Assembly (NCBI GenBank): GCA_017305715.1
Contig: JAFKKG010000017.1
Span: forward strand, 129,814 to 193,813
DNA: 64,000 nucleotides
Reading direction: 5' to 3'
Origin: Hyphomicrobiales bacterium
GTDB lineage: Bacteria; Pseudomonadota; Alphaproteobacteria; Rhizobiales; Xanthobacteraceae
Shown piece by piece: positions 1 through 64,000 of the stretch. The first letter of the stretch is position 1. Every line of letters begins with the position of its first letter. A program made the translations under genes and the position numbers. The notes under the pieces were generated by a model that worked only from the letters and a program-made list of their open reading frames with translations, was not told the DNA's origin and did not search any database.

Positions 1-898
1 TGGTGGCCAGCGGCATGAAGCTGATATCGGCCGACGCGAGCTGTTCGGTGCTGCCGTCGCGCTTGACCCACTTGCCCGAGCCATAATGGTTGCCGTCGGC
101 TTGCCGCATCCGGTACAGCATCAGCTTTTCGCCGGTCTTGAAATGCAGCGACAGCCAGTCCCATCCGCTCTGGTCGGATGCCAGCGGCTGGCTGCTCCAT
201 TCACGGTCGAGCCAGGCCTGCCCGGTGACGTCGACGGTCTTGTCGTCGATGGCGAGGCTGCCTTTCGCCTGATAATGCGGCTGGCTGTAATAATAGGACG
301 CCTGCTCGCGCAGCGATTTGCGGCTGTAGCCGGCCTCGCCCTGCAACACCAGCGGCTGGTCGGCGTCGAGCCGTAGCGCGTAGCTGAAATCGGCTCCCGA
401 CGCCTTCAGTTCGAGTGGCGCCATGTTCGCCGCGTTGATCGGGTCCAATGCGCGCATTTCCCAGGAATCGATCCAGGCGCAAAATGGATTGGCGTCGGCG
501 CCCGCCTGTCCGACGCCGCCACGCGCAAAGGTCTCGGTGGTGCGATGGGTGTCGGCGCGCGTCACCGCGGCGTGGCCCATCCAGAGCTGCTGGTTGGCCC
601 AGCCCTCCTGCTGCGCGCCCGGCTTTGTCGCTTGCCGGAACAGCGTCCACTGCGCGCCGTATGGCGTGCCGTCGGCATCGGTGAGATTGGCGGTGACGTA
701 CCACCACTCGATGCGGAATTCCGGATGCGGGCCGTGATCGGCCGGGAACGAAAATGTCTTGCCGGGAACGACGGATGCATAGCCATTAGCGCTCTCGCCC
801 AAGCCCGCAAAACCCTGGCCCAATGCCTTGCCGCCGAGCGAGGCGAGAAGTATGCCGCTTGCAAAACTGCGGCGGGTGATCAGTCCACTACCGCTCAT
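1..898 (-). CDS. AttH/CrtC-type secreted lipocalin-like protein (3' end beyond window)
   Basis: Partial gene whose C-terminus lies beyond the left edge. About 299 codons are visible. The product starts MSGSGLITRRSFASGILLAS, a twin-arginine-type signal, so it is probably exported folded. The mature part carries conserved segments such as HPEFRIEWWYVTANL and WLDREWSSQ, typical of the CrtC/AttH family (carotenoid 1,2-hydratase-like, COG5621), whose members next to FtsX permeases have no settled reaction. The start codon overlaps the end of the permease gene by 11 bases, so it is the last gene of a three-gene operon with the ABC permease and ATPase. I infer it is a periplasmic partner or substrate of that transporter; a carotenoid role is unlikely here because no crt genes are present. 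Confidence 0.8.
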   Translation of the reverse strand, partial: MSGSGLITRRSFASGILLASLGGKALGQGFAGLGESANGYASVVPGKTFSFPADHGPHPEFRIEWWYVTANLTDADGTPYGAQWTLFRQATKPGAQQEGWANQQLWMGHAAVTRADTHRTTETFARGGVGQAGADANPFCAWIDSWEMRALDPINAANMAPLELKASGADFSYALRLDADQPLVLQGEAGYSRKSLREQASYYYSQPHYQAKGSLAIDDKTVDVTGQAWLDREWSSQPLASDQSGWDWLSLHFKTGEKLMLYRMRQADGNHYGSGKWVKRDGSTEQLASADISFMPLAT

Positions 899-3346
899 TG
901 GCAAAAATCCTGATCAAGCTGGCCGGCTGCATCCGCGCCAGTCGCAGCACCGGGAGTGTCGCCGCGCAAAACGCCGCGGCCATCGCGATGCCGACCAGCC
1001 ACAATAATTGCGACGGGAAGACGTGGAACGGCAGCCGCCAGCCGAACGCTTTCACATTGACGATCGCGAGCAGGCACCACGCCACCAGGAGGCCGAGCGG
1101 CAGCGCGAACAGCGCCGTGATCAGCGCGACCGACATGGTCTTCAAGAGTTCGATCGCGGCCAGCCTGCGCCGGGTGATGCCGATCGCCCATAGCGGCGCC
1201 AGCTGCGGCAGGCGCGAATTGCTCAGCGTCAGCAGGCTGGTGAGCAGCGCGATGCCGGCGACGCCGAGCGTGAAGGCGTTCAGCGCCGCGGTGACCGAGA
1301 AGGTGCGGTTGAAGATGCGTTTTGATTCGGCCTTCATCGTCGCCTGATCGGCGATGCTGCGGTCGTCGAGGCTGAATTTCTGCTGCAAAGCTGCGATCAA
1401 CGCTGGAATCTGTCCGGGTGCGACACGCAGCCCCAGCCGCGTCAGCGGAATTTCCGGAAAGCGCCGCGTCAGCGCGGCGTAGTTGACGGCGATCTGGCTT
1501 TTGGGATTGCCGTAATCGGCATAGATGCCGACGATGTCCAGCGGCCAGTTGCCGCCCGATGCCGGAACCTCGATGCGATCGCCGACCGACAATTTCAGCC
1601 GCCGTGCCAATTGTTCGCTGACGAGGCAGGCGGTGCCGGGGCGAAGTTTTTTCCAGGCCTCGGGCGCCGACTCCAACAGCGGCCAGCTATCGCGATAGAT
1701 GGTGTGATCGGGCAGGCCCAGCACCTCCAGCGGTGTGCCGGCCAATTGCGTGTCGGCGCGGCCGCCGGGCAGGATCGCTTCGACCTCCGGGCGTTCGCGC
1801 AGCCACGCCCTGATCTCGGTGGCCTGCGCATTGCTCGATGCGTTGATATAGACATCGGCCGCCAGCCGTCCGTCGAGCCAGACCAGGAAGGTGCGGTTGA
1901 AACTGCCGACCATGGTGCCGACGCCGACATTGACCGCGAGCGCCAGCAACAGCGCCATCAGCGCCAGCGACAGGCCCGAGAGCTGCTGGCGGCTGTCGGC
2001 CCAGAACCAGCTGCTGAGCGGACCGCGCGCGTGGCGCTGGCCGAACGCCAGCACGACCTCCAGCAGCATCGGCAGGATCAGCGCCGCGCCGAGCAGCAGC
2101 GCCGCGAGCACCGCAAAGCCGGACACCAGGGAATCGCCGAACAGCAGAAACGCGCCGGCGGCAGCGAACACGGCCAGCGCCAGCGCGCTCTGGAACATTA
2201 GCCAGCGGCGCTGCGCCTGTTGCCAGGCATAGGGCTGGGCGGTGGCGAGCAGCGGCAGGCGAAGCGCCTTGGTCAGGCTGGCCGCCGCCGCCGCGAGCGC
2301 GCCGATGATGCTGATCGCGATGCCTGCGAACCACCATTCGGCCTTCAGCGTCAATTGGCCGGGAATCTGCGCGCCATAGAGCCCGCGTAACGATGCGGCG
2401 ACATCGGGCAGCAATGCTGCCGCGATCAGATAGCCGCAGACGAGGCCGATCAGGCCTGCGACCAGCGCCAGCGACACCAGTTCGATCACCAGGACGGTAT
2501 TGAGCATCCGCGACGACACGCCGCAGGCGCGCAGGGTGCGCAGGGTCGGCAGGCGCTGCTCGAAGGCGAGGCCGATCGCGGAATTGACGATGAACAGGCC
2601 GACAAAGAACGACAACAGTCCGAAGGCGGTGAGGTTGAGATGGAAACTGTCGGTGAGGCGTTCGAGATCGCTTTCGGCGTCCGGCGCGACCAGGCGCAAG
2701 CCGTCGCCGGCGACATTTTCCAGTGGCACGGGCTTGCCCTTGACCTTGCCGACCAGCAGCCGCGAAAGCTGATCCGGCATCTTCAGCAGGCTTTGCGCGA
2801 TGCCGATATCGACCACGAGCACGCCCGGCGCCAGTTGCGGTTGCAGGCGAAGCGGCGGCAAGGTGATGCCGCCATTGGCGGAGGGCGTAGCGCCCTCGGC
2901 GAGCCCGAGATCGGCCTGCGTTTCCGCAGCGACCAGCGTTTGTCCCGGCCGCGTCACGAAGGATTGCAGATTCGATGTCTCGATGGCGGCCACGCTGCCG
3001 GCTTCACGCGGCAGGGTGACGGGCTCGATGCCAAGCAGGCGGAACGAACGGCCGCCGATCTGGATGCGGCCTTCGAGCACCGGCGATACCGGCCAGCCGG
3101 CGCGGCGCAGACTGGTGAACAGCTGCTGCGGAAAGGTCGGCGCGTCGCGGCCGACCAGCATCGCGGTGCGCGCGCCGCCGAACGTCGCGGCGGCGCGGTC
3201 GTAGGAGGTGCGGGCCTGCTGGTTGAGTGCCTGCACGCCGCTCCACAACGCGGTCGCCGAGATCAGCCCGATCAGCAGGGTCGCGAGCTGCATCGGATGC
3301 CGCCGCCAATGGCTGAGCAGCACGGCGAGCGTCCACAGCGCACGCT

Positions 3347-3350
<4 letters not shown>
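888..3350 (-). CDS. FtsX-like ABC transporter permease, 820 aa
   Basis: Large inner-membrane permease with an N-terminal membrane helix (around LIGLISATALWSGVQALN), a long periplasmic domain, and two sets of FtsX-type helices, one mid-protein (LTAFGLLSFFVGLFIVNSAIG) and one C-terminal (LNAFTLGVAGIALLTSLLTL). This duplicated layout matches the AttF/AttG and LolC/MacB-like superfamily in one chain. It overlaps the upstream ATPase gene by 4 bases and the downstream AttH-like gene by 11, so the three are translationally coupled. Such transporters move lipids, lipoproteins or signals outward or across the periplasm; the substrate cannot be read from sequence. The start follows directly from the ATGA overlap. 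Confidence 0.85.
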
Positions 3351-4021
<671 letters not shown>

Positions 4022-4261
4022 GCGCTGATGGGGAGCCTTGCAACGGCTACCGGTCTTTCAGGGAGGCTAACGCGTCAGGGATGCTGTCGCGGTGATACCT
4101 CGTTTGGGTGATCCGATGTGAGCGCTTGCAGCATATCAGGGCGGCATTGCGAGATCACGGCCTCAATATCAGGAACGACAGGATCGTGATCCGGTTGTAA
4201 CCGCACAAGGGGACCGCGTGATGCGAGTGTCGTTTGTCCGAGCAGTGCTGCAGCGCAGTTT

Positions 4262-4275
4262 TTTGTCGGTACAAA
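4262..4275. promoter_or_regulatory. Inverted repeat upstream of MFS gene (candidate operator)
   Basis: TTTGT-CGGT-ACAAA, a perfect 5-bp-arm inverted repeat about 90 bases before the MFS start. It resembles GntR/FCD-type operators (TTGT-N-ACAA). A second small palindrome, GGATC-GT-GATCC, lies at 4181-4192. The 341-base gap 4022-4362 holds nothing else I can recognise. Assignment as an operator is inference; no matching regulator is adjacent. Confidence 0.3.
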
Positions 4276-4362
4276 TACCTGATTGCGTTGCCGGGGAAGC
4301 CGCGGATAGCATCCGGGAGAGTCGAACGCCCAGGGCCGGCAACGACAAAATCAGAGGCTTCC

Positions 4363-5634
4363 ATGACTGAACAAGCGACGCCCAAGGGCGCCTGGAAAAT
4401 CACGTTTCTCTTGTTCCTGTTCATGCTGGTGAACTTCGCCGACAAGATCGTGGTCGGGCTGGCGGGCGTGCCGATCATGACCGAGTTGAAGCTCGACGCC
4501 GAACAGTTCGGCACCCTCGGCTCCTCGTTCTTCCTGCTGTTTTCGATCTCGGCCATCATCGTCGGATTCGTCGTCAACAGCGTTTCGACCCGCTGGGTGC
4601 TGCTGGTGATGGCGATCATCTGGTCGGTGGCGCAATTCCCGATGGTCGGCACCGTCAGTTTCACGACGCTCCTGATCTGCCGCATCATCCTCGGCGCCGG
4701 CGAAGGGCCGGCATTCTCGGTGGCAGTGCATGCGATCTACAAATGGTTTCCCGATGAGAAGCGCACGCTGCCGACCGCGATCCTGTCACAGGGGTCGGCG
4801 TTCGGGGTGATCCTCGCAGTGCCGGCACTGAACTGGGTTATCGTCAATCATAACTGGCATTACGCGTTCGGCGCGCTCGGCGTGGTCGGCCTGATGTGGG
4901 TGGTGGCATGGCTGCTGATGGGCAAGGAAGGCCCGCTGGTGCAGAACGTCGCGATGGCGGCCGCTGATCCGCGCGTGCCGTATTTTCAGCTTCTGACCTC
5001 GCGCACCTTCATCGGCTGCTGCGCAGCGACCTTCGGTGCCTACTGGGCGCTTTCGCTCGGCCTCACCTGGTTTACGCCCTTCATCGTGCAGGGGCTGGGC
5101 TTCTCGCAAGCGGATGCGGGCTGGATTTCGGTGCTGCCATGGGTGTTCGGCGCCGTGGTCGTGCTGATCGCAGGCTGGGTCTCGCAGGTGATGCTGGCGC
5201 GGGGATTTACGACGCGCGGCGCGCGCGGTGTGCTGGGATCGGTGCCGATGATCATCGGCGGCCTGATTCTCGCCACGCTGTCCTATTTCCCGCCCGGGGG
5301 GACGATGATCGCCGTGCTCGTGTTCGGCACCGGATTATGCGGCGCGATCTATGTGGTTTGCCCGCCGATGCTCGGCGAGTTCACCCCAGTGTCGCAGCGC
5401 GGCGCCGTGATCGCGATCTACGGCGCGATCTACACCTTTGCCGGTATTTTGGCGCCGGGGGTGATGGGCGCCGTCATCAAGCACGCGGCGACGCCGCTCG
5501 ACGGCTACATGACCGGATTCACCATCAACGCCGCCATCATGATCGCGTCGGGATTGCTCGGGCTGTTGCTGTTGTGGCCCAACACCGAGCGGGCAAGGCT
5601 GGCGGCCCAGGCGGCGCGGCCGAAATTCGCGTGA
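4363..5634 (+). CDS. MFS transporter, 423 aa
   Basis: Twelve-helix major facilitator with an N-terminal first helix ITFLLFLFMLVNFADKIVVG and a loop of the ACS type (anion:cation symporter; glucarate/phthalate-like carriers), e.g. RIILGAGEGPAFSVAVHAIYKWFP. The start at MTEQATPKG was chosen because an upstream in-frame ATG adds an unrelated leader of 43 residues. It is followed after 4 bases by a glutathione transferase gene and the two are probably cotranscribed. The substrate is likely an organic acid, by family resemblance only. Confidence 0.85.
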   Translation: MTEQATPKGAWKITFLLFLFMLVNFADKIVVGLAGVPIMTELKLDAEQFGTLGSSFFLLFSISAIIVGFVVNSVSTRWVLLVMAIIWSVAQFPMVGTVSFTTLLICRIILGAGEGPAFSVAVHAIYKWFPDEKRTLPTAILSQGSAFGVILAVPALNWVIVNHNWHYAFGALGVVGLMWVVAWLLMGKEGPLVQNVAMAAADPRVPYFQLLTSRTFIGCCAATFGAYWALSLGLTWFTPFIVQGLGFSQADAGWISVLPWVFGAVVVLIAGWVSQVMLARGFTTRGARGVLGSVPMIIGGLILATLSYFPPGGTMIAVLVFGTGLCGAIYVVCPPMLGEFTPVSQRGAVIAIYGAIYTFAGILAPGVMGAVIKHAATPLDGYMTGFTINAAIMIASGLLGLLLLWPNTERARLAAQAARPKFA

Positions 5635-5638
5635 AATA

Positions 5639-6298
5639 ATGGCCCGCTACCGACTGCATTGCATCGGCGCGTCCGGCAATTCCTACAAGCTGGCGCTGTA
5701 CATGAACTGCGCCGGCCTCGACTGGGAGCCGGTCGGGGTGGATTTTGCCGGCGGGGTCACCCGCGATCCGAACTGGCGCGCCGGCACCAATGCGATGGGC
5801 GAAGTGCCGGTGCTCGAGGTCGATGGGCAATTGATGTCGCAGTCGGGCGCGATCCTGGTCTGGCTGGCGGAAACCACCGGCCATTTCGCGCCGGCCGCCG
5901 ACCAGCGCTTTGAGGCCTTGCGCTGGATCATGTTCGACAATCATAAATTCACCAACAACCATGCGATGCACCGGTTTCAGAAATCATTCATGCCGGAGCC
6001 GGTGCATCCGGCGATCCTTTCGTTCCTGCGCGGACGCACTGAATCCAGCTTTTCGATCGTCAACAAGCATCTCGCCGACCGCCTCTTCATGCTGGGCGAC
6101 AAGCCGACCATCGTAGATTTCTCGCTCGCGGGGTATGTGTATTACCCGCCGGAAGAGACCGGATTCGATATCGCGGCGGATTATCCCGCGCTCGATGCCT
6201 GGCGGCAGCGCCTTGCCGCGCTGCCGGGCTGGAAGCCGCCTTACGACCTGATGCCGTTCGGATCGGATCTGCGGACGACGATGATCCGGCCGGCATAA
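5639..6298 (+). CDS. Glutathione S-transferase family protein, 219 aa
   Basis: Thioredoxin-like N-terminal domain (residues 1-80) with the glutathione-binding NAMGEVPVLEVDG loop (cis-Pro) and QSGAILVWLAE, where the Ser contacts glutathione. An all-helical C-terminal domain follows. The N-terminal CIGASGNSYKLALYM positions a Ser as the likely catalytic residue. It is linked to the preceding MFS gene (4-base gap). The role is probably detoxification or a glutathione-dependent step on the imported compound; the exact class cannot be assigned. Confidence 0.85.
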   Translation: MARYRLHCIGASGNSYKLALYMNCAGLDWEPVGVDFAGGVTRDPNWRAGTNAMGEVPVLEVDGQLMSQSGAILVWLAETTGHFAPAADQRFEALRWIMFDNHKFTNNHAMHRFQKSFMPEPVHPAILSFLRGRTESSFSIVNKHLADRLFMLGDKPTIVDFSLAGYVYYPPEETGFDIAADYPALDAWRQRLAALPGWKPPYDLMPFGSDLRTTMIRPA

Positions 6299-6339
6299 CG
6301 GTCGGTCGTTTCGGGCGCACGCCGCTTTGGGAGAAGGTC

Positions 6340-7452
6340 ATGGCGACGAGAATTCCGGGACACGCAGCCATGACAGCGCTCGCGCTGTTGCTGGCGTTGC
6401 CGGTTGCCATCGGCCATCCCGGCTTCACGTCGCCGGCGCTGGCGCAGGGCACACTCACGAAACAGCAATCGGACGCACTGGCTGCGTACAATGAGGCGGT
6501 AAAGAATTTTGAGGCCATCCTCGGCCAGCGGCGCGCGCAGATCGATGCAAGGCAACCGCTGCCGAACCTGCCGGGACAGGCGCTCTATCTGGCGCGCAAC
6601 AGGATGCTGAGCGCCTACAAGGACCTCACCGATCTGCTGCCGTCCAGGATCGGTGGACCCAACAAATACGACATCCCGCCGGCGTATTTCAACGCCGCGA
6701 CCGAGCCGCTGCTCGACGAATACACCAAGCTGTTCGGCCTGATGCAGGCGCCACCCGCCAGCGCGCAGAAATCCGATACCCCGTTCAAGGACGTCGTCGA
6801 TCTGGGCACGGCCATTGCGCGCGCGAAAGGCCTCGATGCCGCCAGCGCCGAAGCGGCGGGTCGCATCAGCCTCGGGCTGTTCTTTGCCGAGACCAATGGC
6901 AATCAGACCATCGGCAATGCGCGCTCGAACAAATACAAGGGAAGCCTGCAAACCGGCATATCCGAGGATCTGAACGGCCGCCGGAAATGGGCGGCGATAA
7001 GGCCGTCGATCGCAGCGTTCGATCCGGCGCTGATCCAGCGCGACGACAAGGAGGAGGCGCGGGCCGGCAATCTGGACCGCCGCTACAATCACTGGACCTC
7101 GGTGCGCGATGCGCTGATGAACGCGCATGCGGAAGTCTTCCCGCAGGTGCCGGCGATCGTGAAGACGCTGCCCGACCCGATCGATCAAATGAAGCTGTTT
7201 GAACTGATCCAGATCATTCCCGCGCCGACCAAATCCGCGCTCAGGTCGGGCAATCTGCTCAACTATCGGGTTTCCGATCCCAGGATCATGGGCTTCCTGC
7301 GCAACAACAGCGTCTTCACCTTTGGACAGGCCGACCGGGCCAGGACATCGGCGACCTTCCGCGAAATCCTCGATGCGATGTGGCTGTTCAATGCCAAGTT
7401 CGAACAGGCGCTGGCCCGGTTCGGGGAGGTCAAGGCGGGAAAAAAGAGTTGA
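6340..7452 (+). CDS. Secreted protein of unknown function, 370 aa
   Basis: Begins with a Sec-type signal peptide (MTALALLLALPVAIGHPGF with a cleavage-like ALAQG near residue 35). The rest is soluble and alpha-helix-rich, with no catalytic motif that I recognise. The segment AETNGNQTIGNARSNKYKGS, about residue 185, is polar and distinctive and slightly resembles cell-wall-active folds, but this is not enough for a call. An AGAAGG-like ribosome site (gggagaaggtc) directly precedes the ATG. The next gene, a cell-wall amidase, is 68 bases downstream on the same strand, so a periplasmic or envelope role is plausible. Confidence 0.6.
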   Translation: MATRIPGHAAMTALALLLALPVAIGHPGFTSPALAQGTLTKQQSDALAAYNEAVKNFEAILGQRRAQIDARQPLPNLPGQALYLARNRMLSAYKDLTDLLPSRIGGPNKYDIPPAYFNAATEPLLDEYTKLFGLMQAPPASAQKSDTPFKDVVDLGTAIARAKGLDAASAEAAGRISLGLFFAETNGNQTIGNARSNKYKGSLQTGISEDLNGRRKWAAIRPSIAAFDPALIQRDDKEEARAGNLDRRYNHWTSVRDALMNAHAEVFPQVPAIVKTLPDPIDQMKLFELIQIIPAPTKSALRSGNLLNYRVSDPRIMGFLRNNSVFTFGQADRARTSATFREILDAMWLFNAKFEQALARFGEVKAGKKS

Positions 7453-7520
7453 AGGGACAAAAGGGTTGAAGCGGCGGTGCGATCTTGCAACCGGCAACTC
7501 ATGGTTCATACTCGCCGCCG

Positions 7521-8489
7521 ATGCTCTCTCGTTCGGTCATGAAGACGGATCATTGGCGCACCCTCGCCGCGGCGATGGTCGTCCTGGTGCTGCTGCCGGT
7601 CGAGGTCAGCGATGCCGGCTGGCTGTCGGATATGTTGAAAGGCTCGTCAAAGCAGGGGCAGCCGAAGCGCGCCGCGGCGCAAAAGCCTGCCGCCTCGCCG
7701 AAGCGCCGGGCTGCAAGGCAGGCCGAACGCAAGCCGGCCAGCGCGAAGCCCGCCACCTTGAATCCTGCCGCTGCAAAGCCGGTCGCCGCGAGCTGCGATC
7801 CGGCAAAATTCCGCATCGTCGTCGACGTCGGCCATACCGCCGAATCGGAAGGCGCCATGAGCGCGCGCAACATCTCCGAATTCGTCTACAATCTGCGCCT
7901 GGCGCGGCGGATCGAGGAGAAGCTGAAGGCCGAGGGATTTGCCGAGACCAAGCTGCTGGTGACCGAAGGCAAGGCGCGCTCGAGCCTCGTCAGGCGCGTT
8001 GCCGCGGCGAGCAATCTGTCAGCGAACCTGTTCCTGTCGATCCACCATGATTCCGTGCCCAAAAAATTCCTCGAGAGCTGGGAGTTCGAAGGCAAGAAAA
8101 GCAGTTTCAGCGACCGCTTCAGCGGCTATTCCGTCTTCGTCTCCACCGACAACCCGGAGTACAGGACCAGCCTCTCGATCGCCGAACTGGTGGCCAAGGA
8201 GATGAAGGGCCAAGGCCTGAAATATGCCGAGCAATATTCGCAGTCCATCATGGGCAAGTACCAGCATCCGCTGCTGAACAAGGAAACCGGCGTCTACAGC
8301 TATGACAAGCTGATCGTGCTGAAAAAGACCAGGATGGCGGCCGTGCTGCTCGAGGCCGGCTCGATCATCAACCGCGACGAAGAACTCAGGATGGACTCGC
8401 CCGAATACCGCAACATCGTCAGCAGCGGTGTCGCTGTCGCCATCAAGGAATACTGCGATCGCCGATGGGGTATTCTGGGCCCGCTGTGA
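7521..8489 (+). CDS. N-acetylmuramoyl-L-alanine amidase (Amidase_3), 322 aa
   Basis: Zinc peptidoglycan amidase. After a signal peptide (LAAAMVVLVLLPVEVSDA) and a Lys/Ala/Pro-rich linker of about 50 residues comes the catalytic domain: VDVGHTAE (first zinc His, about residue 105), ISEFVYNL (zinc Glu), SIHHDS (second zinc His) and LLEAG (catalytic Glu). It cleaves the amide between MurNAc and L-Ala in the periplasm. I placed the start at the first ATG that gives a signal peptide directly; an in-frame TTG 36 bases earlier and an ATG 18 bases later are alternatives. It lacks the AMIN domain of AmiC. Confidence 0.85.
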   Translation: MLSRSVMKTDHWRTLAAAMVVLVLLPVEVSDAGWLSDMLKGSSKQGQPKRAAAQKPAASPKRRAARQAERKPASAKPATLNPAAAKPVAASCDPAKFRIVVDVGHTAESEGAMSARNISEFVYNLRLARRIEEKLKAEGFAETKLLVTEGKARSSLVRRVAAASNLSANLFLSIHHDSVPKKFLESWEFEGKKSSFSDRFSGYSVFVSTDNPEYRTSLSIAELVAKEMKGQGLKYAEQYSQSIMGKYQHPLLNKETGVYSYDKLIVLKKTRMAAVLLEAGSIINRDEELRMDSPEYRNIVSSGVAVAIKEYCDRRWGILGPL

Positions 8490-8508
8490 GCGCCAGCCGA
8501 CGGGCGCG

Positions 8509-9081
8509 TCAGCGGGGAGCGCTGGGGATGATCGACGAAGCGCCCGGCAGCGCATTGAACTCGCTGTCGATCCTGCCGGATTGTTGTTGCACGTAACCGA
8601 CCCCGAGCGACAGGCTGAGATTCGACATGGGCTTGAATTCGATGCCGACATTGGCGCGGTAGCCCGGCAGCGTGCCGGACTTGCTGTCGAACGGCGAAAA
8701 CGGGCTGCCGATGCCGGTGTTGTATTTCAGGGTGTCGAGGCCGGCATAGACCGTCACCGGCAATCCGCCCGCGCTGCCGAAATTGTAGCCGGCCTGCACG
8801 CCTTCGTAACGAAGCGAGCCGAAATTGCCGAACGTTCCGGCCTGGTTGATCCCGCTCCAGTTCAAGCCCGCGCTGCTGCTGGTACTGCCGACGAACATGC
8901 CGTTCTGGAAATTGTAGCGCGCAGGCGCATTCTGGTCGTCAGGCAGCGCGCCGCCAAAGCCGATCGGCCAACCCGAGTTCCAATAGGGCACGGGCGTGGC
9001 CTGGGCATGGGCCGTCCGCCCACCCAGACCCAGCGTCGCCAGGACGATTGCGAGACCCAATCTGCCTGCAAAAACCAGCAT
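8509..9081 (-). CDS. Small outer-membrane beta-barrel protein, 190 aa
   Basis: Signal peptide MLVFAGRLGLAIVLATLGLGGRTAHAQ. It is followed by alternating amphipathic strands such as YEGVQAGYNFGS, LPVTVYAGLDTLKYN and LSLSLGVGYVQQQSG, in the style of rhizobial porin-like barrels (OmpW/Omp31-like). The Gly- and Asn-rich middle is typical of outer-membrane loops. It converges with the amidase gene, separated by 19 bases. The family is not identified beyond outer-membrane barrel. The start at 9081 gives a canonical signal; a longer reading to 9147 would add an unlikely leader. Confidence 0.65.
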   Translation of the reverse strand: MLVFAGRLGLAIVLATLGLGGRTAHAQATPVPYWNSGWPIGFGGALPDDQNAPARYNFQNGMFVGSTSSSAGLNWSGINQAGTFGNFGSLRYEGVQAGYNFGSAGGLPVTVYAGLDTLKYNTGIGSPFSPFDSKSGTLPGYRANVGIEFKPMSNLSLSLGVGYVQQQSGRIDSEFNALPGASSIIPSAPR

Positions 9082-9211
9082 TCGCACCACCGCCAAATCT
9101 CCCGCAATTATACCCTCCGGGCATGGGGAACGCCAGCGCGTCGCCACGCCGCGGCAGCGAGCGCCGGGCTCGATGGGGCGACGACTGGCTTCGGTTGCGG
9201 TTCAGCGGGCC

Positions 9212-10954
9212 TTAGCTCGCCGCGGCACCAAATTTCGGCTGGCTGCCTTGCGTGCCGCGCACCAGTTTGCCCGGACGCGCGCCGGTGGCCTTGCCGCCGC
9301 GCTGCGTCACCACGCCGGAGACGATGGTGGCGTCATAACCGTCGACCTGCTGCATCAGGCGGCGGCCGCCGACCGGGAGGTCGTAATGCACCTTCGGCGG
9401 ATGCAGATGCAATTTGTCGTAGTCGATGACGTTGACGTCGGCCTTGAAGCCCGGCGCGATCACGCCGCGATCGTAGAGGCCGATCGAGAGCGCGGTCTTG
9501 CGCGACTGCGCCGCCACCACGAACGGGATCGACAGCTTCTCGCCGCGGGTGCGATCGCGGGTCCAGTGCGTCAGCAGATAGGTCGGGAAAGAGGCGTCAC
9601 AGATGATGCCGCAATGCGCGCCGCCGTCGGAAAGGCCCGGCACTGAATTGGGATGGCTCAGCATCTCGCGCGTCGAATCGAGATTGCCGTCGCCGTAATT
9701 GAGGAACGGCACGTAGAGCATGCCGCGGCCCTCATCGGTCAGCATGGCATCATAGGCCAGCGCTTCCGGCTGCACGCCCTGGCGGCGGGCCTGCGCGCCC
9801 AGCGTATTTTCCGGCGGCTGTTCGTAATCCGGCGGATTACCCAGCAGATACATCTTGTCGTAGTTCGGGCGGAAGAACAGCGGATCGTCGGTCGCGGTGG
9901 CATGTTCGCTGAGGATCGCGGCGCGCACCTCCGGCTGACGCAGGCGTGCCAGCCTCTCTTTCAGCGGCAGTTTGGCGATTGCCTGATAGCTCGGATGGGT
10001 CTGGAACGGGTTGCGCGACAGTTCGAGGCCGAGCATCAGCCCGACCGGGCGCGCGGCGATCTGCGCGGTGATGGAAAGCCCGCGCGCGGAAGCCGCCGCG
10101 ATGGTGTCGAAAGTCTGGCGCCAGCGCTGCGGCGCCTTGTCGTTCTGCGTGATCGAGAACGTGACCGGGATTCTGGTGTTCTCGGCCACCCGCAGCATCA
10201 TCGGCAAATCTTCGTTGATGGTGGAGAGATCGAGCACGAACTGTAAAACACTGCGGCCCTGGCTGTGCATGGCGGCGGCAATCGCGGTCAGTTCGTCCTC
10301 GCCGGCCTTCAGCGTCGGCGTGAAGTCGCCGGTCGAGGTGCGGTGGTTGAGCGTGCGCGAGGTCGAGAAGCCGAGTGCGCCCGCGCGCACGGCATCAGCC
10401 GCCAGTGTTGCCATCGCCTTGTTGTCTTCGGGCGTGGACGGATCGCGGCGTGCGCCGCGGTCGCCCATCACATACACGCGCAAGGCGGCATGCGGCAGTT
10501 GCGCGCCGACATCCATGTCGAAGCTCCGCTTCGACAGCCAGTCCATGTATTCGGGAAAGCTTTCCCAGGCCCAGGGAATGCCGGCGCTCAGTACCGGCTC
10601 GGGAATATCCTCGACACCTTCCATCAACTGGATCAGGCGGACATGGTCGCTCGGCCGGCACGGCGCAAAACCGACGCCGCAATTGCCCATGATCGCCGTG
10701 GTGACGCCGTTCTGCGAGGAGGGCGTGATGTCCTGGCTCCAGGTGACCTGGCCGTCATAATGGGTGTGAACGTCGACAAAGCCGGGTGCGACCAGCTTGC
10801 CTTTGGCGTCGATCTCTTCCTTGCCCTTGCCCAAAACCTTGCCGACCTCGGTGATGCGGCCGCCCGAGATGGCGACATCGGCCTCATAGAGGTCGCCGCC
10901 TCTGCCATCGGCAATGTTGCCGCCGCGGATTACGAGATCAGGGGAACTGGTCAT
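9212..10954 (-). CDS. N-acyl-D-amino-acid deacylase family amidohydrolase, 580 aa
   Basis: Metal-dependent amidohydrolase. It has the N-terminal urease-like strand region LVIRGGNIADGRG, the metal site FVDVHTHYDGQ (HxH, about residue 63), the conserved TTAIMGNCGVGFAPC and the late GLSDGGAHCG (Asp ligand). This is the D-aminoacylase / N-acyl-D-Asp or -Glu deacylase group, which releases D-amino acids from N-acylated forms; exact substrate unknown. The next gene upstream in the same direction is an MFS carrier, suggesting an uptake and deacylation pair. Length matches the 480-580 residue family. Confidence 0.85.
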   Translation of the reverse strand: MTSSPDLVIRGGNIADGRGGDLYEADVAISGGRITEVGKVLGKGKEEIDAKGKLVAPGFVDVHTHYDGQVTWSQDITPSSQNGVTTAIMGNCGVGFAPCRPSDHVRLIQLMEGVEDIPEPVLSAGIPWAWESFPEYMDWLSKRSFDMDVGAQLPHAALRVYVMGDRGARRDPSTPEDNKAMATLAADAVRAGALGFSTSRTLNHRTSTGDFTPTLKAGEDELTAIAAAMHSQGRSVLQFVLDLSTINEDLPMMLRVAENTRIPVTFSITQNDKAPQRWRQTFDTIAAASARGLSITAQIAARPVGLMLGLELSRNPFQTHPSYQAIAKLPLKERLARLRQPEVRAAILSEHATATDDPLFFRPNYDKMYLLGNPPDYEQPPENTLGAQARRQGVQPEALAYDAMLTDEGRGMLYVPFLNYGDGNLDSTREMLSHPNSVPGLSDGGAHCGIICDASFPTYLLTHWTRDRTRGEKLSIPFVVAAQSRKTALSIGLYDRGVIAPGFKADVNVIDYDKLHLHPPKVHYDLPVGGRRLMQQVDGYDATIVSGVVTQRGGKATGARPGKLVRGTQGSQPKFGAAAS

Positions 10955-11092
10955 GGCGATTCATCCCGGTTTGAAATTTTGTTGCCCGCATCATCGGTGA
11001 TCTTCCCATGCAGTCAACCCGCCCGGGATGGGGCTCAGGAATGCAACAGAGCGCTTTGGGCGAGGAAGGTTCGCGTGACGAAACGCTTCACA

Positions 11093-12322
11093 TCAGGAAC
11101 TGACGGCCAGCGCCTTGCCCTGGCCTTGCGGCTTGCGGTCGGTGACGAGCGCCAGCAGCACCGTCAGCAGCATGAAGGCGACGGAGGCGCCGAACACCCA
11201 ATGCGGCATCCGCTGGTCCATGATCCAGCCATAGAGCAGCGGGCTGATGATGCCGGAAAAGTTGAAGCCGGTGGAGACGATGCCGAAGGCGCGGCCGGCG
11301 GCGCCCGCAGGCGCGGCATTGCGCACCAGCATGTCGCGCGAAGGGGCGATGACGCCGCCGAGGAAGCCCGCGATGCCCATGGCTGACGTCAGCACCACCG
11401 AGGGCAGATTGATCGTGGCAATCACCAGGATGATGATTGCGTTGATGCCGAAACACGCCGCGGCGACCTGGCCGTGGCGCGTGGTGCGGTCGGCGAGATA
11501 GCCTCCGGCCAATACGCCTGCCGCACTGGCGCCGAGGAACGCCGTCAGCGCGATATTGGCGTTGGAGAAGGTCACGCCATAACCGGTCATCAGCGCGACC
11601 ACGCCGAAATTGTTGATGCCGGCGTTCGACAGGCCAAGCAGCATGAAGAAGATGGTCAGCATGATGATCGCGGGCGTGATGACGCCTTGTTTGGGCGCCG
11701 CGACGCCGTCTTCCTTGCGGTCGGCCGAACTTGCGTCGGGAATGCCGACGACGATCAACAGCAGCGCGACTGCCGGGCCGACGGCGCCGGCCACCATCAG
11801 CGCGCCGAGGCCGCCGAGCCACGCGACCAGTGCGGCCATGATCGCCGGCGCCACCGCGCCGCCGAGGAAGCCTGCGAAGGTGTGGATCGAAAACGCGCGG
11901 CCCATCCGCGATTCATCCATGTGCGCGGAAAGGATGGCGTAATCGCAGGGATGATAGACGCTGTTGGCGAGCCCGAGCACCGCGGCGCAGGCGATCAGCG
12001 AGGTGTAGGTCAGATTCATGCCGAGCAGGATCAGCGCCAGGCCGCCGACGCAGAGGCCGATCAGCAGCACCTTGCGGGCGCCGATATGGTCGGCGAGATA
12101 GCCGATCGGCGCTTGGGTCAGGCCGGAGACGAGGCCGAACACGGTGAGTGCGAAACCGAGCTCGATATAGCCGACGCCAAGCTGCGCCTTGAGGTAGGGA
12201 AACAGCATCGGCAGCACGAAAATATGGAAATGACTGACCCAATGGGCGGCCGAAATCCCGGCCAGCGTGCGCAGCGACGTATCCGCCTTGATTTGCTGCG
12301 GTGCAGCCAGAATATCGGCCAT
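11093..12322 (-). CDS. MFS transporter, 409 aa
   Basis: Twelve predicted helices. Signature loop GYLADHIGARKVLLIG between helices 2 and 3 and HAHMDESRMGRAFSIHTFAGFLGG-like central segments place it among MFS sugar/drug/metabolite carriers. A purine-rich GGAAGAGAAG precedes the ATG. It lies 138 bases upstream of the N-acyl-D-amino-acid deacylase on the same strand and probably supplies that enzyme. The gap 10955-11092 between them shows no hairpin I would call a terminator. Confidence 0.85.
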   Translation of the reverse strand: MADILAAPQQIKADTSLRTLAGISAAHWVSHFHIFVLPMLFPYLKAQLGVGYIELGFALTVFGLVSGLTQAPIGYLADHIGARKVLLIGLCVGGLALILLGMNLTYTSLIACAAVLGLANSVYHPCDYAILSAHMDESRMGRAFSIHTFAGFLGGAVAPAIMAALVAWLGGLGALMVAGAVGPAVALLLIVVGIPDASSADRKEDGVAAPKQGVITPAIIMLTIFFMLLGLSNAGINNFGVVALMTGYGVTFSNANIALTAFLGASAAGVLAGGYLADRTTRHGQVAAACFGINAIIILVIATINLPSVVLTSAMGIAGFLGGVIAPSRDMLVRNAAPAGAAGRAFGIVSTGFNFSGIISPLLYGWIMDQRMPHWVFGASVAFMLLTVLLALVTDRKPQGQGKALAVSS

Positions 12323-12505
12323 CTTCTCTTCCAGACCCCAAATCTACGGTCCCGGCAGGGTCCGTTGAAGCTCGCCGAAAATAGTGGCTGGCGGTTATTT
12401 GTCCATGAATACCGGCGCATGGCTGCCCCGGCGGCGGGTGCAAATGGGGGTCAAATGCGTCAAAAAGTTCAGGGACAAAGCCGGCCGGTGCGGCGATGAT
12501 CCGAC

Positions 12506-13750
12506 ATGATCGATCCGGCAAGACCGCTCCGGGTGCTGGTGCCGGAAGGTTCCAGCACTTCGACCCGCGAGGCCATCACGATATTGGGCCTGTCGGGCCA
12601 TCATGTCGAAATCTGCGATCCATCGCCCTGGTGCCTGGCGCGGTTCTCGCGCGTCGTTCGCAAATTTCACCATTGTCCGGGGCTGCGCAGCGACCCCGCC
12701 GGATTTCTGGCGTTTGTCGAAAAATTGCTCGCGCGCGAGCATTTCGATGTGCTGTTGCCGACGCATGAGCAGGGGTTTCTGTTTGCCCGGGCAAGGTCCC
12801 GGCTGGGTCGTGTTGGTTTCGCGTTGCCGTCGTTCGAGAATTATCGCACCGCGCACAGCAAGGCCGGGTTCAGCCGGCTGCTGGATGAGTTGAAGCTGCC
12901 GCAGCCGCCGACGCGGCTCGTGAGATCGGCGCAGGGCTTGCGCGACGCCATCGCCTATCCATCCGTGGTCAAGACATCGGTCGGCACCGCGAGCCGCGGC
13001 ATCTGGTTCGTCCGCAATGCGGATGATCTCGAGACCGCGCTGCATGATCTCGGTGCCGGAGACGCGTTCTCCGATGAGGTGCTGGTGCAGGATCTGATCG
13101 CGGGCACCACCGAGAAGGCGCAGTCGGTATTTTGCCGGGGAAGGCTGCTCGGCTTCCATGCCTATCGGCAGGTTGCCGCCGGCGTCGGCGGCGGCGAGGC
13201 GATCAAGCAGAGCGTAAGCCGGCCGCAAGTGCGCGCCTGTCTCGAAACAATCGGCGCGTATCTCGGCTGGCATGGCGCCCTGTCGGTCGACACCCTCATG
13301 CCCGGTGATGGCACGGCGCCGCTGCTGATCGATTGCAACCCGCGGCTGGTCGAGCCCATGAATGCCTATCGCGCCGGCGTCGATCTCGTTGGCTTGCTGC
13401 TGCGCGTCTCGCAAGGCGAGACGCCGGCCACACTACCGGAAAGCCGTGAAGGCGTGCGCACGCATCTGGCGATGCAGGCGCTGCTCGGTTGCGCGTCGCG
13501 CGGCGGCACGCGCAGCGATGTCATCAGGGAGAGCGTACGTCTGTTTGCGGCGCGCGGGCCGTATGTTGGCAGCAGCGAGGAACTGACACCGGTGCGGCTG
13601 GATTGGGTGAGCGCGGTGCCGCTGGCGATGACGGCGGCATTTCTGCTGGCATCGCCGAACTCGGCGATCAAACTCGCGCGCGGCGGATTTGGCGCGCATC
13701 TGCTGGATATCGGCAGTATCCGGAAGATCGAGGGCGAGGGGTTTTGCTAG
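12506..13750 (+). CDS. ATP-grasp domain protein (CarB-like fold), 414 aa
   Basis: An N-terminal Rossmann-like region (PLRVLVPEGSSTSTREAI) is followed by the ATP-grasp fold: the nucleotide-binding lysine in YPSVVKTSVGTASRGIW (about residue 155), EVLVQDLI (adenine-binding strand) and LIDCNPRLVEPM (Glu/Asn metal ligands, about residue 275). Such enzymes ligate a carboxylate to an amine or thiol. The C-terminal 100 residues resemble nothing I know. It is divergent from the MFS gene, with no operon partner, so the product is unknown. No good ribosome site precedes the ATG; an upstream GTG is not excluded. Confidence 0.7.
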   Translation: MIDPARPLRVLVPEGSSTSTREAITILGLSGHHVEICDPSPWCLARFSRVVRKFHHCPGLRSDPAGFLAFVEKLLAREHFDVLLPTHEQGFLFARARSRLGRVGFALPSFENYRTAHSKAGFSRLLDELKLPQPPTRLVRSAQGLRDAIAYPSVVKTSVGTASRGIWFVRNADDLETALHDLGAGDAFSDEVLVQDLIAGTTEKAQSVFCRGRLLGFHAYRQVAAGVGGGEAIKQSVSRPQVRACLETIGAYLGWHGALSVDTLMPGDGTAPLLIDCNPRLVEPMNAYRAGVDLVGLLLRVSQGETPATLPESREGVRTHLAMQALLGCASRGGTRSDVIRESVRLFAARGPYVGSSEELTPVRLDWVSAVPLAMTAAFLLASPNSAIKLARGGFGAHLLDIGSIRKIEGEGFC

Positions 13751-13759
13751 GTCAGTGGC

Positions 13760-13868
13760 TTCATCCTTCGAGACGCGGCCAAGAGGCCGCTCCTCAGGAT
13801 GAGGTCTTCTTCGGAGCTGAACCCTCATGGTGAGGAGCGCGCTCTTGCGCGCGTCTCGAACCACGAGG
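13760..13868. repeat. Palindromic intergenic repeat (cgagacgcg... family), copy 1
   Basis: Two inverted halves reading TTCGAGACGCG-GGCCAAGAGGCC-GCTCCTCAGGATGAGG and the complementary form CCTCATGGTGAGGAGCGCGC...CGTCTCGAA. A related half-copy is at 33088-33125. This fits the dispersed palindromes common in Bradyrhizobium intergenic DNA. It has no coding content. Confidence 0.7.
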
Positions 13869-13910
13869 CCGCCGAACATGCGGCCCTGACCTGAATGCAC
13901 TCTATGCGGC

Positions 13911-14066
13911 CTACAACGGCTCATCATCACTGCCGTAGCGGTCACGCTTGGGCGTGGCGATATCACCATCCTCGTCATCGCCGTCTTCGACGGGGGGCGT
14001 TGGCGGCTTCTTTGGCTTGCTGTTGTCCTGCTTGGGAGGCTCGTGCTTGTTACGGTTTCCGCCCAT
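13911..14066 (-). CDS. Small acidic/polar protein of unknown function, 51 aa
   Basis: Open frame from ATG to TAG encoding MGGNRNKHEPPKQDNSKPKK and then a Pro-rich, Asp/Glu-rich tail ending YGSDDEPL. AAAAGGGG sits 5-9 bases before the ATG, a good ribosome site. The composition (Asn/Lys/Pro head, acidic tail) suggests a disordered protein. No hydrophobic core, signal or known domain is visible. Codon choice is GC-biased at third positions, as in real genes here. It is flanked by the small gene at 14249 on the opposite strand. Function unknown. Confidence 0.6.
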   Translation of the reverse strand: MGGNRNKHEPPKQDNSKPKKPPTPPVEDGDDEDGDIATPKRDRYGSDDEPL

Positions 14067-14248
14067 ATCGCCCCTTTTCGCCGGGTCCACCGGCTTTGCC
14101 TTGGCTGGAATGCTGCATTCATCTCAATACGACCGACTTTGAGACATATTAGCTCGGGCCGGACGATTTTTCTTGTCGAAACTTCCGTCGAATTTCCTTG
14201 CCCTTTTTGCGGATATTGCTTCAAACGGGGCACCTACTCGGAGACAAA

Positions 14249-14488
14249 ATGAAGAAGCCTCGCATCGAAGCCGAAGAACAGCAGCCGCGCAAAGTCATCC
14301 GCGCCGACAAGGCGCCGACATCAGGATATTCGCTGGTGGTCGACGGCCATTTCAAATCGCACCACGACACCGTCGAAGCCGCCGAAGAGGCGGGCACGGC
14401 GCTGAAGAACAAATTCCAGATGCTGCAAGTGCAGGTCTATGACGCCGAGACCAAGACGCGCTCGACGATCCATTGGCCGCCGGCGTAA
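14249..14488 (+). CDS. Small conserved-looking protein, 79 aa
   Basis: Starts at an ATG preceded by GGAGAC. The product has a charged head (MKKPRIEAEEQQPRKVIRAD) and then a compact region, YSLVVDGHFKSHHDTVEAAEEAGTALK, that looks like one beta-hairpin plus a helix, ending in TIHWPPA. It may be a single-domain cytoplasmic protein. I do not recognise the family. The divergent neighbour at 14066 and the two small basic proteins downstream make a cluster of four short genes of unknown role. Confidence 0.65.
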   Translation: MKKPRIEAEEQQPRKVIRADKAPTSGYSLVVDGHFKSHHDTVEAAEEAGTALKNKFQMLQVQVYDAETKTRSTIHWPPA

Positions 14489-14540
14489 CGAACTGAGCTC
14501 ATGGAGCTCAGTTCACCCTTCCCCGTTTAGCGTCGCTGGC

Positions 14541-14828
14541 TCAAGTCCGCCGTCCGCCGCTCTGCTGGCTCGCCAGCCAATCGGACAGCGCAGGCGCGGG
14601 GCCCTTCTCGTCCGGCTTTTTCGATTTGGCGGCAGCCTTCTTGGCCTTGACGGGAACGGGCGGTGCGGCCGCTTCGCGGGCAAGCCGCAACGCCTTCAGC
14701 TTCGCCATATTGTCGAGCACGGCTTTCGAGGCGGCGTCGCGATCGGCCTTGCCGGACCGCGCGTCCTGGGTCGCCCGTGTCGCCTTGTCGAGACGCGCCT
14801 GGGCGCGGTCGCGATCTTCCTTTGTCAT
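14541..14828 (-). CDS. Small basic Ala/Lys-rich protein, 95 aa
   Basis: A highly charged, probably coiled-coil N-terminal half (MTKEDRDRAQARLDKATRAT...) leads to MAKLKALRLAREAAA, an Ala/Pro/Lys tail (VKAKKAAAKSKKP) and SDWLASQQSGG. The KLKALRLAREA motif is nearly repeated in the gene immediately upstream (KLRALRLAKEA), so the two may be diverged paralogs. The ATG lies one base after the stop of that gene, which indicates coupled translation. The basic tail would suit nucleic-acid or membrane binding, but this is only inference. Confidence 0.55.
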   Translation of the reverse strand: MTKEDRDRAQARLDKATRATQDARSGKADRDAASKAVLDNMAKLKALRLAREAAAPPVPVKAKKAAAKSKKPDEKGPAPALSDWLASQQSGGRRT

Positions 14829-14829
14829 G

Positions 14830-15072
14830 TCACGTAGCCCTCTTCGCTACTTTGGCTTTCGCTTTGGGCTTGGCTTTCGGTTCCGGCGGATTGGCGAGGT
14901 CCTCGGCTTCCTTGGCCAATCGGAGCGCGCGCAATTTTTCGGTCCGCTTGCGAATGGCGATATCGGCGGCGGCGATCTCGGCCATCGCCTTGATACCCTC
15001 GACCTCCTGGGTCCGCTTGCGGTGGAGCCGAATTTCCTTCATTTCGGCGGCGCTTTTCGGCTCATCGTTCAT
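14830..15072 (-). CDS. Small charged protein with Lys/Ala/Pro tail, 80 aa
   Basis: MNDEPKSAAEMKEIRLHRKR begins a helical charged protein. The middle TEKLRALRLAKEAEDL matches the neighbouring 95-residue protein, and the tail is Lys/Pro/Ala repeats (PEPKAKPKAKAKVAKRAT). It is the first gene of a two-gene unit. No domain is recognised. The family could be a small DNA-associated or stress protein. The upstream gap 15073-15309 holds a repeat and the end of the TonB receptor gene. Confidence 0.55.
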   Translation of the reverse strand: MNDEPKSAAEMKEIRLHRKRTQEVEGIKAMAEIAAADIAIRKRTEKLRALRLAKEAEDLANPPEPKAKPKAKAKVAKRAT

Positions 15073-15201
15073 CTTGTACCTCTGGAACCTCGACGCATGC
15101 CGTCGGGCGATCTTTGGGCGCGTATTACCACGGATCGTGCCCGTGAGTGCGCGAATTTGGGTCGAAAACGCCTCGAGATCGCGCGGAATTGGCCCACCAG
15201 G

Positions 15202-15252
15202 ACGTTTTCGAGCGAAGTGGACTCCGGTTCGCGTGAAGAAACGCGCTTTCAG
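15202..15252. repeat. Dispersed repeat (cgttttcgagcgaagtgga family)
   Basis: The segment reading GACGTTTTCGAGCGAAGTGG followed by CCGGTTCGCGTGAAGAAACGCG matches a well-known dispersed alphaproteobacterial intergenic element. It lies in the 237-base gap between a small gene and the TonB receptor gene (which ends at 15310). No other feature is visible in that gap. Confidence 0.5.
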
Positions 15253-15309
15253 ACCGGCACCGCCCCGGCGACGGGTCGCCAGGGCGGGGTTCCCAGCCGG
15301 TATCGGCCC

Positions 15310-17583
15310 TCAGAACGTCGCGCCGGCCCTCACCATATAGGTCCGCCCCGGCAGCGGATAGGCGCTGAAGCGGCCGGGCGTGAAGGTGCTCGCGATTGCG
15401 TAGTCGTAATACAGCGCGTTGAGCACATTGTTGACGCTCAGCGACCAGAAGAAGTGCTCGTAGGCGCCGCTCAGCTTGAAATCGATCGTCGCGTCCGCGG
15501 GGATTCGGCGCTGGGTATTGGCCTGGTCGTTGTCCATGGCGCGTTCGCTCCAGGCGCGGACGGTCGCGTCCGCAACCAGATAGTCCTTCCAGATGTTCCA
15601 GGTGACGCCGCCCGAGGCAGTGTAGCGTGACACCAGCGGAACGTCGTTGCCGGCATACGGGCCCTCCCGGAACACGGCGCGTGTATAGGCGACGCCGCCG
15701 CGCAGCAGCACGCTATCGCTGACACGCAGCGAGGCTGTTGTTTCCGAGCCGTAGCGGCGGGTCGGATCGAGATTGACGTTGAAGAACCCCACCGGGTTGA
15801 ATTGGATCTCGTTCTCGAGATCCATGGTGTAGATGCTGGATTGCATCTGGAATGCGCCGGCCTTGATGCGGAAGCCGCCCTCGACATCGTGCGAGGTCTG
15901 GGTCTTCAGCTTGAAGTTCTGCGGCAGCGGCGTGAAGAACGCGTCGAACGCCGGTCCCGACGACACGCGCTCGTCGACATTGGGCGTGCGGAACGCGCGC
16001 GCGGCGCGGCCGAACACCGAGAAGACATCGTTGAAGCGGTGCTCGAGGCCGGCGTGCAGGGCATATTGCCCTTCGTTGCTGTCGAGCGGCAGCGCCTGCG
16101 CGTCGAAGGCGAACGGCGCGGTGGGATCGTAGCGGTCGGTGGCGTTCAGATGGGTGTTCTGGACACGGGCGCCGTAGGAGAAATCCGTCGTCGGCAGCAG
16201 GCCGATGGTCTGTTGCCAATAGCCGGCGACCGTCTGCTGCGTCAGATTGTAGGAATGAATGGGGGCCACGCCCCTGAACGCGCCGCGCGCCTGCTCGAAG
16301 GTCGTATCGTAGAAATCGATACCGGTCAGGATCTGCGAGGGCATTCCGAACATCACGTTCTTGATGCTCAGGCGCGGCGTGATCGACCAGGTTTTCAGGT
16401 CGGCGTCATTATAGGTGGAGGCGAAGCTGATCGTCGGCGTCGCGCCGAAGAAGCCGCTTTGGGTACTGCGTTGCCTGAAGCCGCCATCGACGATCAGCTC
16501 GGCACCGTTCCACAGCGATTTGGTGAAGCCGGTGGTGGCGCTGGCGCCCTGCTGGTTGCCGTAATCGAACGGCGTGCTGGTGCCCCTGCGGTTGGTGACC
16601 AGCTCATTGAGGCCGATGGAAGGATCGACCAGCCTGCCGCCGGGAAAGCCCAGTTTCTGATCGTCACCGGAGACGGTCAGGAACGCAGTGAGGCCCGGCG
16701 TGGTGTAATTGATGTTGCCGATGCCGTTGCGTTGGTCGAGCGCGTTGTTGACCCGATAGCCGTCGGATTTGATGCCGTTGCCGTAGAACGATGTCGACCA
16801 CGGCCCGGAATTGGTGGCCACCGACACCGCGGCCATGCGCTGGTTGAAGGAGCCGACGCCGGCCTCGCCACGGATCGCGACCGGTGGGCCGCCGACGCCG
16901 TTCTTGGTGACGATATTGACGACGCCGCCGATCGCGTTGTCGCCGTAGAGCACCGCGCCGCTGTTGCCGCGCGTGATTTCGATCCGCTCGATCGAATTGA
17001 GCGGAATGGTCGACAGATCGACACCGGTGATGTCGATGTCGTTCAACCGGCGGCCGTTGACGAGGAACAGCGTATTGGAGGTCGCGGTGGCGCCGAAGCC
17101 GCGCAGGTCGACCGATGTCTTGGCGCCGTTCACGCCGCCATAGAGCGATTGCAATTGCACGCCCGGCACTTGCGCGATGATCTCAGCCAAGGTGTGCGAG
17201 GGCGAATGCGCGATCTGCTCCGCCGTGATGACGGTCGCGGAAGTGCCGACGATGCCGCTGAATTGCGGGCCGCCGCTGCCGCCTGGCCCGACGGCCTCCG
17301 ATGCGACGCTGGAGCCGGCTGCGGGTGCGGGGTTCGGATTGCTTGATGGTTTCGGGCTGGGTGCGACGACGCGGCGCGTCCCCCCGCCTTCCTCGTCAGC
17401 GGGCCTGGCGCGGGTCCGGTTCTGGTCGCCGGGCGGATTGATTTCGATCGCCGGCAATTGATCGGCCGCCGCGGTCTGTTGGGCATGCGCGCCGGAGATG
17501 CCGAACGCCATAACCGGCGCGAGGAGGCTGGTGGTCAGCAAGACACGGCGGCGCCGCTTCGCGGCAAGGATGGTGGAAGACAT
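15310..17583 (-). CDS. TonB-dependent outer-membrane receptor, probable B12/corrinoid uptake (BtuB-like), 757 aa
   Basis: A signal peptide (LLTTSLLAPVMAFGISGAHAQ) and a Pro/Gly-rich segment lead into the plug domain (about residues 115-230): TVITAEQIAHSPSHTLAEI, VDLRGFGATATSNTLFLVNG and LNSIERIEITRGNSGAVLYG are canonical. A 22-strand barrel follows and ends in YMVRAGATF, with the terminal aromatic needed for outer-membrane insertion. The upstream cobalamin riboswitch (17708-17885) argues strongly that its substrate is vitamin B12 or another corrinoid. The long Ser/Pro linker before the plug is unusual and may host a TonB box. No btuFCD genes are adjacent. Confidence 0.85.
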   Translation of the reverse strand: MSSTILAAKRRRRVLLTTSLLAPVMAFGISGAHAQQTAAADQLPAIEINPPGDQNRTRARPADEEGGGTRRVVAPSPKPSSNPNPAPAAGSSVASEAVGPGGSGGPQFSGIVGTSATVITAEQIAHSPSHTLAEIIAQVPGVQLQSLYGGVNGAKTSVDLRGFGATATSNTLFLVNGRRLNDIDITGVDLSTIPLNSIERIEITRGNSGAVLYGDNAIGGVVNIVTKNGVGGPPVAIRGEAGVGSFNQRMAAVSVATNSGPWSTSFYGNGIKSDGYRVNNALDQRNGIGNINYTTPGLTAFLTVSGDDQKLGFPGGRLVDPSIGLNELVTNRRGTSTPFDYGNQQGASATTGFTKSLWNGAELIVDGGFRQRSTQSGFFGATPTISFASTYNDADLKTWSITPRLSIKNVMFGMPSQILTGIDFYDTTFEQARGAFRGVAPIHSYNLTQQTVAGYWQQTIGLLPTTDFSYGARVQNTHLNATDRYDPTAPFAFDAQALPLDSNEGQYALHAGLEHRFNDVFSVFGRAARAFRTPNVDERVSSGPAFDAFFTPLPQNFKLKTQTSHDVEGGFRIKAGAFQMQSSIYTMDLENEIQFNPVGFFNVNLDPTRRYGSETTASLRVSDSVLLRGGVAYTRAVFREGPYAGNDVPLVSRYTASGGVTWNIWKDYLVADATVRAWSERAMDNDQANTQRRIPADATIDFKLSGAYEHFFWSLSVNNVLNALYYDYAIASTFTPGRFSAYPLPGRTYMVRAGATF

Positions 17584-17707
17584 GGTTCAAACCTCGGTAT
17601 GACGTCAGTGGCACGTCACAGCGAACCAAGTCTCACCATGTGCTTGCGCAACTCAGGTGAAGCTAATGTCTGTACTCCCCGACCGACATCTTCGCGTGTG
17701 ACCACGG

Positions 17708-17885
17708 TTGACGGCAGGTCTCCTGGCTCGCGGGTCGTTACCTCCAGTCGCCTTCCCAGGACCGAGATTCCCAGTGGCATGTGACGAGAGATTCACCGCT
17801 TACAGTTGCGGGGGCAGCCGCGGCATTGGGGGAGTTTCCCCGCACCGCATTCCCATTTGATCCCCAAGCGGGAACCGTCGGAAAT
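17708..17885 (-). promoter_or_regulatory. Cobalamin riboswitch
   Basis: Read on the minus strand it has the family hallmarks in order: GGGAATGCGGTGC, TGCCGCGGCTGCCCCCGCAA, CTGTAAGCGG, the B12 box GCCACTGGG, CTGGGAAGGCG and the closing GAGCCAGGAGACCTGCCGTC. It ends about 125 bases before the TonB receptor start, in the usual 5' leader position. It should turn expression off when adenosylcobalamin is abundant. Boundaries are approximate. Confidence 0.92.
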
Positions 17886-17991
17886 CACGGTAGAAGTTTG
17901 CCGAAGACGGAGTCAATCCCGGGAGGGCGGGTTCGGAGTCCTCGCGGCGCGAGTGCGTCTTTTTTGCCGCATGGCACGACGGCAACCGAGC

Positions 17992-19032
17992 TCACCCCAT
18001 CACCACCGGGCCGCCGGCCTTCTTCCAGGCGTCGATGCCGCCTTCGATATGGGCGGCCCTCGCAAGGCCCGCGCTCTTGGCCGCGGCAACCGCCATCGCC
18101 GAGCGTTCGCCGAAGGCGCAGAAGAACACCACGCGGCGGCCGGTAGCCGCGGCGACTTCCCGCAGCATGCCGCCCGGCCGCAGGCTCTCGGAGATGCCGG
18201 GATAGGGCGCATGCAGCGCGCCGGCCAGCATGCCGTGCTTGGCGCGCTCGCTGGCCTCGCGCAGATCGACCAAGAGGATGTCGGGCTTGCCGAGGCTGTC
18301 GATCGCGGCGCGGGCCGATAGCGCGAGGCCCTGTTTGGCAAGATCGTCCTGGTGCAGGCCGACATGCATGTTGGCCGGCAGCACCACGTCCATCAGTTTT
18401 GGATTCGGCAGATTGAGATTGTTCATCAGCTCGACATATTCGTCGATGCCGCGCACCTGAAGGCGCGGGTTGTAGCGCTTCTCCTCGCCGATGGTGGAGA
18501 CCGTATCGCCCTTGTAGTCGTGGGCCGGAAACACCATGGTTTCGTCGGGCAGTTTCAAGAGCCGGTTGAAGATCGAATCATATTGCGCCCGCGCGCTGCC
18601 GTTCTGGAAATCGGTGCGCCCGGTGCCGCGAATGAGAAGCGTGTCGCCGGTGAAGACGCGGTCACCCATCAGATAGCTGTAGGAATCATCGGTGTGGCCG
18701 GGCGTGTACATGACGTCGAGGCTGAGGCCCTCGATCATCACCTTGTCGCCGTCGGAAACCCGCATCGACACCACATCGGCCTTGCTCTGCTCGCCCATGA
18801 TGGTGATGCACTGGGTGCGGTCGCGCAATTCGCCGAGGCCCGTGACGTGGTCCGCATGCAAATGGGTGTCGACGGCCTTGACCAACCGCAGGTCGAGTTC
18901 GCGCAGCAACTGGCAATAGCGGTCGGCCTTTTCCAGCACGGGATCGAGGATCAACGCTTCGCCGCCGGCGCGGCTGGCCAGCAGATAGCTGTAGGTGCCC
19001 GATACGCTGTCGAAGAGCTGACGAAAGATCAT
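17992..19032 (-). CDS. Persulfide dioxygenase (ETHE1-like) fused to rhodanese domain, 346 aa
   Basis: The N-terminal metallo-beta-lactamase domain has the iron/zinc motif THLHADH (residues 56-62), PGHTDDS, TGDTLLIRGTGRTDF and FPAHDYKG, as in glutathione-persulfide dioxygenases. Those enzymes turn GSSH into sulfite and GSH. The C-terminal rhodanese domain carries the catalytic cysteine in FCAFGERSAM (C305). The fusion order is that of known persulfide dioxygenase-rhodanese fusions. It stands downstream of the Sox genes and DsrE-like genes, so it likely handles sulfane sulfur or persulfide inside the cell, complementing the periplasmic Sox pathway. Confidence 0.9.
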   Translation of the reverse strand: MIFRQLFDSVSGTYSYLLASRAGGEALILDPVLEKADRYCQLLRELDLRLVKAVDTHLHADHVTGLGELRDRTQCITIMGEQSKADVVSMRVSDGDKVMIEGLSLDVMYTPGHTDDSYSYLMGDRVFTGDTLLIRGTGRTDFQNGSARAQYDSIFNRLLKLPDETMVFPAHDYKGDTVSTIGEEKRYNPRLQVRGIDEYVELMNNLNLPNPKLMDVVLPANMHVGLHQDDLAKQGLALSARAAIDSLGKPDILLVDLREASERAKHGMLAGALHAPYPGISESLRPGGMLREVAAATGRRVVFFCAFGERSAMAVAAAKSAGLARAAHIEGGIDAWKKAGGPVVMG

Positions 19033-19146
19033 GGTCGTTGCCGCGTTCTCAATCCGAGTCTCGCGGAGGATATTATTCTATTTCAATTGCCTTCTCAAAC
19101 AGCTTTCGTCTCCATGATGCGGCTTTGTCGAGGGAGTCTTGCTCCC

Positions 19147-19593
19147 TCAGGGCCGAACATAGCTCCAGCCCTGCTCCTGCAATTCCATGATGCGCACCAC
19201 GCCTGACGGTACGATAGTGGCGTCTGACACGACCGAAATCGCCTTGCCCTCGGTCTTCTCCATGGCCTGCCTGGTGTTGTTGCAGGCCGAGAACTGCACC
19301 TTGCTCGGGAACGCCATTTCCTTCAGCCGCTTGAGGCGATCCTGCACCGGCGAGGTGTCCGCGCGAAGCATGTGCAGGCCGGGGCCATAGGTCACGATGT
19401 CGATTTCGACGTCCTCGTTCCTGGCCCGGTAATATTCCAGCACGTTGGTGGCGTTGTTGAGCGCGAGATTCATCACCTGCGGATCGTTCTGGTTGACCTG
19501 GATGGCAACGCGATGCGGCTTGGTGTCGGCGGCGAAGCTGGACGCAGCAAACGCGAACGAGAGCAGGGCAGCGGTCGCAAGACGGCGGAACAT
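19147..19593 (-). CDS. Secreted DsrE-family protein, 148 aa
   Basis: Signal peptide MFRRLATAALLSFAFAASSFA, then a DsrE/DsrF-like fold with VAIQVNQNDPQVMNLALNNA, IVTYGPGLHMLR and a single conserved-looking Cys in QFSACNNTRQAM, which could carry a persulfide. The end PSGVVRIMELQEQGWSYVRP matches periplasmic DsrE-like proteins of Sox loci. GGGAG is well placed before the ATG. The gene at 19704 is a paralog on the same strand (same closing YTLVRP). It is probably a periplasmic sulfur carrier; direct function is not established. Confidence 0.8.
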   Translation of the reverse strand: MFRRLATAALLSFAFAASSFAADTKPHRVAIQVNQNDPQVMNLALNNATNVLEYYRARNEDVEIDIVTYGPGLHMLRADTSPVQDRLKRLKEMAFPSKVQFSACNNTRQAMEKTEGKAISVVSDATIVPSGVVRIMELQEQGWSYVRP

Positions 19594-19620
19594 GATGAAA
19601 CTCCCTCTAGTTCTTCTCCA

Positions 19621-19700
19621 TCATTGCGAGCGAAGCCAAGCAATCCAGGGTCATGAAGGGAGTCTGGATTGCTTCGTCGCTTCGCTCCTCGCAATGACGG
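19621..19700. repeat. Palindromic repeat (tcattgcgagcgaagc family), copy 1
   Basis: TCATTGCGAGCGAAG...CAATCCAGG is followed by the inverted half GGATTGCTTCGTCGCTTCGC...GCAATGACGG. Copies 2 and 3 are at 36992-37074 and 50477-50567. It lies between the two DsrE-like genes, and this family is typical of Bradyrhizobium genomes. It may fold as a transcript hairpin between these genes. Confidence 0.85.
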
Positions 19701-19703
19701 TGA

Positions 19704-20165
19704 TCAAGGCCTCACAAGCGTATAACCATTCTCAGTCAAAAACAGAATCTGCGCGACGCCGACCTGAACCGGCGTTGCCGCCGCGATGAATTCCGGCCGT
19801 CTGCCGTGCTCGCGTTCGAGCGTGTCGACGGTGTTGAGGCAGATATCGAACCGGGCACCCTGCGAGATCAGGCTCTCGACCATCTTGCGGTTGGGATTAT
19901 CGGGCTTGAGCAGTTCGATGCCGGGGCCGAAGGCGACGATTTCGATCGCGACCTTGTCGGGATCATAGTGCTTCATCAAATTGCTGGTGACGCTGAGCAC
20001 GAGGCCCTGCTTGCGCGGGTCGTTGTCGGAGAGTTGCAGCACGATCTTGTGCTCGGCGAACGGCTTGTCCTGCAGCGGCGCCTGCTGTGCACGCGCAACC
20101 GGCGCGGCGGCTGCGATCAACAGGACCGCGGTCACCGTGCGCAGGATGGTGCGAAAGCCCGTCAT
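19704..20165 (-). CDS. Secreted DsrE-family protein, 153 aa
   Basis: The start at 20165 overlaps the soxB stop (ATGA), so it is translationally coupled to soxB. A signal peptide (TVTAVLLIAAAAPVARAQ) is followed by DsrE-like IVLQLSDNDPRKQGLVLSVTSN, IEIVAFGPGIELLKPDN and a single Cys in ARFDICLNTVDTL. The sequence is clearly related to the protein at 19147. Being coupled to soxB, it probably takes part in periplasmic sulfur transfer. A much longer reading back into soxB (to 20309) is a shadow and was not used. Confidence 0.8.
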   Translation of the reverse strand: MTGFRTILRTVTAVLLIAAAAPVARAQQAPLQDKPFAEHKIVLQLSDNDPRKQGLVLSVTSNLMKHYDPDKVAIEIVAFGPGIELLKPDNPNRKMVESLISQGARFDICLNTVDTLEREHGRRPEFIAAATPVQVGVAQILFLTENGYTLVRP

Positions 20166-21904
20166 ACCTGTTTCGCAATGCCCGGATTGCCTTCGACGCC
20201 TTTCAGCGTCACGCCCGGCGCCGAGCGGTTGGGCGGCTTGCCGGATTTCAGGTGCCTGGCCACCACGTCCCAGATCGGTGCGCCGCTCTGCTCGTTGACG
20301 GAGGCCCATCCCGCCACCTTGTAACTCCTGGCGGCCTGCAGCGTGTTGCCATTGTCGAGCGTCAGTTCAGAGATCCGCTTGCCGACGGATTCGGCCGGGG
20401 TGCAGGTATAGGCGAGGCCGCCGAGACGGACCATGTCGCCGCCTTGCTGGTAGTAGGGATCGGCATTGAAGAGATTGTCGCAGACGTCTTCGAGCACGTC
20501 CTTGATCTGGGCGCCGGTCATGCTCACCACATAGGTCTCGGGATAGGTGACCGCCGTCTGCGCCATGATGTCTTCCATCGTCAGCGGCTGGCCTGCCAGC
20601 GCCGTGGTGCCCCAGCGAAAGCCCGGCGACAGCGCGATCTCGCTGTCGAGTTCGCCGCGCAGCGCGTCGCAGATCAACTGGTCCATGCTGCCGCTGAAAT
20701 TGCCGCGGCGGTAGAGCAGGCGATCGGCGGAGGCGAGCTTGTCGCCCCAATCGTCCGCATGCGGCGCGCGGGTCTTGTCGATCAGGGCCTGCATCGCCGG
20801 ATCCGGCTTCAACAGTTCGGAGAACACCGGCAGCAGCCGGTAGCGCACATTGGCGACCTTACCTTTGCCGATGTCGAGATCGAGCACGGCCAGGAATTTG
20901 CCGTTCGAGCCCGCATTGGTCACGAGCGTGACGCCGCCCGGATTGGTCACCGCAATCGGTTGCGGCACGGCGTCGTGGGTGTGCCCGCCCAAAATGACGT
21001 CGATGCCGGTAACGCGGCTGGCGAGCTTGAGATCGACATCCATGCCGTTATGCGACAGCAAAATAACCGCATCGACCTTGTCATTGTTACGCAGGCCGTC
21101 GACCAGCTTCTGCAACTCTTCGTCGCGGATGCCGAACTTCCAGTCCGGCGTAAACCGCTTGGGATGGGCGATCGGCACGTAGGGAAAGGCCTGTCCGATC
21201 ACGGCGATCCGATGGCCGCCGATCTCCTTGATCGTGGCCGGCTTGAACACGCGGCCGGAAGGAGGATCGAACGCCTTGGCATCGTTGAAGGCGGCCTCCT
21301 CGGTCAGGAAGACGTTCTGTGCCAGGAACTCGCCCTTGAAACGGTCGAGATTGCTGCGCAGCACCTGCTCGCCATAGGTGAATTCCCAATGGCCGGTCAT
21401 CGCATCGATGCCGAGCAGGTTGGAGGCCGCGACCATGTCGGCGCCCTGCATGACATTGGCAAGGCCGGTGCCCTGCCAGAGATCGCCGCCGTCGAGCAGC
21501 AGCGAACGGCCGGGACCGGCGTCGCTGCGCAGGCGATCGACCAGCGTCTTCAGATGCGCAAAGCCGCCGAGCTTGCCGAAGCGCTGCGCGGCCTTTTCGA
21601 ATTCGATGCAGGTGAAGGCATAGGCGTCGGCGCTGTCGGGGCGGATGCCGAAGCGTTCGAGAAAGGCCTTGCCCACCAGGTGCGGCGGGTTGCCTTGCAT
21701 CGAGCCGATGCCGAGATTGACGCTGGGTTCGCGGAAGAACACCGGCTTCAGCTGCGCATGCGTGTCCGTCATGTGCAGGATGCGCGCATTGCCGAAGCGC
21801 TCGAGGTCGTAGACGCTGTCGGCGCTGCGCGCGAGCCGGGGAAGGCCGGCCGAAAGGACCGCGCCTCCCGCTAATGTCATAAACTCCCGGCGACGGATCG
21901 GCAT
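20162..21904 (-). CDS. soxB: SoxB thiosulfohydrolase, 580 aa
   Basis: Periplasmic dimanganese enzyme that hydrolyses the sulfone group from SoxY-bound cysteine-S-thiosulfonate, releasing sulfate. A Tat signal MPIRRREFMTLAGGAVLSAG starts the protein. The metallophosphatase-type motifs are HMTDTHAQL (D47, H49), LLLDGGDLWQG, TGHWEFTYG, LLSHNGMD and GGHTHD, and a 5'-nucleotidase C-terminal domain follows. GGAG precedes the ATG; the extra eight residues upstream (to 21928) were dropped. A repeat element separates it from soxK. It belongs to the soxCDXYZAKB run. Confidence 0.97.
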   Translation of the reverse strand: MPIRRREFMTLAGGAVLSAGLPRLARSADSVYDLERFGNARILHMTDTHAQLKPVFFREPSVNLGIGSMQGNPPHLVGKAFLERFGIRPDSADAYAFTCIEFEKAAQRFGKLGGFAHLKTLVDRLRSDAGPGRSLLLDGGDLWQGTGLANVMQGADMVAASNLLGIDAMTGHWEFTYGEQVLRSNLDRFKGEFLAQNVFLTEEAAFNDAKAFDPPSGRVFKPATIKEIGGHRIAVIGQAFPYVPIAHPKRFTPDWKFGIRDEELQKLVDGLRNNDKVDAVILLSHNGMDVDLKLASRVTGIDVILGGHTHDAVPQPIAVTNPGGVTLVTNAGSNGKFLAVLDLDIGKGKVANVRYRLLPVFSELLKPDPAMQALIDKTRAPHADDWGDKLASADRLLYRRGNFSGSMDQLICDALRGELDSEIALSPGFRWGTTALAGQPLTMEDIMAQTAVTYPETYVVSMTGAQIKDVLEDVCDNLFNADPYYQQGGDMVRLGGLAYTCTPAESVGKRISELTLDNGNTLQAARSYKVAGWASVNEQSGAPIWDVVARHLKSGKPPNRSAPGVTLKGVEGNPGIAKQV

Positions 21905-21945
21905 GTTAATCTCCGCGCGTCGCATCACACGCTCTTTTTACTTGT

Positions 21946-21990
21946 GCATGATCCTGTCGGAAAATCGGTTCCCGCTTTTCCGGATCATGC
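21946..21990. repeat. Dispersed repeat (gcatgatcc...ggatcatgc family), copy 1
   Basis: GCATGATCC...CGGTT...CCGGATCATGC, an inverted repeat between soxB and soxK. The second copy is at 57306-57350 within the transporter-amidase operon. It could form an RNA hairpin that tunes expression of downstream genes. Confidence 0.75.
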
Positions 21991-21991
21991 T

Positions 21992-22300
21992 TTAACGAAT
22001 TTCCAGGTCTCGCCAGCGTTCTTTCTCGCTGGTCGCCTGGAAGATCGAAGCTTTTGCGAGTGCTTCGGCTTCCTTGGCGGAAGCCGTGGCCTTCTCGAAG
22101 TCGCCGCCGTCGGCGAATTTCTTCGCCGCCGCCAGCGTCGACGCCGTCGTGGTCCATTGGTTGCGCAAGGAAGCAGCCTGCTTGTTGGCGGCTTCGGCGG
22201 CGGCATAGGCCGCCTTGTAGTCGTCCTCGCTTGCGGCGAGCGCGGAGGTCGCGCCTGCCAGCAGCAACACCATGACGGATGTGAATACCCCGAGCCTCAT
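21992..22300 (-). CDS. soxK: SoxXA-binding protein SoxK-like, 102 aa
   Basis: Small secreted protein with signal peptide MRLGVFTSVMVLLLAGATSALAAS, then a mostly helical body (YAAAEAANKQAASLRNQWTTTASTLAAAKKFADGGDFEKA) that ends in ERWRDLEIR. This layout and the place between soxA and soxB match SoxXA-binding proteins (SoxK), which stabilise the SoxXA cytochrome complex. The start overlaps the soxA stop (ATGA). No cysteine is present. Confidence 0.8.
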   Translation of the reverse strand: MRLGVFTSVMVLLLAGATSALAASEDDYKAAYAAAEAANKQAASLRNQWTTTASTLAAAKKFADGGDFEKATASAKEAEALAKASIFQATSEKERWRDLEIR

Positions 22301-23160
22301 GGCCGCGCTCCCGGACCTGATATCGGCAATCCGTTACTCACATATGACAGATAATATTCGACGTTGCGGTACTCATCGTCCTGCGGCGTCAGCGGCACGC
22401 CGCGAATCTGGCTGTTGCAGGTGGTGAAGCGCCGGCTGGTGGTGCCCATGCCGCTCCATTCGGAACGGTAGATCGGCATCGCGTTGACGATGCCGAGCGC
22501 GGGCGCCAGCACCTCGGTACGGACTTTCTCGCCCGGGCTCTGCACATGGCAGGTGGCGCAGGAGAAATTGAGCTGGCCGCGCCGCGTGTAGAAATATTCC
22601 TTGCCCTTCTCATAGGCTTCCAGCGCCCGCGGGTCGTTCGGGATCTTGATGTCGAACGGCTTGCCGCGCGAGGTGAAGGCCATGTAGGCGGTCAGTGCCG
22701 CCATTTCGTCGCGCACATAGGAGAATGCCGGCTCGCCATTGGCTTCGCGGCAGCGGTTCAGCGCCAGCTCCAGCGTGATGACCTTGCCTTCCTTCTCATC
22801 GAAGTAAGGATAATCCTGGCGGATGCCGATGCCCTTGTTGGGGAAGCAGTCGCCATAGGTCTTGCCGTTCTTGAACGGTTTGGAAAACATCTCCTTGCCC
22901 ATTTCGAGCGAGAACTCGTAGGGCGGAAACTGTTCCTTTTCCTGCCATTGCTTGTAGAGGTCGGCGTCCATCGAATAGGGGCCGTTGACGAAATCCTCGG
23001 GCTTCAGCTTGGGAAATTTGTCGTAGAAGAACTTCTTGAACGCCTTGGCGTCCGCCACCGGGTCGACCTTGTCGGCGGCGAAGACGGCAGGCGCGGCAAA
23101 CGCCAGCATGACCAGCCCGAACGCCACCAGCGCAAGCGTTATCTTGGTCTGCAGCTTCAT
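22297..23160 (-). CDS. soxA: SoxA c-type cytochrome, 287 aa
   Basis: Catalytic subunit of SoxXA, which oxidatively joins thiosulfate to the SoxY cysteine. A Sec signal (LALVAFGLVMLAFAAPAVFAA) is followed by one haem motif CATCH at residues 201-205 and the ligand cysteine C248 in TTCNSQIRG, typical of the active-site haem with a modified cysteine ligand. There is only one CxxCH, so this is a monohaem SoxA; the N-terminal haem of the dihaem type is missing. The ATG overlaps soxZ by 4 bases. Confidence 0.96.
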   Translation of the reverse strand: MKLQTKITLALVAFGLVMLAFAAPAVFAADKVDPVADAKAFKKFFYDKFPKLKPEDFVNGPYSMDADLYKQWQEKEQFPPYEFSLEMGKEMFSKPFKNGKTYGDCFPNKGIGIRQDYPYFDEKEGKVITLELALNRCREANGEPAFSYVRDEMAALTAYMAFTSRGKPFDIKIPNDPRALEAYEKGKEYFYTRRGQLNFSCATCHVQSPGEKVRTEVLAPALGIVNAMPIYRSEWSGMGTTSRRFTTCNSQIRGVPLTPQDDEYRNVEYYLSYVSNGLPISGPGARP

Positions 23161-23468
23161 TGAATCTTCGCCGTGGTGGTGTCGGAGGCGCCCTTGTTGT
23201 CGGTCCAGCTCACTTTCAGCTCGTCGCCCTTCTTGCCGCCCTTGAACGCGAACTTGACGTAGGGGTCCTTGGAGACGCCGCCGCCCCAATCGGCGGTGAA
23301 TACCGGCTTGCCGTCATATTCGAAGGTCAGTTGCTGAATGAAATGCGGCGGAATGATCTCGCCCTTGGCGTCCTTGACGAAACCGGAATCCATCGGGTGC
23401 TGGATCAGGGCCTGCACTTCGGTGGTCTCGCCGGACGAGGTGGCGCGCACGCGAATGGTCGATGCCAT
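23157..23468 (-). CDS. soxZ: SoxZ sulfur carrier partner, 103 aa
   Basis: Partner of SoxY in the SoxYZ carrier. It has no signal of its own and would be exported with SoxY by the Tat route. The immunoglobulin-like sequence has conserved HPMDSGF, IPPHFIQQLTFEYDGKPVF and WTDNKG. Length 103 matches the family. It overlaps soxA by 4 bases and follows soxY after 23 bases. Confidence 0.96.
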   Translation of the reverse strand: MASTIRVRATSSGETTEVQALIQHPMDSGFVKDAKGEIIPPHFIQQLTFEYDGKPVFTADWGGGVSKDPYVKFAFKGGKKGDELKVSWTDNKGASDTTTAKIQ

Positions 23469-23491
23469 TTTTTCGGTCCCCTATCTGTGTC

Positions 23492-23986
23492 TCAGCCGCC
23501 GCAGCCGCCGACGGTGACTTTGACTTCCTTGGTGGCGCTGTAGAGCTTGCCGCCGGCTTCGACGACCACGATCACGTTGCTGGTCTTCGCCATCTTGATA
23601 CGGTTGGCGACGCTCGGCATCGTGCCGGCGGGAATCTTGTAGGACGCCACCAGCGCCACCGGGTTTTCGGCCACCAGGAACGAAATCGAGGTCACGTCGG
23701 GCAATGTCGTGGTGACCGATACCGGCACCACAGCGCCGTTCTCGGCGATCTCGGGCGCGTCCATCTTCACCTTGTCGGAAGCTTCCGGCGTCTTGCCATA
23801 GAGCGCCTTGATCGCGTCGGCCTCGCTCTTGGCCTTGAACGCCTCTTCCGGATATTTATCGTTGGCCGCCGCGAAGGCCGGCGCCAAGCCAAAAGGAAGA
23901 TTGCCGAGGCCGACCAGCACCACCGCGCTTGCGCCTTGCAGGATCAGGCGCCGCGTGGCGGAAAATCCGTTGTCAGTATGGGTCAT
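23492..23986 (-). CDS. soxY: SoxY sulfur carrier, 164 aa
   Basis: Carries pathway intermediates on its C-terminal cysteine, shown here by the terminal GGCGG. A Tat signal (ATRRLILQGASAVVLVGLGNLP) is followed by an immunoglobulin-like domain. AGGAGACC precedes the ATG at 23986, which fixes this start over a longer reading. SoxYZ is exported as a pair. Confidence 0.97.
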   Translation of the reverse strand: MTHTDNGFSATRRLILQGASAVVLVGLGNLPFGLAPAFAAANDKYPEEAFKAKSEADAIKALYGKTPEASDKVKMDAPEIAENGAVVPVSVTTTLPDVTSISFLVAENPVALVASYKIPAGTMPSVANRIKMAKTSNVIVVVEAGGKLYSATKEVKVTVGGCGG

Positions 23987-24012
23987 CCCTGGGTCTCCTG
24001 AAGGGCGTCCGG

Positions 24013-24378
24013 TCAAAGTGTTTGCAGAAAATCGACGACCGCGCTGATTTCCTTGTCGGTCAAAATCCGGTTTCGTCCGAACGGGGGCATCACGGTCAGC
24101 GGATTGCGCTTGGTTTCGTCATAGACAATGGCGACGAGTTCATCGCGGTTGGGGTATTTGCTCTTGATGTCGACCAGTTCCGGCCCGAGCGTGCCCGGAT
24201 ATTCGCCGCCCTTGATCGCATGGCAGGTCAGGCAATTGCCCTTGCTGCGGTCGAACGCCAGCTTCTGGCCTTCCGCCACGGCCGACTGGGCGAGCGCTGG
24301 GCCTGCGGCAGCAACAATCGACAGCGCCAGCACCATCGCCGGGATCAGGCCAGTTTTCCGCGAAGAGATGTTGGTCAA
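24013..24378 (-). CDS. soxX: SoxX c-type cytochrome, 121 aa
   Basis: Electron-accepting partner of SoxA. Signal peptide ends near GPALAQ (residue 30). Haem motif CLTCH is at residues 49-53, and a likely Met ligand sits in NPLTVMPPFG. The closing TDKEISAVVDFLQTL helix is typical. It lies 26 bases ahead of soxY. Confidence 0.96.
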   Translation of the reverse strand: MTNISSRKTGLIPAMVLALSIVAAAGPALAQSAVAEGQKLAFDRSKGNCLTCHAIKGGEYPGTLGPELVDIKSKYPNRDELVAIVYDETKRNPLTVMPPFGRNRILTDKEISAVVDFLQTL

Positions 24379-24436
24379 GGACGTTTCCCGTAATTTCTGT
24401 TCAGCTTGCCAGTTCTATCTGGATTCGACTTGGATT

Positions 24437-25111
24437 TTACTTGGGCTGCATCGTATCGAGTGGTCCGGTGGTACGCGGCGTCAGGTTCTTGCCTTCCGCC
24501 GTCGACGCAATCCTGATGTCGGCCGGATCAACGCATCCGCTCATGCAGGGTTTCGCCGCGGTATCAGGTCTGGGGTCGGTCCAGAGGAAATTGTCGCGAT
24601 TGGGCATTTTGACTTTCGGCAGGCTTTCCCGGTCGGCGACGAATTCGCTGGGCACGATGTCGTTCAGGTTCAGAATATAAGCGGTCAAAGCATAAACGTC
24701 ATCGGCTGACAATGTGTGCGGTGCAGGCATCGGCATGGCGCGGTTAATGTAGTCCCACAGGGTCGGCGCAAACGGCCAGTAGCTGCCGACCGTCAGCTCC
24801 GGCCGGTCATCCCGCAGCGTCCCGGCGCCGCCGACGAGTTTTGGAAAGCGGCCCTCGCCTTCGCCGAAAGTTCCATGGCAGGCCGCGCATTGCTCGGCAT
24901 AGACCTCGGTACCCCGGTGCACGGTGCCGCTGCCCGGGGGCAGGCCCATGCCGTCCTCGCCGCGCGCATCGATATCCCAGCCCGCGATCTGTTCCGGCGT
25001 CGCCCGCTCGCCATAGCCGTAATAGCCGGGCTCGGCGGCAAGCGCGATGGTGCCGGCGGCGGCGATCATGCCGGCACAGAGCAGCGCGAGGCGCCTAGGC
25101 GAGCTGGACAT
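24437..25111 (-). CDS. soxD: SoxD c-type cytochrome, 224 aa
   Basis: Electron-transfer subunit of the SoxCD sulfane dehydrogenase. Signal peptide LLCAGMIAAAGTIALAAE. One haem motif CAACH is at residues 75-79, with a Met-rich MPMPAPHTLS loop. Only one haem is present, so it is shorter than the Paracoccus dihaem SoxD (about 380 residues). A conserved-looking CMSGC pair sits near the C-terminus. It overlaps soxC by 17 bases. Confidence 0.9.
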   Translation of the reverse strand: MSSSPRRLALLCAGMIAAAGTIALAAEPGYYGYGERATPEQIAGWDIDARGEDGMGLPPGSGTVHRGTEVYAEQCAACHGTFGEGEGRFPKLVGGAGTLRDDRPELTVGSYWPFAPTLWDYINRAMPMPAPHTLSADDVYALTAYILNLNDIVPSEFVADRESLPKVKMPNRDNFLWTDPRPDTAAKPCMSGCVDPADIRIASTAEGKNLTPRTTGPLDTMQPK

Positions 25112-26399
25112 CGAACACGCTCCCGTCGCCCTTCACCTGCCAAGTCTGGATCGAATTGTTGTGGTAGACCGAATTCGTTCCGCGCAGTTTTCGGAGTTGC
25201 GCGATCGTTGGCTGCACATAGCCGGTCTCGTCGATGACACGGGATTCCAGCAGCGCCGGCTGGCCGTCCCAGCGCCATGGCAAAGTGAATTTGGTCAGCG
25301 CCTTCGACAGCACCGGCTCATGCAGCCGCGCGCTTTGCCAGTTGGCGCCGCCGTCGGTGGAGACATCGACGCGCTTGACCTTGCCATTTCCGGTCCATGC
25401 CAGGCCCCGGATTTCATAGAGACCGGGGCCATGAAGCGGCTTTTCAGGGCAGGGGAAGGTGATGACGGATTTGGCGTCGATCAGCCAGGTGAAGCCGCGC
25501 GAGGTGCCGTCCGGCATCAGGTCGGTATATTTCGAGGTTTCTTCCCGGGAATGCCAGGGCTTTTCGCCGAGCTTGATCCGGCGCAGCCATTTGATGCTGA
25601 CATTGCCTTCCCAGCCCGGCACCACCAGCCGCAGCGGATAGCCCTGTTCGGGCCGCAGCGCCTCGCCGTTCTGCGCGTAGACCACGAGGCAATCGTCGAG
25701 GCATTTGTCGAGCGGCAGACTGCGGTTCATGTGCGCGCCGTCGGCGCCCTCGACCATGACCCACTTGGCTTCCTTCTTGATCCCGACCTCTTCGAGCAGG
25801 GTCGACAGCCGCACCCCGGTCCATTCCGCGCAGGAGATCATGCCGTGGTTGAATTGCAGCGAGTTCAACTGCGCGGCGCGCCACTCCATGCCGCCATTGG
25901 CCGGGCATTCGATGAAATGGATCCGCGACACCGATGGGAAACGCAGGATGTCCTTCATCGACAGAATCAGCGGGCGCTCGACCAGGCCATGGATCATGAG
26001 CTTGTGCTGATCCCGCTCCACGTCAGGACGGCCGGCGTGGTAGCGCTCGAAAAACAGCCCGTTCGGCGTGATGATGCCGTGCAGATCCTGTAGCGGCGAA
26101 AAGCTGATCGAGGATTCGGTGCCGGCGGTGAGCCACGGCACGTTGCGCCGGATGACGCCGGCCTCGGTATCGGCGGGCCGGCCATAGGGCCGGTCAACCA
26201 CGCCGGCGCCCAGCGATTGCGACCAAGGCGCGTCGGCGGGTGGCGAGGCAGGAGAGGTCTCGGCGTGGGCTTGCTTTGGACCAAGCGCCAAGCTCCCGGT
26301 CAGAGCGGCGCCGAGGCCGAGCAGGGAGCGGCGGCCAAGCCGCGTGTGCGCGCCCGTGCTCGACAGTAGAGATATGCTGCGCCAGAGATCAGGCCGCAC
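25095..26399 (-). CDS. soxC: SoxC molybdopterin sulfane dehydrogenase subunit, 434 aa
   Basis: Periplasmic sulfite-oxidase-family molybdoenzyme that oxidises the sulfane sulfur on SoxY. A Tat signal (GRRSLLGLGAALTGSLALGP, RR at 23-24) is followed by the Mo-cofactor domain. The pterin-ligating cysteine is in HFIECPANGG (C165), and the dimerisation domain ends in WQVKGDGSVFDVQLA. It is first in the sox run and divergent from soxR, so the soxCDXYZAKB transcript starts here. Confidence 0.96.
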   Translation of the reverse strand: MRPDLWRSISLLSSTGAHTRLGRRSLLGLGAALTGSLALGPKQAHAETSPASPPADAPWSQSLGAGVVDRPYGRPADTEAGVIRRNVPWLTAGTESSISFSPLQDLHGIITPNGLFFERYHAGRPDVERDQHKLMIHGLVERPLILSMKDILRFPSVSRIHFIECPANGGMEWRAAQLNSLQFNHGMISCAEWTGVRLSTLLEEVGIKKEAKWVMVEGADGAHMNRSLPLDKCLDDCLVVYAQNGEALRPEQGYPLRLVVPGWEGNVSIKWLRRIKLGEKPWHSREETSKYTDLMPDGTSRGFTWLIDAKSVITFPCPEKPLHGPGLYEIRGLAWTGNGKVKRVDVSTDGGANWQSARLHEPVLSKALTKFTLPWRWDGQPALLESRVIDETGYVQPTIAQLRKLRGTNSVYHNNSIQTWQVKGDGSVFDVQLA

Positions 26400-26469
26400 G
26401 TTTCATTCCCCCGGCAGCCCTGTGGCCGCATCATTTGTTGCTTTTTCGCCGCTCTATCGGCATTTGCTA

Positions 26470-26487
26470 ATTTAGTCAATGCTAAAT
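26470..26487. promoter_or_regulatory. Inverted repeat between soxC and soxR (candidate SoxR operator)
   Basis: Perfect inverted repeat ATTTAG-TCAATG-CTAAAT within an AT-rich stretch, in the 155-base divergent promoter region. ArsR-type sulfur-sensing repressors (SoxR, BigR) bind short AT-rich palindromes in this arrangement. Placement suits control of both soxC and the regulator. The binding itself is inference. Confidence 0.6.
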
Positions 26488-26554
26488 AAGTGTGGGCGCG
26501 ATAAACTGCTGCATCGCGCCTGGTCGGCGCTGATTCCGATCCGGAAATGAAGCG

Positions 26555-26920
26555 ATGAGAGCAGTAGCGGCAACCACCAACAATGTGCCATCAGGACGCG
26601 GTGCCGAAGACGAGGCCTCGCTGAAGAAGCTGGCGAAGCAGGCCGGCGAGGCCGCGCAGCTGCTCAAATTGCTCGGTCATGAGAAGCGGCTGCTGGTGCT
26701 GTGCTTTCTCGCGGTGCGCGGTGAGATGACGGTCGGCGAACTCGTCGATGTGGTCAAGCTCAGCCAGTCGGCGCTGTCGCAGCATCTGGCCAAATTGCGC
26801 GCCGATGGCCTGGTCGAATTCCGGCGGGAGTCGCAGACGCTGCACTACCGCGTCGTCGATCAGCGCGCGCTGCGTGTCTTGCAGGTGCTGAAGGAAATCT
26901 ATTGCGGCGACATGAAGTGA
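26555..26920 (+). CDS. soxR: SoxR-type ArsR family transcriptional regulator, 121 aa
   Basis: Winged-helix repressor: AAQLLKLLGHEKRLLVLCFLAVRGEMTVGELVDVV, then the recognition helix LSQSALSQHLAKLRADGLVEFRRESQTLHYRVVD, ending in LKEIYCGDMK. Cysteines at FLCF-like position (L-CFL) and C-terminal YCG fit the two-cysteine sulfur-sensing SoxR/BigR type. The divergent position beside soxC supports it as the sox repressor, relieved by thiosulfate or persulfide. The downstream methyltransferase gene follows after 9 bases. Confidence 0.85.
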   Translation: MRAVAATTNNVPSGRGAEDEASLKKLAKQAGEAAQLLKLLGHEKRLLVLCFLAVRGEMTVGELVDVVKLSQSALSQHLAKLRADGLVEFRRESQTLHYRVVDQRALRVLQVLKEIYCGDMK

Positions 26921-26929
26921 GATTCTGTT

Positions 26930-27604
26930 GTGGCTGAATATGTGGTGGAATTCGGCAAGGACGGCCGGCGGGTCGAAGCCGACGGGCGATTGGACGCGGC
27001 GGCATTCCATCGCAACCATGCGCCGATCTGGGCAGTGCTGCAGGAATTCCTTGCCGGCAAATCCGGCGATGTGCTCGAAGCCGGCAGCGGCACCGGCCAG
27101 CACGTGGTGCATTTCGCCCGCCATGCGCCCGACATCACCTGGTGGCCGAGCGACTTCAATGACGCGCATCTGAAAAGCATTGCGGCGTGGCGCGCGCATG
27201 CGGGGCTGTCGAACATCCGCCCCGAAATGCGGATCGATCTCAGCGATCCCGCGTGGAGTCCTCGCATGCAGGACGGCAGTGAGCCTTCGCAATTGCTGGC
27301 GGTGTTCTGCGCCAATGTGATCCATATCGCGCCGTGGCGCGTCGCGGAAGGCTTGTTCGCGGGTGCGGCGCGCTACCTGCGTAGCGACGGCCGGCTGTTT
27401 CTTTATGGACCGTTCAAGCGCGACGGCAAGCATACCGCCCTCAGCAACGCCATCTTCGACACCAGCCTGCGCGACCGCGACGCCGGATGGGGCGTGCGCG
27501 ATATCAACGATGTCAGCGCATTGGCCGAAAGCGTCGGGCTCAGTCTGGTCGACACCGTGCAGATGCCGGCGAACAATCTGATCTTGGTGTTCGCGCGGCG
27601 CTAG
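26930..27604 (+). CDS. DUF938 family SAM-dependent methyltransferase-like protein, 224 aa
   Basis: The class I fold has the SAM loop VLEAGSGTGQHVVHFAR (about residue 52), WWPSDFNDAHL and IHIAPWRVAEGLF, all hallmarks of the DUF938 family. The start is a GTG at 26930, 9 bases after soxR; no clear ribosome site is visible, which suggests coupling to soxR. The substrate is unknown. Presence next to soxR may be chance. Confidence 0.8.
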   Translation: MAEYVVEFGKDGRRVEADGRLDAAAFHRNHAPIWAVLQEFLAGKSGDVLEAGSGTGQHVVHFARHAPDITWWPSDFNDAHLKSIAAWRAHAGLSNIRPEMRIDLSDPAWSPRMQDGSEPSQLLAVFCANVIHIAPWRVAEGLFAGAARYLRSDGRLFLYGPFKRDGKHTALSNAIFDTSLRDRDAGWGVRDINDVSALAESVGLSLVDTVQMPANNLILVFARR

Positions 27605-27630
27605 CGTTTCTTCTCCCTCGGGCGAGGTGA

Positions 27631-29706
27631 TCAGACCTCCGCGCCGCGATCGTCCCAGCCGATCCCGTTCTTCAGAAAGCTGTAGCCGAGCACCGTGAAC
27701 GCCGCGCGCTCCTTGTTGTCCTTGCCGTAGCCGTGGCCGCCGGCAGCGGGTTCGTACAGCCAGGCATCGTATCCCATCGCCTGAAGTTTCGCCGTCATCT
27801 TGCGCGCGTGGCCGGGATGCACGCGGTCGTCCCGCCGCGTGGTGGCGATCAGGATCGGCGGATATTTCTGACCGGGGATTGCGGTGTGGTAGGCCGAATA
27901 GGTTTGCAGCCAGGCCCATTCCTCCGGTTTGTCGGGATCGCCATATTCCGCGATCCAACTCGCGCCCGCGAGCAGCTTTGTGTAGCGGCGCATGTCGATC
28001 AGCGGAATCGTGCAGAACAGCGCGCCGAAACGTTCGGGATAGCGCACCAGCATGTTTGATATCAGGATGCCGCCATTCGATCCGCCTTCCGCGGCGATCC
28101 GGTCCGGCCGTGTCACGCCGCGCCGGACGAGGTCGGCGGCAACGGCGGCAAAGTCGTCATGGGCGAGCCGTTTGCCGGCGTAGCGCCCGGCATCGTGCCA
28201 GCGCGTGCCGAACTCGCCGCCGCCGCGGATATTGGCCTGCACCGTCGTGCCACCGCGCTCCAGCCACAACTTGCCCAGCGCCGAATTATAATAGGGTTTC
28301 ACGGAAAGCCCGAACCCGCCATAAGCACTCATGTGGACCGGCGCATCACCGGTCTCCGTGGCGGGTCCCGTCTGCACATAGGGAATGCGTTCGCCGTCGA
28401 CCGAGATCGCCTCGTGCTGGGTGACGACGAGCCCATCGGCGGAAAATGTCTTGGGCGCCTGCTTCAGCAGCGCCGGGCTGCCGACACTCTCGATCAGCAT
28501 CAGCGACGGCGGCGACAACGGGTCCTGGATATTGGCCAGCAGGTCGCCATTGTTTTCGGACTCATCGCGATCGAGACGCCAGACGTCGACGACGCCGATG
28601 GTTGGAATTCCCGGCAAGGTCTCGCGGGTCCATCCGTTCGCTGACGGTGTGCAGACTTCGAACGCCGGCCGCAATTCATCAAGGATCGACAGCACGAGCT
28701 TGCCGGCGGCCCAGAAGAAACCTTGCAGGGCGCGCCGCGGTCCCGGCTCGAAAACGATGGTGAAATTGCGGTCGCCTGCGAGATACGCCGACAACGAAAT
28801 GCAAAGCAGAGTGTCTGCAGCATGGGTGCGCCCCGCCACCGCCCAGTTTTCGCGCGGCTTGACGGCAAACCAGTCGCGATGAGCCAGCATCCAAACGTTG
28901 GTCGGCAGCTCGAGCTTCGACGTCGGGCCGGATTCGTTTCCGAGGAGAATCGCGAAATTGAAGAAATCCATCTGGTCGACGAACCATGCCCGCCGGGTAG
29001 GCCCGCTGTCATCGACGTTGCAGTACACCCTCATGCTGCCGGTAGTGGCTTCAAAAATCACCGGCGCGCGATCGACGTCCGTTCCGCGCCGCCATAGCCT
29101 CACGGTCCTGGCGTAACCGGACGCCGTCGCCATGCCCTCGCCATAGGGACTCGACAGCATCAGCGTATTGGCATCGAACCATTCGACATTGCTCTTTGCC
29201 TCGGGCAAGACGAATCCGTCAGGGACGAATGCCTTGGCGTCGGTGTCGAATTCCCGCAGCGTGACGGCATCGCTGCCGCCGCGGGACAGAGCCAGTATCG
29301 CGCGCGGGTGCTTCCCCGGCAGCGTCTGTATCCCGTTCAGTAGCCAGTCCTCGTTTTCGTCGGCCGCAAGCCTGTCGACATCCAGCAAGGTCTCCCATTC
29401 CGGATGTGGCTTGCGAAATTCCTCCATCGTCGTTCGCCGCCAGAGGCCGCGTGGATGATTGGTATCCTTCCAGAGATTGTAGAGCAGCTCTCCGCGTCGT
29501 GTGACATAGGGGATGTTGTCCGGCCGGTCATAGATCGCGGCAAGTATGTCGCGGTCGGCTGCAAATCGTACGCCGCCGAAAGCTTGCAGCGTTCGCTGGT
29601 TCTGCTGTTCGACGAAGCCTGTCGCGCGTTCGCCTTCGACGTCTTCCAGCCACAGATGCGGATCGTCGTCGGGGGCTGCGATGGTAGGCCGGTCATCGGC
29701 GCGCAT
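27631..29706 (-). CDS. Prolyl oligopeptidase family serine peptidase (S9A), 691 aa
   Basis: The N-terminal DPHLWLEDVEGERAT opens a seven-bladed propeller. The catalytic alpha/beta-hydrolase domain has nucleophile Ser in AEGGSNGGILISNM, Asp in TRRDDRVHPGHA and His in GGHGYGKDN. It cleaves short peptides after proline in the cytoplasm. There is no signal peptide. I chose ATG 29706, preceded by AGAGAGG, over an in-frame start 24 bases upstream. It converges with the methyltransferase gene. Confidence 0.9.
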   Translation of the reverse strand: MRADDRPTIAAPDDDPHLWLEDVEGERATGFVEQQNQRTLQAFGGVRFAADRDILAAIYDRPDNIPYVTRRGELLYNLWKDTNHPRGLWRRTTMEEFRKPHPEWETLLDVDRLAADENEDWLLNGIQTLPGKHPRAILALSRGGSDAVTLREFDTDAKAFVPDGFVLPEAKSNVEWFDANTLMLSSPYGEGMATASGYARTVRLWRRGTDVDRAPVIFEATTGSMRVYCNVDDSGPTRRAWFVDQMDFFNFAILLGNESGPTSKLELPTNVWMLAHRDWFAVKPRENWAVAGRTHAADTLLCISLSAYLAGDRNFTIVFEPGPRRALQGFFWAAGKLVLSILDELRPAFEVCTPSANGWTRETLPGIPTIGVVDVWRLDRDESENNGDLLANIQDPLSPPSLMLIESVGSPALLKQAPKTFSADGLVVTQHEAISVDGERIPYVQTGPATETGDAPVHMSAYGGFGLSVKPYYNSALGKLWLERGGTTVQANIRGGGEFGTRWHDAGRYAGKRLAHDDFAAVAADLVRRGVTRPDRIAAEGGSNGGILISNMLVRYPERFGALFCTIPLIDMRRYTKLLAGASWIAEYGDPDKPEEWAWLQTYSAYHTAIPGQKYPPILIATTRRDDRVHPGHARKMTAKLQAMGYDAWLYEPAAGGHGYGKDNKERAAFTVLGYSFLKNGIGWDDRGAEV

Positions 29707-29894
29707 GGCTCGACCTCTCTGGAAATTCACCGGTTGGCTCGCCTGTGATGTACGCTTGCGCGCCTGATCTGTCCAATGTGCGGCAAGCGCATGGCGCGCG
29801 CCCGTTTGCGCCGCTTGTCCGCGTGGCGTGGCGTCTGCATAGTCCTGACACCAACGAGATCAATCAACGAGGCTCCCGCCGGGGCCGGGCGGGA

Positions 29895-31145
29895 ATGCCG
29901 ATGCTGGATACCACTGCCGCCGCGGAGATCGCCAATGACGCGCGGGCGCGCGCCAATGTGCTGCGGCTCGCCGCGGCGCAGGCATTGACCGGCGCCAATT
30001 CGGCGGTGATTTTTGCGACCGGCTCGATCGTCGGCGCGACGCTGGCGCCCACCATCTCGCTCGCGACCGTGCCGCTCTCGATGTATGTGCTGGGCCTTGC
30101 TGCCGGCACGCTGCCGACCGGTGCGATCTCGCGCGCCTATGGGCGCCGCGTCGCCTTCATCATCGGCACCGGCTGCGGCGTGCTCACCGGCCTGATCGGC
30201 GCCTTGGCGATCCTGCAAGGCGCGTTCTGGCTGTTCTGTTGCGCGACCTTCTTCGGCGGGCTCTACGGCGCGGTGGCGCAATCCTATCGCTTCGCCGCCG
30301 CCGATGGCGCCAGCGCCGCGTTCCGTCCCAAGGCGGTGTCATGGGTGATGGCGGGCGGCGTATTCGCCGGCGTGCTCGGCCCGCAACTCGTGCAATGGAC
30401 CATGGATATCTGGCCGCCTTATCTGTTCGCCTTCAGCTTCGTCGCCCAGGCGGTCGTGGCGCTGGTCGCGATGCTGGTGTTGTCGGGCGTCGATGCGCCA
30501 AAGCCCGCCGCGGCCGACATGCATGGCGGCCGTCCCTTGTTCGAAATCGCGCGGCAGCCGCGCTTCATCGCGGCTGCGCTGTGCGGCGTCATCGCCTATC
30601 CCATGATGAACCTCGTGATGACTTCGGCGCCGCTGGCGATGAAGATGTGCGGGCTCACCGTCAGCGATTCCAATTTCGGTATCCAGTGGCACATCGTGGC
30701 GATGTATGGCCCGAGCTTCTTCACGGGCTCGCTGATCGCGCGCTTAGGGGCGCCCCGCATCGTCGCACTCGGCCTGTTGCTGGAAGCGGGCGCTGCATTG
30801 ATCGGGCTGTCCGGCATCACAGCGCTGCATTTCTGGGCCTGCCTGATCGTGCTCGGCGTGGGCTGGAATTTTGCCTTCATCGGCGCGTCCGCGCTGGTGC
30901 TGGAGACGCACCGGCCGCAGGAGCGCAACAAGGTGCAGGCCTTCAACGATTTCCTGGTGTTCGGGATGATGGCGATCGGCTCATTCTCGTCCGGCCAGTT
31001 GCTGGCGCATTACGGCTGGTCGATGGTCAACATGGTGGTGTTCCCGCCGGTGCTGCTCGGGCTCGCCGTGCTGTCGCTGGCCTCGTTCGCGCGGCGGAGG
31101 GCGAGATTGCGGGACGTTGACGAACTGCCCGGCCCCACTATCTGA
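29895..31145 (+). CDS. MFS transporter, 416 aa
   Basis: Twelve-helix MFS carrier. The characteristic ISRAYGRRVAFIIGTGCGVL loop follows helix 2. The start at MPMLDTTAAAEIAND is preferred, as upstream in-frame codons add a 50-residue stretch without membrane character. It belongs to the YfmI/unclassified set of rhizobial MFS transporters. It is followed 24 bases later by a small SnoaL-like gene, likely cotranscribed. Substrate unknown. Confidence 0.82.
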   Translation: MPMLDTTAAAEIANDARARANVLRLAAAQALTGANSAVIFATGSIVGATLAPTISLATVPLSMYVLGLAAGTLPTGAISRAYGRRVAFIIGTGCGVLTGLIGALAILQGAFWLFCCATFFGGLYGAVAQSYRFAAADGASAAFRPKAVSWVMAGGVFAGVLGPQLVQWTMDIWPPYLFAFSFVAQAVVALVAMLVLSGVDAPKPAAADMHGGRPLFEIARQPRFIAAALCGVIAYPMMNLVMTSAPLAMKMCGLTVSDSNFGIQWHIVAMYGPSFFTGSLIARLGAPRIVALGLLLEAGAALIGLSGITALHFWACLIVLGVGWNFAFIGASALVLETHRPQERNKVQAFNDFLVFGMMAIGSFSSGQLLAHYGWSMVNMVVFPPVLLGLAVLSLASFARRRARLRDVDELPGPTI

Positions 31146-31169
31146 TAGCGGTCACATATTGGAGGCCCC

Positions 31170-31529
31170 ATGCCGTCACGCGCGCGTCTTGACGAATTCA
31201 TCGCCGTGGTCGTTTCCGGCGACCATGCCGGCGCCATCGAGCGCTATTACACCGAAGACGCCACCATGCAGGAGAACTCAGCGCCGCCGCGCGTCGGCCG
31301 CGACGTGCTGGTAGGGCAGGAGCGCGCGACGCTGGAGCGGGTGTCGAGCGTCGTCACGACCTGCGTTTCCTCGATACTGGAAGGCGATCGCGTCGCGATC
31401 CACTGGATCTTCGATTTCACCTATCCATCCGGCAAGACGATGCGGATCGACGAGGTCGCGATGCAGGAATGGCGCGGCGACAAGATCTTTCGCGAGCGCT
31501 TCTTCTACGAGCCGCCGAAAAGGGACTGA
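31170..31529 (+). CDS. SnoaL/NTF2-like domain protein, 119 aa
   Basis: Cone-shaped alpha+beta fold of the SnoaL-like family: RLDEFIAVVVSGDHAGAIERYYTEDATMQEN, VGRDVLVGQ, GDRVAIHWIFDFTYPSGK, and a closing strand DKIFRERFFYEP. Members bind small hydrophobic ligands or act as isomerases/hydrolases; no catalytic residues can be fixed here. It is downstream of an MFS gene. Confidence 0.8.
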   Translation: MPSRARLDEFIAVVVSGDHAGAIERYYTEDATMQENSAPPRVGRDVLVGQERATLERVSSVVTTCVSSILEGDRVAIHWIFDFTYPSGKTMRIDEVAMQEWRGDKIFRERFFYEPPKRD

Positions 31530-31593
31530 TGACATCTGCTGACATTTCGGCCGGCGTCGAATTATTGCTCTTGTGATTCTGCTATTTGTTGTT

Positions 31594-31721
31594 GTCTTGG
31601 CCGGGCTTGACCCGGCCATGACCGTCTTTGGTGGCTACTAGTAAGATAAAACGTGGATGCCCGGGACATAGGCGAGCGCAAGCGACGCCGTCCTTCAGAC
31701 GGCTATGCCCGGGCATGACGA
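31594..31721. repeat. Palindromic repeat (ggccgggcttgacccggcc family), copy 1
   Basis: GTCTTGGCCGGGCTTGACCC through GGATGCCCGGGACATAGGCG to GCCCGGGCATGACGA. The same family is at 35708-35796, and a coding version is at 56371-56462. It fills the gap between the SnoaL-like gene and the next MFS gene and contributes that gene's apparent ATG. Confidence 0.8.
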
Positions 31722-32994
31722 GGCAAACGCAAACAAAAGCAAAAAGACATTGGACGCATCCACCCATACCTCCATCGGCGAAACCTCGCTCCGCTATGAC
31801 GGCTGGCGCATTGTGCTCGTCTGCTTCCTGCTCGCGACGTTCGGCTGGGCGTTCGGTTTTTATGGCCAGAGCGTCTATGTCGCCGAACTGCATCGGCTGC
31901 ACGGCTGGCCGACGTCACTGATCTCCTCCGCCACGACGTTCTTCTATCTTTCAGGCGCGGCGCTGGTCGCCTTCGTCAGCGAGGCGATCAGGGGTTACGG
32001 TCCCCGCAATTGCATGATCGCGGGCATCGCCACCATGGCGCTGGCCGCGGTCGCGATGGGGCAAGTGCGCGAACCCTGGCAGCTTTACCTCGCCAACGCC
32101 TTTCTCGCCTTCGGCTGGGCCGGCACCAGCCTCGGCATGATCACCAACACGCTCGGCCTCTGGTTCGACAAGAAGCGCGGCATGGCGATCAGCCTGGCGC
32201 TGAACGGCGCGAGCTTTGGCGGCATCGCCGGCGTGCCGCTGCTGGTGATGGCGATCGGCCATTTCGGCTTCCGGAACGCGATGGCCGTCGCTGCGGCCGC
32301 GATGGTCGTGGTGATGGTGCCGGTCATCCTGATCTATGTCGGGCGGCCGCCGGGCCATGCCGGCGCCAACGGGGGCGGGGCCGCCGCAGCGGATGGGCCG
32401 ACGCCGACCCAGATTCGCGCGCGTGCCTTTCGCGATATCGCGTTCCTGTCCGTGTCATCGGCGTTCGCGCTGGTGCTGTTCGCGCAGGTCGGCTTCATCG
32501 TCCATCTGATCTCGTTCCTGGACTCGGTGATCGGACGCGAGCGTGCGGCGGTCGCGGTGGCGTTGTTGACCGCCATGGCGGTGGTCGGCCGCGTGCTGTT
32601 CTCATTCGTGATCGACCAGATGAACCAGCGGCTGGCGTCCGCGCTGTCCTTCATCAGCCAGGCCGTGGCGCTGCTGATCGTCATCAACGTGCACAATGAC
32701 TATGCGCTGATCGCGGCCTGTGCGCTGTTCGGATTCTCGGTCGGCAATCTGATCACGCTGCCGGCGCTGATCGTGCAGCGCGAATTCGACCCGCGCGCGT
32801 TCGGGGTGCTGGTCAGCCTGATCACCGCGATCAACCAGATCACCTACGCCTTCGGCCCCGGCGTGATCGGCCTGCTGCGCGACATGTCGGGAAGTTATGC
32901 GCTGCCGTTCTATGCCTGCATCGCTCTGGAGCTGATTGCCGCGGTGCTGATCATGATCCGCGGGCGCGCGTCACACACCAGGAGCGCATCCTGA
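31705..32994 (+). CDS. MFS transporter, 429 aa (start uncertain)
   Basis: Monocarboxylate-porter-like MFS carrier (YCAX/OFA style): FGWAFGFYGQSVYVAELHRLHGWPTSLISSA at helix 1 and GMITNTLGLWFDKKRGMAIS in the centre. The annotated ATG at 31705 is inside a palindromic repeat, so the first 15 residues (MPGHDEANANKSKKT) are suspect. An in-frame TTG at 31750 (LDASTHTSIGETSL) would avoid this. Substrate likely an organic anion; unknown. Confidence 0.8.
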   Translation: MPGHDEANANKSKKTLDASTHTSIGETSLRYDGWRIVLVCFLLATFGWAFGFYGQSVYVAELHRLHGWPTSLISSATTFFYLSGAALVAFVSEAIRGYGPRNCMIAGIATMALAAVAMGQVREPWQLYLANAFLAFGWAGTSLGMITNTLGLWFDKKRGMAISLALNGASFGGIAGVPLLVMAIGHFGFRNAMAVAAAAMVVVMVPVILIYVGRPPGHAGANGGGAAAADGPTPTQIRARAFRDIAFLSVSSAFALVLFAQVGFIVHLISFLDSVIGRERAAVAVALLTAMAVVGRVLFSFVIDQMNQRLASALSFISQAVALLIVINVHNDYALIAACALFGFSVGNLITLPALIVQREFDPRAFGVLVSLITAINQITYAFGPGVIGLLRDMSGSYALPFYACIALELIAAVLIMIRGRASHTRSAS

Positions 32995-33087
32995 GGAGCC
33001 CGTCTTCGCCCCGTTGGTCTTCGCCGGGCACGCCTTGTTCTTATTTGGTGCGTAGCTGCGCCACGCGTAGCCCGAAGGGCAAAGCGT

Positions 33088-33125
33088 GGTTCGAGACGCG
33101 CGAAGACGCGCTCCTCACCATGAGG
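33088..33125. repeat. Palindromic repeat half-copy (cgagacgcg family), copy 2
   Basis: GGTTCGAGACGCGCGAAGAC through CTCCTCACCATGAGG, the same family as 13760-13868. It lies downstream of the MFS gene. Confidence 0.6.
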
Positions 33126-33133
33126 TCAAGCCG

Positions 33134-33212
33134 CGTAGCCCGGATGAGCGAAGCGATATCCGGGACCGGCTCATCATCGCCCCCGGATGTCGCTTCGCTC
33201 ATCCGGGCTACG
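33134..33212. repeat. Palindromic repeat (cgtagcccggatgagcgaagcg family)
   Basis: CGTAGCCCGGATGAGCGAAG and, 40 bases later, its inverse CTTCGCTCATCCGGGCTACG. A long near-perfect hairpin of the kind dispersed in Bradyrhizobium and Rhodopseudomonas; it ends just before the VOC gene stop. Confidence 0.8.
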
Positions 33213-33219
33213 GTTCCGG

Positions 33220-33714
33220 TTACGCCTCCCGCGTCCGCAGCAAATCCTCCAGATCCAGCCGTTTCGTGAACATCGACAACGACCCATCCGCCGCGCGCGG
33301 CCATTCTTCCTTGGGCCGGTCGCGGTACAATTCGACGCCGTTCTCGTCGGGATCGCGCAAATAAAGCGCCTCGCTGACGCCATGGTCGCTGGCGCCGTCG
33401 AGCGCGATGCCGGCCTGCATCACGCGGTGCAGCGCGTCGGCCAGCGCCGGGCGCGTGGGGTAGAGAATCGCGGTGTGGAACAACCCGGTGGTTCCCGGCG
33501 GCGGCGGACGGCCGCCTTTGCTTTCCCAGGTGTTGAGCCCGATATGATGATGATAGCCGCCGGCCGAAATGAACGCCGCGGCCGAGCCCATCCGCTGCAT
33601 GATCTCGAAGCCGAGCACGCCGCAATAAAACCCGAGCGCGCGCTCGAGATCGGCGACCTTGAGGTGGACGTGCCCGATCCGTGTGCCTGAGATGATAGGT
33701 GGGTTGTCGGGCAT
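33220..33714 (-). CDS. VOC family protein, catechol 2,3-dioxygenase/glyoxalase-like, 164 aa
   Basis: Two beta-alpha-beta-beta-beta modules: RIGHVHLKVADLERALGFYC at the N-terminus with a metal-type His, YHHHIGLNTWES in the middle and ENGVELYRDRPKEEW with a Glu near the C-terminus. This matches CatE-type VOC proteins. AGGGAGG sits before the ATG at 33714, which is why the longer reading to 33747 was dropped. The substrate is unknown, but it lies near a carboxymuconolactone decarboxylase-type gene, so aromatic catabolism is possible. Confidence 0.8.
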   Translation of the reverse strand: MPDNPPIISGTRIGHVHLKVADLERALGFYCGVLGFEIMQRMGSAAAFISAGGYHHHIGLNTWESKGGRPPPPGTTGLFHTAILYPTRPALADALHRVMQAGIALDGASDHGVSEALYLRDPDENGVELYRDRPKEEWPRAADGSLSMFTKRLDLEDLLRTREA

Positions 33715-33806
33715 GTCGATGCCTCCCTTTTCCTTGCTGGAATTCAAAAATAGGCAGAATCCGCGAGACGGGTACCGGCAATTCGGAAACCATGCGTTTC
33801 CAAACC

Positions 33807-34352
33807 TTACGCCAAATCCGACACTTCCCCATCCGGCAGTCCGAACTCAAACGTGTTCAGTGTCATCGACACCATGGTGTAGTAACCGCATAGCCCGATG
33901 ATTTCGGTCACGCCGCGCACGCCGAGCAGTTCGACGGCCGCATCATACAGCGGTTTGGCGACGCCGTGGCCCTCATGCAGTGATTTGGCGACGTCGTAGA
34001 TCATCTGGCCCTTGGGATCGTCGAAGGTCGGCGTACGGCGGTCGCGGATGGCGTCGATGATCTTTGGGTCCATGCCGCCTTTTAGCGCCAGGCGCTTGTG
34101 TGCGTACCATTCGTAATGCGAGGTGAAGTGCCGCGCCGTGACGAGGATCGCGATCTCGGAGAGTTTCGCCGGAAAGATCGTATTGAAACGAAGTTGCTCG
34201 CCGAGCCGCGTGGCATGCTTGGCCATCTGGGGGCTGTTGAGCCAGGCCATCATCGGCGCCGGTGCTGCGCCGCGCTTGCCCGCGATCGACTCGTCATAGG
34301 TTTCTTTTTGCTCCGGGCTCATTTCGCCAGGCGAAAGCAACTTCAGCCGCAT
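33807..34352 (-). CDS. Carboxymuconolactone decarboxylase family protein, 181 aa
   Basis: All-helical CMD fold with LSEIAILVTARHFTSHYEWYAHKRLALKGGMD, where the AhpD CxxC redox pair is replaced by non-Cys residues, so it is not a peroxidase partner. The C-terminus FGLPDGEVSDLA is as in rhizobial homologs. It sits upstream of the VOC gene on the same strand, 93 bases away. Exact reaction unknown. Confidence 0.82.
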   Translation of the reverse strand: MRLKLLSPGEMSPEQKETYDESIAGKRGAAPAPMMAWLNSPQMAKHATRLGEQLRFNTIFPAKLSEIAILVTARHFTSHYEWYAHKRLALKGGMDPKIIDAIRDRRTPTFDDPKGQMIYDVAKSLHEGHGVAKPLYDAAVELLGVRGVTEIIGLCGYYTMVSMTLNTFEFGLPDGEVSDLA

Positions 34353-34511
34353 GTCGGTTTCCTCTTGTTTTTCAATCGTTGCGACCCCTGCGATACACCC
34401 GATCCCGGCGCGTGACTATGGCGATGCGCGCCTGGCGCGGCGCAGAGAGTTATTGAATTCCGCGATGCGGCGACTAAGGTCCTTTCAACGCTGCCAATAT
34501 GGAAACGCACC

Positions 34512-35696
34512 ATGTCTGATCTGGATCAATTCCGCCGTGAAACCCGCGCCTGGCTGGAGGCCAATTGCCCGCCGGAAATGCGCAAGCCGATGACCTCCGA
34601 CGCGGACACGTTCTGGGGCGGCCGCAATGCCAAATTCTCCTCCGAGCCGCAGCGGGTCTGGTTCGAGCGGATGCGCGATAAGGGCTGGACCGTGCCCGAC
34701 TGGCCGAAGGAATATGGCGGCGGCGGCCTCGATCGCGCCGAGCACAAGGTGCTGCGCGAGGAAATGGCGGCGATGGGCGCGCGTGCGCCACTGTCGAGCT
34801 TCGGCATCTGGATGCTCGGGCCGGCACTGCTCAAATACGGCAACGAGGCGCAGAAGAAGGAACATCTGCCGAAGATCGCCGCGGGCCTGATCCGCTGGTG
34901 CCAGGGCTATTCCGAACCGAACGCCGGATCGGACCTCGCCTCGCTGCAGACTCGCGCCGAAAGCGACGGCGACGATTTCGTCATCACCGGCCAGAAGATC
35001 TGGACGTCCTACGCGAACTACGCCGATTGGATATTCTGTCTCGTACGCACCGACCCCACGGCGAAGAAGCACGATGGCATCAGTTTCATCCTCTTCGACA
35101 TGACGTCGAAGGGCGTCACCACGAAGCCGATCCTGCTGATCTCGGGCGCCTCGCCGTTCTGCGAAACCTTCTTCGACGGGGTGCGGGTGCCGAAATCGCA
35201 TGTGGTGGGCACCGTCAACCGCGGCTGGGATGTCGCGAAATATCTGCTGCAACACGAGCGCGCGATGATCTCCGGCATGGGCGAGCGCGGCGTCGGCCGT
35301 CCGCTCGGCCAGATCGCGGCTGATTCCGTCGGCACCGACGAGCAGGGCCGGCTGGAGGATTCGATGCTGCGCGGCCAGATCTCGACCTTCGAGATCGACG
35401 AGGCGGCGCTGTCGGCGGCGGCCGAGCGCGCGGTCGATCTCGCCAAAGCCGGGCAGTCGCATCCGGCGTTTTCCTCGGCGATGAAATATTACGGCACCGA
35501 ACTCAACAAGCGCCGCTACGAAATCCTGATGTCGGCCGGCGGCGTCGATGCGCTGGAATGGGAAAGCGAACGCTCCAGGGGCGGCGCCCGCCCGCGCGCA
35601 TGGCTGCGCACCAAGGCCAATTCGATCGAAGGCGGCACGTCGGAGGTGATGCTTGGCATCGTCGCCAAGCGCATCCTCGATCTGCCGGGGGCTTAG
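34512..35696 (+). CDS. Acyl-CoA dehydrogenase, 394 aa
   Basis: FAD-dependent acyl-CoA dehydrogenase fold in three parts: N-terminal helices (WPKEYGGGGLDRAEH), middle strand domain (CQGYSEPNAGSDLASL, where FAD binds, and GQKIWTSYANYADW), and C-terminal helices ending SIEGGTSEVMLGIVAKRIL. It forms a likely operon with the acyl-CoA dehydrogenase 147 bases downstream. Such pairs often oxidise unusual side chains (terpenoid, steroid or aromatic). Substrate not assignable. Confidence 0.88.
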   Translation: MSDLDQFRRETRAWLEANCPPEMRKPMTSDADTFWGGRNAKFSSEPQRVWFERMRDKGWTVPDWPKEYGGGGLDRAEHKVLREEMAAMGARAPLSSFGIWMLGPALLKYGNEAQKKEHLPKIAAGLIRWCQGYSEPNAGSDLASLQTRAESDGDDFVITGQKIWTSYANYADWIFCLVRTDPTAKKHDGISFILFDMTSKGVTTKPILLISGASPFCETFFDGVRVPKSHVVGTVNRGWDVAKYLLQHERAMISGMGERGVGRPLGQIAADSVGTDEQGRLEDSMLRGQISTFEIDEAALSAAAERAVDLAKAGQSHPAFSSAMKYYGTELNKRRYEILMSAGGVDALEWESERSRGGARPRAWLRTKANSIEGGTSEVMLGIVAKRILDLPGA

Positions 35697-35707
35697 CCTC
35701 CCACTCC

Positions 35708-35796
35708 GTCATGGCCGGGCTTGACCCGGCTATCCACGTCTTTCTTGCCGTACGCGCCAAAGACGTGGATGCCCGGCACACGGCCGGGCATGACGA
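35708..35796. repeat. Palindromic repeat (ggccgggcttgacccggcc family), copy 2
   Basis: GTCATGGCCGGGCTTGACCC, then GGCTATCCACGTCTTT, its inverse AAAGACGTGGATGCC, and GGCCGGGCATGACGA. The stem closes on itself. It occupies the spacer between the two acyl-CoA dehydrogenase genes. If read as protein it gives the phrase VMAGLDPAIH, known as a translation artefact of these repeats. Confidence 0.85.
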
Positions 35797-35842
35797 AAAC
35801 TTCAGTCAGTCAATCAACTCAAGCTTTCCGGAACCCTCTCTC

Positions 35843-36982
35843 ATGGCACTCGTCCTCACCGAAGAACAATCCATGCTGCGCGACAGCGCGCGCGGCCTTA
35901 TCAGCGACAAGGCGCCGGTGTCGCATCTGCGCGCCTTGCGCGATGCCAGGGACGCCACGGGGTTTTCCCGCGAACTCTGGAAGGCGTTTGCCGAGATGGG
36001 CTTTTCGGGGCTGCTGGTGCCCGAAAATTTTGGCGGCAGCGCATTAGGTGCCGTCGAAGCCGGCGTGGTGATGGAGGAAATCGGCCGCACGCTGATGCCG
36101 TCGCCGTTTCTTTCGACCGCGGTGCTGGCGGCTTCCGCGCTGACGCGCGGCGGCAGCGAGGCGCAAAAGGCCGCGCATCTGCCGAAGATTTCCGACGGTT
36201 CGCTATTGGCGGCGCTTGCGATCGATGAAGGCGCAAAACATCGCCCGTTGCAGACCAAATTGCAGGCGGTGCGTTCCGGCAACGGCTTCAGGCTCAGCGG
36301 CGCAAAAGCCTTTGTGGTCGACGGCCATGTCGCCGATCTCCTGATCGTCGCGGCGCGCACGGGTGGTTCCGCCGGCGAGCGCAACGGGCTGACGCTGTTC
36401 CTGGTCGATCCCAAGGCCAAGGGGCTGGCGGTGGAACGCACCGCGATGGTCGATTCGCACAACGCGGCGCGCATCGAATTCAGCAATGTCGAGGTCAACG
36501 CCGATCACGTGCTCGGCGAGGTCGATCAGGGCGGCGCCTTGCTCGAAGGCGTGCTCAATATCGGCCGCGGCGCGGTCGCATCCGAAATGGTCGGCCTGAG
36601 CGAGGAAGTATTCGGCCGCACCGTGACCTATCTGAAGGAGCGCAAGCAATTTGGAAAACTGATCGGCGAATTCCAGGCGCTGCAACACCGCGCGGCCGAA
36701 CTCTATATCGACATCGAGATCACCCGCGCCGCCGTGCTGAAGGCGTTGCAGGCGCTGGACGGCGATTTGGACAAGGCCGGTGCCGCGGTCGCGGTTGCAA
36801 AAGCCCGGGCCGGAACCACCGCGACACGGGCGGTGCAGGAAGGCGTGCAGATGCATGGCGGCATGGGCATGACCGACCAGTTCGACATCGGCTTCTTCAT
36901 GAAGCGGGCGCGGGTCTGCCAGGAACTGTTCGGCGACAGCAACTACCATGCCGACCAATTGGCGCGGATGAAGAGTTATTGA
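35843..36982 (+). CDS. Acyl-CoA dehydrogenase, 379 aa
   Basis: Shorter acyl-CoA dehydrogenase with EEQSMLRDSARGLISD at the start, LLVPENFGGSALGAVEAGVV, KFVV-type FAD domain and the C-terminal EGVQMHGGMGMTDQFDIGFFMKRA (substrate-binding helix). The ATG is chosen where the sequence becomes family-like (MALVLTEEQ). It is partnered with the preceding enzyme; the two may act as a heterodimeric dehydrogenase. Confidence 0.87.
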   Translation: MALVLTEEQSMLRDSARGLISDKAPVSHLRALRDARDATGFSRELWKAFAEMGFSGLLVPENFGGSALGAVEAGVVMEEIGRTLMPSPFLSTAVLAASALTRGGSEAQKAAHLPKISDGSLLAALAIDEGAKHRPLQTKLQAVRSGNGFRLSGAKAFVVDGHVADLLIVAARTGGSAGERNGLTLFLVDPKAKGLAVERTAMVDSHNAARIEFSNVEVNADHVLGEVDQGGALLEGVLNIGRGAVASEMVGLSEEVFGRTVTYLKERKQFGKLIGEFQALQHRAAELYIDIEITRAAVLKALQALDGDLDKAGAAVAVAKARAGTTATRAVQEGVQMHGGMGMTDQFDIGFFMKRARVCQELFGDSNYHADQLARMKSY

Positions 36983-36991
36983 GCTCTATCT

Positions 36992-37074
36992 CCGTCATTG
37001 CGAGCGGAGCGAAGCAATCCAGAGCCACAAAGGAAGTGTGGATTGCTTCGTCGCTTTGCTCCTCGCAATGACGG
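36992..37074. repeat. Palindromic repeat (tcattgcgagcg family), copy 2
   Basis: CCGTCATTGCGAGCGGAGCG and the inverse CGTCGCTTTGCTCCTCGCAA with TGACGG. It is followed at 37084-37155 by a second short palindrome around GGAATCTCGAGATCC with a GGGTGACGG end. The gap between the acyl-CoA dehydrogenase gene and the amino-acid-binding gene holds nothing else. Confidence 0.85.
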
Positions 37075-37169
37075 CTCGTTGTGAGGCGCGTCATTCCGCG
37101 TAGCACCACCCGGAATCTCGAGATCCCGGGTTCGCGCCAAGCGCGCCCGGGGTGACGGACTCTCGGCCG

Positions 37170-38210
37170 TCACCTGATCGGCGGCGCGTACTGGATGCCG
37201 CCATTGCTCCAGAGCGAGTTCAGGCCGCGCGGAATCTTCAGCTTGGATTCGGCGCCGACATTGCGGTCGTAGATCTCGCCGTAATTGCCGACATGGCGGA
37301 TGATGCGGGCGGCCCAATCCTTGGTGAGGCCGAGGTCCTCGCCGTAGGCGCCTTCGGTGCCGACCAGCCGCATCACGTCCGGCTTCTTCGACTTCAGCGC
37401 CTCGTCGATGTTCTTCGAGGTGATGCCGAGTTCCTCGGCGTTGATCATCGCATACAGCGTCCACTTCACGATCATCATCCAGTCGTCGTCGCGCTGCCGC
37501 ACCACGGGCGCCAGCGGTTCCTTGGAGATGACGTCGGGCAGGATGGTGTGGTCGTTCGGCTTGGAGAGGTTGAGCCGCAGCGCGTAGAGCTGGGAGACGT
37601 CGGCGGTGAGGGTGTCGCACTTGCCCTCATTGTAGGCTTTGACGACGTCCTCCAGCTTGGGGAATTTCATCTCCGTGTATTTCATGTTGTTGGCGCGGAA
37701 ATAATCCGCGACGTTGAGCAGCGTCGTGGTGCCCTCCTGCACGCAGACCTTGCTGTCGTTCAGGTCCAGCGCCGAATCGATCTTGCGCGAGGCCGGCAGC
37801 ATGAAGCCTTCGCCGTCATAATAGGCGACGGCCGGGAAATAGAGATCGTAATTGACCTCGCGCGACATGCTCCAGGTGGAGTTGCGCGAGAGAATGTCGA
37901 CCTTGCGGCTTTGCAGTTCCTTGAAGCGCTCATTGGCGTCGAGCGGCACGAATTTCGTCTTTTTGGGATCGTCGAAGATCGCCGCCGCCACCGCGCGGCA
38001 GAAATCAACGTCGAAGCCGGTCCAGTCGCCCTTGTCGTCGGGGATCGAGAAGCCGGGCAGGCCCTTGTTGACGCCGCACAGCACTTCGCCGCGCTTGAGC
38101 GTCCGCTTCAGGGTTTTGGTGTCGTAGCGTTCATAGGTGATTGCGCCAGCCGCGACCGCGATTGCGACCGCCAGCCCAATGAGGAGGCCGCCTCGAAATG
38201 TACGTAGCAT
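37170..38210 (-). CDS. General amino-acid ABC transporter substrate-binding protein (AapJ-like), 346 aa
   Basis: Periplasmic binding protein. The N-terminal segment has one membrane helix (GGLLIGLAVAIAVAAGAIT) and then RGEVLCGVNKGLPGFSIPDDKGDWTGFDVDFCRAVAAAIF, RFKELQSRKVDILSRNSTWSMSRE and GTTTLLNVADYF, all as in AapJ/BztA L-amino-acid binders. No AapQMP partners are beside it, so it is an orphan, perhaps serving a transporter elsewhere. A gap of 57 bases separates it from the L,D-transpeptidase gene upstream. Confidence 0.88.
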   Translation of the reverse strand: MLRTFRGGLLIGLAVAIAVAAGAITYERYDTKTLKRTLKRGEVLCGVNKGLPGFSIPDDKGDWTGFDVDFCRAVAAAIFDDPKKTKFVPLDANERFKELQSRKVDILSRNSTWSMSREVNYDLYFPAVAYYDGEGFMLPASRKIDSALDLNDSKVCVQEGTTTLLNVADYFRANNMKYTEMKFPKLEDVVKAYNEGKCDTLTADVSQLYALRLNLSKPNDHTILPDVISKEPLAPVVRQRDDDWMMIVKWTLYAMINAEELGITSKNIDEALKSKKPDVMRLVGTEGAYGEDLGLTKDWAARIIRHVGNYGEIYDRNVGAESKLKIPRGLNSLWSNGGIQYAPPIR

Positions 38211-38267
38211 TTTTTAACTCACCAATTTCAGGGAAATGGATCTGCGGAAGAGGCGGTGCCGTTGCAA

Positions 38268-38867
38268 TTACAGTTCGGGCTTCTGCCGGATGATCACCTT
38301 GGTGCCGACCGGGACGCGCTCATAGAGGTCGGCGACATCGGCGTTGACGAGCCGGAAGCAGCCCGACGAGACCGCGGTGCCGATGGTGTCGGGCCGGTTG
38401 GTGCCGTGGATGCGGTAGACGGTGGTGCCAAGATACATGGCGCGCGCGCCGAGCGGGTTACCGGGGCCGCCGGCCATGAAGCGCGGCAGATAGGGCTGGC
38501 GCTGGATCATTTCCGGCGGCGGCGTCCAATCCGGCCATTCCTTCTTCTGCGTGATGTTGACGAGCCCCTGCCACGTGAAGCCCTCGCGGCCGACGCCGAT
38601 GCCGTAACGCAGCGCGCGGCCGTTGCCCTGCACCAGATAGAGATGGCGCTCGGCGGTTACCACGATGATGGTGCCCGGCGCCTCGTTGGTGCGGTAGAGC
38701 ACCGCGGTTTTTCTCCATTGCGGATCGAGTTCGACAGAATCATCGGCGATCAGCCCCGGCTGGTCGCCCACATCGGGCTGCCGCGTCTGTGCGTTGCCCT
38801 GCGAGGCTGAAAGGAACAGACCGCCGGTTGCGACCAACATCCAGATCAGGTGCCGAAACTTCGTCAT
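38268..38867 (-). CDS. L,D-transpeptidase (YkuD fold), 199 aa
   Basis: Signal peptide (IWMLVATGGLFLSASQGNAQ), then the YkuD catalytic domain: TIIVVTAERHLYLVQGNGRA, YRIHGTNRPDTIG (His) and SSGCFRLVNADVADLYERV (nucleophile Cys in SSGCFR). It forms 3-3 peptidoglycan cross-links or attaches proteins to the wall. AAGGAG precedes the ATG at 38867. The length is typical for the small rhizobial group. Confidence 0.9.
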   Translation of the reverse strand: MTKFRHLIWMLVATGGLFLSASQGNAQTRQPDVGDQPGLIADDSVELDPQWRKTAVLYRTNEAPGTIIVVTAERHLYLVQGNGRALRYGIGVGREGFTWQGLVNITQKKEWPDWTPPPEMIQRQPYLPRFMAGGPGNPLGARAMYLGTTVYRIHGTNRPDTIGTAVSSGCFRLVNADVADLYERVPVGTKVIIRQKPEL

Positions 38868-39041
38868 TGCGGAGCTCTCCTTGTTGGCGCGTCGGCCAAT
38901 GGTTGGCGCTTGGGCCAAATCTGCGGAACCATCAAATCTCAGGGCCAGCTTGATGGCAAGTTTAGGGCAACGCGACCGTTATCTCGCTGGAATGGCTTCT
39001 ATTTTTGACCGTCACAATAGCGGCCGATGGCGACGATTGGG

Positions 39042-39170
39042 TCATTTCGGCGCGATCCAGAGCCGCAAGCCGTAGGAGATCAGCGTGACGGTGCCGACGC
39101 CGCCGAGCCAGAGGGCGGCAAACCACAGCAGGCGCTGCGTCAGCGGTGGTCGAGTGGGCTTGGTGGTCAT
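39042..39170 (-). CDS. DUF2474-like small membrane subunit of bd-type oxidase, 42 aa
   Basis: One-helix protein: MTTKPTRPPLTQRLLWFAAL, then WLGGVGTVTLISYGLRLWIA and a stop. The start codon shares its A with the TGA stop of the oxidase subunit II gene (TGATG), so translation is coupled. The position and helix match the DUF2474 family seen beside cyanide-insensitive oxidases, a probable small accessory subunit like CydX. It is too short for usual gene callers. Confidence 0.75.
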   Translation of the reverse strand: MTTKPTRPPLTQRLLWFAALWLGGVGTVTLISYGLRLWIAPK

Positions 39171-40177
39171 CAATGATAGCCGTGGTCGGCTCTTACCTTG
39201 CCGCGGAACACCCAATAGGCCCAGGCGGTATAACCGAGGATCAGAGGTATCAGGATCGCGACGCCGAACAGCATGAAGAGCTGGCTGTTCGCTGGCGAGG
39301 CCGCCTGCCAGATCGTGATGCTCTGCGGCACGATGTAGGGATACATGCTGATGCCGAGCCCGGCATAGGACAGCGCGAACAAGGCCAGCGTCAGGAAGAA
39401 CGGCTGGTAGTCATATTTGTTGGTGAGGCTGCGCAGCAACAGCACGGTGACCCCGGCGACCGCGATCGGGACCGGCGCGGTCAGGACGATGTTGGGCCAG
39501 GTGAACCAGCGCTGGGTGTACTGCACATTCAGGAACGGTGTTGCGATGCTGACCATGCCGATCGCGCCCAGCATCGCAATCAACAACACCCAGCTCAGAT
39601 GGTAGGCGCGGTCGCGTAATTCGCCTTCGGTCTTCATCACCAGCCAGGTGGCGCCGAGCAGCGCATAGCCGACCACGAGCGATATCCCGGTCAGGATCGA
39701 GAACGGCGTCAGCCAGTCCCACCAGCCGCCGGCGTAATGACGGCCCGAGACCTGGATGCCTTGCAGGATCGCGCCGAGCGCAATGCCCTGGGCCAGGGTC
39801 GCCAATAGCGAACCGCCGGCGAACGCAAGGTCCCATTTGTTGCGTTCGCTCTGGGTACGCCAGCGGAATTCAAAAGCGACGCCGCGAAACACCAGCCCGA
39901 GCAGCATCACGATCATCGGCGTGTAGAGCGCCGGCATCAGTACGGCATAGGCCAGCGGAAATGCCGCCATCAGCCCGCCGCCGCCGAGCACCAGCCAGGT
40001 CTCGTTGCCGTCCCAGACCGGGGCGACGCTGTTCATGATGACGTCGCGGTCGGCCTTCTTCGGAAACAGCGGGAACAGGATACCGAGGCCGAGATCGAAA
40101 CCGTCCATCACGACATAGACGAACACCGCAAAGGCGATGATGAAGGCCCAGATGGTCGGAAGGTCGATCGGGATCAT
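39170..40177 (-). CDS. cioB: Cyanide-insensitive ubiquinol oxidase subunit II (CioB/CydB), 335 aa
   Basis: Eight-helix membrane subunit starting IDLPTIWAFIIAFAVFVYVV, with DGFDLGLGILFPLF (the conserved quinol-oxidase segment) and NETWLVLGGGGLMAAFPLAY. Together with subunit I it makes a bd-type quinol oxidase that reduces O2 to water without cyanide sensitivity. It overlaps subunit I by 4 bases and shares one base with the small subunit gene. Confidence 0.92.
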   Translation of the reverse strand: MIPIDLPTIWAFIIAFAVFVYVVMDGFDLGLGILFPLFPKKADRDVIMNSVAPVWDGNETWLVLGGGGLMAAFPLAYAVLMPALYTPMIVMLLGLVFRGVAFEFRWRTQSERNKWDLAFAGGSLLATLAQGIALGAILQGIQVSGRHYAGGWWDWLTPFSILTGISLVVGYALLGATWLVMKTEGELRDRAYHLSWVLLIAMLGAIGMVSIATPFLNVQYTQRWFTWPNIVLTAPVPIAVAGVTVLLLRSLTNKYDYQPFFLTLALFALSYAGLGISMYPYIVPQSITIWQAASPANSQLFMLFGVAILIPLILGYTAWAYWVFRGKVRADHGYH

Positions 40178-41583
40178 CGCAACGCTCCCTCGGCGACGGT
40201 GGCGGCGGCGGGCGTGATGCCGGCGGCGCGGGCAGGGACGTGGCTGTCGGGTCCCTGTTCGCCATGATGCGGCGGCTGCGCCATCAGGCGCAGCAGGTAG
40301 ATCACGCCGGCGGTGAACACGACGAAATAGACGATGATGAAGGCGATCAGCGACGAGGCGACGGCGGGCGCCGCCAGCGGCGATGCGGCGTCAACCGTCC
40401 GCAGCAATCCATACACCGTGAACGGCTGACGACCGGTCTCGGTGGTGATCCAGCCGGCGAGTACGGCGATGAAACCCGACGGCGCCATCGCGACCGCGAA
40501 GAGGTGCAGCAGCCGCGACTGGTACAGCGCACCGCGGAAACGCATCAGCAGGCTGAGCAGGCCGAGCCCCATCATCAGCAGCCCCATGCCGACCATGATC
40601 CGGAACGACCAGAACGTGATCGGCACCGGCGGCCAGTTTTCGCGCGGCACGGTGTCGAGCCCGGCCATCGGCGCGTCGAGCGAATGCTTGAGGATCAGCG
40701 AGCCCAGTTTGGGGACCGCCACCGCGTAATCCATTTTGCCCGCGGCCTGATTGGGCCAGCCGAACAGGTACAGCGGCGCGCCGTCCTTGTGGCTTTCGTA
40801 ATGGCCTTCCATCGCCATGATCTTCACCGGCTGATGCTCCAGCGTGTTGAGCCCGTGCTGGTCGCCGGCGAGGATCTGGATCGGGGCGACGATCGTCGCC
40901 ATCCACATCGCCATCGAAAACATCACGCGAGGCCCAGCCAGATGCTGGTCGCGCAGCAGATGCCAGGCGCCCACCGCGCCGACCACGAGCGCGGTGGTGA
41001 GATAGGCCGCCAGCACCATGTGCACCAGGCGGTAGGGGAACGACGGATTGAAGATCACCTTGAACCAGTCGGCCGCGATGAACTGGCCGGCTTCATTGAC
41101 GGCGTGACCGGCCGGGGTCTGCATCCAGGAATTGGCGGACAGAATCCAGAACGCCGAAATCAGCGTTCCCACCGCGACCATCAGGGTCGCGAAGAAATGC
41201 AGTCTTGGGCCGACGCGATCGAGGCCGAACAGCATCACGCCGAGGAAGCCCGCTTCCAGGAAGAACGCGGTCAGCACCTCATAGGCCATCAGCGGGCCGA
41301 TCACGGGCCCCGTCTTGTCGGAGAAGGCCGCCCAGTTGGTGCCGAACTGGTAGGACATCACGATGCCCGACACCACGCCCATGCCGAAGGCGACGGCAAA
41401 AATCTTCAGCCAGTAATTAAACAGGTTGATGTAGACCTCGCGCCCGGTCCACAGCCAGAGCGCTTCGAGCACCGCGAGATAACTGGCGAGCCCGATCGAG
41501 AAGGCCGGAAACACGATGTGGAACGACATCGTAAAAGCGAACTGCGCCCGGGCCAATACGACCGCATCCCAGCCTTCGAACAT
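40174..41583 (-). CDS. cioA: Cyanide-insensitive ubiquinol oxidase subunit I (CioA/CydA), 469 aa
   Basis: Haem-carrying subunit. Haem b595 His is in FTMSFHIVFPAFSIG (about residue 22), GRQP motif in TTETGRQPFTVYGLLRT, and the quinol loop between helices 6 and 7 is short, as in CIO-type enzymes rather than E. coli CydA. The ATG at 41583 is preceded by GGGTGG; a GTG at 41592 would add three residues. It heads a three-gene operon with cioB and the 42-residue subunit. Confidence 0.92.
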   Translation of the reverse strand: MFEGWDAVVLARAQFAFTMSFHIVFPAFSIGLASYLAVLEALWLWTGREVYINLFNYWLKIFAVAFGMGVVSGIVMSYQFGTNWAAFSDKTGPVIGPLMAYEVLTAFFLEAGFLGVMLFGLDRVGPRLHFFATLMVAVGTLISAFWILSANSWMQTPAGHAVNEAGQFIAADWFKVIFNPSFPYRLVHMVLAAYLTTALVVGAVGAWHLLRDQHLAGPRVMFSMAMWMATIVAPIQILAGDQHGLNTLEHQPVKIMAMEGHYESHKDGAPLYLFGWPNQAAGKMDYAVAVPKLGSLILKHSLDAPMAGLDTVPRENWPPVPITFWSFRIMVGMGLLMMGLGLLSLLMRFRGALYQSRLLHLFAVAMAPSGFIAVLAGWITTETGRQPFTVYGLLRTVDAASPLAAPAVASSLIAFIIVYFVVFTAGVIYLLRLMAQPPHHGEQGPDSHVPARAAGITPAAATVAEGALR

Positions 41584-41667
41584 CGGCACCACCCATCATC
41601 GCTAACCTCGGGCGAACATAGCACGCCCGATGCGACGATAGTACCGCGCCTTTTGCAGGCGAGCCCG

Positions 41668-42661
41668 CTATCGTGTCAGTGTCCCGGCATCCGCGGGGCC
41701 ATTGAGGCGCCGAATGATTTCTGCGCGCAGGGCGCGCGCCCCATTTTCGTCCTGCTTTGTCGGACAGCGGAATGTCTGGCCGGTGTGCAGCCGAATGCTG
41801 ATGGCGTAGGTCCGGTGCTCGGCATCGGGCTCGCCGACCTCGATCGCCGCGACATCGCCTGCTCGGATCGTCTCGGCAGACGGCTCACCGTTCAACTTGA
41901 TCCGCTCGATCCGGATTTCGCCCTGTCCGATGATCCAGAACGAGCCGGCCAGTCGGTGCGCGTATCGGTAGAGGGCAAAGGCAACGAGCAAGCCGAGCGG
42001 CAAGAGTAACCCGAGCGCCAATTCCGACTCGCCGATCCAGAATGCGATGAGGAATGGTAGCGCGCACAGGCCGGCCACGACCGGCAGGGTCATTCGAATC
42101 ACGCGGCCGAACTCGGGGCTGAACGGCGAGCCAAGGGTGATCTCGGCGTTGCCGGCATCGAGCGGGTTGTCGACGAACGGGGCATCGGGAAGGCCGAGCA
42201 ATTCCGTGACGGTTGCGGCGGTTTCGTTGACGCGCGTGATGTCCGGCAGCGGTGGCGAGATCAAGACATCCCCCGATGCCAGCCTGCATACGAGGCTGAA
42301 ACTCGCCGGATAGCTGAACTTGTTCTTGCGGACCTGGATATCTGCGATGTCGTAATGGCTGATCATTCGCTTGTGCACCTGCCCAACCGGACGCTGCTCG
42401 CCGATCAGGATGCCGTCTCGCGTGATGATCCAGGCCACATTGCGCCACATTGCGCTCAAGGATGGCAAAACCGATCAGGAACAATCCGATCGGCGCGGCC
42501 CAGAGCGCAGGAATAAATGGCCGACCGCCCGAGGCCCAGGAAAGCAGGCCCGGGACGAGAATCAGCAAAACGACGGCGCCGGAGCCCGCCTGGACAAACC
42601 TTTCCCTGAGCGAGGATCCATTGCGCAGCCGAACGTCATCCGGGTTTGCCGCAGCATCCAT
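41668..42661 (-). pseudogene. Membrane PH-like protein gene, frameshifted by 10-bp duplication
   Basis: Two overlapping minus-strand frames make one protein when one 10-base unit is removed. The front part (MDAAANPDDVRLRNGSSLRE, then helices AVVLLILVPGLLSWA and PIGLFLIGFAILERN) runs on into VAWIITRDGILIGEQRPVGQ, and the rest (PH-like strands, then helices TLPVVAGLCALPFLIAFWI and LLLPLGLLVAFALYRYA) follows. The extra ccacattgcg at 42445-42454 breaks it. Without it the gene is 984 bases, 327 residues. It may be a true loss or a slippage-reversible one. No operon partner is evident. It is downstream of cioA on the same strand, after 84 bases. Confidence 0.75.
42435..42454. repeat. 10-bp tandem duplication causing frameshift
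   Basis: ccacattgcg occurs twice head to tail (42435-42444 and 42445-42454). The second copy shifts frame in the PH-like protein gene; deleting it restores a family-like sequence (GFAILERNVAWIITRDG) across the join. Confidence 0.95.
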
Positions 42662-43234
42662 GGTCGGCGGCAAACACCACGACCGGCTCGATCCCGTCAA
42701 GCAACAAAGTGTGCGCGATCACCCGATGATGATCTCGCCGGTCATACCGCACAGCACCTGCCGTCGGCGCCCTTGATGCCGTAGCGCGTTTGCCGCGACA
42801 AATCGTCCGCCGCGATCGCCGCAACCTGAGACCAGGCCGAGCGCAGCGGCGGCCGCCCGGCGCACCGCGACAGGGGGCCAGCCTCGTGACGCTCCCGCGA
42901 AATTCGATGGATCGAGTGAGGGAATTGCCGTGCTCGCAAATGCGAATGATTTGCAAAAGGATGAGCTAAGATAAATTGCCTTCAAATACAGAGCGACCCG
43001 GCTGGGGGGCATCCCGGCCGGGTCGTTGGAGGTTCTTGGGAGGTTGAGCTTGGGTCGGCTGGTCAGAAACTCGTGAGTTGGTGTTGCGTTGTTGATGATG
43101 GGTATAGCGGCCGAGTTTTTCCGGGTGATGTCGTTGATTGTTTCATTTGTTTCGTCGCCTTTAATTTTTGGCTTCGAAACCGACCCGGTTTTTCGGCTCC
43201 AATATCCCCCTTAATCTATTGAAATAGCTAGGTT
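42662..43234. other. 573-base stretch without a convincing gene; hairpin at 42994-43025
   Basis: No frame here has a family-like protein; the minus reading 42719-43012 (97 codons) lacks a ribosome site and looks like low-complexity Arg/Ala noise. The stretch contains the inverted repeat CGACCCGGC...GCCGGGTCG at 42994-43025 and AT-rich DNA beyond it. The sigma factor gene ends at 43235, so this is its 3' side; the hairpin lacks a T-run. Confidence 0.5.
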
Positions 43235-43846
43235 TTATGCTGCGATGCTGTCCACGCCGGCGACCTTAAGCAAGTCGACCAATTGTTTGCGGGCATAAAA
43301 CATCCGGGTCTTCACCGTGCTTTGGGGAATGCCGATGATCGCACCGGCCTCTTCCACTGACTTCTCATGGTAGTAGACGAGGTTGATGATCTCGCGATGC
43401 GCCGGTGACAACTTGGCGACACAGGCGCGCAGGATGGCGCTGGTGTTGCTGCGGTCGAGCGACGCCTCCGGGGTGTCGGCTTCGTCGGCGATTTCGAGCA
43501 CGTCCTCCTGGTCGATGTCCTCATGCTTGCGCTGGCGCAGCGCGGTCAGCGCCTTGAAACGGGCGATCGATAGCAGCCAGGTCGAAACCTGGGAACGGCC
43601 CTCGAACTGGGCGGCGGTGCGCCACACGTCCAGGAACACCTGGCTGACCAGGTCTTCGGCCGTCGTGGTATCGCGCACCATGCGCAGGATGAAGCGATAA
43701 ACGCGGACGTTGTGCCGGGAATAGAGCACGTGCATCGACGTGCGGTCGCCTGTGGCAATGCTATCCAGCAGCATTTCGTCGGACGTCGCGCGGGCGTCGA
43801 CAATATGCTTCTTGGCTGCAGCGTTGATGGCAATCACGTTCGGCAT
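43235..43846 (-). CDS. ECF-type RNA polymerase sigma factor, 203 aa
   Basis: Group 4 sigma factor. Region 2: HVLYSRHNVRVYRFILRMVRDTTTAEDLVSQVFLDVWRTA; region 4: LSPAHREIINLVYYHEKSVEEAGAIIGIPQSTVKTRMFYARKQL, the recognition helix. No anti-sigma gene is next to it. The genes further out on the same strand are a two-component block, not coupled here (259 bases). It probably switches on a stress or envelope regulon; the target is not readable. Confidence 0.88.
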   Translation of the reverse strand: MPNVIAINAAAKKHIVDARATSDEMLLDSIATGDRTSMHVLYSRHNVRVYRFILRMVRDTTTAEDLVSQVFLDVWRTAAQFEGRSQVSTWLLSIARFKALTALRQRKHEDIDQEDVLEIADEADTPEASLDRSNTSAILRACVAKLSPAHREIINLVYYHEKSVEEAGAIIGIPQSTVKTRMFYARKQLVDLLKVAGVDSIAA

Positions 43847-43959
43847 GACAGGCTCCCAGTTCGCCGCTTGGCGGCGTGTCGTTGGGAGGATTTCTAGTTA
43901 AGGATCGTTTCGGGACGTCTGCACGCCAAGGGGAAAATGGTTTCGTGCCGGGGAGAATT

Positions 43960-43986
43960 GTTTCGTCGCGGCCGCGGCGACGAAAC
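43960..43986. repeat. Perfect inverted repeat between sigma factor and response regulator
   Basis: GTTTCGTCGC-ggccgcg-GCGACGAAAC, 10-base perfect arms. TTTCG(T/G) is repeated nearby (43905-43985), suggesting an array of short operator-like boxes, but a terminator hairpin is also possible. Intergenic gap 43847-44105. Confidence 0.5.
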
Positions 43987-44063
43987 ATTCGGGGCAAAAA
44001 CAGGAATGATTTCAATATGCGGAAAATTGGATGATTTCAGCGCGGGAAAAGTTCCACCGGCCA

Positions 44064-44098
44064 CAAAAATTGTCGTCCCGGGCGAAGGCCGGGACGAC
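44064..44098 (-). terminator. Rho-independent terminator of response-regulator operon
   Basis: On the minus strand GTCGTCCCGGCC-ttc-GCCCGGGACGAC forms a strong GC stem, immediately followed by a run of T (44065-44069). It is 8 bases after the stop of the OmpR-type regulator gene and ends the four-gene signalling unit. The same stem is also a dispersed repeat in this group. Confidence 0.75.
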
Positions 44099-44105
44099 GT
44101 AGCCG

Positions 44106-44843
44106 CTAACCCTTGTCGCCGGTCGGCGAGAACAGATAGCCGCCGCCGCGGATGGTGCGGATCACGGCGGGCTTGGTCGGATCGATCTCGATCTTGCGCC
44201 TGATCCGCATGATGCGAAGGTCGACGGCGCGGTCGAAGGCTTCGGCGTCTCGCGCATTGGCGAGCTCGAGCAGCCGCTCGCGCGACAGTACCCGCTTCGG
44301 GTTGGCCGCGAACACTTTCAGAAGCCCGAATTCGGACGCGGTCAGCGGATGCTCGTTGCCTTCGTCGTCGCGCAGCGCCTGGGCTTCGAGATCGAGCCAT
44401 TTGGTGCCGAACCGCACCAATTGCTCCTTTTCCGCCTTGGTGCTGGTGGCTTCGGGGGCTGCCACCTTCACCGGCGCGCTCCGGCGCAGCACCGAGCGGA
44501 TGCGCGCCATCAATTCGCGCAGTTCGCACGGCTTTGCGATGTAATCGTCGGCACCGAGCTCGAGGCCGACGACGCGGTCGATCGGGCTTGCGGTCGCGGT
44601 CAGCATGATGACGGGAACGTTGATGCGGCTTTTCAGGTCGCGGATGATCGAAAGCCCGTCTTCCTCGGGCATGTTGAGGTCGAGCACCACGAGGTCGGGC
44701 ACATTGGTCTCGATCACGCCCCGCAGGCTCTTGCCGCCATCGCACAGCGTCACGGCAAAGCCGTGCATCTTGAGGTAATCGCCGACCATCTCGCGGGCCG
44801 GCGCCTCGTCGTCGACGATGATGATGTGCTGGCTCTGGGTCAT
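44106..44843 (-). CDS. OmpR-family response regulator, 245 aa
   Basis: Receiver domain with acidic pocket DDE at 11-13, phospho-Asp D55 in VVLDLNMPEEDG, and Lys in IAKPCELREL. A linker of about 20 residues leads to the winged helix (TASEFGLLKVFAANPKRVLSRERLLELANA and RIRRKIEIDPTKPAVIRTIRGGGYLF). It overlaps the kinase gene upstream by 4 bases and is the output of the cluster. Target genes unknown. Confidence 0.92.
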   Translation of the reverse strand: MTQSQHIIIVDDEAPAREMVGDYLKMHGFAVTLCDGGKSLRGVIETNVPDLVVLDLNMPEEDGLSIIRDLKSRINVPVIMLTATASPIDRVVGLELGADDYIAKPCELRELMARIRSVLRRSAPVKVAAPEATSTKAEKEQLVRFGTKWLDLEAQALRDDEGNEHPLTASEFGLLKVFAANPKRVLSRERLLELANARDAEAFDRAVDLRIMRIRRKIEIDPTKPAVIRTIRGGGYLFSPTGDKG

Positions 44844-46585
44844 GACGTCTCTGCTGCCGGCAGTGTTACCGTAAAGGTCGACCCCTGTCCGGGGCCGCGG
44901 CTGTCGGCGGTCACATGGCCGCCATGCATGTCGATGATGCGTTTGACGATCGACAGGCCAAGGCCCGTCGAGCTTTCGCCGGCGGTCGGCTTGGCCGACA
45001 GTCGCTGAAAGCGGCCAAACAGCCGGCCGAGGTCTTCAGGTGACAATCCCGCGCCCTCGTCCGTGATCCGCACGACCGTGTTGTCACCCTCATGGGTGAC
45101 GCCCACCGTGATCTTGCCGCCGATCGGCGAATACTTGATGGCATTGCTGACCAGATTGTCGATCGCCTCGCGAATCCGGTCGGCGTCGCACATGGTGACG
45201 AAGTTCGGCGGTGCGGAGACACTGATGGACTGCTGCTTGTTGACGGCCGAGGGCAGGTTGGCGTCGGTGACTTCGGCCACCAATGCAGCGACATCGACCG
45301 GCTCGCGGCGGATGGTGATGTCGAAAGCGTCGGCCATCGCATCCGAGATCAGGTGATCGACCATCGATGTCAGGCGCTTGGTGGCGTCACGGATGTGATC
45401 GACCTGCGCGGTGACGTTTTCCTTCGGCGAACCGGCGCTGATCAGTTCGGTCAGCATTTCGGTGCGGCCGAGGATGACGCCGAGCGGATTCTTCAGGTCG
45501 TGCGCGACGGTGCCGAGGATTTCGTTCTTGAAGCCGTTGGCGCGCTGTAGCCGCAGCCATTGCGCCGACAGCCGGCGGTTGGCCTGCATCAGCGCACGGG
45601 TGCGCTGGGCGACGCGGTCTTCGAGCTGGGTGTTGGCCGCGTGCAGCTGCTGATAGAGGATCACATTGTCGAATGCGATCGACAGCCGGCTGGAGAAGAT
45701 CTCGACCAGCGCGCGGTCGGTATCGGAAAGCTGGCGCTCGGCCTGCAGCAGCACCACGACTTCGCGGCCGCTTCCGGTGCGCAGATAGAGCACGCTGCGA
45801 TGATCGGCGAACTCGTTCTTGCGGCGCGTGAAGGCGGCTTCCACCATCTGCCGCAAATCCGGATCGAGCGCCTTGGAGCTGGTGGTGCCGATGAAGCGGC
45901 TGTAGCAGCCCGAGCCCGCCAGCACCGAGAACTCGCTGCCGGCCGCGCCGTCGTCGCGCAGCACCAATATGCCGGCGCAATCGACGTTGAGCAGCGAAGC
46001 CAGTTGCGTCAGCACGCCTTCGGCGAGCCGTTGCATCGATTTGAAGTCGTACAGCGTCGAGGCGGCATCGATGATGATTTCCAGCCCGCGCCGCGTCTGC
46101 ACCATGCGCTCGAGCTGCTGGTAGCTGCGCAGGGCCGCGGTCAGCGAGGTGAACAGCTTGTCGGCCGTGAGCTCGGTCTTGGCCTTGTAGTCGTTGATGT
46201 CGTACTGGACGATGACGCGGCGCTCGGGGGCCTGGCCGGGCTGGCCGGTACGCAGGATGATGCGGACGGTTTCGTTCCGGATGTCGTTGCGGATGTACTC
46301 GACGAGGTCGAGGCCGGCGACGTCGGTTTCCATGATGACGTCGAGCAGCACGGCCGCGATATCCGGATTGTCGCGCATCAGGACGCGGCCTTCGGCCGCA
46401 GAATAGGCCGACAGTATTTCCAGCGTGGCGCCTTGCAGATTGTAATCGCTCAGCGCAAAACGGGTGCCTTCATGCACCGCGTGGTCGTCGTCGATGACGG
46501 CGATCTTCCATTTGCGTTCGGACGAAACTTCCGGAATGGCGTCGGAATCGTCGATCAGGTGGAGGACATCGTCCTGTTCGGCCAT
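44840..46585 (-). CDS. Receiver-DUF3369-histidine kinase protein, 581 aa
   Basis: Cytoplasmic hybrid. The N-terminal receiver (acidic DDD at 32-34, phospho-Asp D82 in VLLDVIMETD) runs into a DUF3369 GAF-like domain (about 160-320), then a coiled coil, HisKA with H362 in GTVAHDLKNPLGV, and an HATPase with NLVSNAIKYSPIGG, DEGAGLSPED and STGLGLSIVKRI. It has no membrane segment, so it likely takes phosphate from the neighbouring membrane kinase and passes it to the OmpR-type regulator. It overlaps the upstream kinase by 31 bases. Confidence 0.9.
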   Translation of the reverse strand: MAEQDDVLHLIDDSDAIPEVSSERKWKIAVIDDDHAVHEGTRFALSDYNLQGATLEILSAYSAAEGRVLMRDNPDIAAVLLDVIMETDVAGLDLVEYIRNDIRNETVRIILRTGQPGQAPERRVIVQYDINDYKAKTELTADKLFTSLTAALRSYQQLERMVQTRRGLEIIIDAASTLYDFKSMQRLAEGVLTQLASLLNVDCAGILVLRDDGAAGSEFSVLAGSGCYSRFIGTTSSKALDPDLRQMVEAAFTRRKNEFADHRSVLYLRTGSGREVVVLLQAERQLSDTDRALVEIFSSRLSIAFDNVILYQQLHAANTQLEDRVAQRTRALMQANRRLSAQWLRLQRANGFKNEILGTVAHDLKNPLGVILGRTEMLTELISAGSPKENVTAQVDHIRDATKRLTSMVDHLISDAMADAFDITIRREPVDVAALVAEVTDANLPSAVNKQQSISVSAPPNFVTMCDADRIREAIDNLVSNAIKYSPIGGKITVGVTHEGDNTVVRITDEGAGLSPEDLGRLFGRFQRLSAKPTAGESSTGLGLSIVKRIIDMHGGHVTADSRGPGQGSTFTVTLPAAETS

Positions 46586-48654
46586 GGAGGAGTTCCGTCG
46601 GCTGTGGCTTGCTGTGTGATCGTGGGGCCGCCGGCTGCGATCCCCTTGGCTACCCTGGGCATAATAATGCGGAAAGTGGTGCCTTGTCCCAGCCTTGACT
46701 CCAGCATCATCCGGCCGCCAAGCTGTTGAGTGACAAGATTATAGACGATATGCAAGCCCAGTCCGGTGCCGCCCTCGTTGCGGCGCGTGGTAAAGAACGG
46801 GTCGAAGGCCTGCCGCTGGACGTCGGGCGTCATTCCGGCCCCGTCGTCGGCAAAAATGATCTCGACATCGTCACTGCCGCGGGCCCGGGCCGAAAGCGAA
46901 ATCGTGCCGGAACGGCCGTCGGCGAAGGCATGATTGGCGGCGTTGAGGAAAAGATTGGTTAAGATCTGGCCGTAGGAGCCGGGATAGCCGTCGATCAGGA
47001 GGCCGTCGGGAACGTCGACCGACAGCGTGATCGCCGCCTTCTTCAGCACCGGCCGCAAGCTCGCGACGATCTGGTCGGTGGCCTCGCCGAGGCTGAATTG
47101 CCGGCGCTCGGCATGCGAGCGGTCGACGGCGACCTGCTTGAACGACTGGATCAGTTCGCCGGCGCGATGCAGATTGCCCACCAATTGGCTTGCAGCGTCG
47201 CGCGAACTCTTGACGAACTCGTCGAGCTTGGAGCGGCGCAGCGGCTCGGTGCGCAGCTCGGACTCGAATATCTCGGCGCGGCGCGCGAAGCTCGATGCCA
47301 CCGTCAGGCTGATGCCGATCGGGTTGTTGACCTCGTGGGCGACGCCGGCAACGAGGCCCCCCAGCGCCGCCAGGCGCTCGGCATCGATCAGGTTCTGCTG
47401 GGCGGTATTGAGTTCGAGCAGCGCGCTCTCGGCCTTTTCCTTGGACGCGCGCAGTTCGTCCTCGGTCTTGCGCTTGGCGATGGCGTTTTCGCGGAACACT
47501 TCCACCGCGCGCGCCATCGCGCCGACCTCGTCCTTGGCCGACGTGCCCTGCACGCTGCGATCGTAATTGCCGGAGGTGATCGCGTGCATCGCCGCCAGGA
47601 TCTGTTGCAGCGGCAGGCGGATCGACAGCGCGATGAGCACGCCGGCGGACAGGATGATGCCGAGGAAGATCACGGCGATCGACAACACCCGGCGCGAGAT
47701 GCCCGCCAGCGTCCGGTCGAAGGTTTCCTGCGCTTTTTGCTCGCGCTGGCGCATCTTCACCGACAGGCCGTCGATCACGCCGATCGCATCGGCCTGGCTG
47801 GCGTCGATGGTGTTGCGCAGCAATTCGGTCCGGATCGCGAGTTGCTCGGTCAGTTTCGCCATTCCCTCGCGCAAGGCCAGCGTTTTGGCATGCAGCCGCG
47901 TCAGCGCCATGCGCTGCAAATCATTGTCCGCGAGGTCGGACATCACGGGGATGGTCTTTTCGATCGTCTCGGTGTTGCGGCGGGCGTCTTCGGCGGAGGC
48001 TGACGCCAGCGAGAGATAATAGGAGTTGGCGGCGACCAGCATCCCGGTGAACGCCTCGCGCGATTTTCCGAGCGACGGCCAGATCAGCGCATCGCGATGC
48101 CCGGTGGCGCCTTCGATGATGGAATAGAGGCCGGCCATGTCCTTGGCCGGTCCCAGCACCTGCTGCTCGTAGGTTTTCGCGATCGTCGCCTGGACCGCGC
48201 GCAGCTCACCGAAACCGTTGAGGAAGCGGTCGGTGACCTGCTCGAGCTGTTCGACCGACCCCGAAAGCATCGGGTCGTTGGCGGCGCGGTTGGTCAGGGT
48301 GCCGAGCACCGCTTCGCGCAGCAGCAGGATCTCCGCGAACAGCTCCGGGCTCGGCTGGTTGATGTAGCGATGGATCAGGTTCTGCAGCCGGCTGGTTTCG
48401 CTTTCCAGCAGCGCCAGGATCTTGTCGGAATCCCTGACATGGCGGACATCTTCCCAGGCCGAACCGAGCACCTTGGCGCCGTTCCAGATCAGCGCGGCCA
48501 GCACCACGACGACGGCGGAGTTCAGCGCTGCGATCGACAGGATGCGCCAGCGGATCGGAACCGCACGCAGCACCTGGACGATGCGAAAGCGGCCGCGCAC
48601 GGCGAGACTCGCCGGCCGTTCCACTGATCCTTCCTGTTGCGGGGTTTCGGCCAA
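46555..48654 (-). CDS. Membrane sensor histidine kinase, 699 aa
   Basis: An N-terminal helix (RILSIAALNSAVVVVLAALIW) and a second near residue 330 (LSIAVIFLGIILSAGVLIALS) enclose a large periplasmic four-helix region with many Glu/Leu heptads. A HAMP follows (RLPLQQILAAMHAITSGNYD), then a coiled coil, the H-box LGGLVAGVAHEVNNPIGISL and an ATP domain with NLFLNAANHAFADG, ADDGAGMTPD and GGTGLGLHIVYNLV. DctB/TorS-like architecture. The only sequence between it and the upstream promoter is a DctP-like remnant, hinting that its periplasmic domain once worked with a binding protein. Confidence 0.9.
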   Translation of the reverse strand: MAETPQQEGSVERPASLAVRGRFRIVQVLRAVPIRWRILSIAALNSAVVVVLAALIWNGAKVLGSAWEDVRHVRDSDKILALLESETSRLQNLIHRYINQPSPELFAEILLLREAVLGTLTNRAANDPMLSGSVEQLEQVTDRFLNGFGELRAVQATIAKTYEQQVLGPAKDMAGLYSIIEGATGHRDALIWPSLGKSREAFTGMLVAANSYYLSLASASAEDARRNTETIEKTIPVMSDLADNDLQRMALTRLHAKTLALREGMAKLTEQLAIRTELLRNTIDASQADAIGVIDGLSVKMRQREQKAQETFDRTLAGISRRVLSIAVIFLGIILSAGVLIALSIRLPLQQILAAMHAITSGNYDRSVQGTSAKDEVGAMARAVEVFRENAIAKRKTEDELRASKEKAESALLELNTAQQNLIDAERLAALGGLVAGVAHEVNNPIGISLTVASSFARRAEIFESELRTEPLRRSKLDEFVKSSRDAASQLVGNLHRAGELIQSFKQVAVDRSHAERRQFSLGEATDQIVASLRPVLKKAAITLSVDVPDGLLIDGYPGSYGQILTNLFLNAANHAFADGRSGTISLSARARGSDDVEIIFADDGAGMTPDVQRQAFDPFFTTRRNEGGTGLGLHIVYNLVTQQLGGRMMLESRLGQGTTFRIIMPRVAKGIAAGGPTITQQATADGTPPWPNRTMSST

Positions 48655-48655
48655 G

Positions 48656-48871
48656 TCACTGCACCCTGCGAATTCGTTCGATCAATGGCGCGATCGCCGG
48701 ATCCTCACCGGGCTGGCGCGATTGGTGGCGGCCGGCGGTGCGCTCCGCAACCATGTCGTGTGGCGCCTGTGCGGTGGGATGGCCCTGGGCCTCGGTGTCG
48801 GCGGCACGAAATTCGCGCGCCAAGGCGCCCGTCGAGGCCGCTGTCAGGAACAACGCCAGAACAAGCTTCAT
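48656..48871 (-). pseudogene. Truncated TRAP-type DctP-like binding protein, 71 aa
   Basis: Signal peptide MKLVLALFLTAASTGALA is followed by REFRAADTEAQGHPTAQA, then MVAERTAGRHQSRQPGEDPA and the end LIERIRRVQ. Family DctP proteins begin alike (EFR-AD...YPTVQAL..., ER-GGRH...SRQLGEE...) but are about 320 residues. Here the frame ends one base before the kinase start, so over three quarters is missing. Likely a decayed or shortened binding protein. Whether a small secreted peptide is still made is open. Confidence 0.55.
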
Positions 48872-49147
48872 GGTCCGCGAAAGGTCGGCGCGGCAAGACA
48901 CAGGCAACAATTCCCCTTGTGAAGAAGTCTGTGGCGGGACGAAAAGGTTCAATGCTTTCTTGTAACAGGAGGCGTTCGTTTTTAGCAGAAGGTACTTGGG
49001 CTTGGCTATCCGGAGCACGTTGCAATCATTAATTGTGCGCTGCGACGGCAGTAGTGGATTGAAACCGCGGGCGCGGGCCTCTATGACGGCGCAGCGCGCC
49101 GATTTGATCGCGCTCTCGACAAGCGGTTTTGGCAAAGTGATTCATCA

Positions 49148-50470
49148 GTGAAGTCGGCCTGGAGGCTTTTTCGATACATCGCGCTTGCGGTCATTGCGCT
49201 GGTGTCTCCGGCGCAGGCGACCACCGAGATCATGTGGTGGCACGCGATGTCGGGTGAACTCGGCAAGCAGCTCGAGAGGCTCGCGGCCGACTTCAACGCC
49301 TCGCAATCCGATTACCGGATCGTTCCGACCTACAAGGGCAACTACACCGAAACGGTCACGGCGGCGATCTTCGCCTTCCGTTCGCGCAGCCAGCCCGCCA
49401 TCGTTCAGGTCAACGAGATCGCGACCGCCACGATGATGGCGGCGAAGGGGGCGATCTATCCGGTGTTCGAACTGATGCGCGACCAGTCGGAGCCGTTCTC
49501 GCCGTCCGCGTATCTGCCGGCCGTCGCCGGATATTACTCCGATGTGGCCGGCAACATGCTGTCGTTCCCGTTCAATACCTCGACGCCGATCCTCTACTAC
49601 AACAAGGACATGTTCCGCGCGGCCGGCCTCGATCCGGAAGTGGCGCCGAAAACCTGGCCCGAGGTCGGGGCCGCGGCGAAGCGGTTGCGCGCATCGGGCG
49701 CGGCCTGCGGCCTGACCACCTCCTGGCCGTCCTGGATCAATGTCGAGAACTTCTCGGCATTCCATAATCTGCCGCTGACCACCAAGGCCAACGGGTTCGG
49801 CGGTCTTGATGCCGAACTGACCTTCAACAACCCGATCGTGGTGCGCCACATTACGCAGCTTGCGGAATGGCAGGCCACGAAAGTGTATGATTATAGCGGC
49901 CGCGGCCAGTCGGCCGAGCCGCGATTCCAGAAAGGCGAGTGCGGCATCTTCATCGGCTCATCGGCGACGCGCGCCGACATCAAGGCCAACTCGAAGTTCG
50001 AAGTCGGCTACGGCATGATGCCGTATTATCCCGACGTAGCGGGCGCGCCGCAAAACAGCATCATCGGCGGCGCGACCCTGTGGGTGCTGCGCGACCGGCC
50101 GCGCCCCGAATATACCGGCGTCGCCAAGTTCTTCGCGTATCTGTCGAAGCCGGAAGTCCAGGCGGCCTGGCACCAGAACACCGGCTATCTGCCGATCACC
50201 CGCGCCGCCTTCGACCTCACGCGGGCGCAGGGGTTCTACGACCGCAATCCCGGGGCGGCGATCTCGATCGAACAGATGACCCTGAATCCGCCGACCGAGC
50301 ACTCCAGGGGAATCCGGCTTGGCTCCTTTGTCCTGATCCGCGACGCGATCGATGAAGAACTGGAGCAGGTCTTCAGCGGCAAGCGCACCGCACAGGCAGC
50401 CCTCGACCTCGCCGCCGAGCGCGGCAACCGCCTGCTGCGCCAGTTCGAACGGGCGAATCCGGACCGGTAG
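49148..50470 (+). CDS. UgpB-like ABC substrate-binding protein (orphan), 440 aa
   Basis: Signal peptide (FRYIALAVIALVSPAQATT) then EIMWWHAMSGELGKQLERLAADFN, VQVNEIATATMMAAKGAIYP, PFNTSTPILYYNKDMFRAAGLDP, PSWINVENFSAFHNLP and GECGIFIGSSATRADI, matching the glycerol-3-phosphate (UgpB) and sugar binding family. Start is a GTG. Permease and ATPase genes of the system are absent on both sides. It stands divergent from the kinase block and may serve a distant transporter or act as a sensory input; the latter is inference. Confidence 0.85.
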   Translation: MKSAWRLFRYIALAVIALVSPAQATTEIMWWHAMSGELGKQLERLAADFNASQSDYRIVPTYKGNYTETVTAAIFAFRSRSQPAIVQVNEIATATMMAAKGAIYPVFELMRDQSEPFSPSAYLPAVAGYYSDVAGNMLSFPFNTSTPILYYNKDMFRAAGLDPEVAPKTWPEVGAAAKRLRASGAACGLTTSWPSWINVENFSAFHNLPLTTKANGFGGLDAELTFNNPIVVRHITQLAEWQATKVYDYSGRGQSAEPRFQKGECGIFIGSSATRADIKANSKFEVGYGMMPYYPDVAGAPQNSIIGGATLWVLRDRPRPEYTGVAKFFAYLSKPEVQAAWHQNTGYLPITRAAFDLTRAQGFYDRNPGAAISIEQMTLNPPTEHSRGIRLGSFVLIRDAIDEELEQVFSGKRTAQAALDLAAERGNRLLRQFERANPDR

Positions 50471-50476
50471 GCCTTT

Positions 50477-50567
50477 CCGTCATTGCGAGCGTAGCGAAGC
50501 AATCCATTGCGCGGCATAATGGAAGGATGGATTGCTTCGTCGCTATCGCTCCTCGCAGCAATGACGG
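50477..50567. repeat. Palindromic repeat (tcattgcgagcg family), copy 3
   Basis: CCGTCATTGCGAGCGTAGCG and, after a central AATCCATTGCGCGGCATAATGG, the inverse GGATTGCTTCGTCGCTATCG ending TGACGG. It begins 7 bases past the ugpB-like stop and ends 7 bases before the next gene, supplying the sequence in front of that ATG. Confidence 0.85.
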
Positions 50568-50573
50568 CTGGGG

Positions 50574-51524
50574 ATGACACTGTCTCTGCCAACGCTGTCC
50601 GATTTCGAAGCCTTTCAGGCCTGGCGCGCCGATCAGTCCCGGTGGCTACCGGTCGCGCTCGACATCGCCCACAGCCATGGTTTGAAAACCGCCGCGCCGC
50701 ATGTTTTTGCGACCGGTACCAACCTCGTCGCGGGTCTCGGCGATGAGTTGATCCTGAAAATCTTTCCGCCGATCCTTCGTCAGCAATTCGTCTCCGAGCG
50801 TGCGTCGCTGACGCAATTGCAGGGCCGGTTGAGCATCCCAATCCCCATAATCCTGTGCGAAGGCGAACGCGACGGCTGGCCGTATCTCGTCATCACGCGG
50901 CTACACGGCACCGTCGGTTCCGAAATATGGCCGGCGCTGCCGGAAGACCAGAAGGAGCGCGTGCTCGGGCAGATCGGCGCGACCATTGCGGAAGTGCAGC
51001 GCGCGCCGCCCGGCCAGCTCGCAAATATCGAGCCGGGATGGCCGCGATTCATATCGAAACAAATCGAAGGCTGTCGCGCGCGGCACACGCGCCTCGGCCT
51101 GCCGCCAAAATTTCTCGACGGGTTCGACGACCTGCTGCGCGATGCCCGCGCGCTCATTCCCTTGGATCAACCGGTCATCCTGGTCGGCGAATACATTCCG
51201 GAAAATTTTCTGCTTAGCCGGGGCGGCAATGGCTGGCACGTCGCCGGACTGTTCGACTTCGGTGACGTGATGACGGGGTTTGGCGAATACGACCTGCTCG
51301 GTCCGAGCGCCTTCATGACGGCCGGGATGCGGCGGAGGGTCCGCAGCCTGCTCGAGGGTTTTGGGTATTCGGACGCCGAGATCAATCCGGCGATGAAGCG
51401 GCGGCTGATGGCGCTGCTGCTGCTGCATCGGGTCAGCGATCCGATCCGGCATATCCAGATCGAGGGCTGGCAGGAAAGGGCCGGCGATCTCGTCGAATTG
51501 CAGGAACTGCTCTGGCCGACCTGA
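50574..51524 (+). CDS. Aminoglycoside phosphotransferase (APH)-fold protein, 316 aa
   Basis: Kinase-like fold: ATGTNLVAGLGDELILKIFP (nucleotide loop and Lys), YLVITRLHGT (hinge), VGEYIPENFLL and LFDFGDVMTGFGEYD (metal site). The usual catalytic HGD is read here as VGE, so the Brenner Asp is replaced by Glu. This occurs in some APH subfamilies, so activity on a small molecule is still possible. Start ATG is 7 bases after a repeat copy and has no good ribosome site, so the true start could be elsewhere. No resistance role can be inferred. Confidence 0.75.
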   Translation: MTLSLPTLSDFEAFQAWRADQSRWLPVALDIAHSHGLKTAAPHVFATGTNLVAGLGDELILKIFPPILRQQFVSERASLTQLQGRLSIPIPIILCEGERDGWPYLVITRLHGTVGSEIWPALPEDQKERVLGQIGATIAEVQRAPPGQLANIEPGWPRFISKQIEGCRARHTRLGLPPKFLDGFDDLLRDARALIPLDQPVILVGEYIPENFLLSRGGNGWHVAGLFDFGDVMTGFGEYDLLGPSAFMTAGMRRRVRSLLEGFGYSDAEINPAMKRRLMALLLLHRVSDPIRHIQIEGWQERAGDLVELQELLWPT

Positions 51525-51699
51525 TAGGTGCGACGAAATCGCACAGCAAACAGGCGTTCGATATATCTGCATATTTTATGAGCAAGTATGTATCTTTGTA
51601 TGCAACATTGGTTCCTTTGTTCAAACAGCCTGTCACCAAAAATCGATATCGAGTAGCATTTTCAATCCATTAGCCGAATCGCAGGGTTTCGTTAAGATT

Positions 51700-51714
51700 T
51701 GGCACGAACCTTGC
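51700..51714 (+). promoter_or_regulatory. Sigma-54 (-24/-12) promoter of transporter-amidase operon
   Basis: TGGCACG-AACC-TTGC: the GG of the -24 box (51701-51702) and the GC of the -12 box (51713-51714) are separated by exactly 10 bases, as required for RpoN. It is 44 bases before the binding-protein start, in a 230-base AT-rich leader (51525-51757) that also holds the palindrome TTGTATGCAA at 51596-51605, where an activator or the GntR regulator could bind. Confidence 0.85.
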
Positions 51715-51757
51715 GATTCCCAGCTCCAGCCGTTCCCCTCGGGCGTTGGAGCATCCC

Positions 51758-53377
51758 ATGAAGCGTCGCGATTTCCTGAAATCCGTCACCGGCGTTGCCG
51801 CGGGCGCGCTGGTGCCGGCGCCGGCCATTTTCTCCGCCGCCAAGGCCGATGCGCGGTCGGAGACGCTGCTGATCGTCTCGGAGGGCGGCCCCAACAACCT
51901 CGACATCCACGGCGTCGGCACCAACGTGCCCGGCTATGAAGTGTCGTGGAATTGCTACGACCGTCTGATCACCCATGAGATGAAGAGCGGTCCCGGCGGC
52001 GTGCCGTATTACGACCGCGACAAGTTCAAGGGTGAACTCGCCGACGACATGAAGATCGACGACATGTCGGTGACCTTCAAGCTGAAGAAGAACGCGAAAT
52101 TCCACGACGGCACGCCGGTGACGTCAAAGGATGTCAAATGGTCGCTCGATCGCGCGGTCTCGGTCGGCGGCTTCCCGACCTTCCAGATGAGCGCGGGCTC
52201 GCTGACCAAGCCCGAGCAGTTCGTGATCGTCGACGATTCCACGCTGCGCGTCGACTTTGCCAGGAAAGACCGCCTGACGATCCCCGATCTCGCCGTCATC
52301 GTGCCCTGCGTCGTCAACTCCGAACTGGTGAAGAAGAACGCCTCCGAAAAGGATCCCTGGGGTCTCGAATACACAAAACAGCAGACCGCAGGCTCCGGAG
52401 CCTACAAACTGACAAAGTGGACCGCCGGCACCGAAGTGATCATGGAGCGCAACGACGAATGGGTCGGCGGTCCCCTGCCGAAGATCAAGCGCGTGATCTG
52501 GCGCATGGTGCCGCAGGCCGGCAACCGCCGCGCGCTGCTCGAGCGCGGCGACGCCGACATCTCCTATGAGTTGCCGTTCAAGGATTTCCAGGAGCTGAAA
52601 TCGGCCGGCAAGCTCAACATCGTGTCGCTGCCGTTCAGTAACGGCATCCAGTATATTGGAATGAACGTCACCAAGCCGCCGTTCGACAATCCGAAGGTGC
52701 GCGAGGCGATGGCCTACGCGATGCCGTACCAGAAGATCATGGACGTGGTGCTGTTCGGCCTCGCCAATCCGATGTTCGGCGCAGCCGCCGACAAGGCGAC
52801 CGAAGTGGCATGGCCGCAGCCGACCAAATACGTCACCGACATGGCCAAGGCCAAGGCGCTGCTCACCGAGGCCGGTTATGCCAACGGCTTCGAGACCACG
52901 ATTTCGTTCGACCTCAATTTCGCCGGGGTCAATGAGCCGCTCTGCGTGCTGGTGCAGGAGAGCCTTGCCCAGCTCGGCATCAAGACCACGATCAACAAGA
53001 TTCCCGGCGCCAACTGGCGCACCGAGCTGAACAAGAAGGAAATGCCGCTCTACACCAACGTATTCTCGGGTTGGCTCGATTACCCCGAATACTTCTTCTA
53101 CTGGTGCTATCACGGCAACAATTCCGTCTTCAACACCATGAGCTACAAGTCGCCGGAGATGGACAAACTGATCGACGGCGCGCGCAACGCCGCCTCGATC
53201 GGCGACAAGGCGACCTACGACAGCGATGTAAAGGGTTTCGTCGATCTCGCCTTCAAGGACATCCCGCGCATTCCGCTGTATCAGCCCTTCGTCAACGTCG
53301 CGATGCAGAAGAACATCTCGGGCTATCAATACTGGTTCCACCGCCGCCTCGACTATCGCGCGCTGGTGAAGGCGTAA
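51758..53377 (+). CDS. Dipeptide/oligopeptide-type ABC transporter substrate-binding protein, 539 aa
   Basis: Periplasmic family-5 binding protein. A Tat signal MKRRDFLKSVTGVAAGALVP; mature part with EGGPNNLDIHGVGTNVPGYEV, YDRLITHEMKSGPGG, FHDGTPVTSKDVKWSLDRA and YWFHRRLDYRALVKA. GGAG is 6 bases before the ATG. It is the first gene of an operon with two permeases, a fused ATPase and enzymes of carboxylated urea breakdown, so the ligand is probably that nitrogen compound rather than a peptide. The RpoN promoter at 51700 drives it. Confidence 0.9.
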   Translation: MKRRDFLKSVTGVAAGALVPAPAIFSAAKADARSETLLIVSEGGPNNLDIHGVGTNVPGYEVSWNCYDRLITHEMKSGPGGVPYYDRDKFKGELADDMKIDDMSVTFKLKKNAKFHDGTPVTSKDVKWSLDRAVSVGGFPTFQMSAGSLTKPEQFVIVDDSTLRVDFARKDRLTIPDLAVIVPCVVNSELVKKNASEKDPWGLEYTKQQTAGSGAYKLTKWTAGTEVIMERNDEWVGGPLPKIKRVIWRMVPQAGNRRALLERGDADISYELPFKDFQELKSAGKLNIVSLPFSNGIQYIGMNVTKPPFDNPKVREAMAYAMPYQKIMDVVLFGLANPMFGAAADKATEVAWPQPTKYVTDMAKAKALLTEAGYANGFETTISFDLNFAGVNEPLCVLVQESLAQLGIKTTINKIPGANWRTELNKKEMPLYTNVFSGWLDYPEYFFYWCYHGNNSVFNTMSYKSPEMDKLIDGARNAASIGDKATYDSDVKGFVDLAFKDIPRIPLYQPFVNVAMQKNISGYQYWFHRRLDYRALVKA

Positions 53378-53443
53378 CGTCGTGATGGTCGCGCGCGAGA
53401 CCTCTGCGTTTGTGGTGAGTGAGGGAGGCGCGATCCTCTCATT

Positions 53444-53544
53444 CCCTCCCCCCTTGCGGGGGAGGGGCAGGGAGAGGGGTAACCACGGGTACCGCTTTCT
53501 CAGCTTACCCCTCTCCCCAACCCTCCCCCGCAAGGGGGGAGGGA
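53444..53544. repeat. Palindromic repeat (ccctcccccttgcggggg family)
   Basis: CCCTCCCCCCTTGCGGGGGA, then GGGCAGGGAGAGGGG, inverted as CCCCTCTCCCCAACCCTCCC and GCAAGGGGGGAGGG. It sits in the 219-base spacer between the binding-protein and first permease genes of the same operon. A strong stem here may attenuate transcription, so that the binding protein exceeds the membrane parts. Confidence 0.85.
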
Positions 53545-53596
53545 GCGCACCGGGTCGTATTGCGAGGTCGGGGATACAATTGGCGCGGAGCATCCC

Positions 53597-54610
53597 ATGC
53601 TGACCATGATCGGCAAGCGGTTGATGTTTGCGATCCCGTCGCTGATCGGGGTCGTGATCGTGACGTTCCTGCTGACGCGCGCGTTGCCCGGCGATCCGGC
53701 CGCGTATTTCGCCGGGCCCGCGGCGACCAAGGAGGCGGTCGAGCAGATCCGCAAGAAGCTGGGTCTCGACAAGCCGCTGATCGAACAGTTCGTCCGCTAC
53801 ACCAACGATCTCGCCCATGGCGATTTCGGCAATTCGCTGACGACGGGCCAGCCCGTCGCCGCCGAAATCCGCAACCGGCTGCCGGCGTCCGCCGAATTGA
53901 CCTTGCTCGGCCTGTTCGTATCCATCGTGATCGCCATCCCGCTCGGCGTGCTCGCCGCCACGAGGCCGGGATCGTGGATCGATCACCTCTGCCGGGTGAC
54001 GACGACGGCCGGTGTGTCGCTGCCGGTGTTCTTCACGGGGCTGGTGCTGGTCTATGTGTTCTATTTCCGGCTCGGCTGGTCGCCGGCGCCGCTCGGCCGG
54101 CTCGACGTGTTCTACAGCGCGCCGAACACGGTGACCGGCTTCTATCTGATCGACACCTTGATCGCGCGCGATTTCGAGACGTTTCGTTCGGCATTGAGCC
54201 AGCTCATTTTGCCGGCGACGACGCTGGCGATCTTCTCGTTGGCGCCGATCGCACGCATGACGCGGGCCTCGATGCTGGCGGTGCTGGCGTCGGACTTCGT
54301 GCGCACCGCGCGCGCCAGCGGCCTGTCGCCGGGCACCGTCATCGTCACCTATGCGTTCCGCAATGCGATGCTGCCGGTCATCACCACGCTCAGCATGGTG
54401 TTCTCGTTCCTGCTCGGGGCCAACGTGCTGGTGGAGAAAGTCTTCGCCTGGCCCGGCATCGGCTCCTATGCGGTGGAAGCTCTGATCTCGTCGGACTTCG
54501 CGCCGGTGCAGGGCTTTGTGCTGACCATGGCGGTCATGTACGTGCTGCTCAATCTAATAATCGACATTCTCTATGGCGTGATCGATCCGCGCGTGAGGCT
54601 GGAGGGGTAA
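53597..54610 (+). CDS. ABC transporter permease (DppB-like), 337 aa
   Basis: Six-helix permease: MLTMIGKRLMFAIPSLIGVV, LPGDPAAYFAGPAATKE, the conserved FGNSLTTGQPVAAEIRNRLP and the coupling loop TARASGLSPGTVIVTYAFRN before the last helices. It belongs to the OppB/DppB family. Four bases later comes the second permease. Confidence 0.92.
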   Translation: MLTMIGKRLMFAIPSLIGVVIVTFLLTRALPGDPAAYFAGPAATKEAVEQIRKKLGLDKPLIEQFVRYTNDLAHGDFGNSLTTGQPVAAEIRNRLPASAELTLLGLFVSIVIAIPLGVLAATRPGSWIDHLCRVTTTAGVSLPVFFTGLVLVYVFYFRLGWSPAPLGRLDVFYSAPNTVTGFYLIDTLIARDFETFRSALSQLILPATTLAIFSLAPIARMTRASMLAVLASDFVRTARASGLSPGTVIVTYAFRNAMLPVITTLSMVFSFLLGANVLVEKVFAWPGIGSYAVEALISSDFAPVQGFVLTMAVMYVLLNLIIDILYGVIDPRVRLEG

Positions 54611-54612
54611 GC

Positions 54613-55515
54613 ATGAGCACCGTTGCGCCTGCCGCCGTTGAACCTGCCGGTCCCGCACGAACCTCGGGACTGGCGGCGATCTTCGAACACACCCGCTATG
54701 TGCTCGGCGAGAATCGCGTCACCGCCTTTGCCTTTGGGCTATTGGTCGTGATCCTGTTCGCCGCGATCTTCGGGCCGTATGTCGTGCCCTATGATCCCCT
54801 GGCGAGCGACACCACCGTGGCATTGAAGGCGCCGTCTGCGGCGCACTGGTTCGGCACCGATCAATTGGGCCGCGACATCTTCAGCCGCGTCATTGTCGCG
54901 ACCAGGCTGGATACGTTCATTGCGGTGGCTTCCGTGGCACTGGTGTTCCTGATGGGCGGCCTTGCCGGCATCGCCGGCGGCTATTTCGGCGGCTGGACCG
55001 ACCGCATCGTCGGACGCATCGCCGACACCATCATGGCGTTTCCGCTGTTTGTGCTGGCGATGGGTATCGTCGCGGCACTTGGCAATACCGTGCAGAACAT
55101 CATCATCGCCACCGCGATCGTGAATTTTCCGCTCTATGCCCGCGTCGCCCGCGCCGAGGCCAATGTCCGCCGCAACGCCGGCTTCGTGCAGGCGGCGCGA
55201 CTGTCGGGTAATGGCGAGTTCCGGATTCTTTTGGTGCACATTTTGCCGAATATCATGCCGATCATGATCGTGCAGATGTCGCTGACCATGGGTTACGCCA
55301 TCCTCAACGCCGCCGGCCTTTCCTTCATCGGCCTTGGCGTGCGGCCGCCGACGGCGGAATGGGGCATCATGGTTGCGGAGGGCGCCGGTTTCATGGTGTC
55401 GGGCGAATGGTGGATCGCGCTGTTTCCGGGTCTCGCGCTGATGATCGCGGTGTTCTGCTTCAACCTGCTTGGCGACGGTCTGCGCGATATCGTCGACCCG
55501 CAGCGAAGAACCTGA
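54613..55515 (+). CDS. ABC transporter permease (DppC-like), 300 aa
   Basis: Five-helix partner with an N-terminal cytoplasmic segment (AFGLLVVILFAAIFGPYVVP), GTDQLGRDIFSRVIVATRLD and the coupling motif VQAARLSGNGEFRILLVHIL. GGAGGGG is well placed before the ATG. OppC/DppC family. Confidence 0.92.
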   Translation: MSTVAPAAVEPAGPARTSGLAAIFEHTRYVLGENRVTAFAFGLLVVILFAAIFGPYVVPYDPLASDTTVALKAPSAAHWFGTDQLGRDIFSRVIVATRLDTFIAVASVALVFLMGGLAGIAGGYFGGWTDRIVGRIADTIMAFPLFVLAMGIVAALGNTVQNIIIATAIVNFPLYARVARAEANVRRNAGFVQAARLSGNGEFRILLVHILPNIMPIMIVQMSLTMGYAILNAAGLSFIGLGVRPPTAEWGIMVAEGAGFMVSGEWWIALFPGLALMIAVFCFNLLGDGLRDIVDPQRRT

Positions 55516-55525
55516 GGATGAGCCG

Positions 55526-57304
55526 ATGACCGCGCAGCCATTGCTCGACGTCAACGACCTCACGGTGGAATTCGCCACGCGGCGCGGCATCGTCAAAGCC
55601 GTGCAGCACGTCAACATCTCCGTGGCCAAGGGCGAGACGCTCGGTATCGTCGGCGAGTCCGGTTCCGGCAAGTCGGTGACGTCATATGCGGTCATGCGGA
55701 TCCTCGATCGCGCCGGCAGGATCGCCGAGGGCTCGGTGATGTTTTCCGGCATCGACGTCAAGGCCGCGACCGAGAACCAGATGCGCGATCTGCGCGGCCG
55801 CGAAATCTCGATGATCTTCCAGAACCCGCGCGCGGCGCTCAATCCGATCAGAAAGGTCGGCGACCAGATCGAGGACGTGTTGCGCCAGCACGTGCAGCAG
55901 ACCCAGGTAGCCGATCGCGGCGAGAAGGCGATCGAGGCGCTGGAACAGGTCAAGATCGCCCGCCCGCGCGAGCGCTACCACGCCTATCCGTTCGAACTGT
56001 CCGGCGGCATGTGCCAGCGCGTGGTGATCGCGCTGGCGCTGGCCTGCAATCCGCAACTCCTGATCGCGGACGAGCCGACCACCGGGCTGGATGTGACGAC
56101 GCAGAAGGCCGTGATGGATTTGATCGTCGAGCTGACAAAGCGGCGCGGCATGTCGACCATCCTGATCACGCATGATCTGGGGTTGGCCGCCGCCTATTGC
56201 GATCGCGTGGTCGTGATGGAAAAGGGCAAGGTCGTGGAAACGGCGAAATCGGCCGACATCTTCGCTAGCCCCGAGCACGCCTATACCAAGAAGTTGATGC
56301 GCGCGACGCCCCGGCTCGGCGTCACCTTGCGCGATCTGCTGCCGGAAGAGGACGCCGCGGCGTTGCCACCTGTCATGGTTGGACCTGATCCGGCCATCCA
56401 TCATTCTTCGAAAGGTTCTTCTGAAGCGATGGACTCCCGGGTCAAGCCCGGGGGCGACGAGATTGGCAAGCCGCTTCTCGCGGTCGAAAGACTGGTCAAG
56501 GAATATCCGCGCCAGGGTGCCACCGCCGTTCTCGGCAAGCTGTTCTCGCGCAAGCCGCCGGTCGAGGCCGAAATTTTCCGCGCCGTCGATGGCATCAGCT
56601 TTACGGTCGGCCATGGCGAGAGCGTCGGCCTGGTCGGTGAATCCGGCTGCGGCAAATCGACCACGTCGATGATGGTGATGCGGCTATTGGACCAGACCTC
56701 GGGTCGCATCGTGTTCGACGGCGACGAGATCGGCACCATGCCGCCCAACGCGTTTGCGCGGCTGCCGCTGCGCAAGAGCATCCAGATGGTGTTCCAGGAT
56801 CCGACCGACAGCCTCAATCCGCGCTTCACGGCGGCCCGCGCCATCGTCGATCCGATCATGCAACTCGGTGATATCAGGGGACGCGACGCGCTGCGCGCCC
56901 GCTGCGAGGAACTCGCCGGGCTGGTCGGCCTGCCGGTCAATCTGCTCGATCGCTTTCCGCATCAATTGTCCGGCGGCCAGAAGGCCCGCGTCGGCATTGC
57001 GCGCGCGATTGCGCTGCACCCAAAACTCGTGATCCTCGACGAGCCGACCGCGGCGCTCGACGTTTCCGTGCAGGCGGTGGTGCTCAATCTCTTGCAGGAC
57101 CTCAAGTCGTCCTTGGGTATGAGCTATCTGTTCGTCTCCCATGATTTGAATGTGGTGCGCCTGCTGTGCGATCGTGTCATCGTGATGCGCGCGGGACGAA
57201 TCGTCGAACAGGGACTGTCCGAACGGGTCTTGGGCGATCCGCAGGATGCCTATACAAGGGAACTGCTGACGGCGATCCCGCATCCGCCGTTGCCGGTTCA
57301 CTAA
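55526..57304 (+). CDS. Fused double ABC ATPase (DppD-DppF in one chain), 592 aa
   Basis: Two nucleotide-binding domains in one protein. Domain 1: Walker A GESGSGKS at 43-50, signature LSGGMCQR near 158, Walker B LLIADEPTTGLD near 178. Domain 2: Walker A GESGCGKS at about 371, signature LSGGQKAR, Walker B LVILDEPTAALD. The linker at about 282-313 (VMVGPDPAIHHSSKGSSEAM) is the translation of a dispersed repeat, so the fusion or the linker is young. It powers import through the two permeases upstream. No stop separates the halves. Confidence 0.92.
   Translation: MTAQPLLDVNDLTVEFATRRGIVKAVQHVNISVAKGETLGIVGESGSGKSVTSYAVMRILDRAGRIAEGSVMFSGIDVKAATENQMRDLRGREISMIFQNPRAALNPIRKVGDQIEDVLRQHVQQTQVADRGEKAIEALEQVKIARPRERYHAYPFELSGGMCQRVVIALALACNPQLLIADEPTTGLDVTTQKAVMDLIVELTKRRGMSTILITHDLGLAAAYCDRVVVMEKGKVVETAKSADIFASPEHAYTKKLMRATPRLGVTLRDLLPEEDAAALPPVMVGPDPAIHHSSKGSSEAMDSRVKPGGDEIGKPLLAVERLVKEYPRQGATAVLGKLFSRKPPVEAEIFRAVDGISFTVGHGESVGLVGESGCGKSTTSMMVMRLLDQTSGRIVFDGDEIGTMPPNAFARLPLRKSIQMVFQDPTDSLNPRFTAARAIVDPIMQLGDIRGRDALRARCEELAGLVGLPVNLLDRFPHQLSGGQKARVGIARAIALHPKLVILDEPTAALDVSVQAVVLNLLQDLKSSLGMSYLFVSHDLNVVRLLCDRVIVMRAGRIVEQGLSERVLGDPQDAYTRELLTAIPHPPLPVH
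56371..56462. repeat. Coding copy of palindromic repeat inside the fused ATPase
   Basis: GTCATGGTTGGACCTGATCC, CGGCCATCCATC, then the inverse GATGGACTCCCGGGTCAAGC and CGGGGGCGACGA. The same family as 31594-31721 and 35708-35796. Here it is in frame within the linker of the double ATPase and gives the residues GPDPAIH and DSRVKPGGDE. Confidence 0.8.
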
Positions 57305-57305
57305 T

Positions 57306-57350
57306 GCATGATCCGGAAAAGTGGAGACCGGTTTTCCGAAGAGATCATGC
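57306..57350. repeat. Dispersed repeat (gcatgatcc...gatcatgc family), copy 2
   Basis: GCATGATCCGGAAAAGTGGA, then ACCGGTTTTCCGAAGAGATC with ATGC. Same family as 21946-21990. It lies just past the ATPase stop and before the AtzG-like gene. Confidence 0.8.
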
Positions 57351-57374
57351 TCAGAAGCGTTGATTGGGAGCGAA

Positions 57375-57554
57375 ATGACCGAACCTCTGGACGACTATAT
57401 CGATGCCGTCGCGAAAGCGCTGGCGCTGCCGGTGGAAGATTCCTGGCGGCCTGCGGTGCGCGCCAATCTCGAAGTTTCGTTGCGGCTCGCGCGGCTGGTC
57501 GACGAGTTTTCCTTGCCCGACGAAACCGAGCCCGCCAGTGTCTTCGCAGCCTGA
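57375..57554 (+). CDS. atzG: AtzG/HpxX-like small subunit (DUF4089), 59 aa
   Basis: MTEPLDDYIDAVAKALALPV then WRPAVRANLEVSLRLARLVDEF and ASVFAA. This two-helix fold resembles GatC and is the partner that stabilises AtzE-type amidases (AtzG in cyanuric-acid bacteria, HpxX in Klebsiella purine catabolism). GGGAG is 4 bases ahead of the ATG. It precedes the amidase gene by 7 bases. Confidence 0.85.
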   Translation: MTEPLDDYIDAVAKALALPVEDSWRPAVRANLEVSLRLARLVDEFSLPDETEPASVFAA

Positions 57555-57561
57555 CCGCGCC

Positions 57562-58938
57562 ATGACGGCTCAAGAAATCGCGCAGGCCGTGGCTGGCGGC
57601 AAGATGACCGCGCTCGCCGCGACCGAGGCGGCGCTGGCGCGGATCGCCAGGCATGATGCGGTGTTGAATTCCTTTACCGACGTCACCGCCGAACGCGCGC
57701 GTGCGAAAGCGCATGCCGTCGATGCCGCTGTCGCCGCCGGGCAAAAAGTCGGTCCGCTCGCCGGCGTGCCGTTCGCGGTGAAGAACCTGTTCGACGTCAA
57801 GGGCCTGCCGACGCGCGCGGGCTCAAAGATCAACCGCGACCTCGCGCCCTCGGCACGCGACGCTACGCTGGTCGAGCGCATGGAAGCGGCGGGCGCCGTG
57901 CTGGTCGGCGCCCTCAATATGGGCGAATACGCCTACGATTTTACGGGCGAGAATGTCCATGACGGCCCGTCGCGCAATCCGCATGATCCGACGCGGATGA
58001 CCGGCGGCTCCTCCGGCGGCTCGGGCAGCTCGGTCGGCGGGGGGCTGGTGCCGATCGCGCTGGGCTCGGACACCAATGGATCGATCCGGGTGCCGTCGTC
58101 GTTCTGCGGAATTTTTGGTCTGAAGCCGACCTATGGCCGGCTGTCGCGGGCGCGGTCGTTTCCGTTCGTCGCCAGTTTCGATCATCTCGGGCCGTTAGCA
58201 CGCAGCGTCGGCGACCTCGCGCTGGCTTATGATGCGATGCAGGGGCCTGATGCCGATGATGCCGCGTGCACGACGCGCCCGGTCGAGCCGGTGATGTCGC
58301 AGCTCACGCAGGGCATTGGCGGATTGCGGGTCGCGATTGCCGGGGGCTATTTCCAGAAGAACGTGTTTCCGGAAGCCGTCGAGGCCGTCGCACGCATCGC
58401 CAAGGCGCTCGGAGCCACAAAGACCATTGAAATCCCAGAGGCCGCGCGCGCCCGCGCCGCAGCTTACGTCATCTCGACCACCGAAGGCGCCTCGCTGCAT
58501 CTCGACCGTCTGCGCAAGCGCCCCCATGATTTCGATCCCGCGGTGCGTGACCGCCTGATCGCGGGCGCGATGGTGCCGGCGCCATTGGTCGACCGGGCGC
58601 AGAAATTCCGCCGCTGGTATCGCGCGCAGGTGCTCGAGCTGTTCAAATCGGTCGACGTGATCATTGCGCCGGCCACCCCCTGCATCGCGCCGAAGCTTGG
58701 CCAGGTGACGTTCAAGCTCGATGGCGTCGAACTGCCGGTGCGCGCCAATATCGGCATCCACACCCAGCCGATTTCCTTCATCGGGCTTCCGGTGGTTGCG
58801 GTGCCGGTGCCGCTGGAGCCGATGCCGATCGGCGTCCAGATCATCGCCGCACCCTGGCGCGAGGACATCGCGCTGCGTGTTGCCCACGCGCTGGAGCAGT
58901 CCGGCGCTGCCGCAGCGCCCGCGCCGAGAGGAATTTAG
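57562..58938 (+). CDS. atzE: AtzE-family amidase (1-carboxybiuret or oxalurate-type hydrolase), 458 aa
   Basis: Amidase signature enzyme with the Ser-cisSer-Lys triad: Lys in [13 protein letters not shown], the loop [15 protein letters not shown] and nucleophile Ser in [13 protein letters not shown]. AtzE acts on 1-carboxybiuret in s-triazine breakdown; the related HpxY acts in oxalurate/ureide catabolism. It is coupled to AtzG and an HpxZ-like gene, as in both systems. The natural substrate cannot be fixed from sequence. The start is the ATG 7 bases after the atzG stop. Confidence 0.88.
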
Positions 58939-58940
58939 CC

Positions 58941-59333
58941 ATGGAACTCGATCTTCCCGACGTGCTCGCCGAGGTCACCGCACAGTTCGCGCGCTATGAG
59001 AAGGCGCTGGTCTCGAACGACGTCGCGGTGCTCGATGAATTGTTCCGCAACGATCCCCGCACGCTGCGCTACGGGATCAATGAAAATCTCTACGGCTATC
59101 AAGCGATCATGGCGTTCCGCGCCGGACGCTCGCCGGTCGGGCTGATGCGCAGGACCGACAAGACGGTCATCACCACCTATGGCCGCGATACCGCGGTCGC
59201 CTCGACCTTGTTCTATCGCGATGTGTGGGGCGGCAAGAAGGTCGGGCGGCAGATGCAGACCTGGGTGCGTTTCCCCGAGGGGTGGAGAATCGTCGCCGCC
59301 CATGTCAGCATCATCGACGAACCGGCATCGTAG
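58941..59333 (+). CDS. hpxZ: HpxZ/AtzH-like protein (DUF3225), 130 aa
   Basis: NTF2-like fold: [99 protein letters not shown]3225 proteins regularly sit beside AtzE/HpxY amidases. The reaction is not established from the sequence; it may handle a carboxylated urea intermediate. Only 2 bases follow the amidase stop. Confidence 0.85.
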
Positions 59334-59366
59334 GGAACCTGGGTCAAAGGATTTGGATCAACCCGC

Positions 59367-60104
59367 ATGAGCCTTGACGATCTTCCGACGCGCAGCCCGC
59401 AACCGGGCTCGGGGTCAGATCCGGTGGTGCGGCGCGTCGATCGTGCCTCACCGCAGACGGACAAGATCACGCGCGCCGAGGAATTGCGGCTGCAACTCGC
59501 CGACGAGATCGTGCGCGGCGTGCTGGCGCCGGGATCGGGGCTGGATGAAACCGATATTGCGCGCCGCTTCAGCGTGTCGCGAACGCCGGTGCGCGAGGCG
59601 CTGCGCCAGCTGGTCGCCAGCGGTCTGGTGGAATCCCGCGCCCATCGCGGCGCGGTCGTGGCGCAGCCGTCGATCGAGCGGCTGACCGGCATGTTCGAGG
59701 CGATGGCCGAGCTGGAAGCGCTATGCGCCGGGCTCGCCGCGGAACGGATGCCGGCGGCCGAGCGCCAGAAGCTGGAAGGCATCCACGAGGAATTGCGGGT
59801 GTTGAGCTATGCCGGCAATCCCGAGCGGTTCCACGAGGTCAATGAGCGCTTTCACAACGCGATCTATGCCGGTTCGCAAAACGGCTATATCGCCGAGATG
59901 ACGCTGGCGACACGGGTGCGGGTGCAGCCGTTCCGGCGTGCGCAATTCCGCAATCTCGGGCGCCTTGCAAAATCCCACGCCGAACATGACCGCGTCGTGG
60001 TCGCCATCATGCGCGGCGACAAGGCCGGCGCCGCGGCCGCGATGCGCGCCCATATCGAACTGGTGCGTGACGAGTATGAGTTGTACGCGGTGACGCACCC
60101 CTAA
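59367..60104 (+). CDS. GntR/FCD family transcriptional regulator, 245 aa
   Basis: Winged helix (LQLADEIVRGVLAPGSGLDETDIARRFSVSRTPVREALRQL) with FCD effector domain (EVNERFHNAIYAGSQNGYIAEM, RSHAEHDRVVVAIMRGDKAGAAAAMRAHIEL, metal-type His). Probably responds to the imported nitrogen compound or its product and controls this operon and atzF. Candidate sites are TTGTATGCAA (51596-51605) and TTGTGTACAT (62031-62040). Confidence 0.88.
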   Translation: MSLDDLPTRSPQPGSGSDPVVRRVDRASPQTDKITRAEELRLQLADEIVRGVLAPGSGLDETDIARRFSVSRTPVREALRQLVASGLVESRAHRGAVVAQPSIERLTGMFEAMAELEALCAGLAAERMPAAERQKLEGIHEELRVLSYAGNPERFHEVNERFHNAIYAGSQNGYIAEMTLATRVRVQPFRRAQFRNLGRLAKSHAEHDRVVVAIMRGDKAGAAAAMRAHIELVRDEYELYAVTHP

Positions 60105-60147
60105 GCGATCGTCCCTTGCCTCCCCCGGCAAGCGGGGCGCGGCGACA

Positions 60148-61938
60148 TCAAACCTTCCGCGCCATGAATGCGCGCCAGCCGCCGAATACGGAAATATCCT
60201 GCGCGCCGTCGATTGCCGCGGGTTCGACCAAAAATCCCTTCACGCCGCGGCCGTCCGCCAGACGAATGGTGCCAATCGCCATCGGCGGCGGAATGGCCGC
60301 CACGAATTTTCCGAATGCGGTTGCCGACAACGCCCAGAGTTCGAGCTTGATCGCCACTCCTGCGCCGGGCTCGATTCGCAGCATGCCGGGTTTTGGCGGC
60401 GTGGTATCGAGCGCGTACAGCTTGTAGTCCGGCGCGGTGGTGGCTTCCTCCAGCAGGCGCCCGCCCAGATCAGTCAGTTCGCCGTTCAGCGCCATGCCGG
60501 AGAGATGCGCGCCGACCACGGCGATCGCGATTTCGTCTCCAGTCAACGCCGTTGACGGCGGCGCGAGCGGCGGCTGCGTCAGGCCTTTGCTGCCCATCTT
60601 CAGTTCGGTATCGGCGTGGAACACGCGGCCGATGCTGGCGAGTTGCGCGTCGTGTCCGGCCGGTGCGAGCAGCGTGATGCCGAACGGAATCCCGTCCGGC
60701 CGCATCGCGGACGGAAGCGCCAGCCCGCAGAGATCGAGCAGATTGACGAAATTGGTGTAGGTGCCGAGCCTGGAGTTGAGTTCGACCGGATTGGCCAGCA
60801 CCTGCGCGGTCGAATAGGCCGTTGGCGCGGTCGGCAGCACCAGCGCATCGATATTGCCGAAGGTGCGTTCGGCGACGCGCCGCAGCGCCTGCAAGCGATA
60901 GAGCGCGGCAAACGTATCCGCCGCGGTCAGCCGCGCGCCGGCGGCGGTGATCTCGCGCGTGACCGGATGGATCGAATCCGGCGACGATGCCAGCAAATCG
61001 CGGATCACCAGAAAACGTTCGGCGACCCACGGCCCCTCATAGAGCAGCCGCGCGGTCTCGTAAAACGGTTCGAGATCGAATTCGACCAGCGTCGCGCCAA
61101 GCGAGGTCCAGCGTTTCAACGCCTCGCCATAGGCTTTCTCTGACGCCTTGTCGCCGAAGAAGATGAGCTGGCCATCGCGGGGGATGCCGAGCCGCAATTG
61201 TCCGGGAAACACGGTCACCGCGCCGAGCGGCCGGTTGCGTGAAAACGGATCGGCGCCGTCGGGGCCGGCCATTGCCGCGAGCGCCGTCATGGCGTCGTCG
61301 ACCGTCAGCGAGAACACCGAGATGCAATCCAGCGTGCGGCAGGCCGGCACGAGGCCGGCATTGGAGATCAGCCCGAGGCTCGGCTTCAGCCCGACGATGT
61401 TGTTGAGCATCGCCGGCACGCGGCCACTGCCAGCGGTATCGGTGCCGAGCGCCAGCGGTACCAGGCCGGCTGACACCGCGACCGCCGATCCCGAACTCGA
61501 TCCGCCCGGAATGAGATCGCTGCGCATCGGATTGACGGGAATGCCGTAGGGCGAGCGCACCCCGACGAGGCCGGTGGCGAACTGGTCGAGATTGGTCTTG
61601 CCGATGATGATGGCGCCGGCGGCGCGCAGCTTGGCGACGGCGGTCGAATCATGCGCCGGCGAATAGGAGAAGGCCGGGCAGGCGGCCGTGGTCGGCAGGC
61701 CCAGCGCGTCGATATTGTCCTTTACCGCGACCGGCACGCCGAGCAGCGGCAGCGACGCGGCATCCTTTCCGCTCAGCGTATGCACTTCCGCCAACGCATC
61801 TTCTTCGTCGCGCAGGCTGATGAACACGGCAGGATCGTTGTGGTCGCGGATGCGCCGGTAGCTGCGCGCAATCGTCTCTGCCGGCGTCATGGTGCATGCG
61901 CGGTGCGCGGCGACGATCGCGGCAATGGTTTCAGTCAA
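60148..61938 (-). CDS. atzF: Allophanate hydrolase (AtzF-type), 596 aa
   Basis: Amidase domain (about 1-450): Lys in VAVKDNIDALGLPTTAACPA, GGSSSGSAVAVSAG and Ser in LGTDTAGSGRVPAM. The C-terminal AtzF_C-type domain (about 470-596, with FLVEPAAI and GGWRAFMARKV) is present, as in AtzF of Pseudomonas ADP. It turns allophanate or 1,3-dicarboxyurea into NH3 and CO2. It is read toward the GntR gene (44-base convergent gap) from its own RpoN promoter. The start is a TTG preceded by GAGGC, which is unusual; an ATG 48 bases later is an alternative. Confidence 0.88.
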   Translation of the reverse strand: MTETIAAIVAAHRACTMTPAETIARSYRRIRDHNDPAVFISLRDEEDALAEVHTLSGKDAASLPLLGVPVAVKDNIDALGLPTTAACPAFSYSPAHDSTAVAKLRAAGAIIIGKTNLDQFATGLVGVRSPYGIPVNPMRSDLIPGGSSSGSAVAVSAGLVPLALGTDTAGSGRVPAMLNNIVGLKPSLGLISNAGLVPACRTLDCISVFSLTVDDAMTALAAMAGPDGADPFSRNRPLGAVTVFPGQLRLGIPRDGQLIFFGDKASEKAYGEALKRWTSLGATLVEFDLEPFYETARLLYEGPWVAERFLVIRDLLASSPDSIHPVTREITAAGARLTAADTFAALYRLQALRRVAERTFGNIDALVLPTAPTAYSTAQVLANPVELNSRLGTYTNFVNLLDLCGLALPSAMRPDGIPFGITLLAPAGHDAQLASIGRVFHADTELKMGSKGLTQPPLAPPSTALTGDEIAIAVVGAHLSGMALNGELTDLGGRLLEEATTAPDYKLYALDTTPPKPGMLRIEPGAGVAIKLELWALSATAFGKFVAAIPPPMAIGTIRLADGRGVKGFLVEPAAIDGAQDISVFGGWRAFMARKV

Positions 61939-62015
61939 TTGATGCCTCGTCCCAAGGGTTGGCCGGCTGCGTCACGATCGACGTCGCGCCAGCGAGTTGG
62001 TCCATCCGGATTGAA

Positions 62016-62030
62016 GCAAGCGATGTGCCA
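62016..62030 (-). promoter_or_regulatory. Sigma-54 (-24/-12) promoter of atzF
   Basis: Reading the minus strand: TGGCAC-ATCGC-TTGC, with GG (62028-62029) and GC (62016-62017) exactly 10 bases apart, as for RpoN. It is about 80 bases upstream of the atzF start. TTGTGTACAT at 62031-62040 abuts the -24 box and could be a GntR operator. The divergent 339-base gap 61939-62277 also holds an AT-rich core around 62040-62110 but no gene. Confidence 0.82.
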
Positions 62031-62277
62031 TTGTGTACATTATCGATGCAGGCCGTAACATCCAAATAGTGTCGCAATTTCATGTATTTAGTTGAGCTGA
62101 TGCAAAATGCCGAAGGCGCCATATCCAAGCCGGCGACAGCGCGCCTGCCTAATCATTGGGCAGGACCACCTCCGATATGGCGAGCGCCTCCGGGCACGCG
62201 ATGAGACATTGCCCGGCCGCGCCGTTCTCGCGTAGAGCAAATCGCCAGCCCCCACAGAGGGGTGTGCGAGGAAACCG

Positions 62278-64000
62278 ATGACGACAGCCACCAGTCCACG
62301 CCGCCACCATTCCGAAACGCTGTTTGCGAAGCCCGCGATCTCAGCCGACCGCCGCGCCGATGGGTCCATCATCGTGAAATCGACGGTGGCCTTGAAGGAA
62401 AGCGCGCGCTGCGCCGGCGACTGGCTCGAATACTGGGCGCGGGAGACGCCGGAGCGGATTTTCCTCGGCGATCGCAAGACGGCCGACGCGCCGTGGCGCA
62501 CCATCAGCTATGCCGACGCGTTGCGGCAGGTCCGCTCGGCGGCAGCGTGGATACTCTCACAAGGACTGAGCGCGGAACGGCCGCTGGTGATTCTGTCCGA
62601 CAACAGCGTCGATCACGCGCTGTTCGCGCTGGCCGCCCAGCATGTCGGCGTGCCCTCGGCGGCGATCTCGCCGGCCTATTCGCTGATGTCCAAGGATTTC
62701 GACAAGCTCAAGGGCATGGTCAGCCTGCTGCAGCCGGGCGCGATCTATGTCTCCGGCGCAAAACCGTTTGCCGCGGCGCTGGCGGCGATTGCGCCGCTGC
62801 ATCAGGCCAGGATCGTCAGCAGCGATGCGGAAGATGTCGGCGCGATTTCGTTCCGGAGCATTGCGGCCACGCCGGAGACGCCGGCCGTCGAACAGGCGTT
62901 CAAGGCCGTCACGCCGGACACGATCGCAAAATTCCTGTTCACCTCGGGTTCGACCGGCACACCGAAGGCCGTCATCAACACCCAGCGCATGCTGACCTCG
63001 AGCCAGCAGGCCAAGGCGCAGACCTGGACGTTCCTCGACGAGGCGCGCGACGATCTCGTGATCCTCGACTGGCTGCCGTGGAGCCATACGTTCGGCGCCA
63101 ACCATAACTTCAACCTCGTGCTGCGCAATGGCGGCACGCTCTATGTCGATGGCGGCAAGCCTGCGCCGGGACTGTTCGCGACATCACTGGCCAATTTGCG
63201 CAGCGTGATCCCGACCGTGTATTTCAACGTGCCGCGCGGTTTCGACATGCTGATCGCGGCCTTGCGCGGCGATGACGAACTGTGCGCCAGGTTTTTCAGC
63301 GGGGTGAAGTTCGCGTTCTACGCGGGTGCTGCGCTGCCGCAGAATCTCTGGGACGCGCTGGAAGAACTCTCGATCAAGACGGTCGGCCGTGCGCTGCCGA
63401 TGGTGTCGGCCTGGGGCTCGACCGAAACCTCACCGCTGGCGACCGACTGCCATTTCCAGGCCAAACGTTCCGGCAATATCGGCGTGCCGATCCCGGGCAC
63501 CGAACTGAAACTGGTGCCGTCCGGCGACAAGCTCGAAGTGCGCGTGCGCGGACCCAACGTCACGCCGGGCTACTGGAAGGCGCCGGAACTGACGGCGCAG
63601 GCGTTGGACGCGGAAGGCTTTTACCTGATCGGCGATGCCGTGATCTTTGCCGACCCCGATCGCCCCGAACTCGGCCTGTTCTTCGACGGCCGGGTGGCCG
63701 AGGATTTCAAGCTCAATTCCGGCACCTGGGTCAATGTCGGCCATCTGCGCGTGGCCGGTATCGCCGCACTGGCGCCGCTGGCGCAGGATATCGTCGTGAC
63801 CGGACATGGCGGCGATGAAGTGCGCTTCCTGGTATTTCCGAACATCGCCGCGTGCCGCGCTTATGCCGGTTTGTCCGACAGCGCGGGCGCTGACGAGATC
63901 CTCGGCCACGAAAAAATCCGCACCGCGATCGGGCAGGGTCTCGCTAAATTGAAGGCGCAAGCCAGCAACTCGTCCGGCCATGCCACGCGCGCGCTGCTGC
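62278..64000 (+). CDS. Feruloyl-CoA synthase (3' end beyond window)
   Basis: AMP-forming acyl-CoA ligase, 574 codons visible. AMP motif KFLFTSGSTGTPKAVINTQR (about residue 225), YFNVPRGFDML, the nucleotide segment MVSAWGSTETSPLATDC and the hinge-side GRVAEDFKLNSGTWVNVGHL, typical of bacterial feruloyl-CoA synthases which activate ferulate or related hydroxycinnamates. A GAGGAAACCG site is well placed before the ATG. It is divergent from atzF and probably independent of the nitrogen island. Confidence 0.85.
   Translation, partial: MTTATSPRRHHSETLFAKPAISADRRADGSIIVKSTVALKESARCAGDWLEYWARETPERIFLGDRKTADAPWRTISYADALRQVRSAAAWILSQGLSAERPLVILSDNSVDHALFALAAQHVGVPSAAISPAYSLMSKDFDKLKGMVSLLQPGAIYVSGAKPFAAALAAIAPLHQARIVSSDAEDVGAISFRSIAATPETPAVEQAFKAVTPDTIAKFLFTSGSTGTPKAVINTQRMLTSSQQAKAQTWTFLDEARDDLVILDWLPWSHTFGANHNFNLVLRNGGTLYVDGGKPAPGLFATSLANLRSVIPTVYFNVPRGFDMLIAALRGDDELCARFFSGVKFAFYAGAALPQNLWDALEELSIKTVGRALPMVSAWGSTETSPLATDCHFQAKRSGNIGVPIPGTELKLVPSGDKLEVRVRGPNVTPGYWKAPELTAQALDAEGFYLIGDAVIFADPDRPELGLFFDGRVAEDFKLNSGTWVNVGHLRVAGIAALAPLAQDIVVTGHGGDEVRFLVFPNIAACRAYAGLSDSAGADEILGHEKIRTAIGQGLAKLKAQASNSSGHATRALL

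Follow-up and report, generated by a model that had tools for sequence, protein, structure and literature searches.

The atzDGEHF cyanuric acid operon of Pseudomonas sp. ADP (pADP-1) carries the AtzG, AtzE, AtzH/HpxZ, and AtzF set that also makes up the cluster studied here, with AtzE ~54% identical between the two. A 2018 paper (PMC6219798) had already described AtzGEH clusters that include ABC transporters and allophanate hydrolase; in its accessible parts, it suggests a nitrogen role and gives no function for the widespread atzG-atzE-atzH clusters beyond cyanuric acid operons. The accessible text of PMC12625717 cites the view that AtzEG originated with s-triazine herbicides. In Herbaspirillum, triuret is degraded by the TrtA-TrtB-BiuH-AtzF pathway; triuret itself presumably derives from oxidized uric acid, and it also contaminates urea fertilizer (PMC7948467, accessible text). 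The HpxWXYZ oxalurate operon of Klebsiella encodes homologous AtzG-, AtzE-, and AtzH-like proteins, and is nitrogen-responsive in K. oxytoca according to the accessible part of PMC8381380; no AtzF is annotated in the 9 kb examined, for which the gene table is incomplete.

The window (the whole 64 kb stretch of DNA that was analyzed) contains these enzymes next to a Dpp-type importer (Table 1). The cluster differs from that of pADP-1 in having RpoN promoters, the importer and a GntR gene in the operon, and a convergent atzF; in addition, the window genome lacks a PF09663 (AtzD) match, TrtA is the likely source of carboxybiuret, and AtzE is near-universal in the genus. In contrast to the Herbaspirillum pathway as its accessible description has it, with which the window genome shares a TrtA homolog, BiuH, and AtzF, the AtzGE-HpxZ proteins could deaminate carboxybiuret directly instead of leaving it to decarboxylate to biuret. 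Compared with Klebsiella HpxWXYZ, AtzE belongs to a separate clade (two HpxY rows). On balance, the cluster probably serves to scavenge nitrogen from triuret-type urea polymers under RpoN/NtrC-type control, in which TrtA would feed AtzGE, HpxZ/AtzH, and AtzF in turn. Some of the RpoN evidence has already been published (the DOA9 study, PMC13207237); the new element is the likely substrate route from triuret to 1-carboxybiuret.

Table 1. Genes and predicted regulatory sites of the cluster, in window coordinates.
Feature	Sequence	Position	Strand	Basis
Likely activator site (UAS), importer	TGCATATTTTATGAGCA	51568..51584	+	132 bp above -24 T
Likely GntR operator, importer	TTGTATGCAA	51596..51605	+	55/62 upstreams, window counted
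Sigma-54 -24/-12 promoter, importer operon	TGGCACGAACCTTGC	51700..51714	+	cross-locus conservation; DOA9 RpoN list
Family-5 ABC solute-binding protein		51758..53377	+	PF00496, 265.7 bits
DppB-type permease		53597..54610	+	PF00528, PF19300
DppC-type permease		54613..55515	+	PF00528, PF12911; start inferred
Fused two-domain ABC ATPase		55526..57304	+	PF00005, two stretches; start inferred
AtzG, 59 aa (coordinates corrected)		57375..57554	+	PF13318 AtzG-like, 63.9 bits (cut-off 24)
AtzE amidohydrolase (start corrected, 57562)		57562..58938	+	TIGR02715, 745 bits (cut-off 426)
HpxZ/AtzH		58941..59333	+	PF11533, NF033625; AtzH structure 6bjt
GntR/FCD regulator		59367..60104	+	PF00392, PF07729
AtzF allophanate hydrolase with C-terminal domain		60148..61938	-	TIGR02713, 802 bits (cut-off 511); PF21986; structure 4gyr
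Sigma-54 -24/-12 promoter, atzF	TGGCACATCGCTTGC	62016..62030	-	cross-locus conservation
Likely GntR operator, atzF	ATGTACACAA	62031..62040	-	adjoins -24 box
Likely activator site, atzF	TGCCCAATGATTAGGCA	62146..62162	-	132 bp above -24 T; spacer test and PWM

Gene Content of the Cluster

The gene content agrees with the initial annotation. The cluster encodes a family-5 binding protein, a pair of permeases, a fused ATPase, AtzG, AtzE, HpxZ, a GntR/FCD regulator, and a convergent AtzF, with corrected starts: the binding protein most likely begins at ATG 51758, with an MKRRDFLK start that we take to be Tat-like, and AtzF probably at TTG 61938. AtzE scores above its model cut-off and has an AtzG partner, as expected of the 1-carboxybiuret hydrolase AtzEG, and matches the AtzE structure 6c62 at 502 bits; in AtzF, the amidase and AH_C domains are both above cut-off. 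Residues Y19 and R43 of HpxZ/AtzH align with the catalytic Tyr22 and helper Arg46 of AtzH (numbering of the accessible part of PMC6219798, with an assumed offset of 3). The combination was initially thought to be unusual, and this did not hold: AtzE is matched (E <1e-120) in 191 of the 195 genomes of the genus (Bradyrhizobium), the complete unit is present in 59 of the 80 fetched loci, and PMC6219798 provides a precedent.

Sigma-54 Promoters of Both Transcripts

Both -24/-12 sites proposed in the initial annotation stand, in their coordinates and in the 10-base distance between GG and GC, and they are the only perfect TGGCACN5TTGC matches in the window. The window's own genome (7.45 Mb) has 29 perfect matches to the promoter pattern and 16 to a reversed control pattern; sigma-54 matches from a single genome are only moderate evidence. 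What decides the matter is conservation of the sites across related loci, 80 of which we fetched via AtzE (the window is excluded from the promoter counts). Of the 61 readable upstreams of the binding protein gene, 57 carry a perfect site and the remaining 4 a site with one mismatch; of 72 atzF upstreams, 69 have a perfect site, 2 have one with a single mismatch, and 1 (L077) lacks it. The same GG-GC pattern with spacings of 2, 3, 4, 6, 7, or 8 gave no match in the importer and atzF upstreams, nor did the control upstreams of permB (65), hpxZ (80), and the APH gene (44) at any spacing tested. Conservation rules out a chance origin of the matches and strongly supports the predicted RpoN control of both transcripts. 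For the importer operon, a 2026 study of Bradyrhizobium DOA9 adds data to the conservation that upholds the RpoN claim on both: it lists the importer site among RpoN targets, and atzE, dppB, dppD, and dppF are down in rpoN mutants (PMC13207237). The importer-promoter 15-mer occurs once in the DOA9 genome, at the corresponding locus; the atzF site is absent from that paper, as is the word allophanate. At the five PII loci we found no perfect sigma-54 site, and only one single-mismatch site, ∼1.3 kb from its gene.

Upstream Dyad and Candidate Operators

A 17 bp dyad, TGCYYA-N5-TRRGCA, is common to both promoters, ∼132 bp upstream, although the importer copy (TGCATATTTTATGAGCA) departs from the consensus at the fourth base. 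At least 10 of its 12 consensus positions are matched in 58 of the 61 related importer upstreams, vs. 2.4% of shuffles; in the atzF upstreams, TGC-N11-GCA is found in 53 of 72, whereas other spacers from 5 to 17 reach 11 at most. For a UAS matrix we took from every upstream the 17-mer that best resembled the consensus, excluding the own genome and using shuffles as control. Among the 29 sites scored (six of the promoter labels were checked by family search, the others come from reading translations), the two window promoters ranked highest, followed by the own urtA (17.1), two NMT1/ABC promoters (15.0 and 14.4), and the promoter of the BMP importer and BiuH (13.9). Low scores were obtained at the own trtA promoter (-2.4) and at glnII (3.6), a classical NtrC target (the glnII label itself scores below the NCBIfam cut-off); both are without the dyad. 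The genome has three further exact matches to the UAS pattern; none lies within 400 bp of a sigma-54 site of fewer than two mismatches, and they are probably due to chance.

The own genome encodes one NtrC above cut-off and five strong sigma-54 activators, and NtrC is the probable activator of both promoters. The classical NtrC box, GCAC-N5-9-GTGC, was found in none of 62 importer upstreams and in 4 of 72 atzF upstreams. Between UAS and promoter there are IHF-like sites that are only suggestive, and the window importer promoter departs from the IHF consensus. The sequences TTGTATGCAA and ATGTACACAA are likely candidate operators of the cluster's GntR protein: the former sits 94-108 bp above the -24 T in the importer upstreams, and TGTACACAA is found in 68 of 72 atzF upstreams (window counted, L077 excluded).

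TrtA, BiuH, and AtzD in the Genome and the Order

The search of the genome for further pathway genes, proposed in the initial annotation, returned TrtA and BiuH, and no AtzD. The TrtA homolog is located on another contig (C1), behind its own RpoN-type site; it matches Herbaspirillum TrtA (6xix) at 279.6 bits, vs. at most 223.5 for BiuH chains, and its alignment keeps the Asp-Lys-Cys triad (D24, K129, and C162, with an inferred numbering offset of 3). Of the carboxybiuret-making enzymes, AtzD and TrtA, the genome thus has a candidate for the latter; cyanuric acid was rejected as the local carboxybiuret source, since the genome is without a PF09663 match. Of the 21 Bradyrhizobium trtA upstreams read (20 picked from listed genomes, plus the own genome), 17 have a perfect promoter, and all 21 have one with at most one mismatch. 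BiuH lies downstream of a BMP importer gene bearing a sigma-54 site.

TrtA is found in 38 of the 297 genomes of the order, and AtzE, present in 75 overall, in 37 of those 38; the sole exception carries BiuH. These sets were compiled by hand with cut-offs of our choice, and Fisher values overstate independence because the genomes are related. The association of AtzD with AtzE is of similar strength (45 of 53); therefore, triuret is not the sole source of carboxybiuret in the order. Among 28 genomes outside the genus, 15 have TrtA within 10 kb of AtzE, and in 11 of these the distance is within 500 bp. For the genus itself, linkage was judged by eye among the matches listed (rows G020 and G173). 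Locus L142 has trtA together with the whole window cluster, importer included (no sigma-54 site at one mismatch or fewer precedes its atzF), and L126 and L127 have an RpoN-type site, trtA, a membrane protein gene, and atzF, convergent to atzGE. Among the 80 related loci, trtA is inside the fetched flanks in only 1. In the AtzE tree, the window protein falls inside a clade (97/99) with all 17 rows labeled TrtA-linked. The clade also contains an Acidithiobacillus locus with a gamma-glutamyltransferase and a ring-opening amidohydrolase, where no TrtA is annotated in the stretch examined.

Proposed Route and Alternatives

When nitrogen is limiting, NtrC, or less probably another enhancer-binding protein, would bind the dyad and fire RpoN-RNA polymerase at both promoters, which the GntR protein probably represses until its ligand arrives. 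TrtA would convert triuret to 1-carboxybiuret, AtzG-AtzE would deaminate this to 1,3-dicarboxyurea, HpxZ/AtzH would yield allophanate, and AtzF would release ammonia and CO2 (chemistry from the accessible parts of PMC7948467 and PMC6219798). The initial proposal that a urea-type compound is broken down to ammonia is supported in this form, narrowed to triuret-derived 1-carboxybiuret by the co-occurrence, linkage, and tree of TrtA-linked AtzE.

It is unlikely that AtzGE-HpxZ instead serves purine ureides as an HpxXYZ-like oxalurate amidohydrolase, with AtzF belonging to another route. In favor of this reading, the HpxXYZ proteins of Klebsiella and Serratia are homologous to AtzGE-HpxZ, and in K. 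oxytoca HpxWXYZ is up in nitrogen starvation, where the authors suspect NtrC and sigma-54 with data not shown (PMC8381380, accessible part). NCBIfam also labels the third protein "oxalurate catabolism protein HpxZ", but the same model names AtzH of the pADP-1 cyanuric acid operon, so this label is not discriminating. Klebsiella and Serratia HpxY, the two HpxY rows in the tree, both fall outside the window AtzE clade. A scan of the genes between 43894 and 61938 revealed no gamma-glutamyltransferase; this enzyme accompanies HpxXYZ in Serratia, but also the same-clade AtzE in Acidithiobacillus. In addition, the cluster includes AtzF, which oxalurate breakdown is not known to need.

The main flow might alternatively run through biuret, if decay of triuret or carboxybiuret supplies the biuret that BiuH converts to allophanate for AtzF to finish, with AtzGE unrelated; the ∼20 min half-life of carboxybiuret in vitro (accessible part of PMC7948467) and the BiuH gene behind a sigma-54-bearing importer gene are in its favor. 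We consider this quite improbable, since AtzE is retained in every one of the 16 genomes, out of 38 with TrtA, that lack BiuH, and since trtA lies so close to atzE in the 11 genomes noted above. Given that a separate BiuH is encoded in the genome, 1-carboxybiuret is a more likely direct substrate of AtzGE than biuret. BiuH is a second route for the window genome, which AtzF could also serve from its own promoter. Least probable, in our estimate, is that a different, undescribed carboxylated urea or amide is imported through the Dpp-type importer and degraded. Family-5 binding proteins bind many ligands, the closest solved chains to this one are moderate matches (best 140.7 bits), and 9 of the 75 AtzE-positive genomes have no TrtA, AtzD, or BiuH at the cut-offs used; the recurrent TrtA linkage, including L142 with the same importer, argues against it.

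Returning to the triuret route, its TrtA linkage gives a specific, testable natural answer for atzG-atzE-atzH clusters. Somewhat more tentatively than the route itself, we suggest that the natural role of AtzG-AtzE-AtzH could be to channel TrtA-made 1-carboxybiuret from oxidized uric acid, as a near-universal RpoN/NtrC nitrogen route of Bradyrhizobium in soil or nodules, and that the unnamed family of 12-helix TrtA-linked membrane proteins could be a triuret permease. A purine permease, considered for that protein by resemblance, was dropped (no Pfam, NCBIfam, or PDB match); its single-sequence fold is poor (pLDDT 40.8), and we claim no family or fold for it because of both. If the suggestion is true, Bradyrhizobium can draw nitrogen from a compound that should form wherever oxidants act on urate, e.g., in nodules, and an enzyme set known for herbicide degradation would have a natural ancestor.

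The cluster is common in soil and root-nodule Bradyrhizobium.

Sigma-54 promoters and their conservation

The initial annotation had placed a -24/-12 promoter before the importer-atzG-atzE-hpxZ-gntR operon and another before the convergent atzF; both sequences are present where it put them, and they are the sole perfect TGGCACN5TTGC matches within the window. Since the source genome (GCA_017305715.1) shows only mild enrichment for this pattern (29 matches versus 16 for the reversed control), we examined its conservation in the 80 best AtzE-gene relatives, nearly all Bradyrhizobium with a few Tardiphaga and Afipia. The complete unit (importer, atzE, hpxZ, gntR, and convergent atzF) is found in 59 of these loci, contig ends cutting many of the others. 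The importer site is perfect in 57/61 upstreams and the atzF site in 69/72, and no such site was found in the same loci at the alternative spacings tested or before control genes. The single locus without the atzF site, L077 (from a genome also holding L127), has its atzF behind trtA, the triuret hydrolase gene, in an apparent operon, with a sigma-54 site upstream of trtA instead. L077 (L127), L040, and L078 keep atzE, hpxZ, gntR, and atzF, with no Dpp importer in the sequence fetched; atzG of L127 comes immediately after a sigma-54 site.

According to the accessible text of an RpoN study of Bradyrhizobium sp. DOA9 (PMC13207237), the exact importer site is among the listed RpoN targets, and rpoN mutants grown microaerobically without nitrogen in the medium have lowered atzE, dppB, dppD, and dppF. 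DOA9 has a single genomic copy of the importer 15-mer, at the importer-atzGE locus, to which the atzE and dpp names likely refer. The paper's table of RpoN targets has an isochorismatase row with TGGCACGGCGCTTGC at -37, the identical 15-mer also heading a second row; in DOA9, TGGCACGGCGCTTGC lies 36 bp above the aligned start of trtA. The atzF site was not found in that main text.

Enzymes and association with triuret hydrolase

AtzE, HpxZ, and AtzF exceed NCBIfam model cut-offs, AtzG exceeds its Pfam cut-off, and the catalytic residues of AtzH align in HpxZ. The HpxZ label is no sign of oxalurate use, because AtzH of the pADP-1 cyanuric acid operon bears the same NCBI name (“oxalurate catabolism protein HpxZ”). 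Elsewhere, the source genome encodes a TrtA homologue with an active-site loop of the TrtA type; its gene has its own sigma-54 site, perfect in 17 of 21 Bradyrhizobium upstreams examined and within one mismatch in all 21. It also encodes the biuret enzyme BiuH (419 bits; cut-off 370). The BiuH gene follows that of a BMP-type importer, which has a sigma-54 site, and a gene for allantoate amidohydrolase is nearby; this locus, which also holds a deaminase-like ORF, looks purine-linked.

Across the order we surveyed 297 genomes from 122 genera (E<=1e-85 for TrtA and BiuH, E<=1e-130 for AtzE), finding TrtA in 38, AtzE in 75, the cyanuric acid hydrolase (AtzD) family in 53, and BiuH in 65. AtzE is present in 37/38 TrtA, 45/53 AtzD, and 45/65 BiuH genomes, statistics that kinship among the genomes inflates, and in all 16 TrtA genomes without BiuH; the sole TrtA genome without AtzE, G283, has BiuH. 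Among 28 genomes outside the genus with both genes, trtA and atzE lie within 10 kb in 15 and within 500 bp in 11. All 15 linked genomes are represented among the 20 stretches that we took, which come from 18 genomes. In L142, from another family, a sigma-54 site (one mismatch), trtA, a membrane protein gene, and a perfect sigma-54 site precede importer-atzG-atzE-hpxZ-gntR, with convergent atzF, upstream of which a search allowing up to one mismatch gave no sigma-54 site; in two Bradyrhizobium genomes, trtA-membrane protein-atzF converges on the atzGE operon. When 30 AtzE proteins were placed in a tree with one outgroup, that of the window fell in a starred clade of 24 rows, which includes every one of the 17 labelled TrtA-linked; HpxY and pADP-1 AtzE lie outside it. 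An Acidithiobacillus AtzE, which has a ring-opening amidohydrolase and a gamma-glutamyltransferase as neighbors, is also in this clade.

AtzGE-HpxZ-AtzF here is best explained as the sink for 1-carboxybiuret from triuret, the association being genomic; nitrogen limitation, acting through RpoN, would turn these genes on. Cyanuric acid would be a further 1-carboxybiuret source in other genera. AtzD equals TrtA in strength as a partner of AtzE, and trtA is not linked to the cluster in the source genome, and both points count as doubts; a search of that genome for the cyanuric acid hydrolase family gave no match. In some genera (L129, L131, L134) one cluster holds AtzD, BiuH, TrtA, and AtzE with HpxZ, so that the breakdown of cyanuric acid, biuret, and triuret is joined there.

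That TrtA yields carboxybiuret and that AtzEG acts on it were published separately (PMC7948467, PMC6219798). The accessible text of PMC7948467 remarks on AtzEG taking the TrtA product, its triuret pathway going via TrtB and BiuH. In PMC12625717, the abstract groups trtA, biuH, and atzH as nitrifier triuret/biuret genes; the body, as far as accessible, has atzF in place of atzH, and atzE in the phylogeny and discussion only. Our literature search, with subscription literature mostly outside its reach, found no proposal of AtzGEH for triuret in rhizobia.

Candidate regulators and neighboring elements

A 17-bp dyad, TGCYYA-N5-TRRGCA, lies some 132 bp upstream of the -24 box in both promoters (one base off consensus in the window importer copy). 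Of its 12 consensus positions, 10 or more are kept in 58/61 importer and 70/71 atzF upstreams, versus 2-3% of shuffled upstreams. A matrix built without the source genome was scored on the two window promoters plus the 27 other perfect sites of that genome, 29 in all; below the window promoters rank urtA, two NMT1/ABC promoters, and the BMP importer promoter upstream of BiuH, while flagellar, dctA, glnII, and trtA promoters score low. The genome encodes five strong sigma-54 activators, one being NtrC, above cut-off; this, with the dyad shared with urtA and others, makes NtrC the likely activator of both promoters, the absence of the dyad from the glnII promoter counting as a doubt. TTGTATGCAA (55/62 importer upstreams) and TGTACACAA, adjoining -24 (68/72 atzF upstreams), are candidate GntR operators.

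The membrane protein adjoining trtA in several genera (~551 aa, ~12 hydrophobic segments) had no match in Pfam, NCBIfam, or PDB and is a candidate triuret permease; its Terrarubrum copy is annotated “regulator.” The core pattern of a REP-like element is single-copy within the window. Upstream of the island, the APH neighbor is conserved in many relatives.

Coordinates of features in the window and in fetched loci
Feature	Location	Remark
Importer -24/-12 site	window 51700-51714 (+)	
atzF -24/-12 site	window 62016-62030 (-)	
Two histidine-kinase-type genes, family-1/8 solute-binding protein, APH-fold kinase	window 44840-51524	upstream of island
Palindromic REP-like element	window 57306-57350	between ATPase gene and atzG
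trtA-adjoining membrane protein	L126:7949-9601, L077:14454-16106	also L139-L142, L145, L147, L153
Sigma-54 site, BMP-type ABC importer, BiuH, deaminase-like ORF, divergent allantoate amidohydrolase	L125:2089-9668	source genome
AtzH	L148:4880-5269	pADP-1
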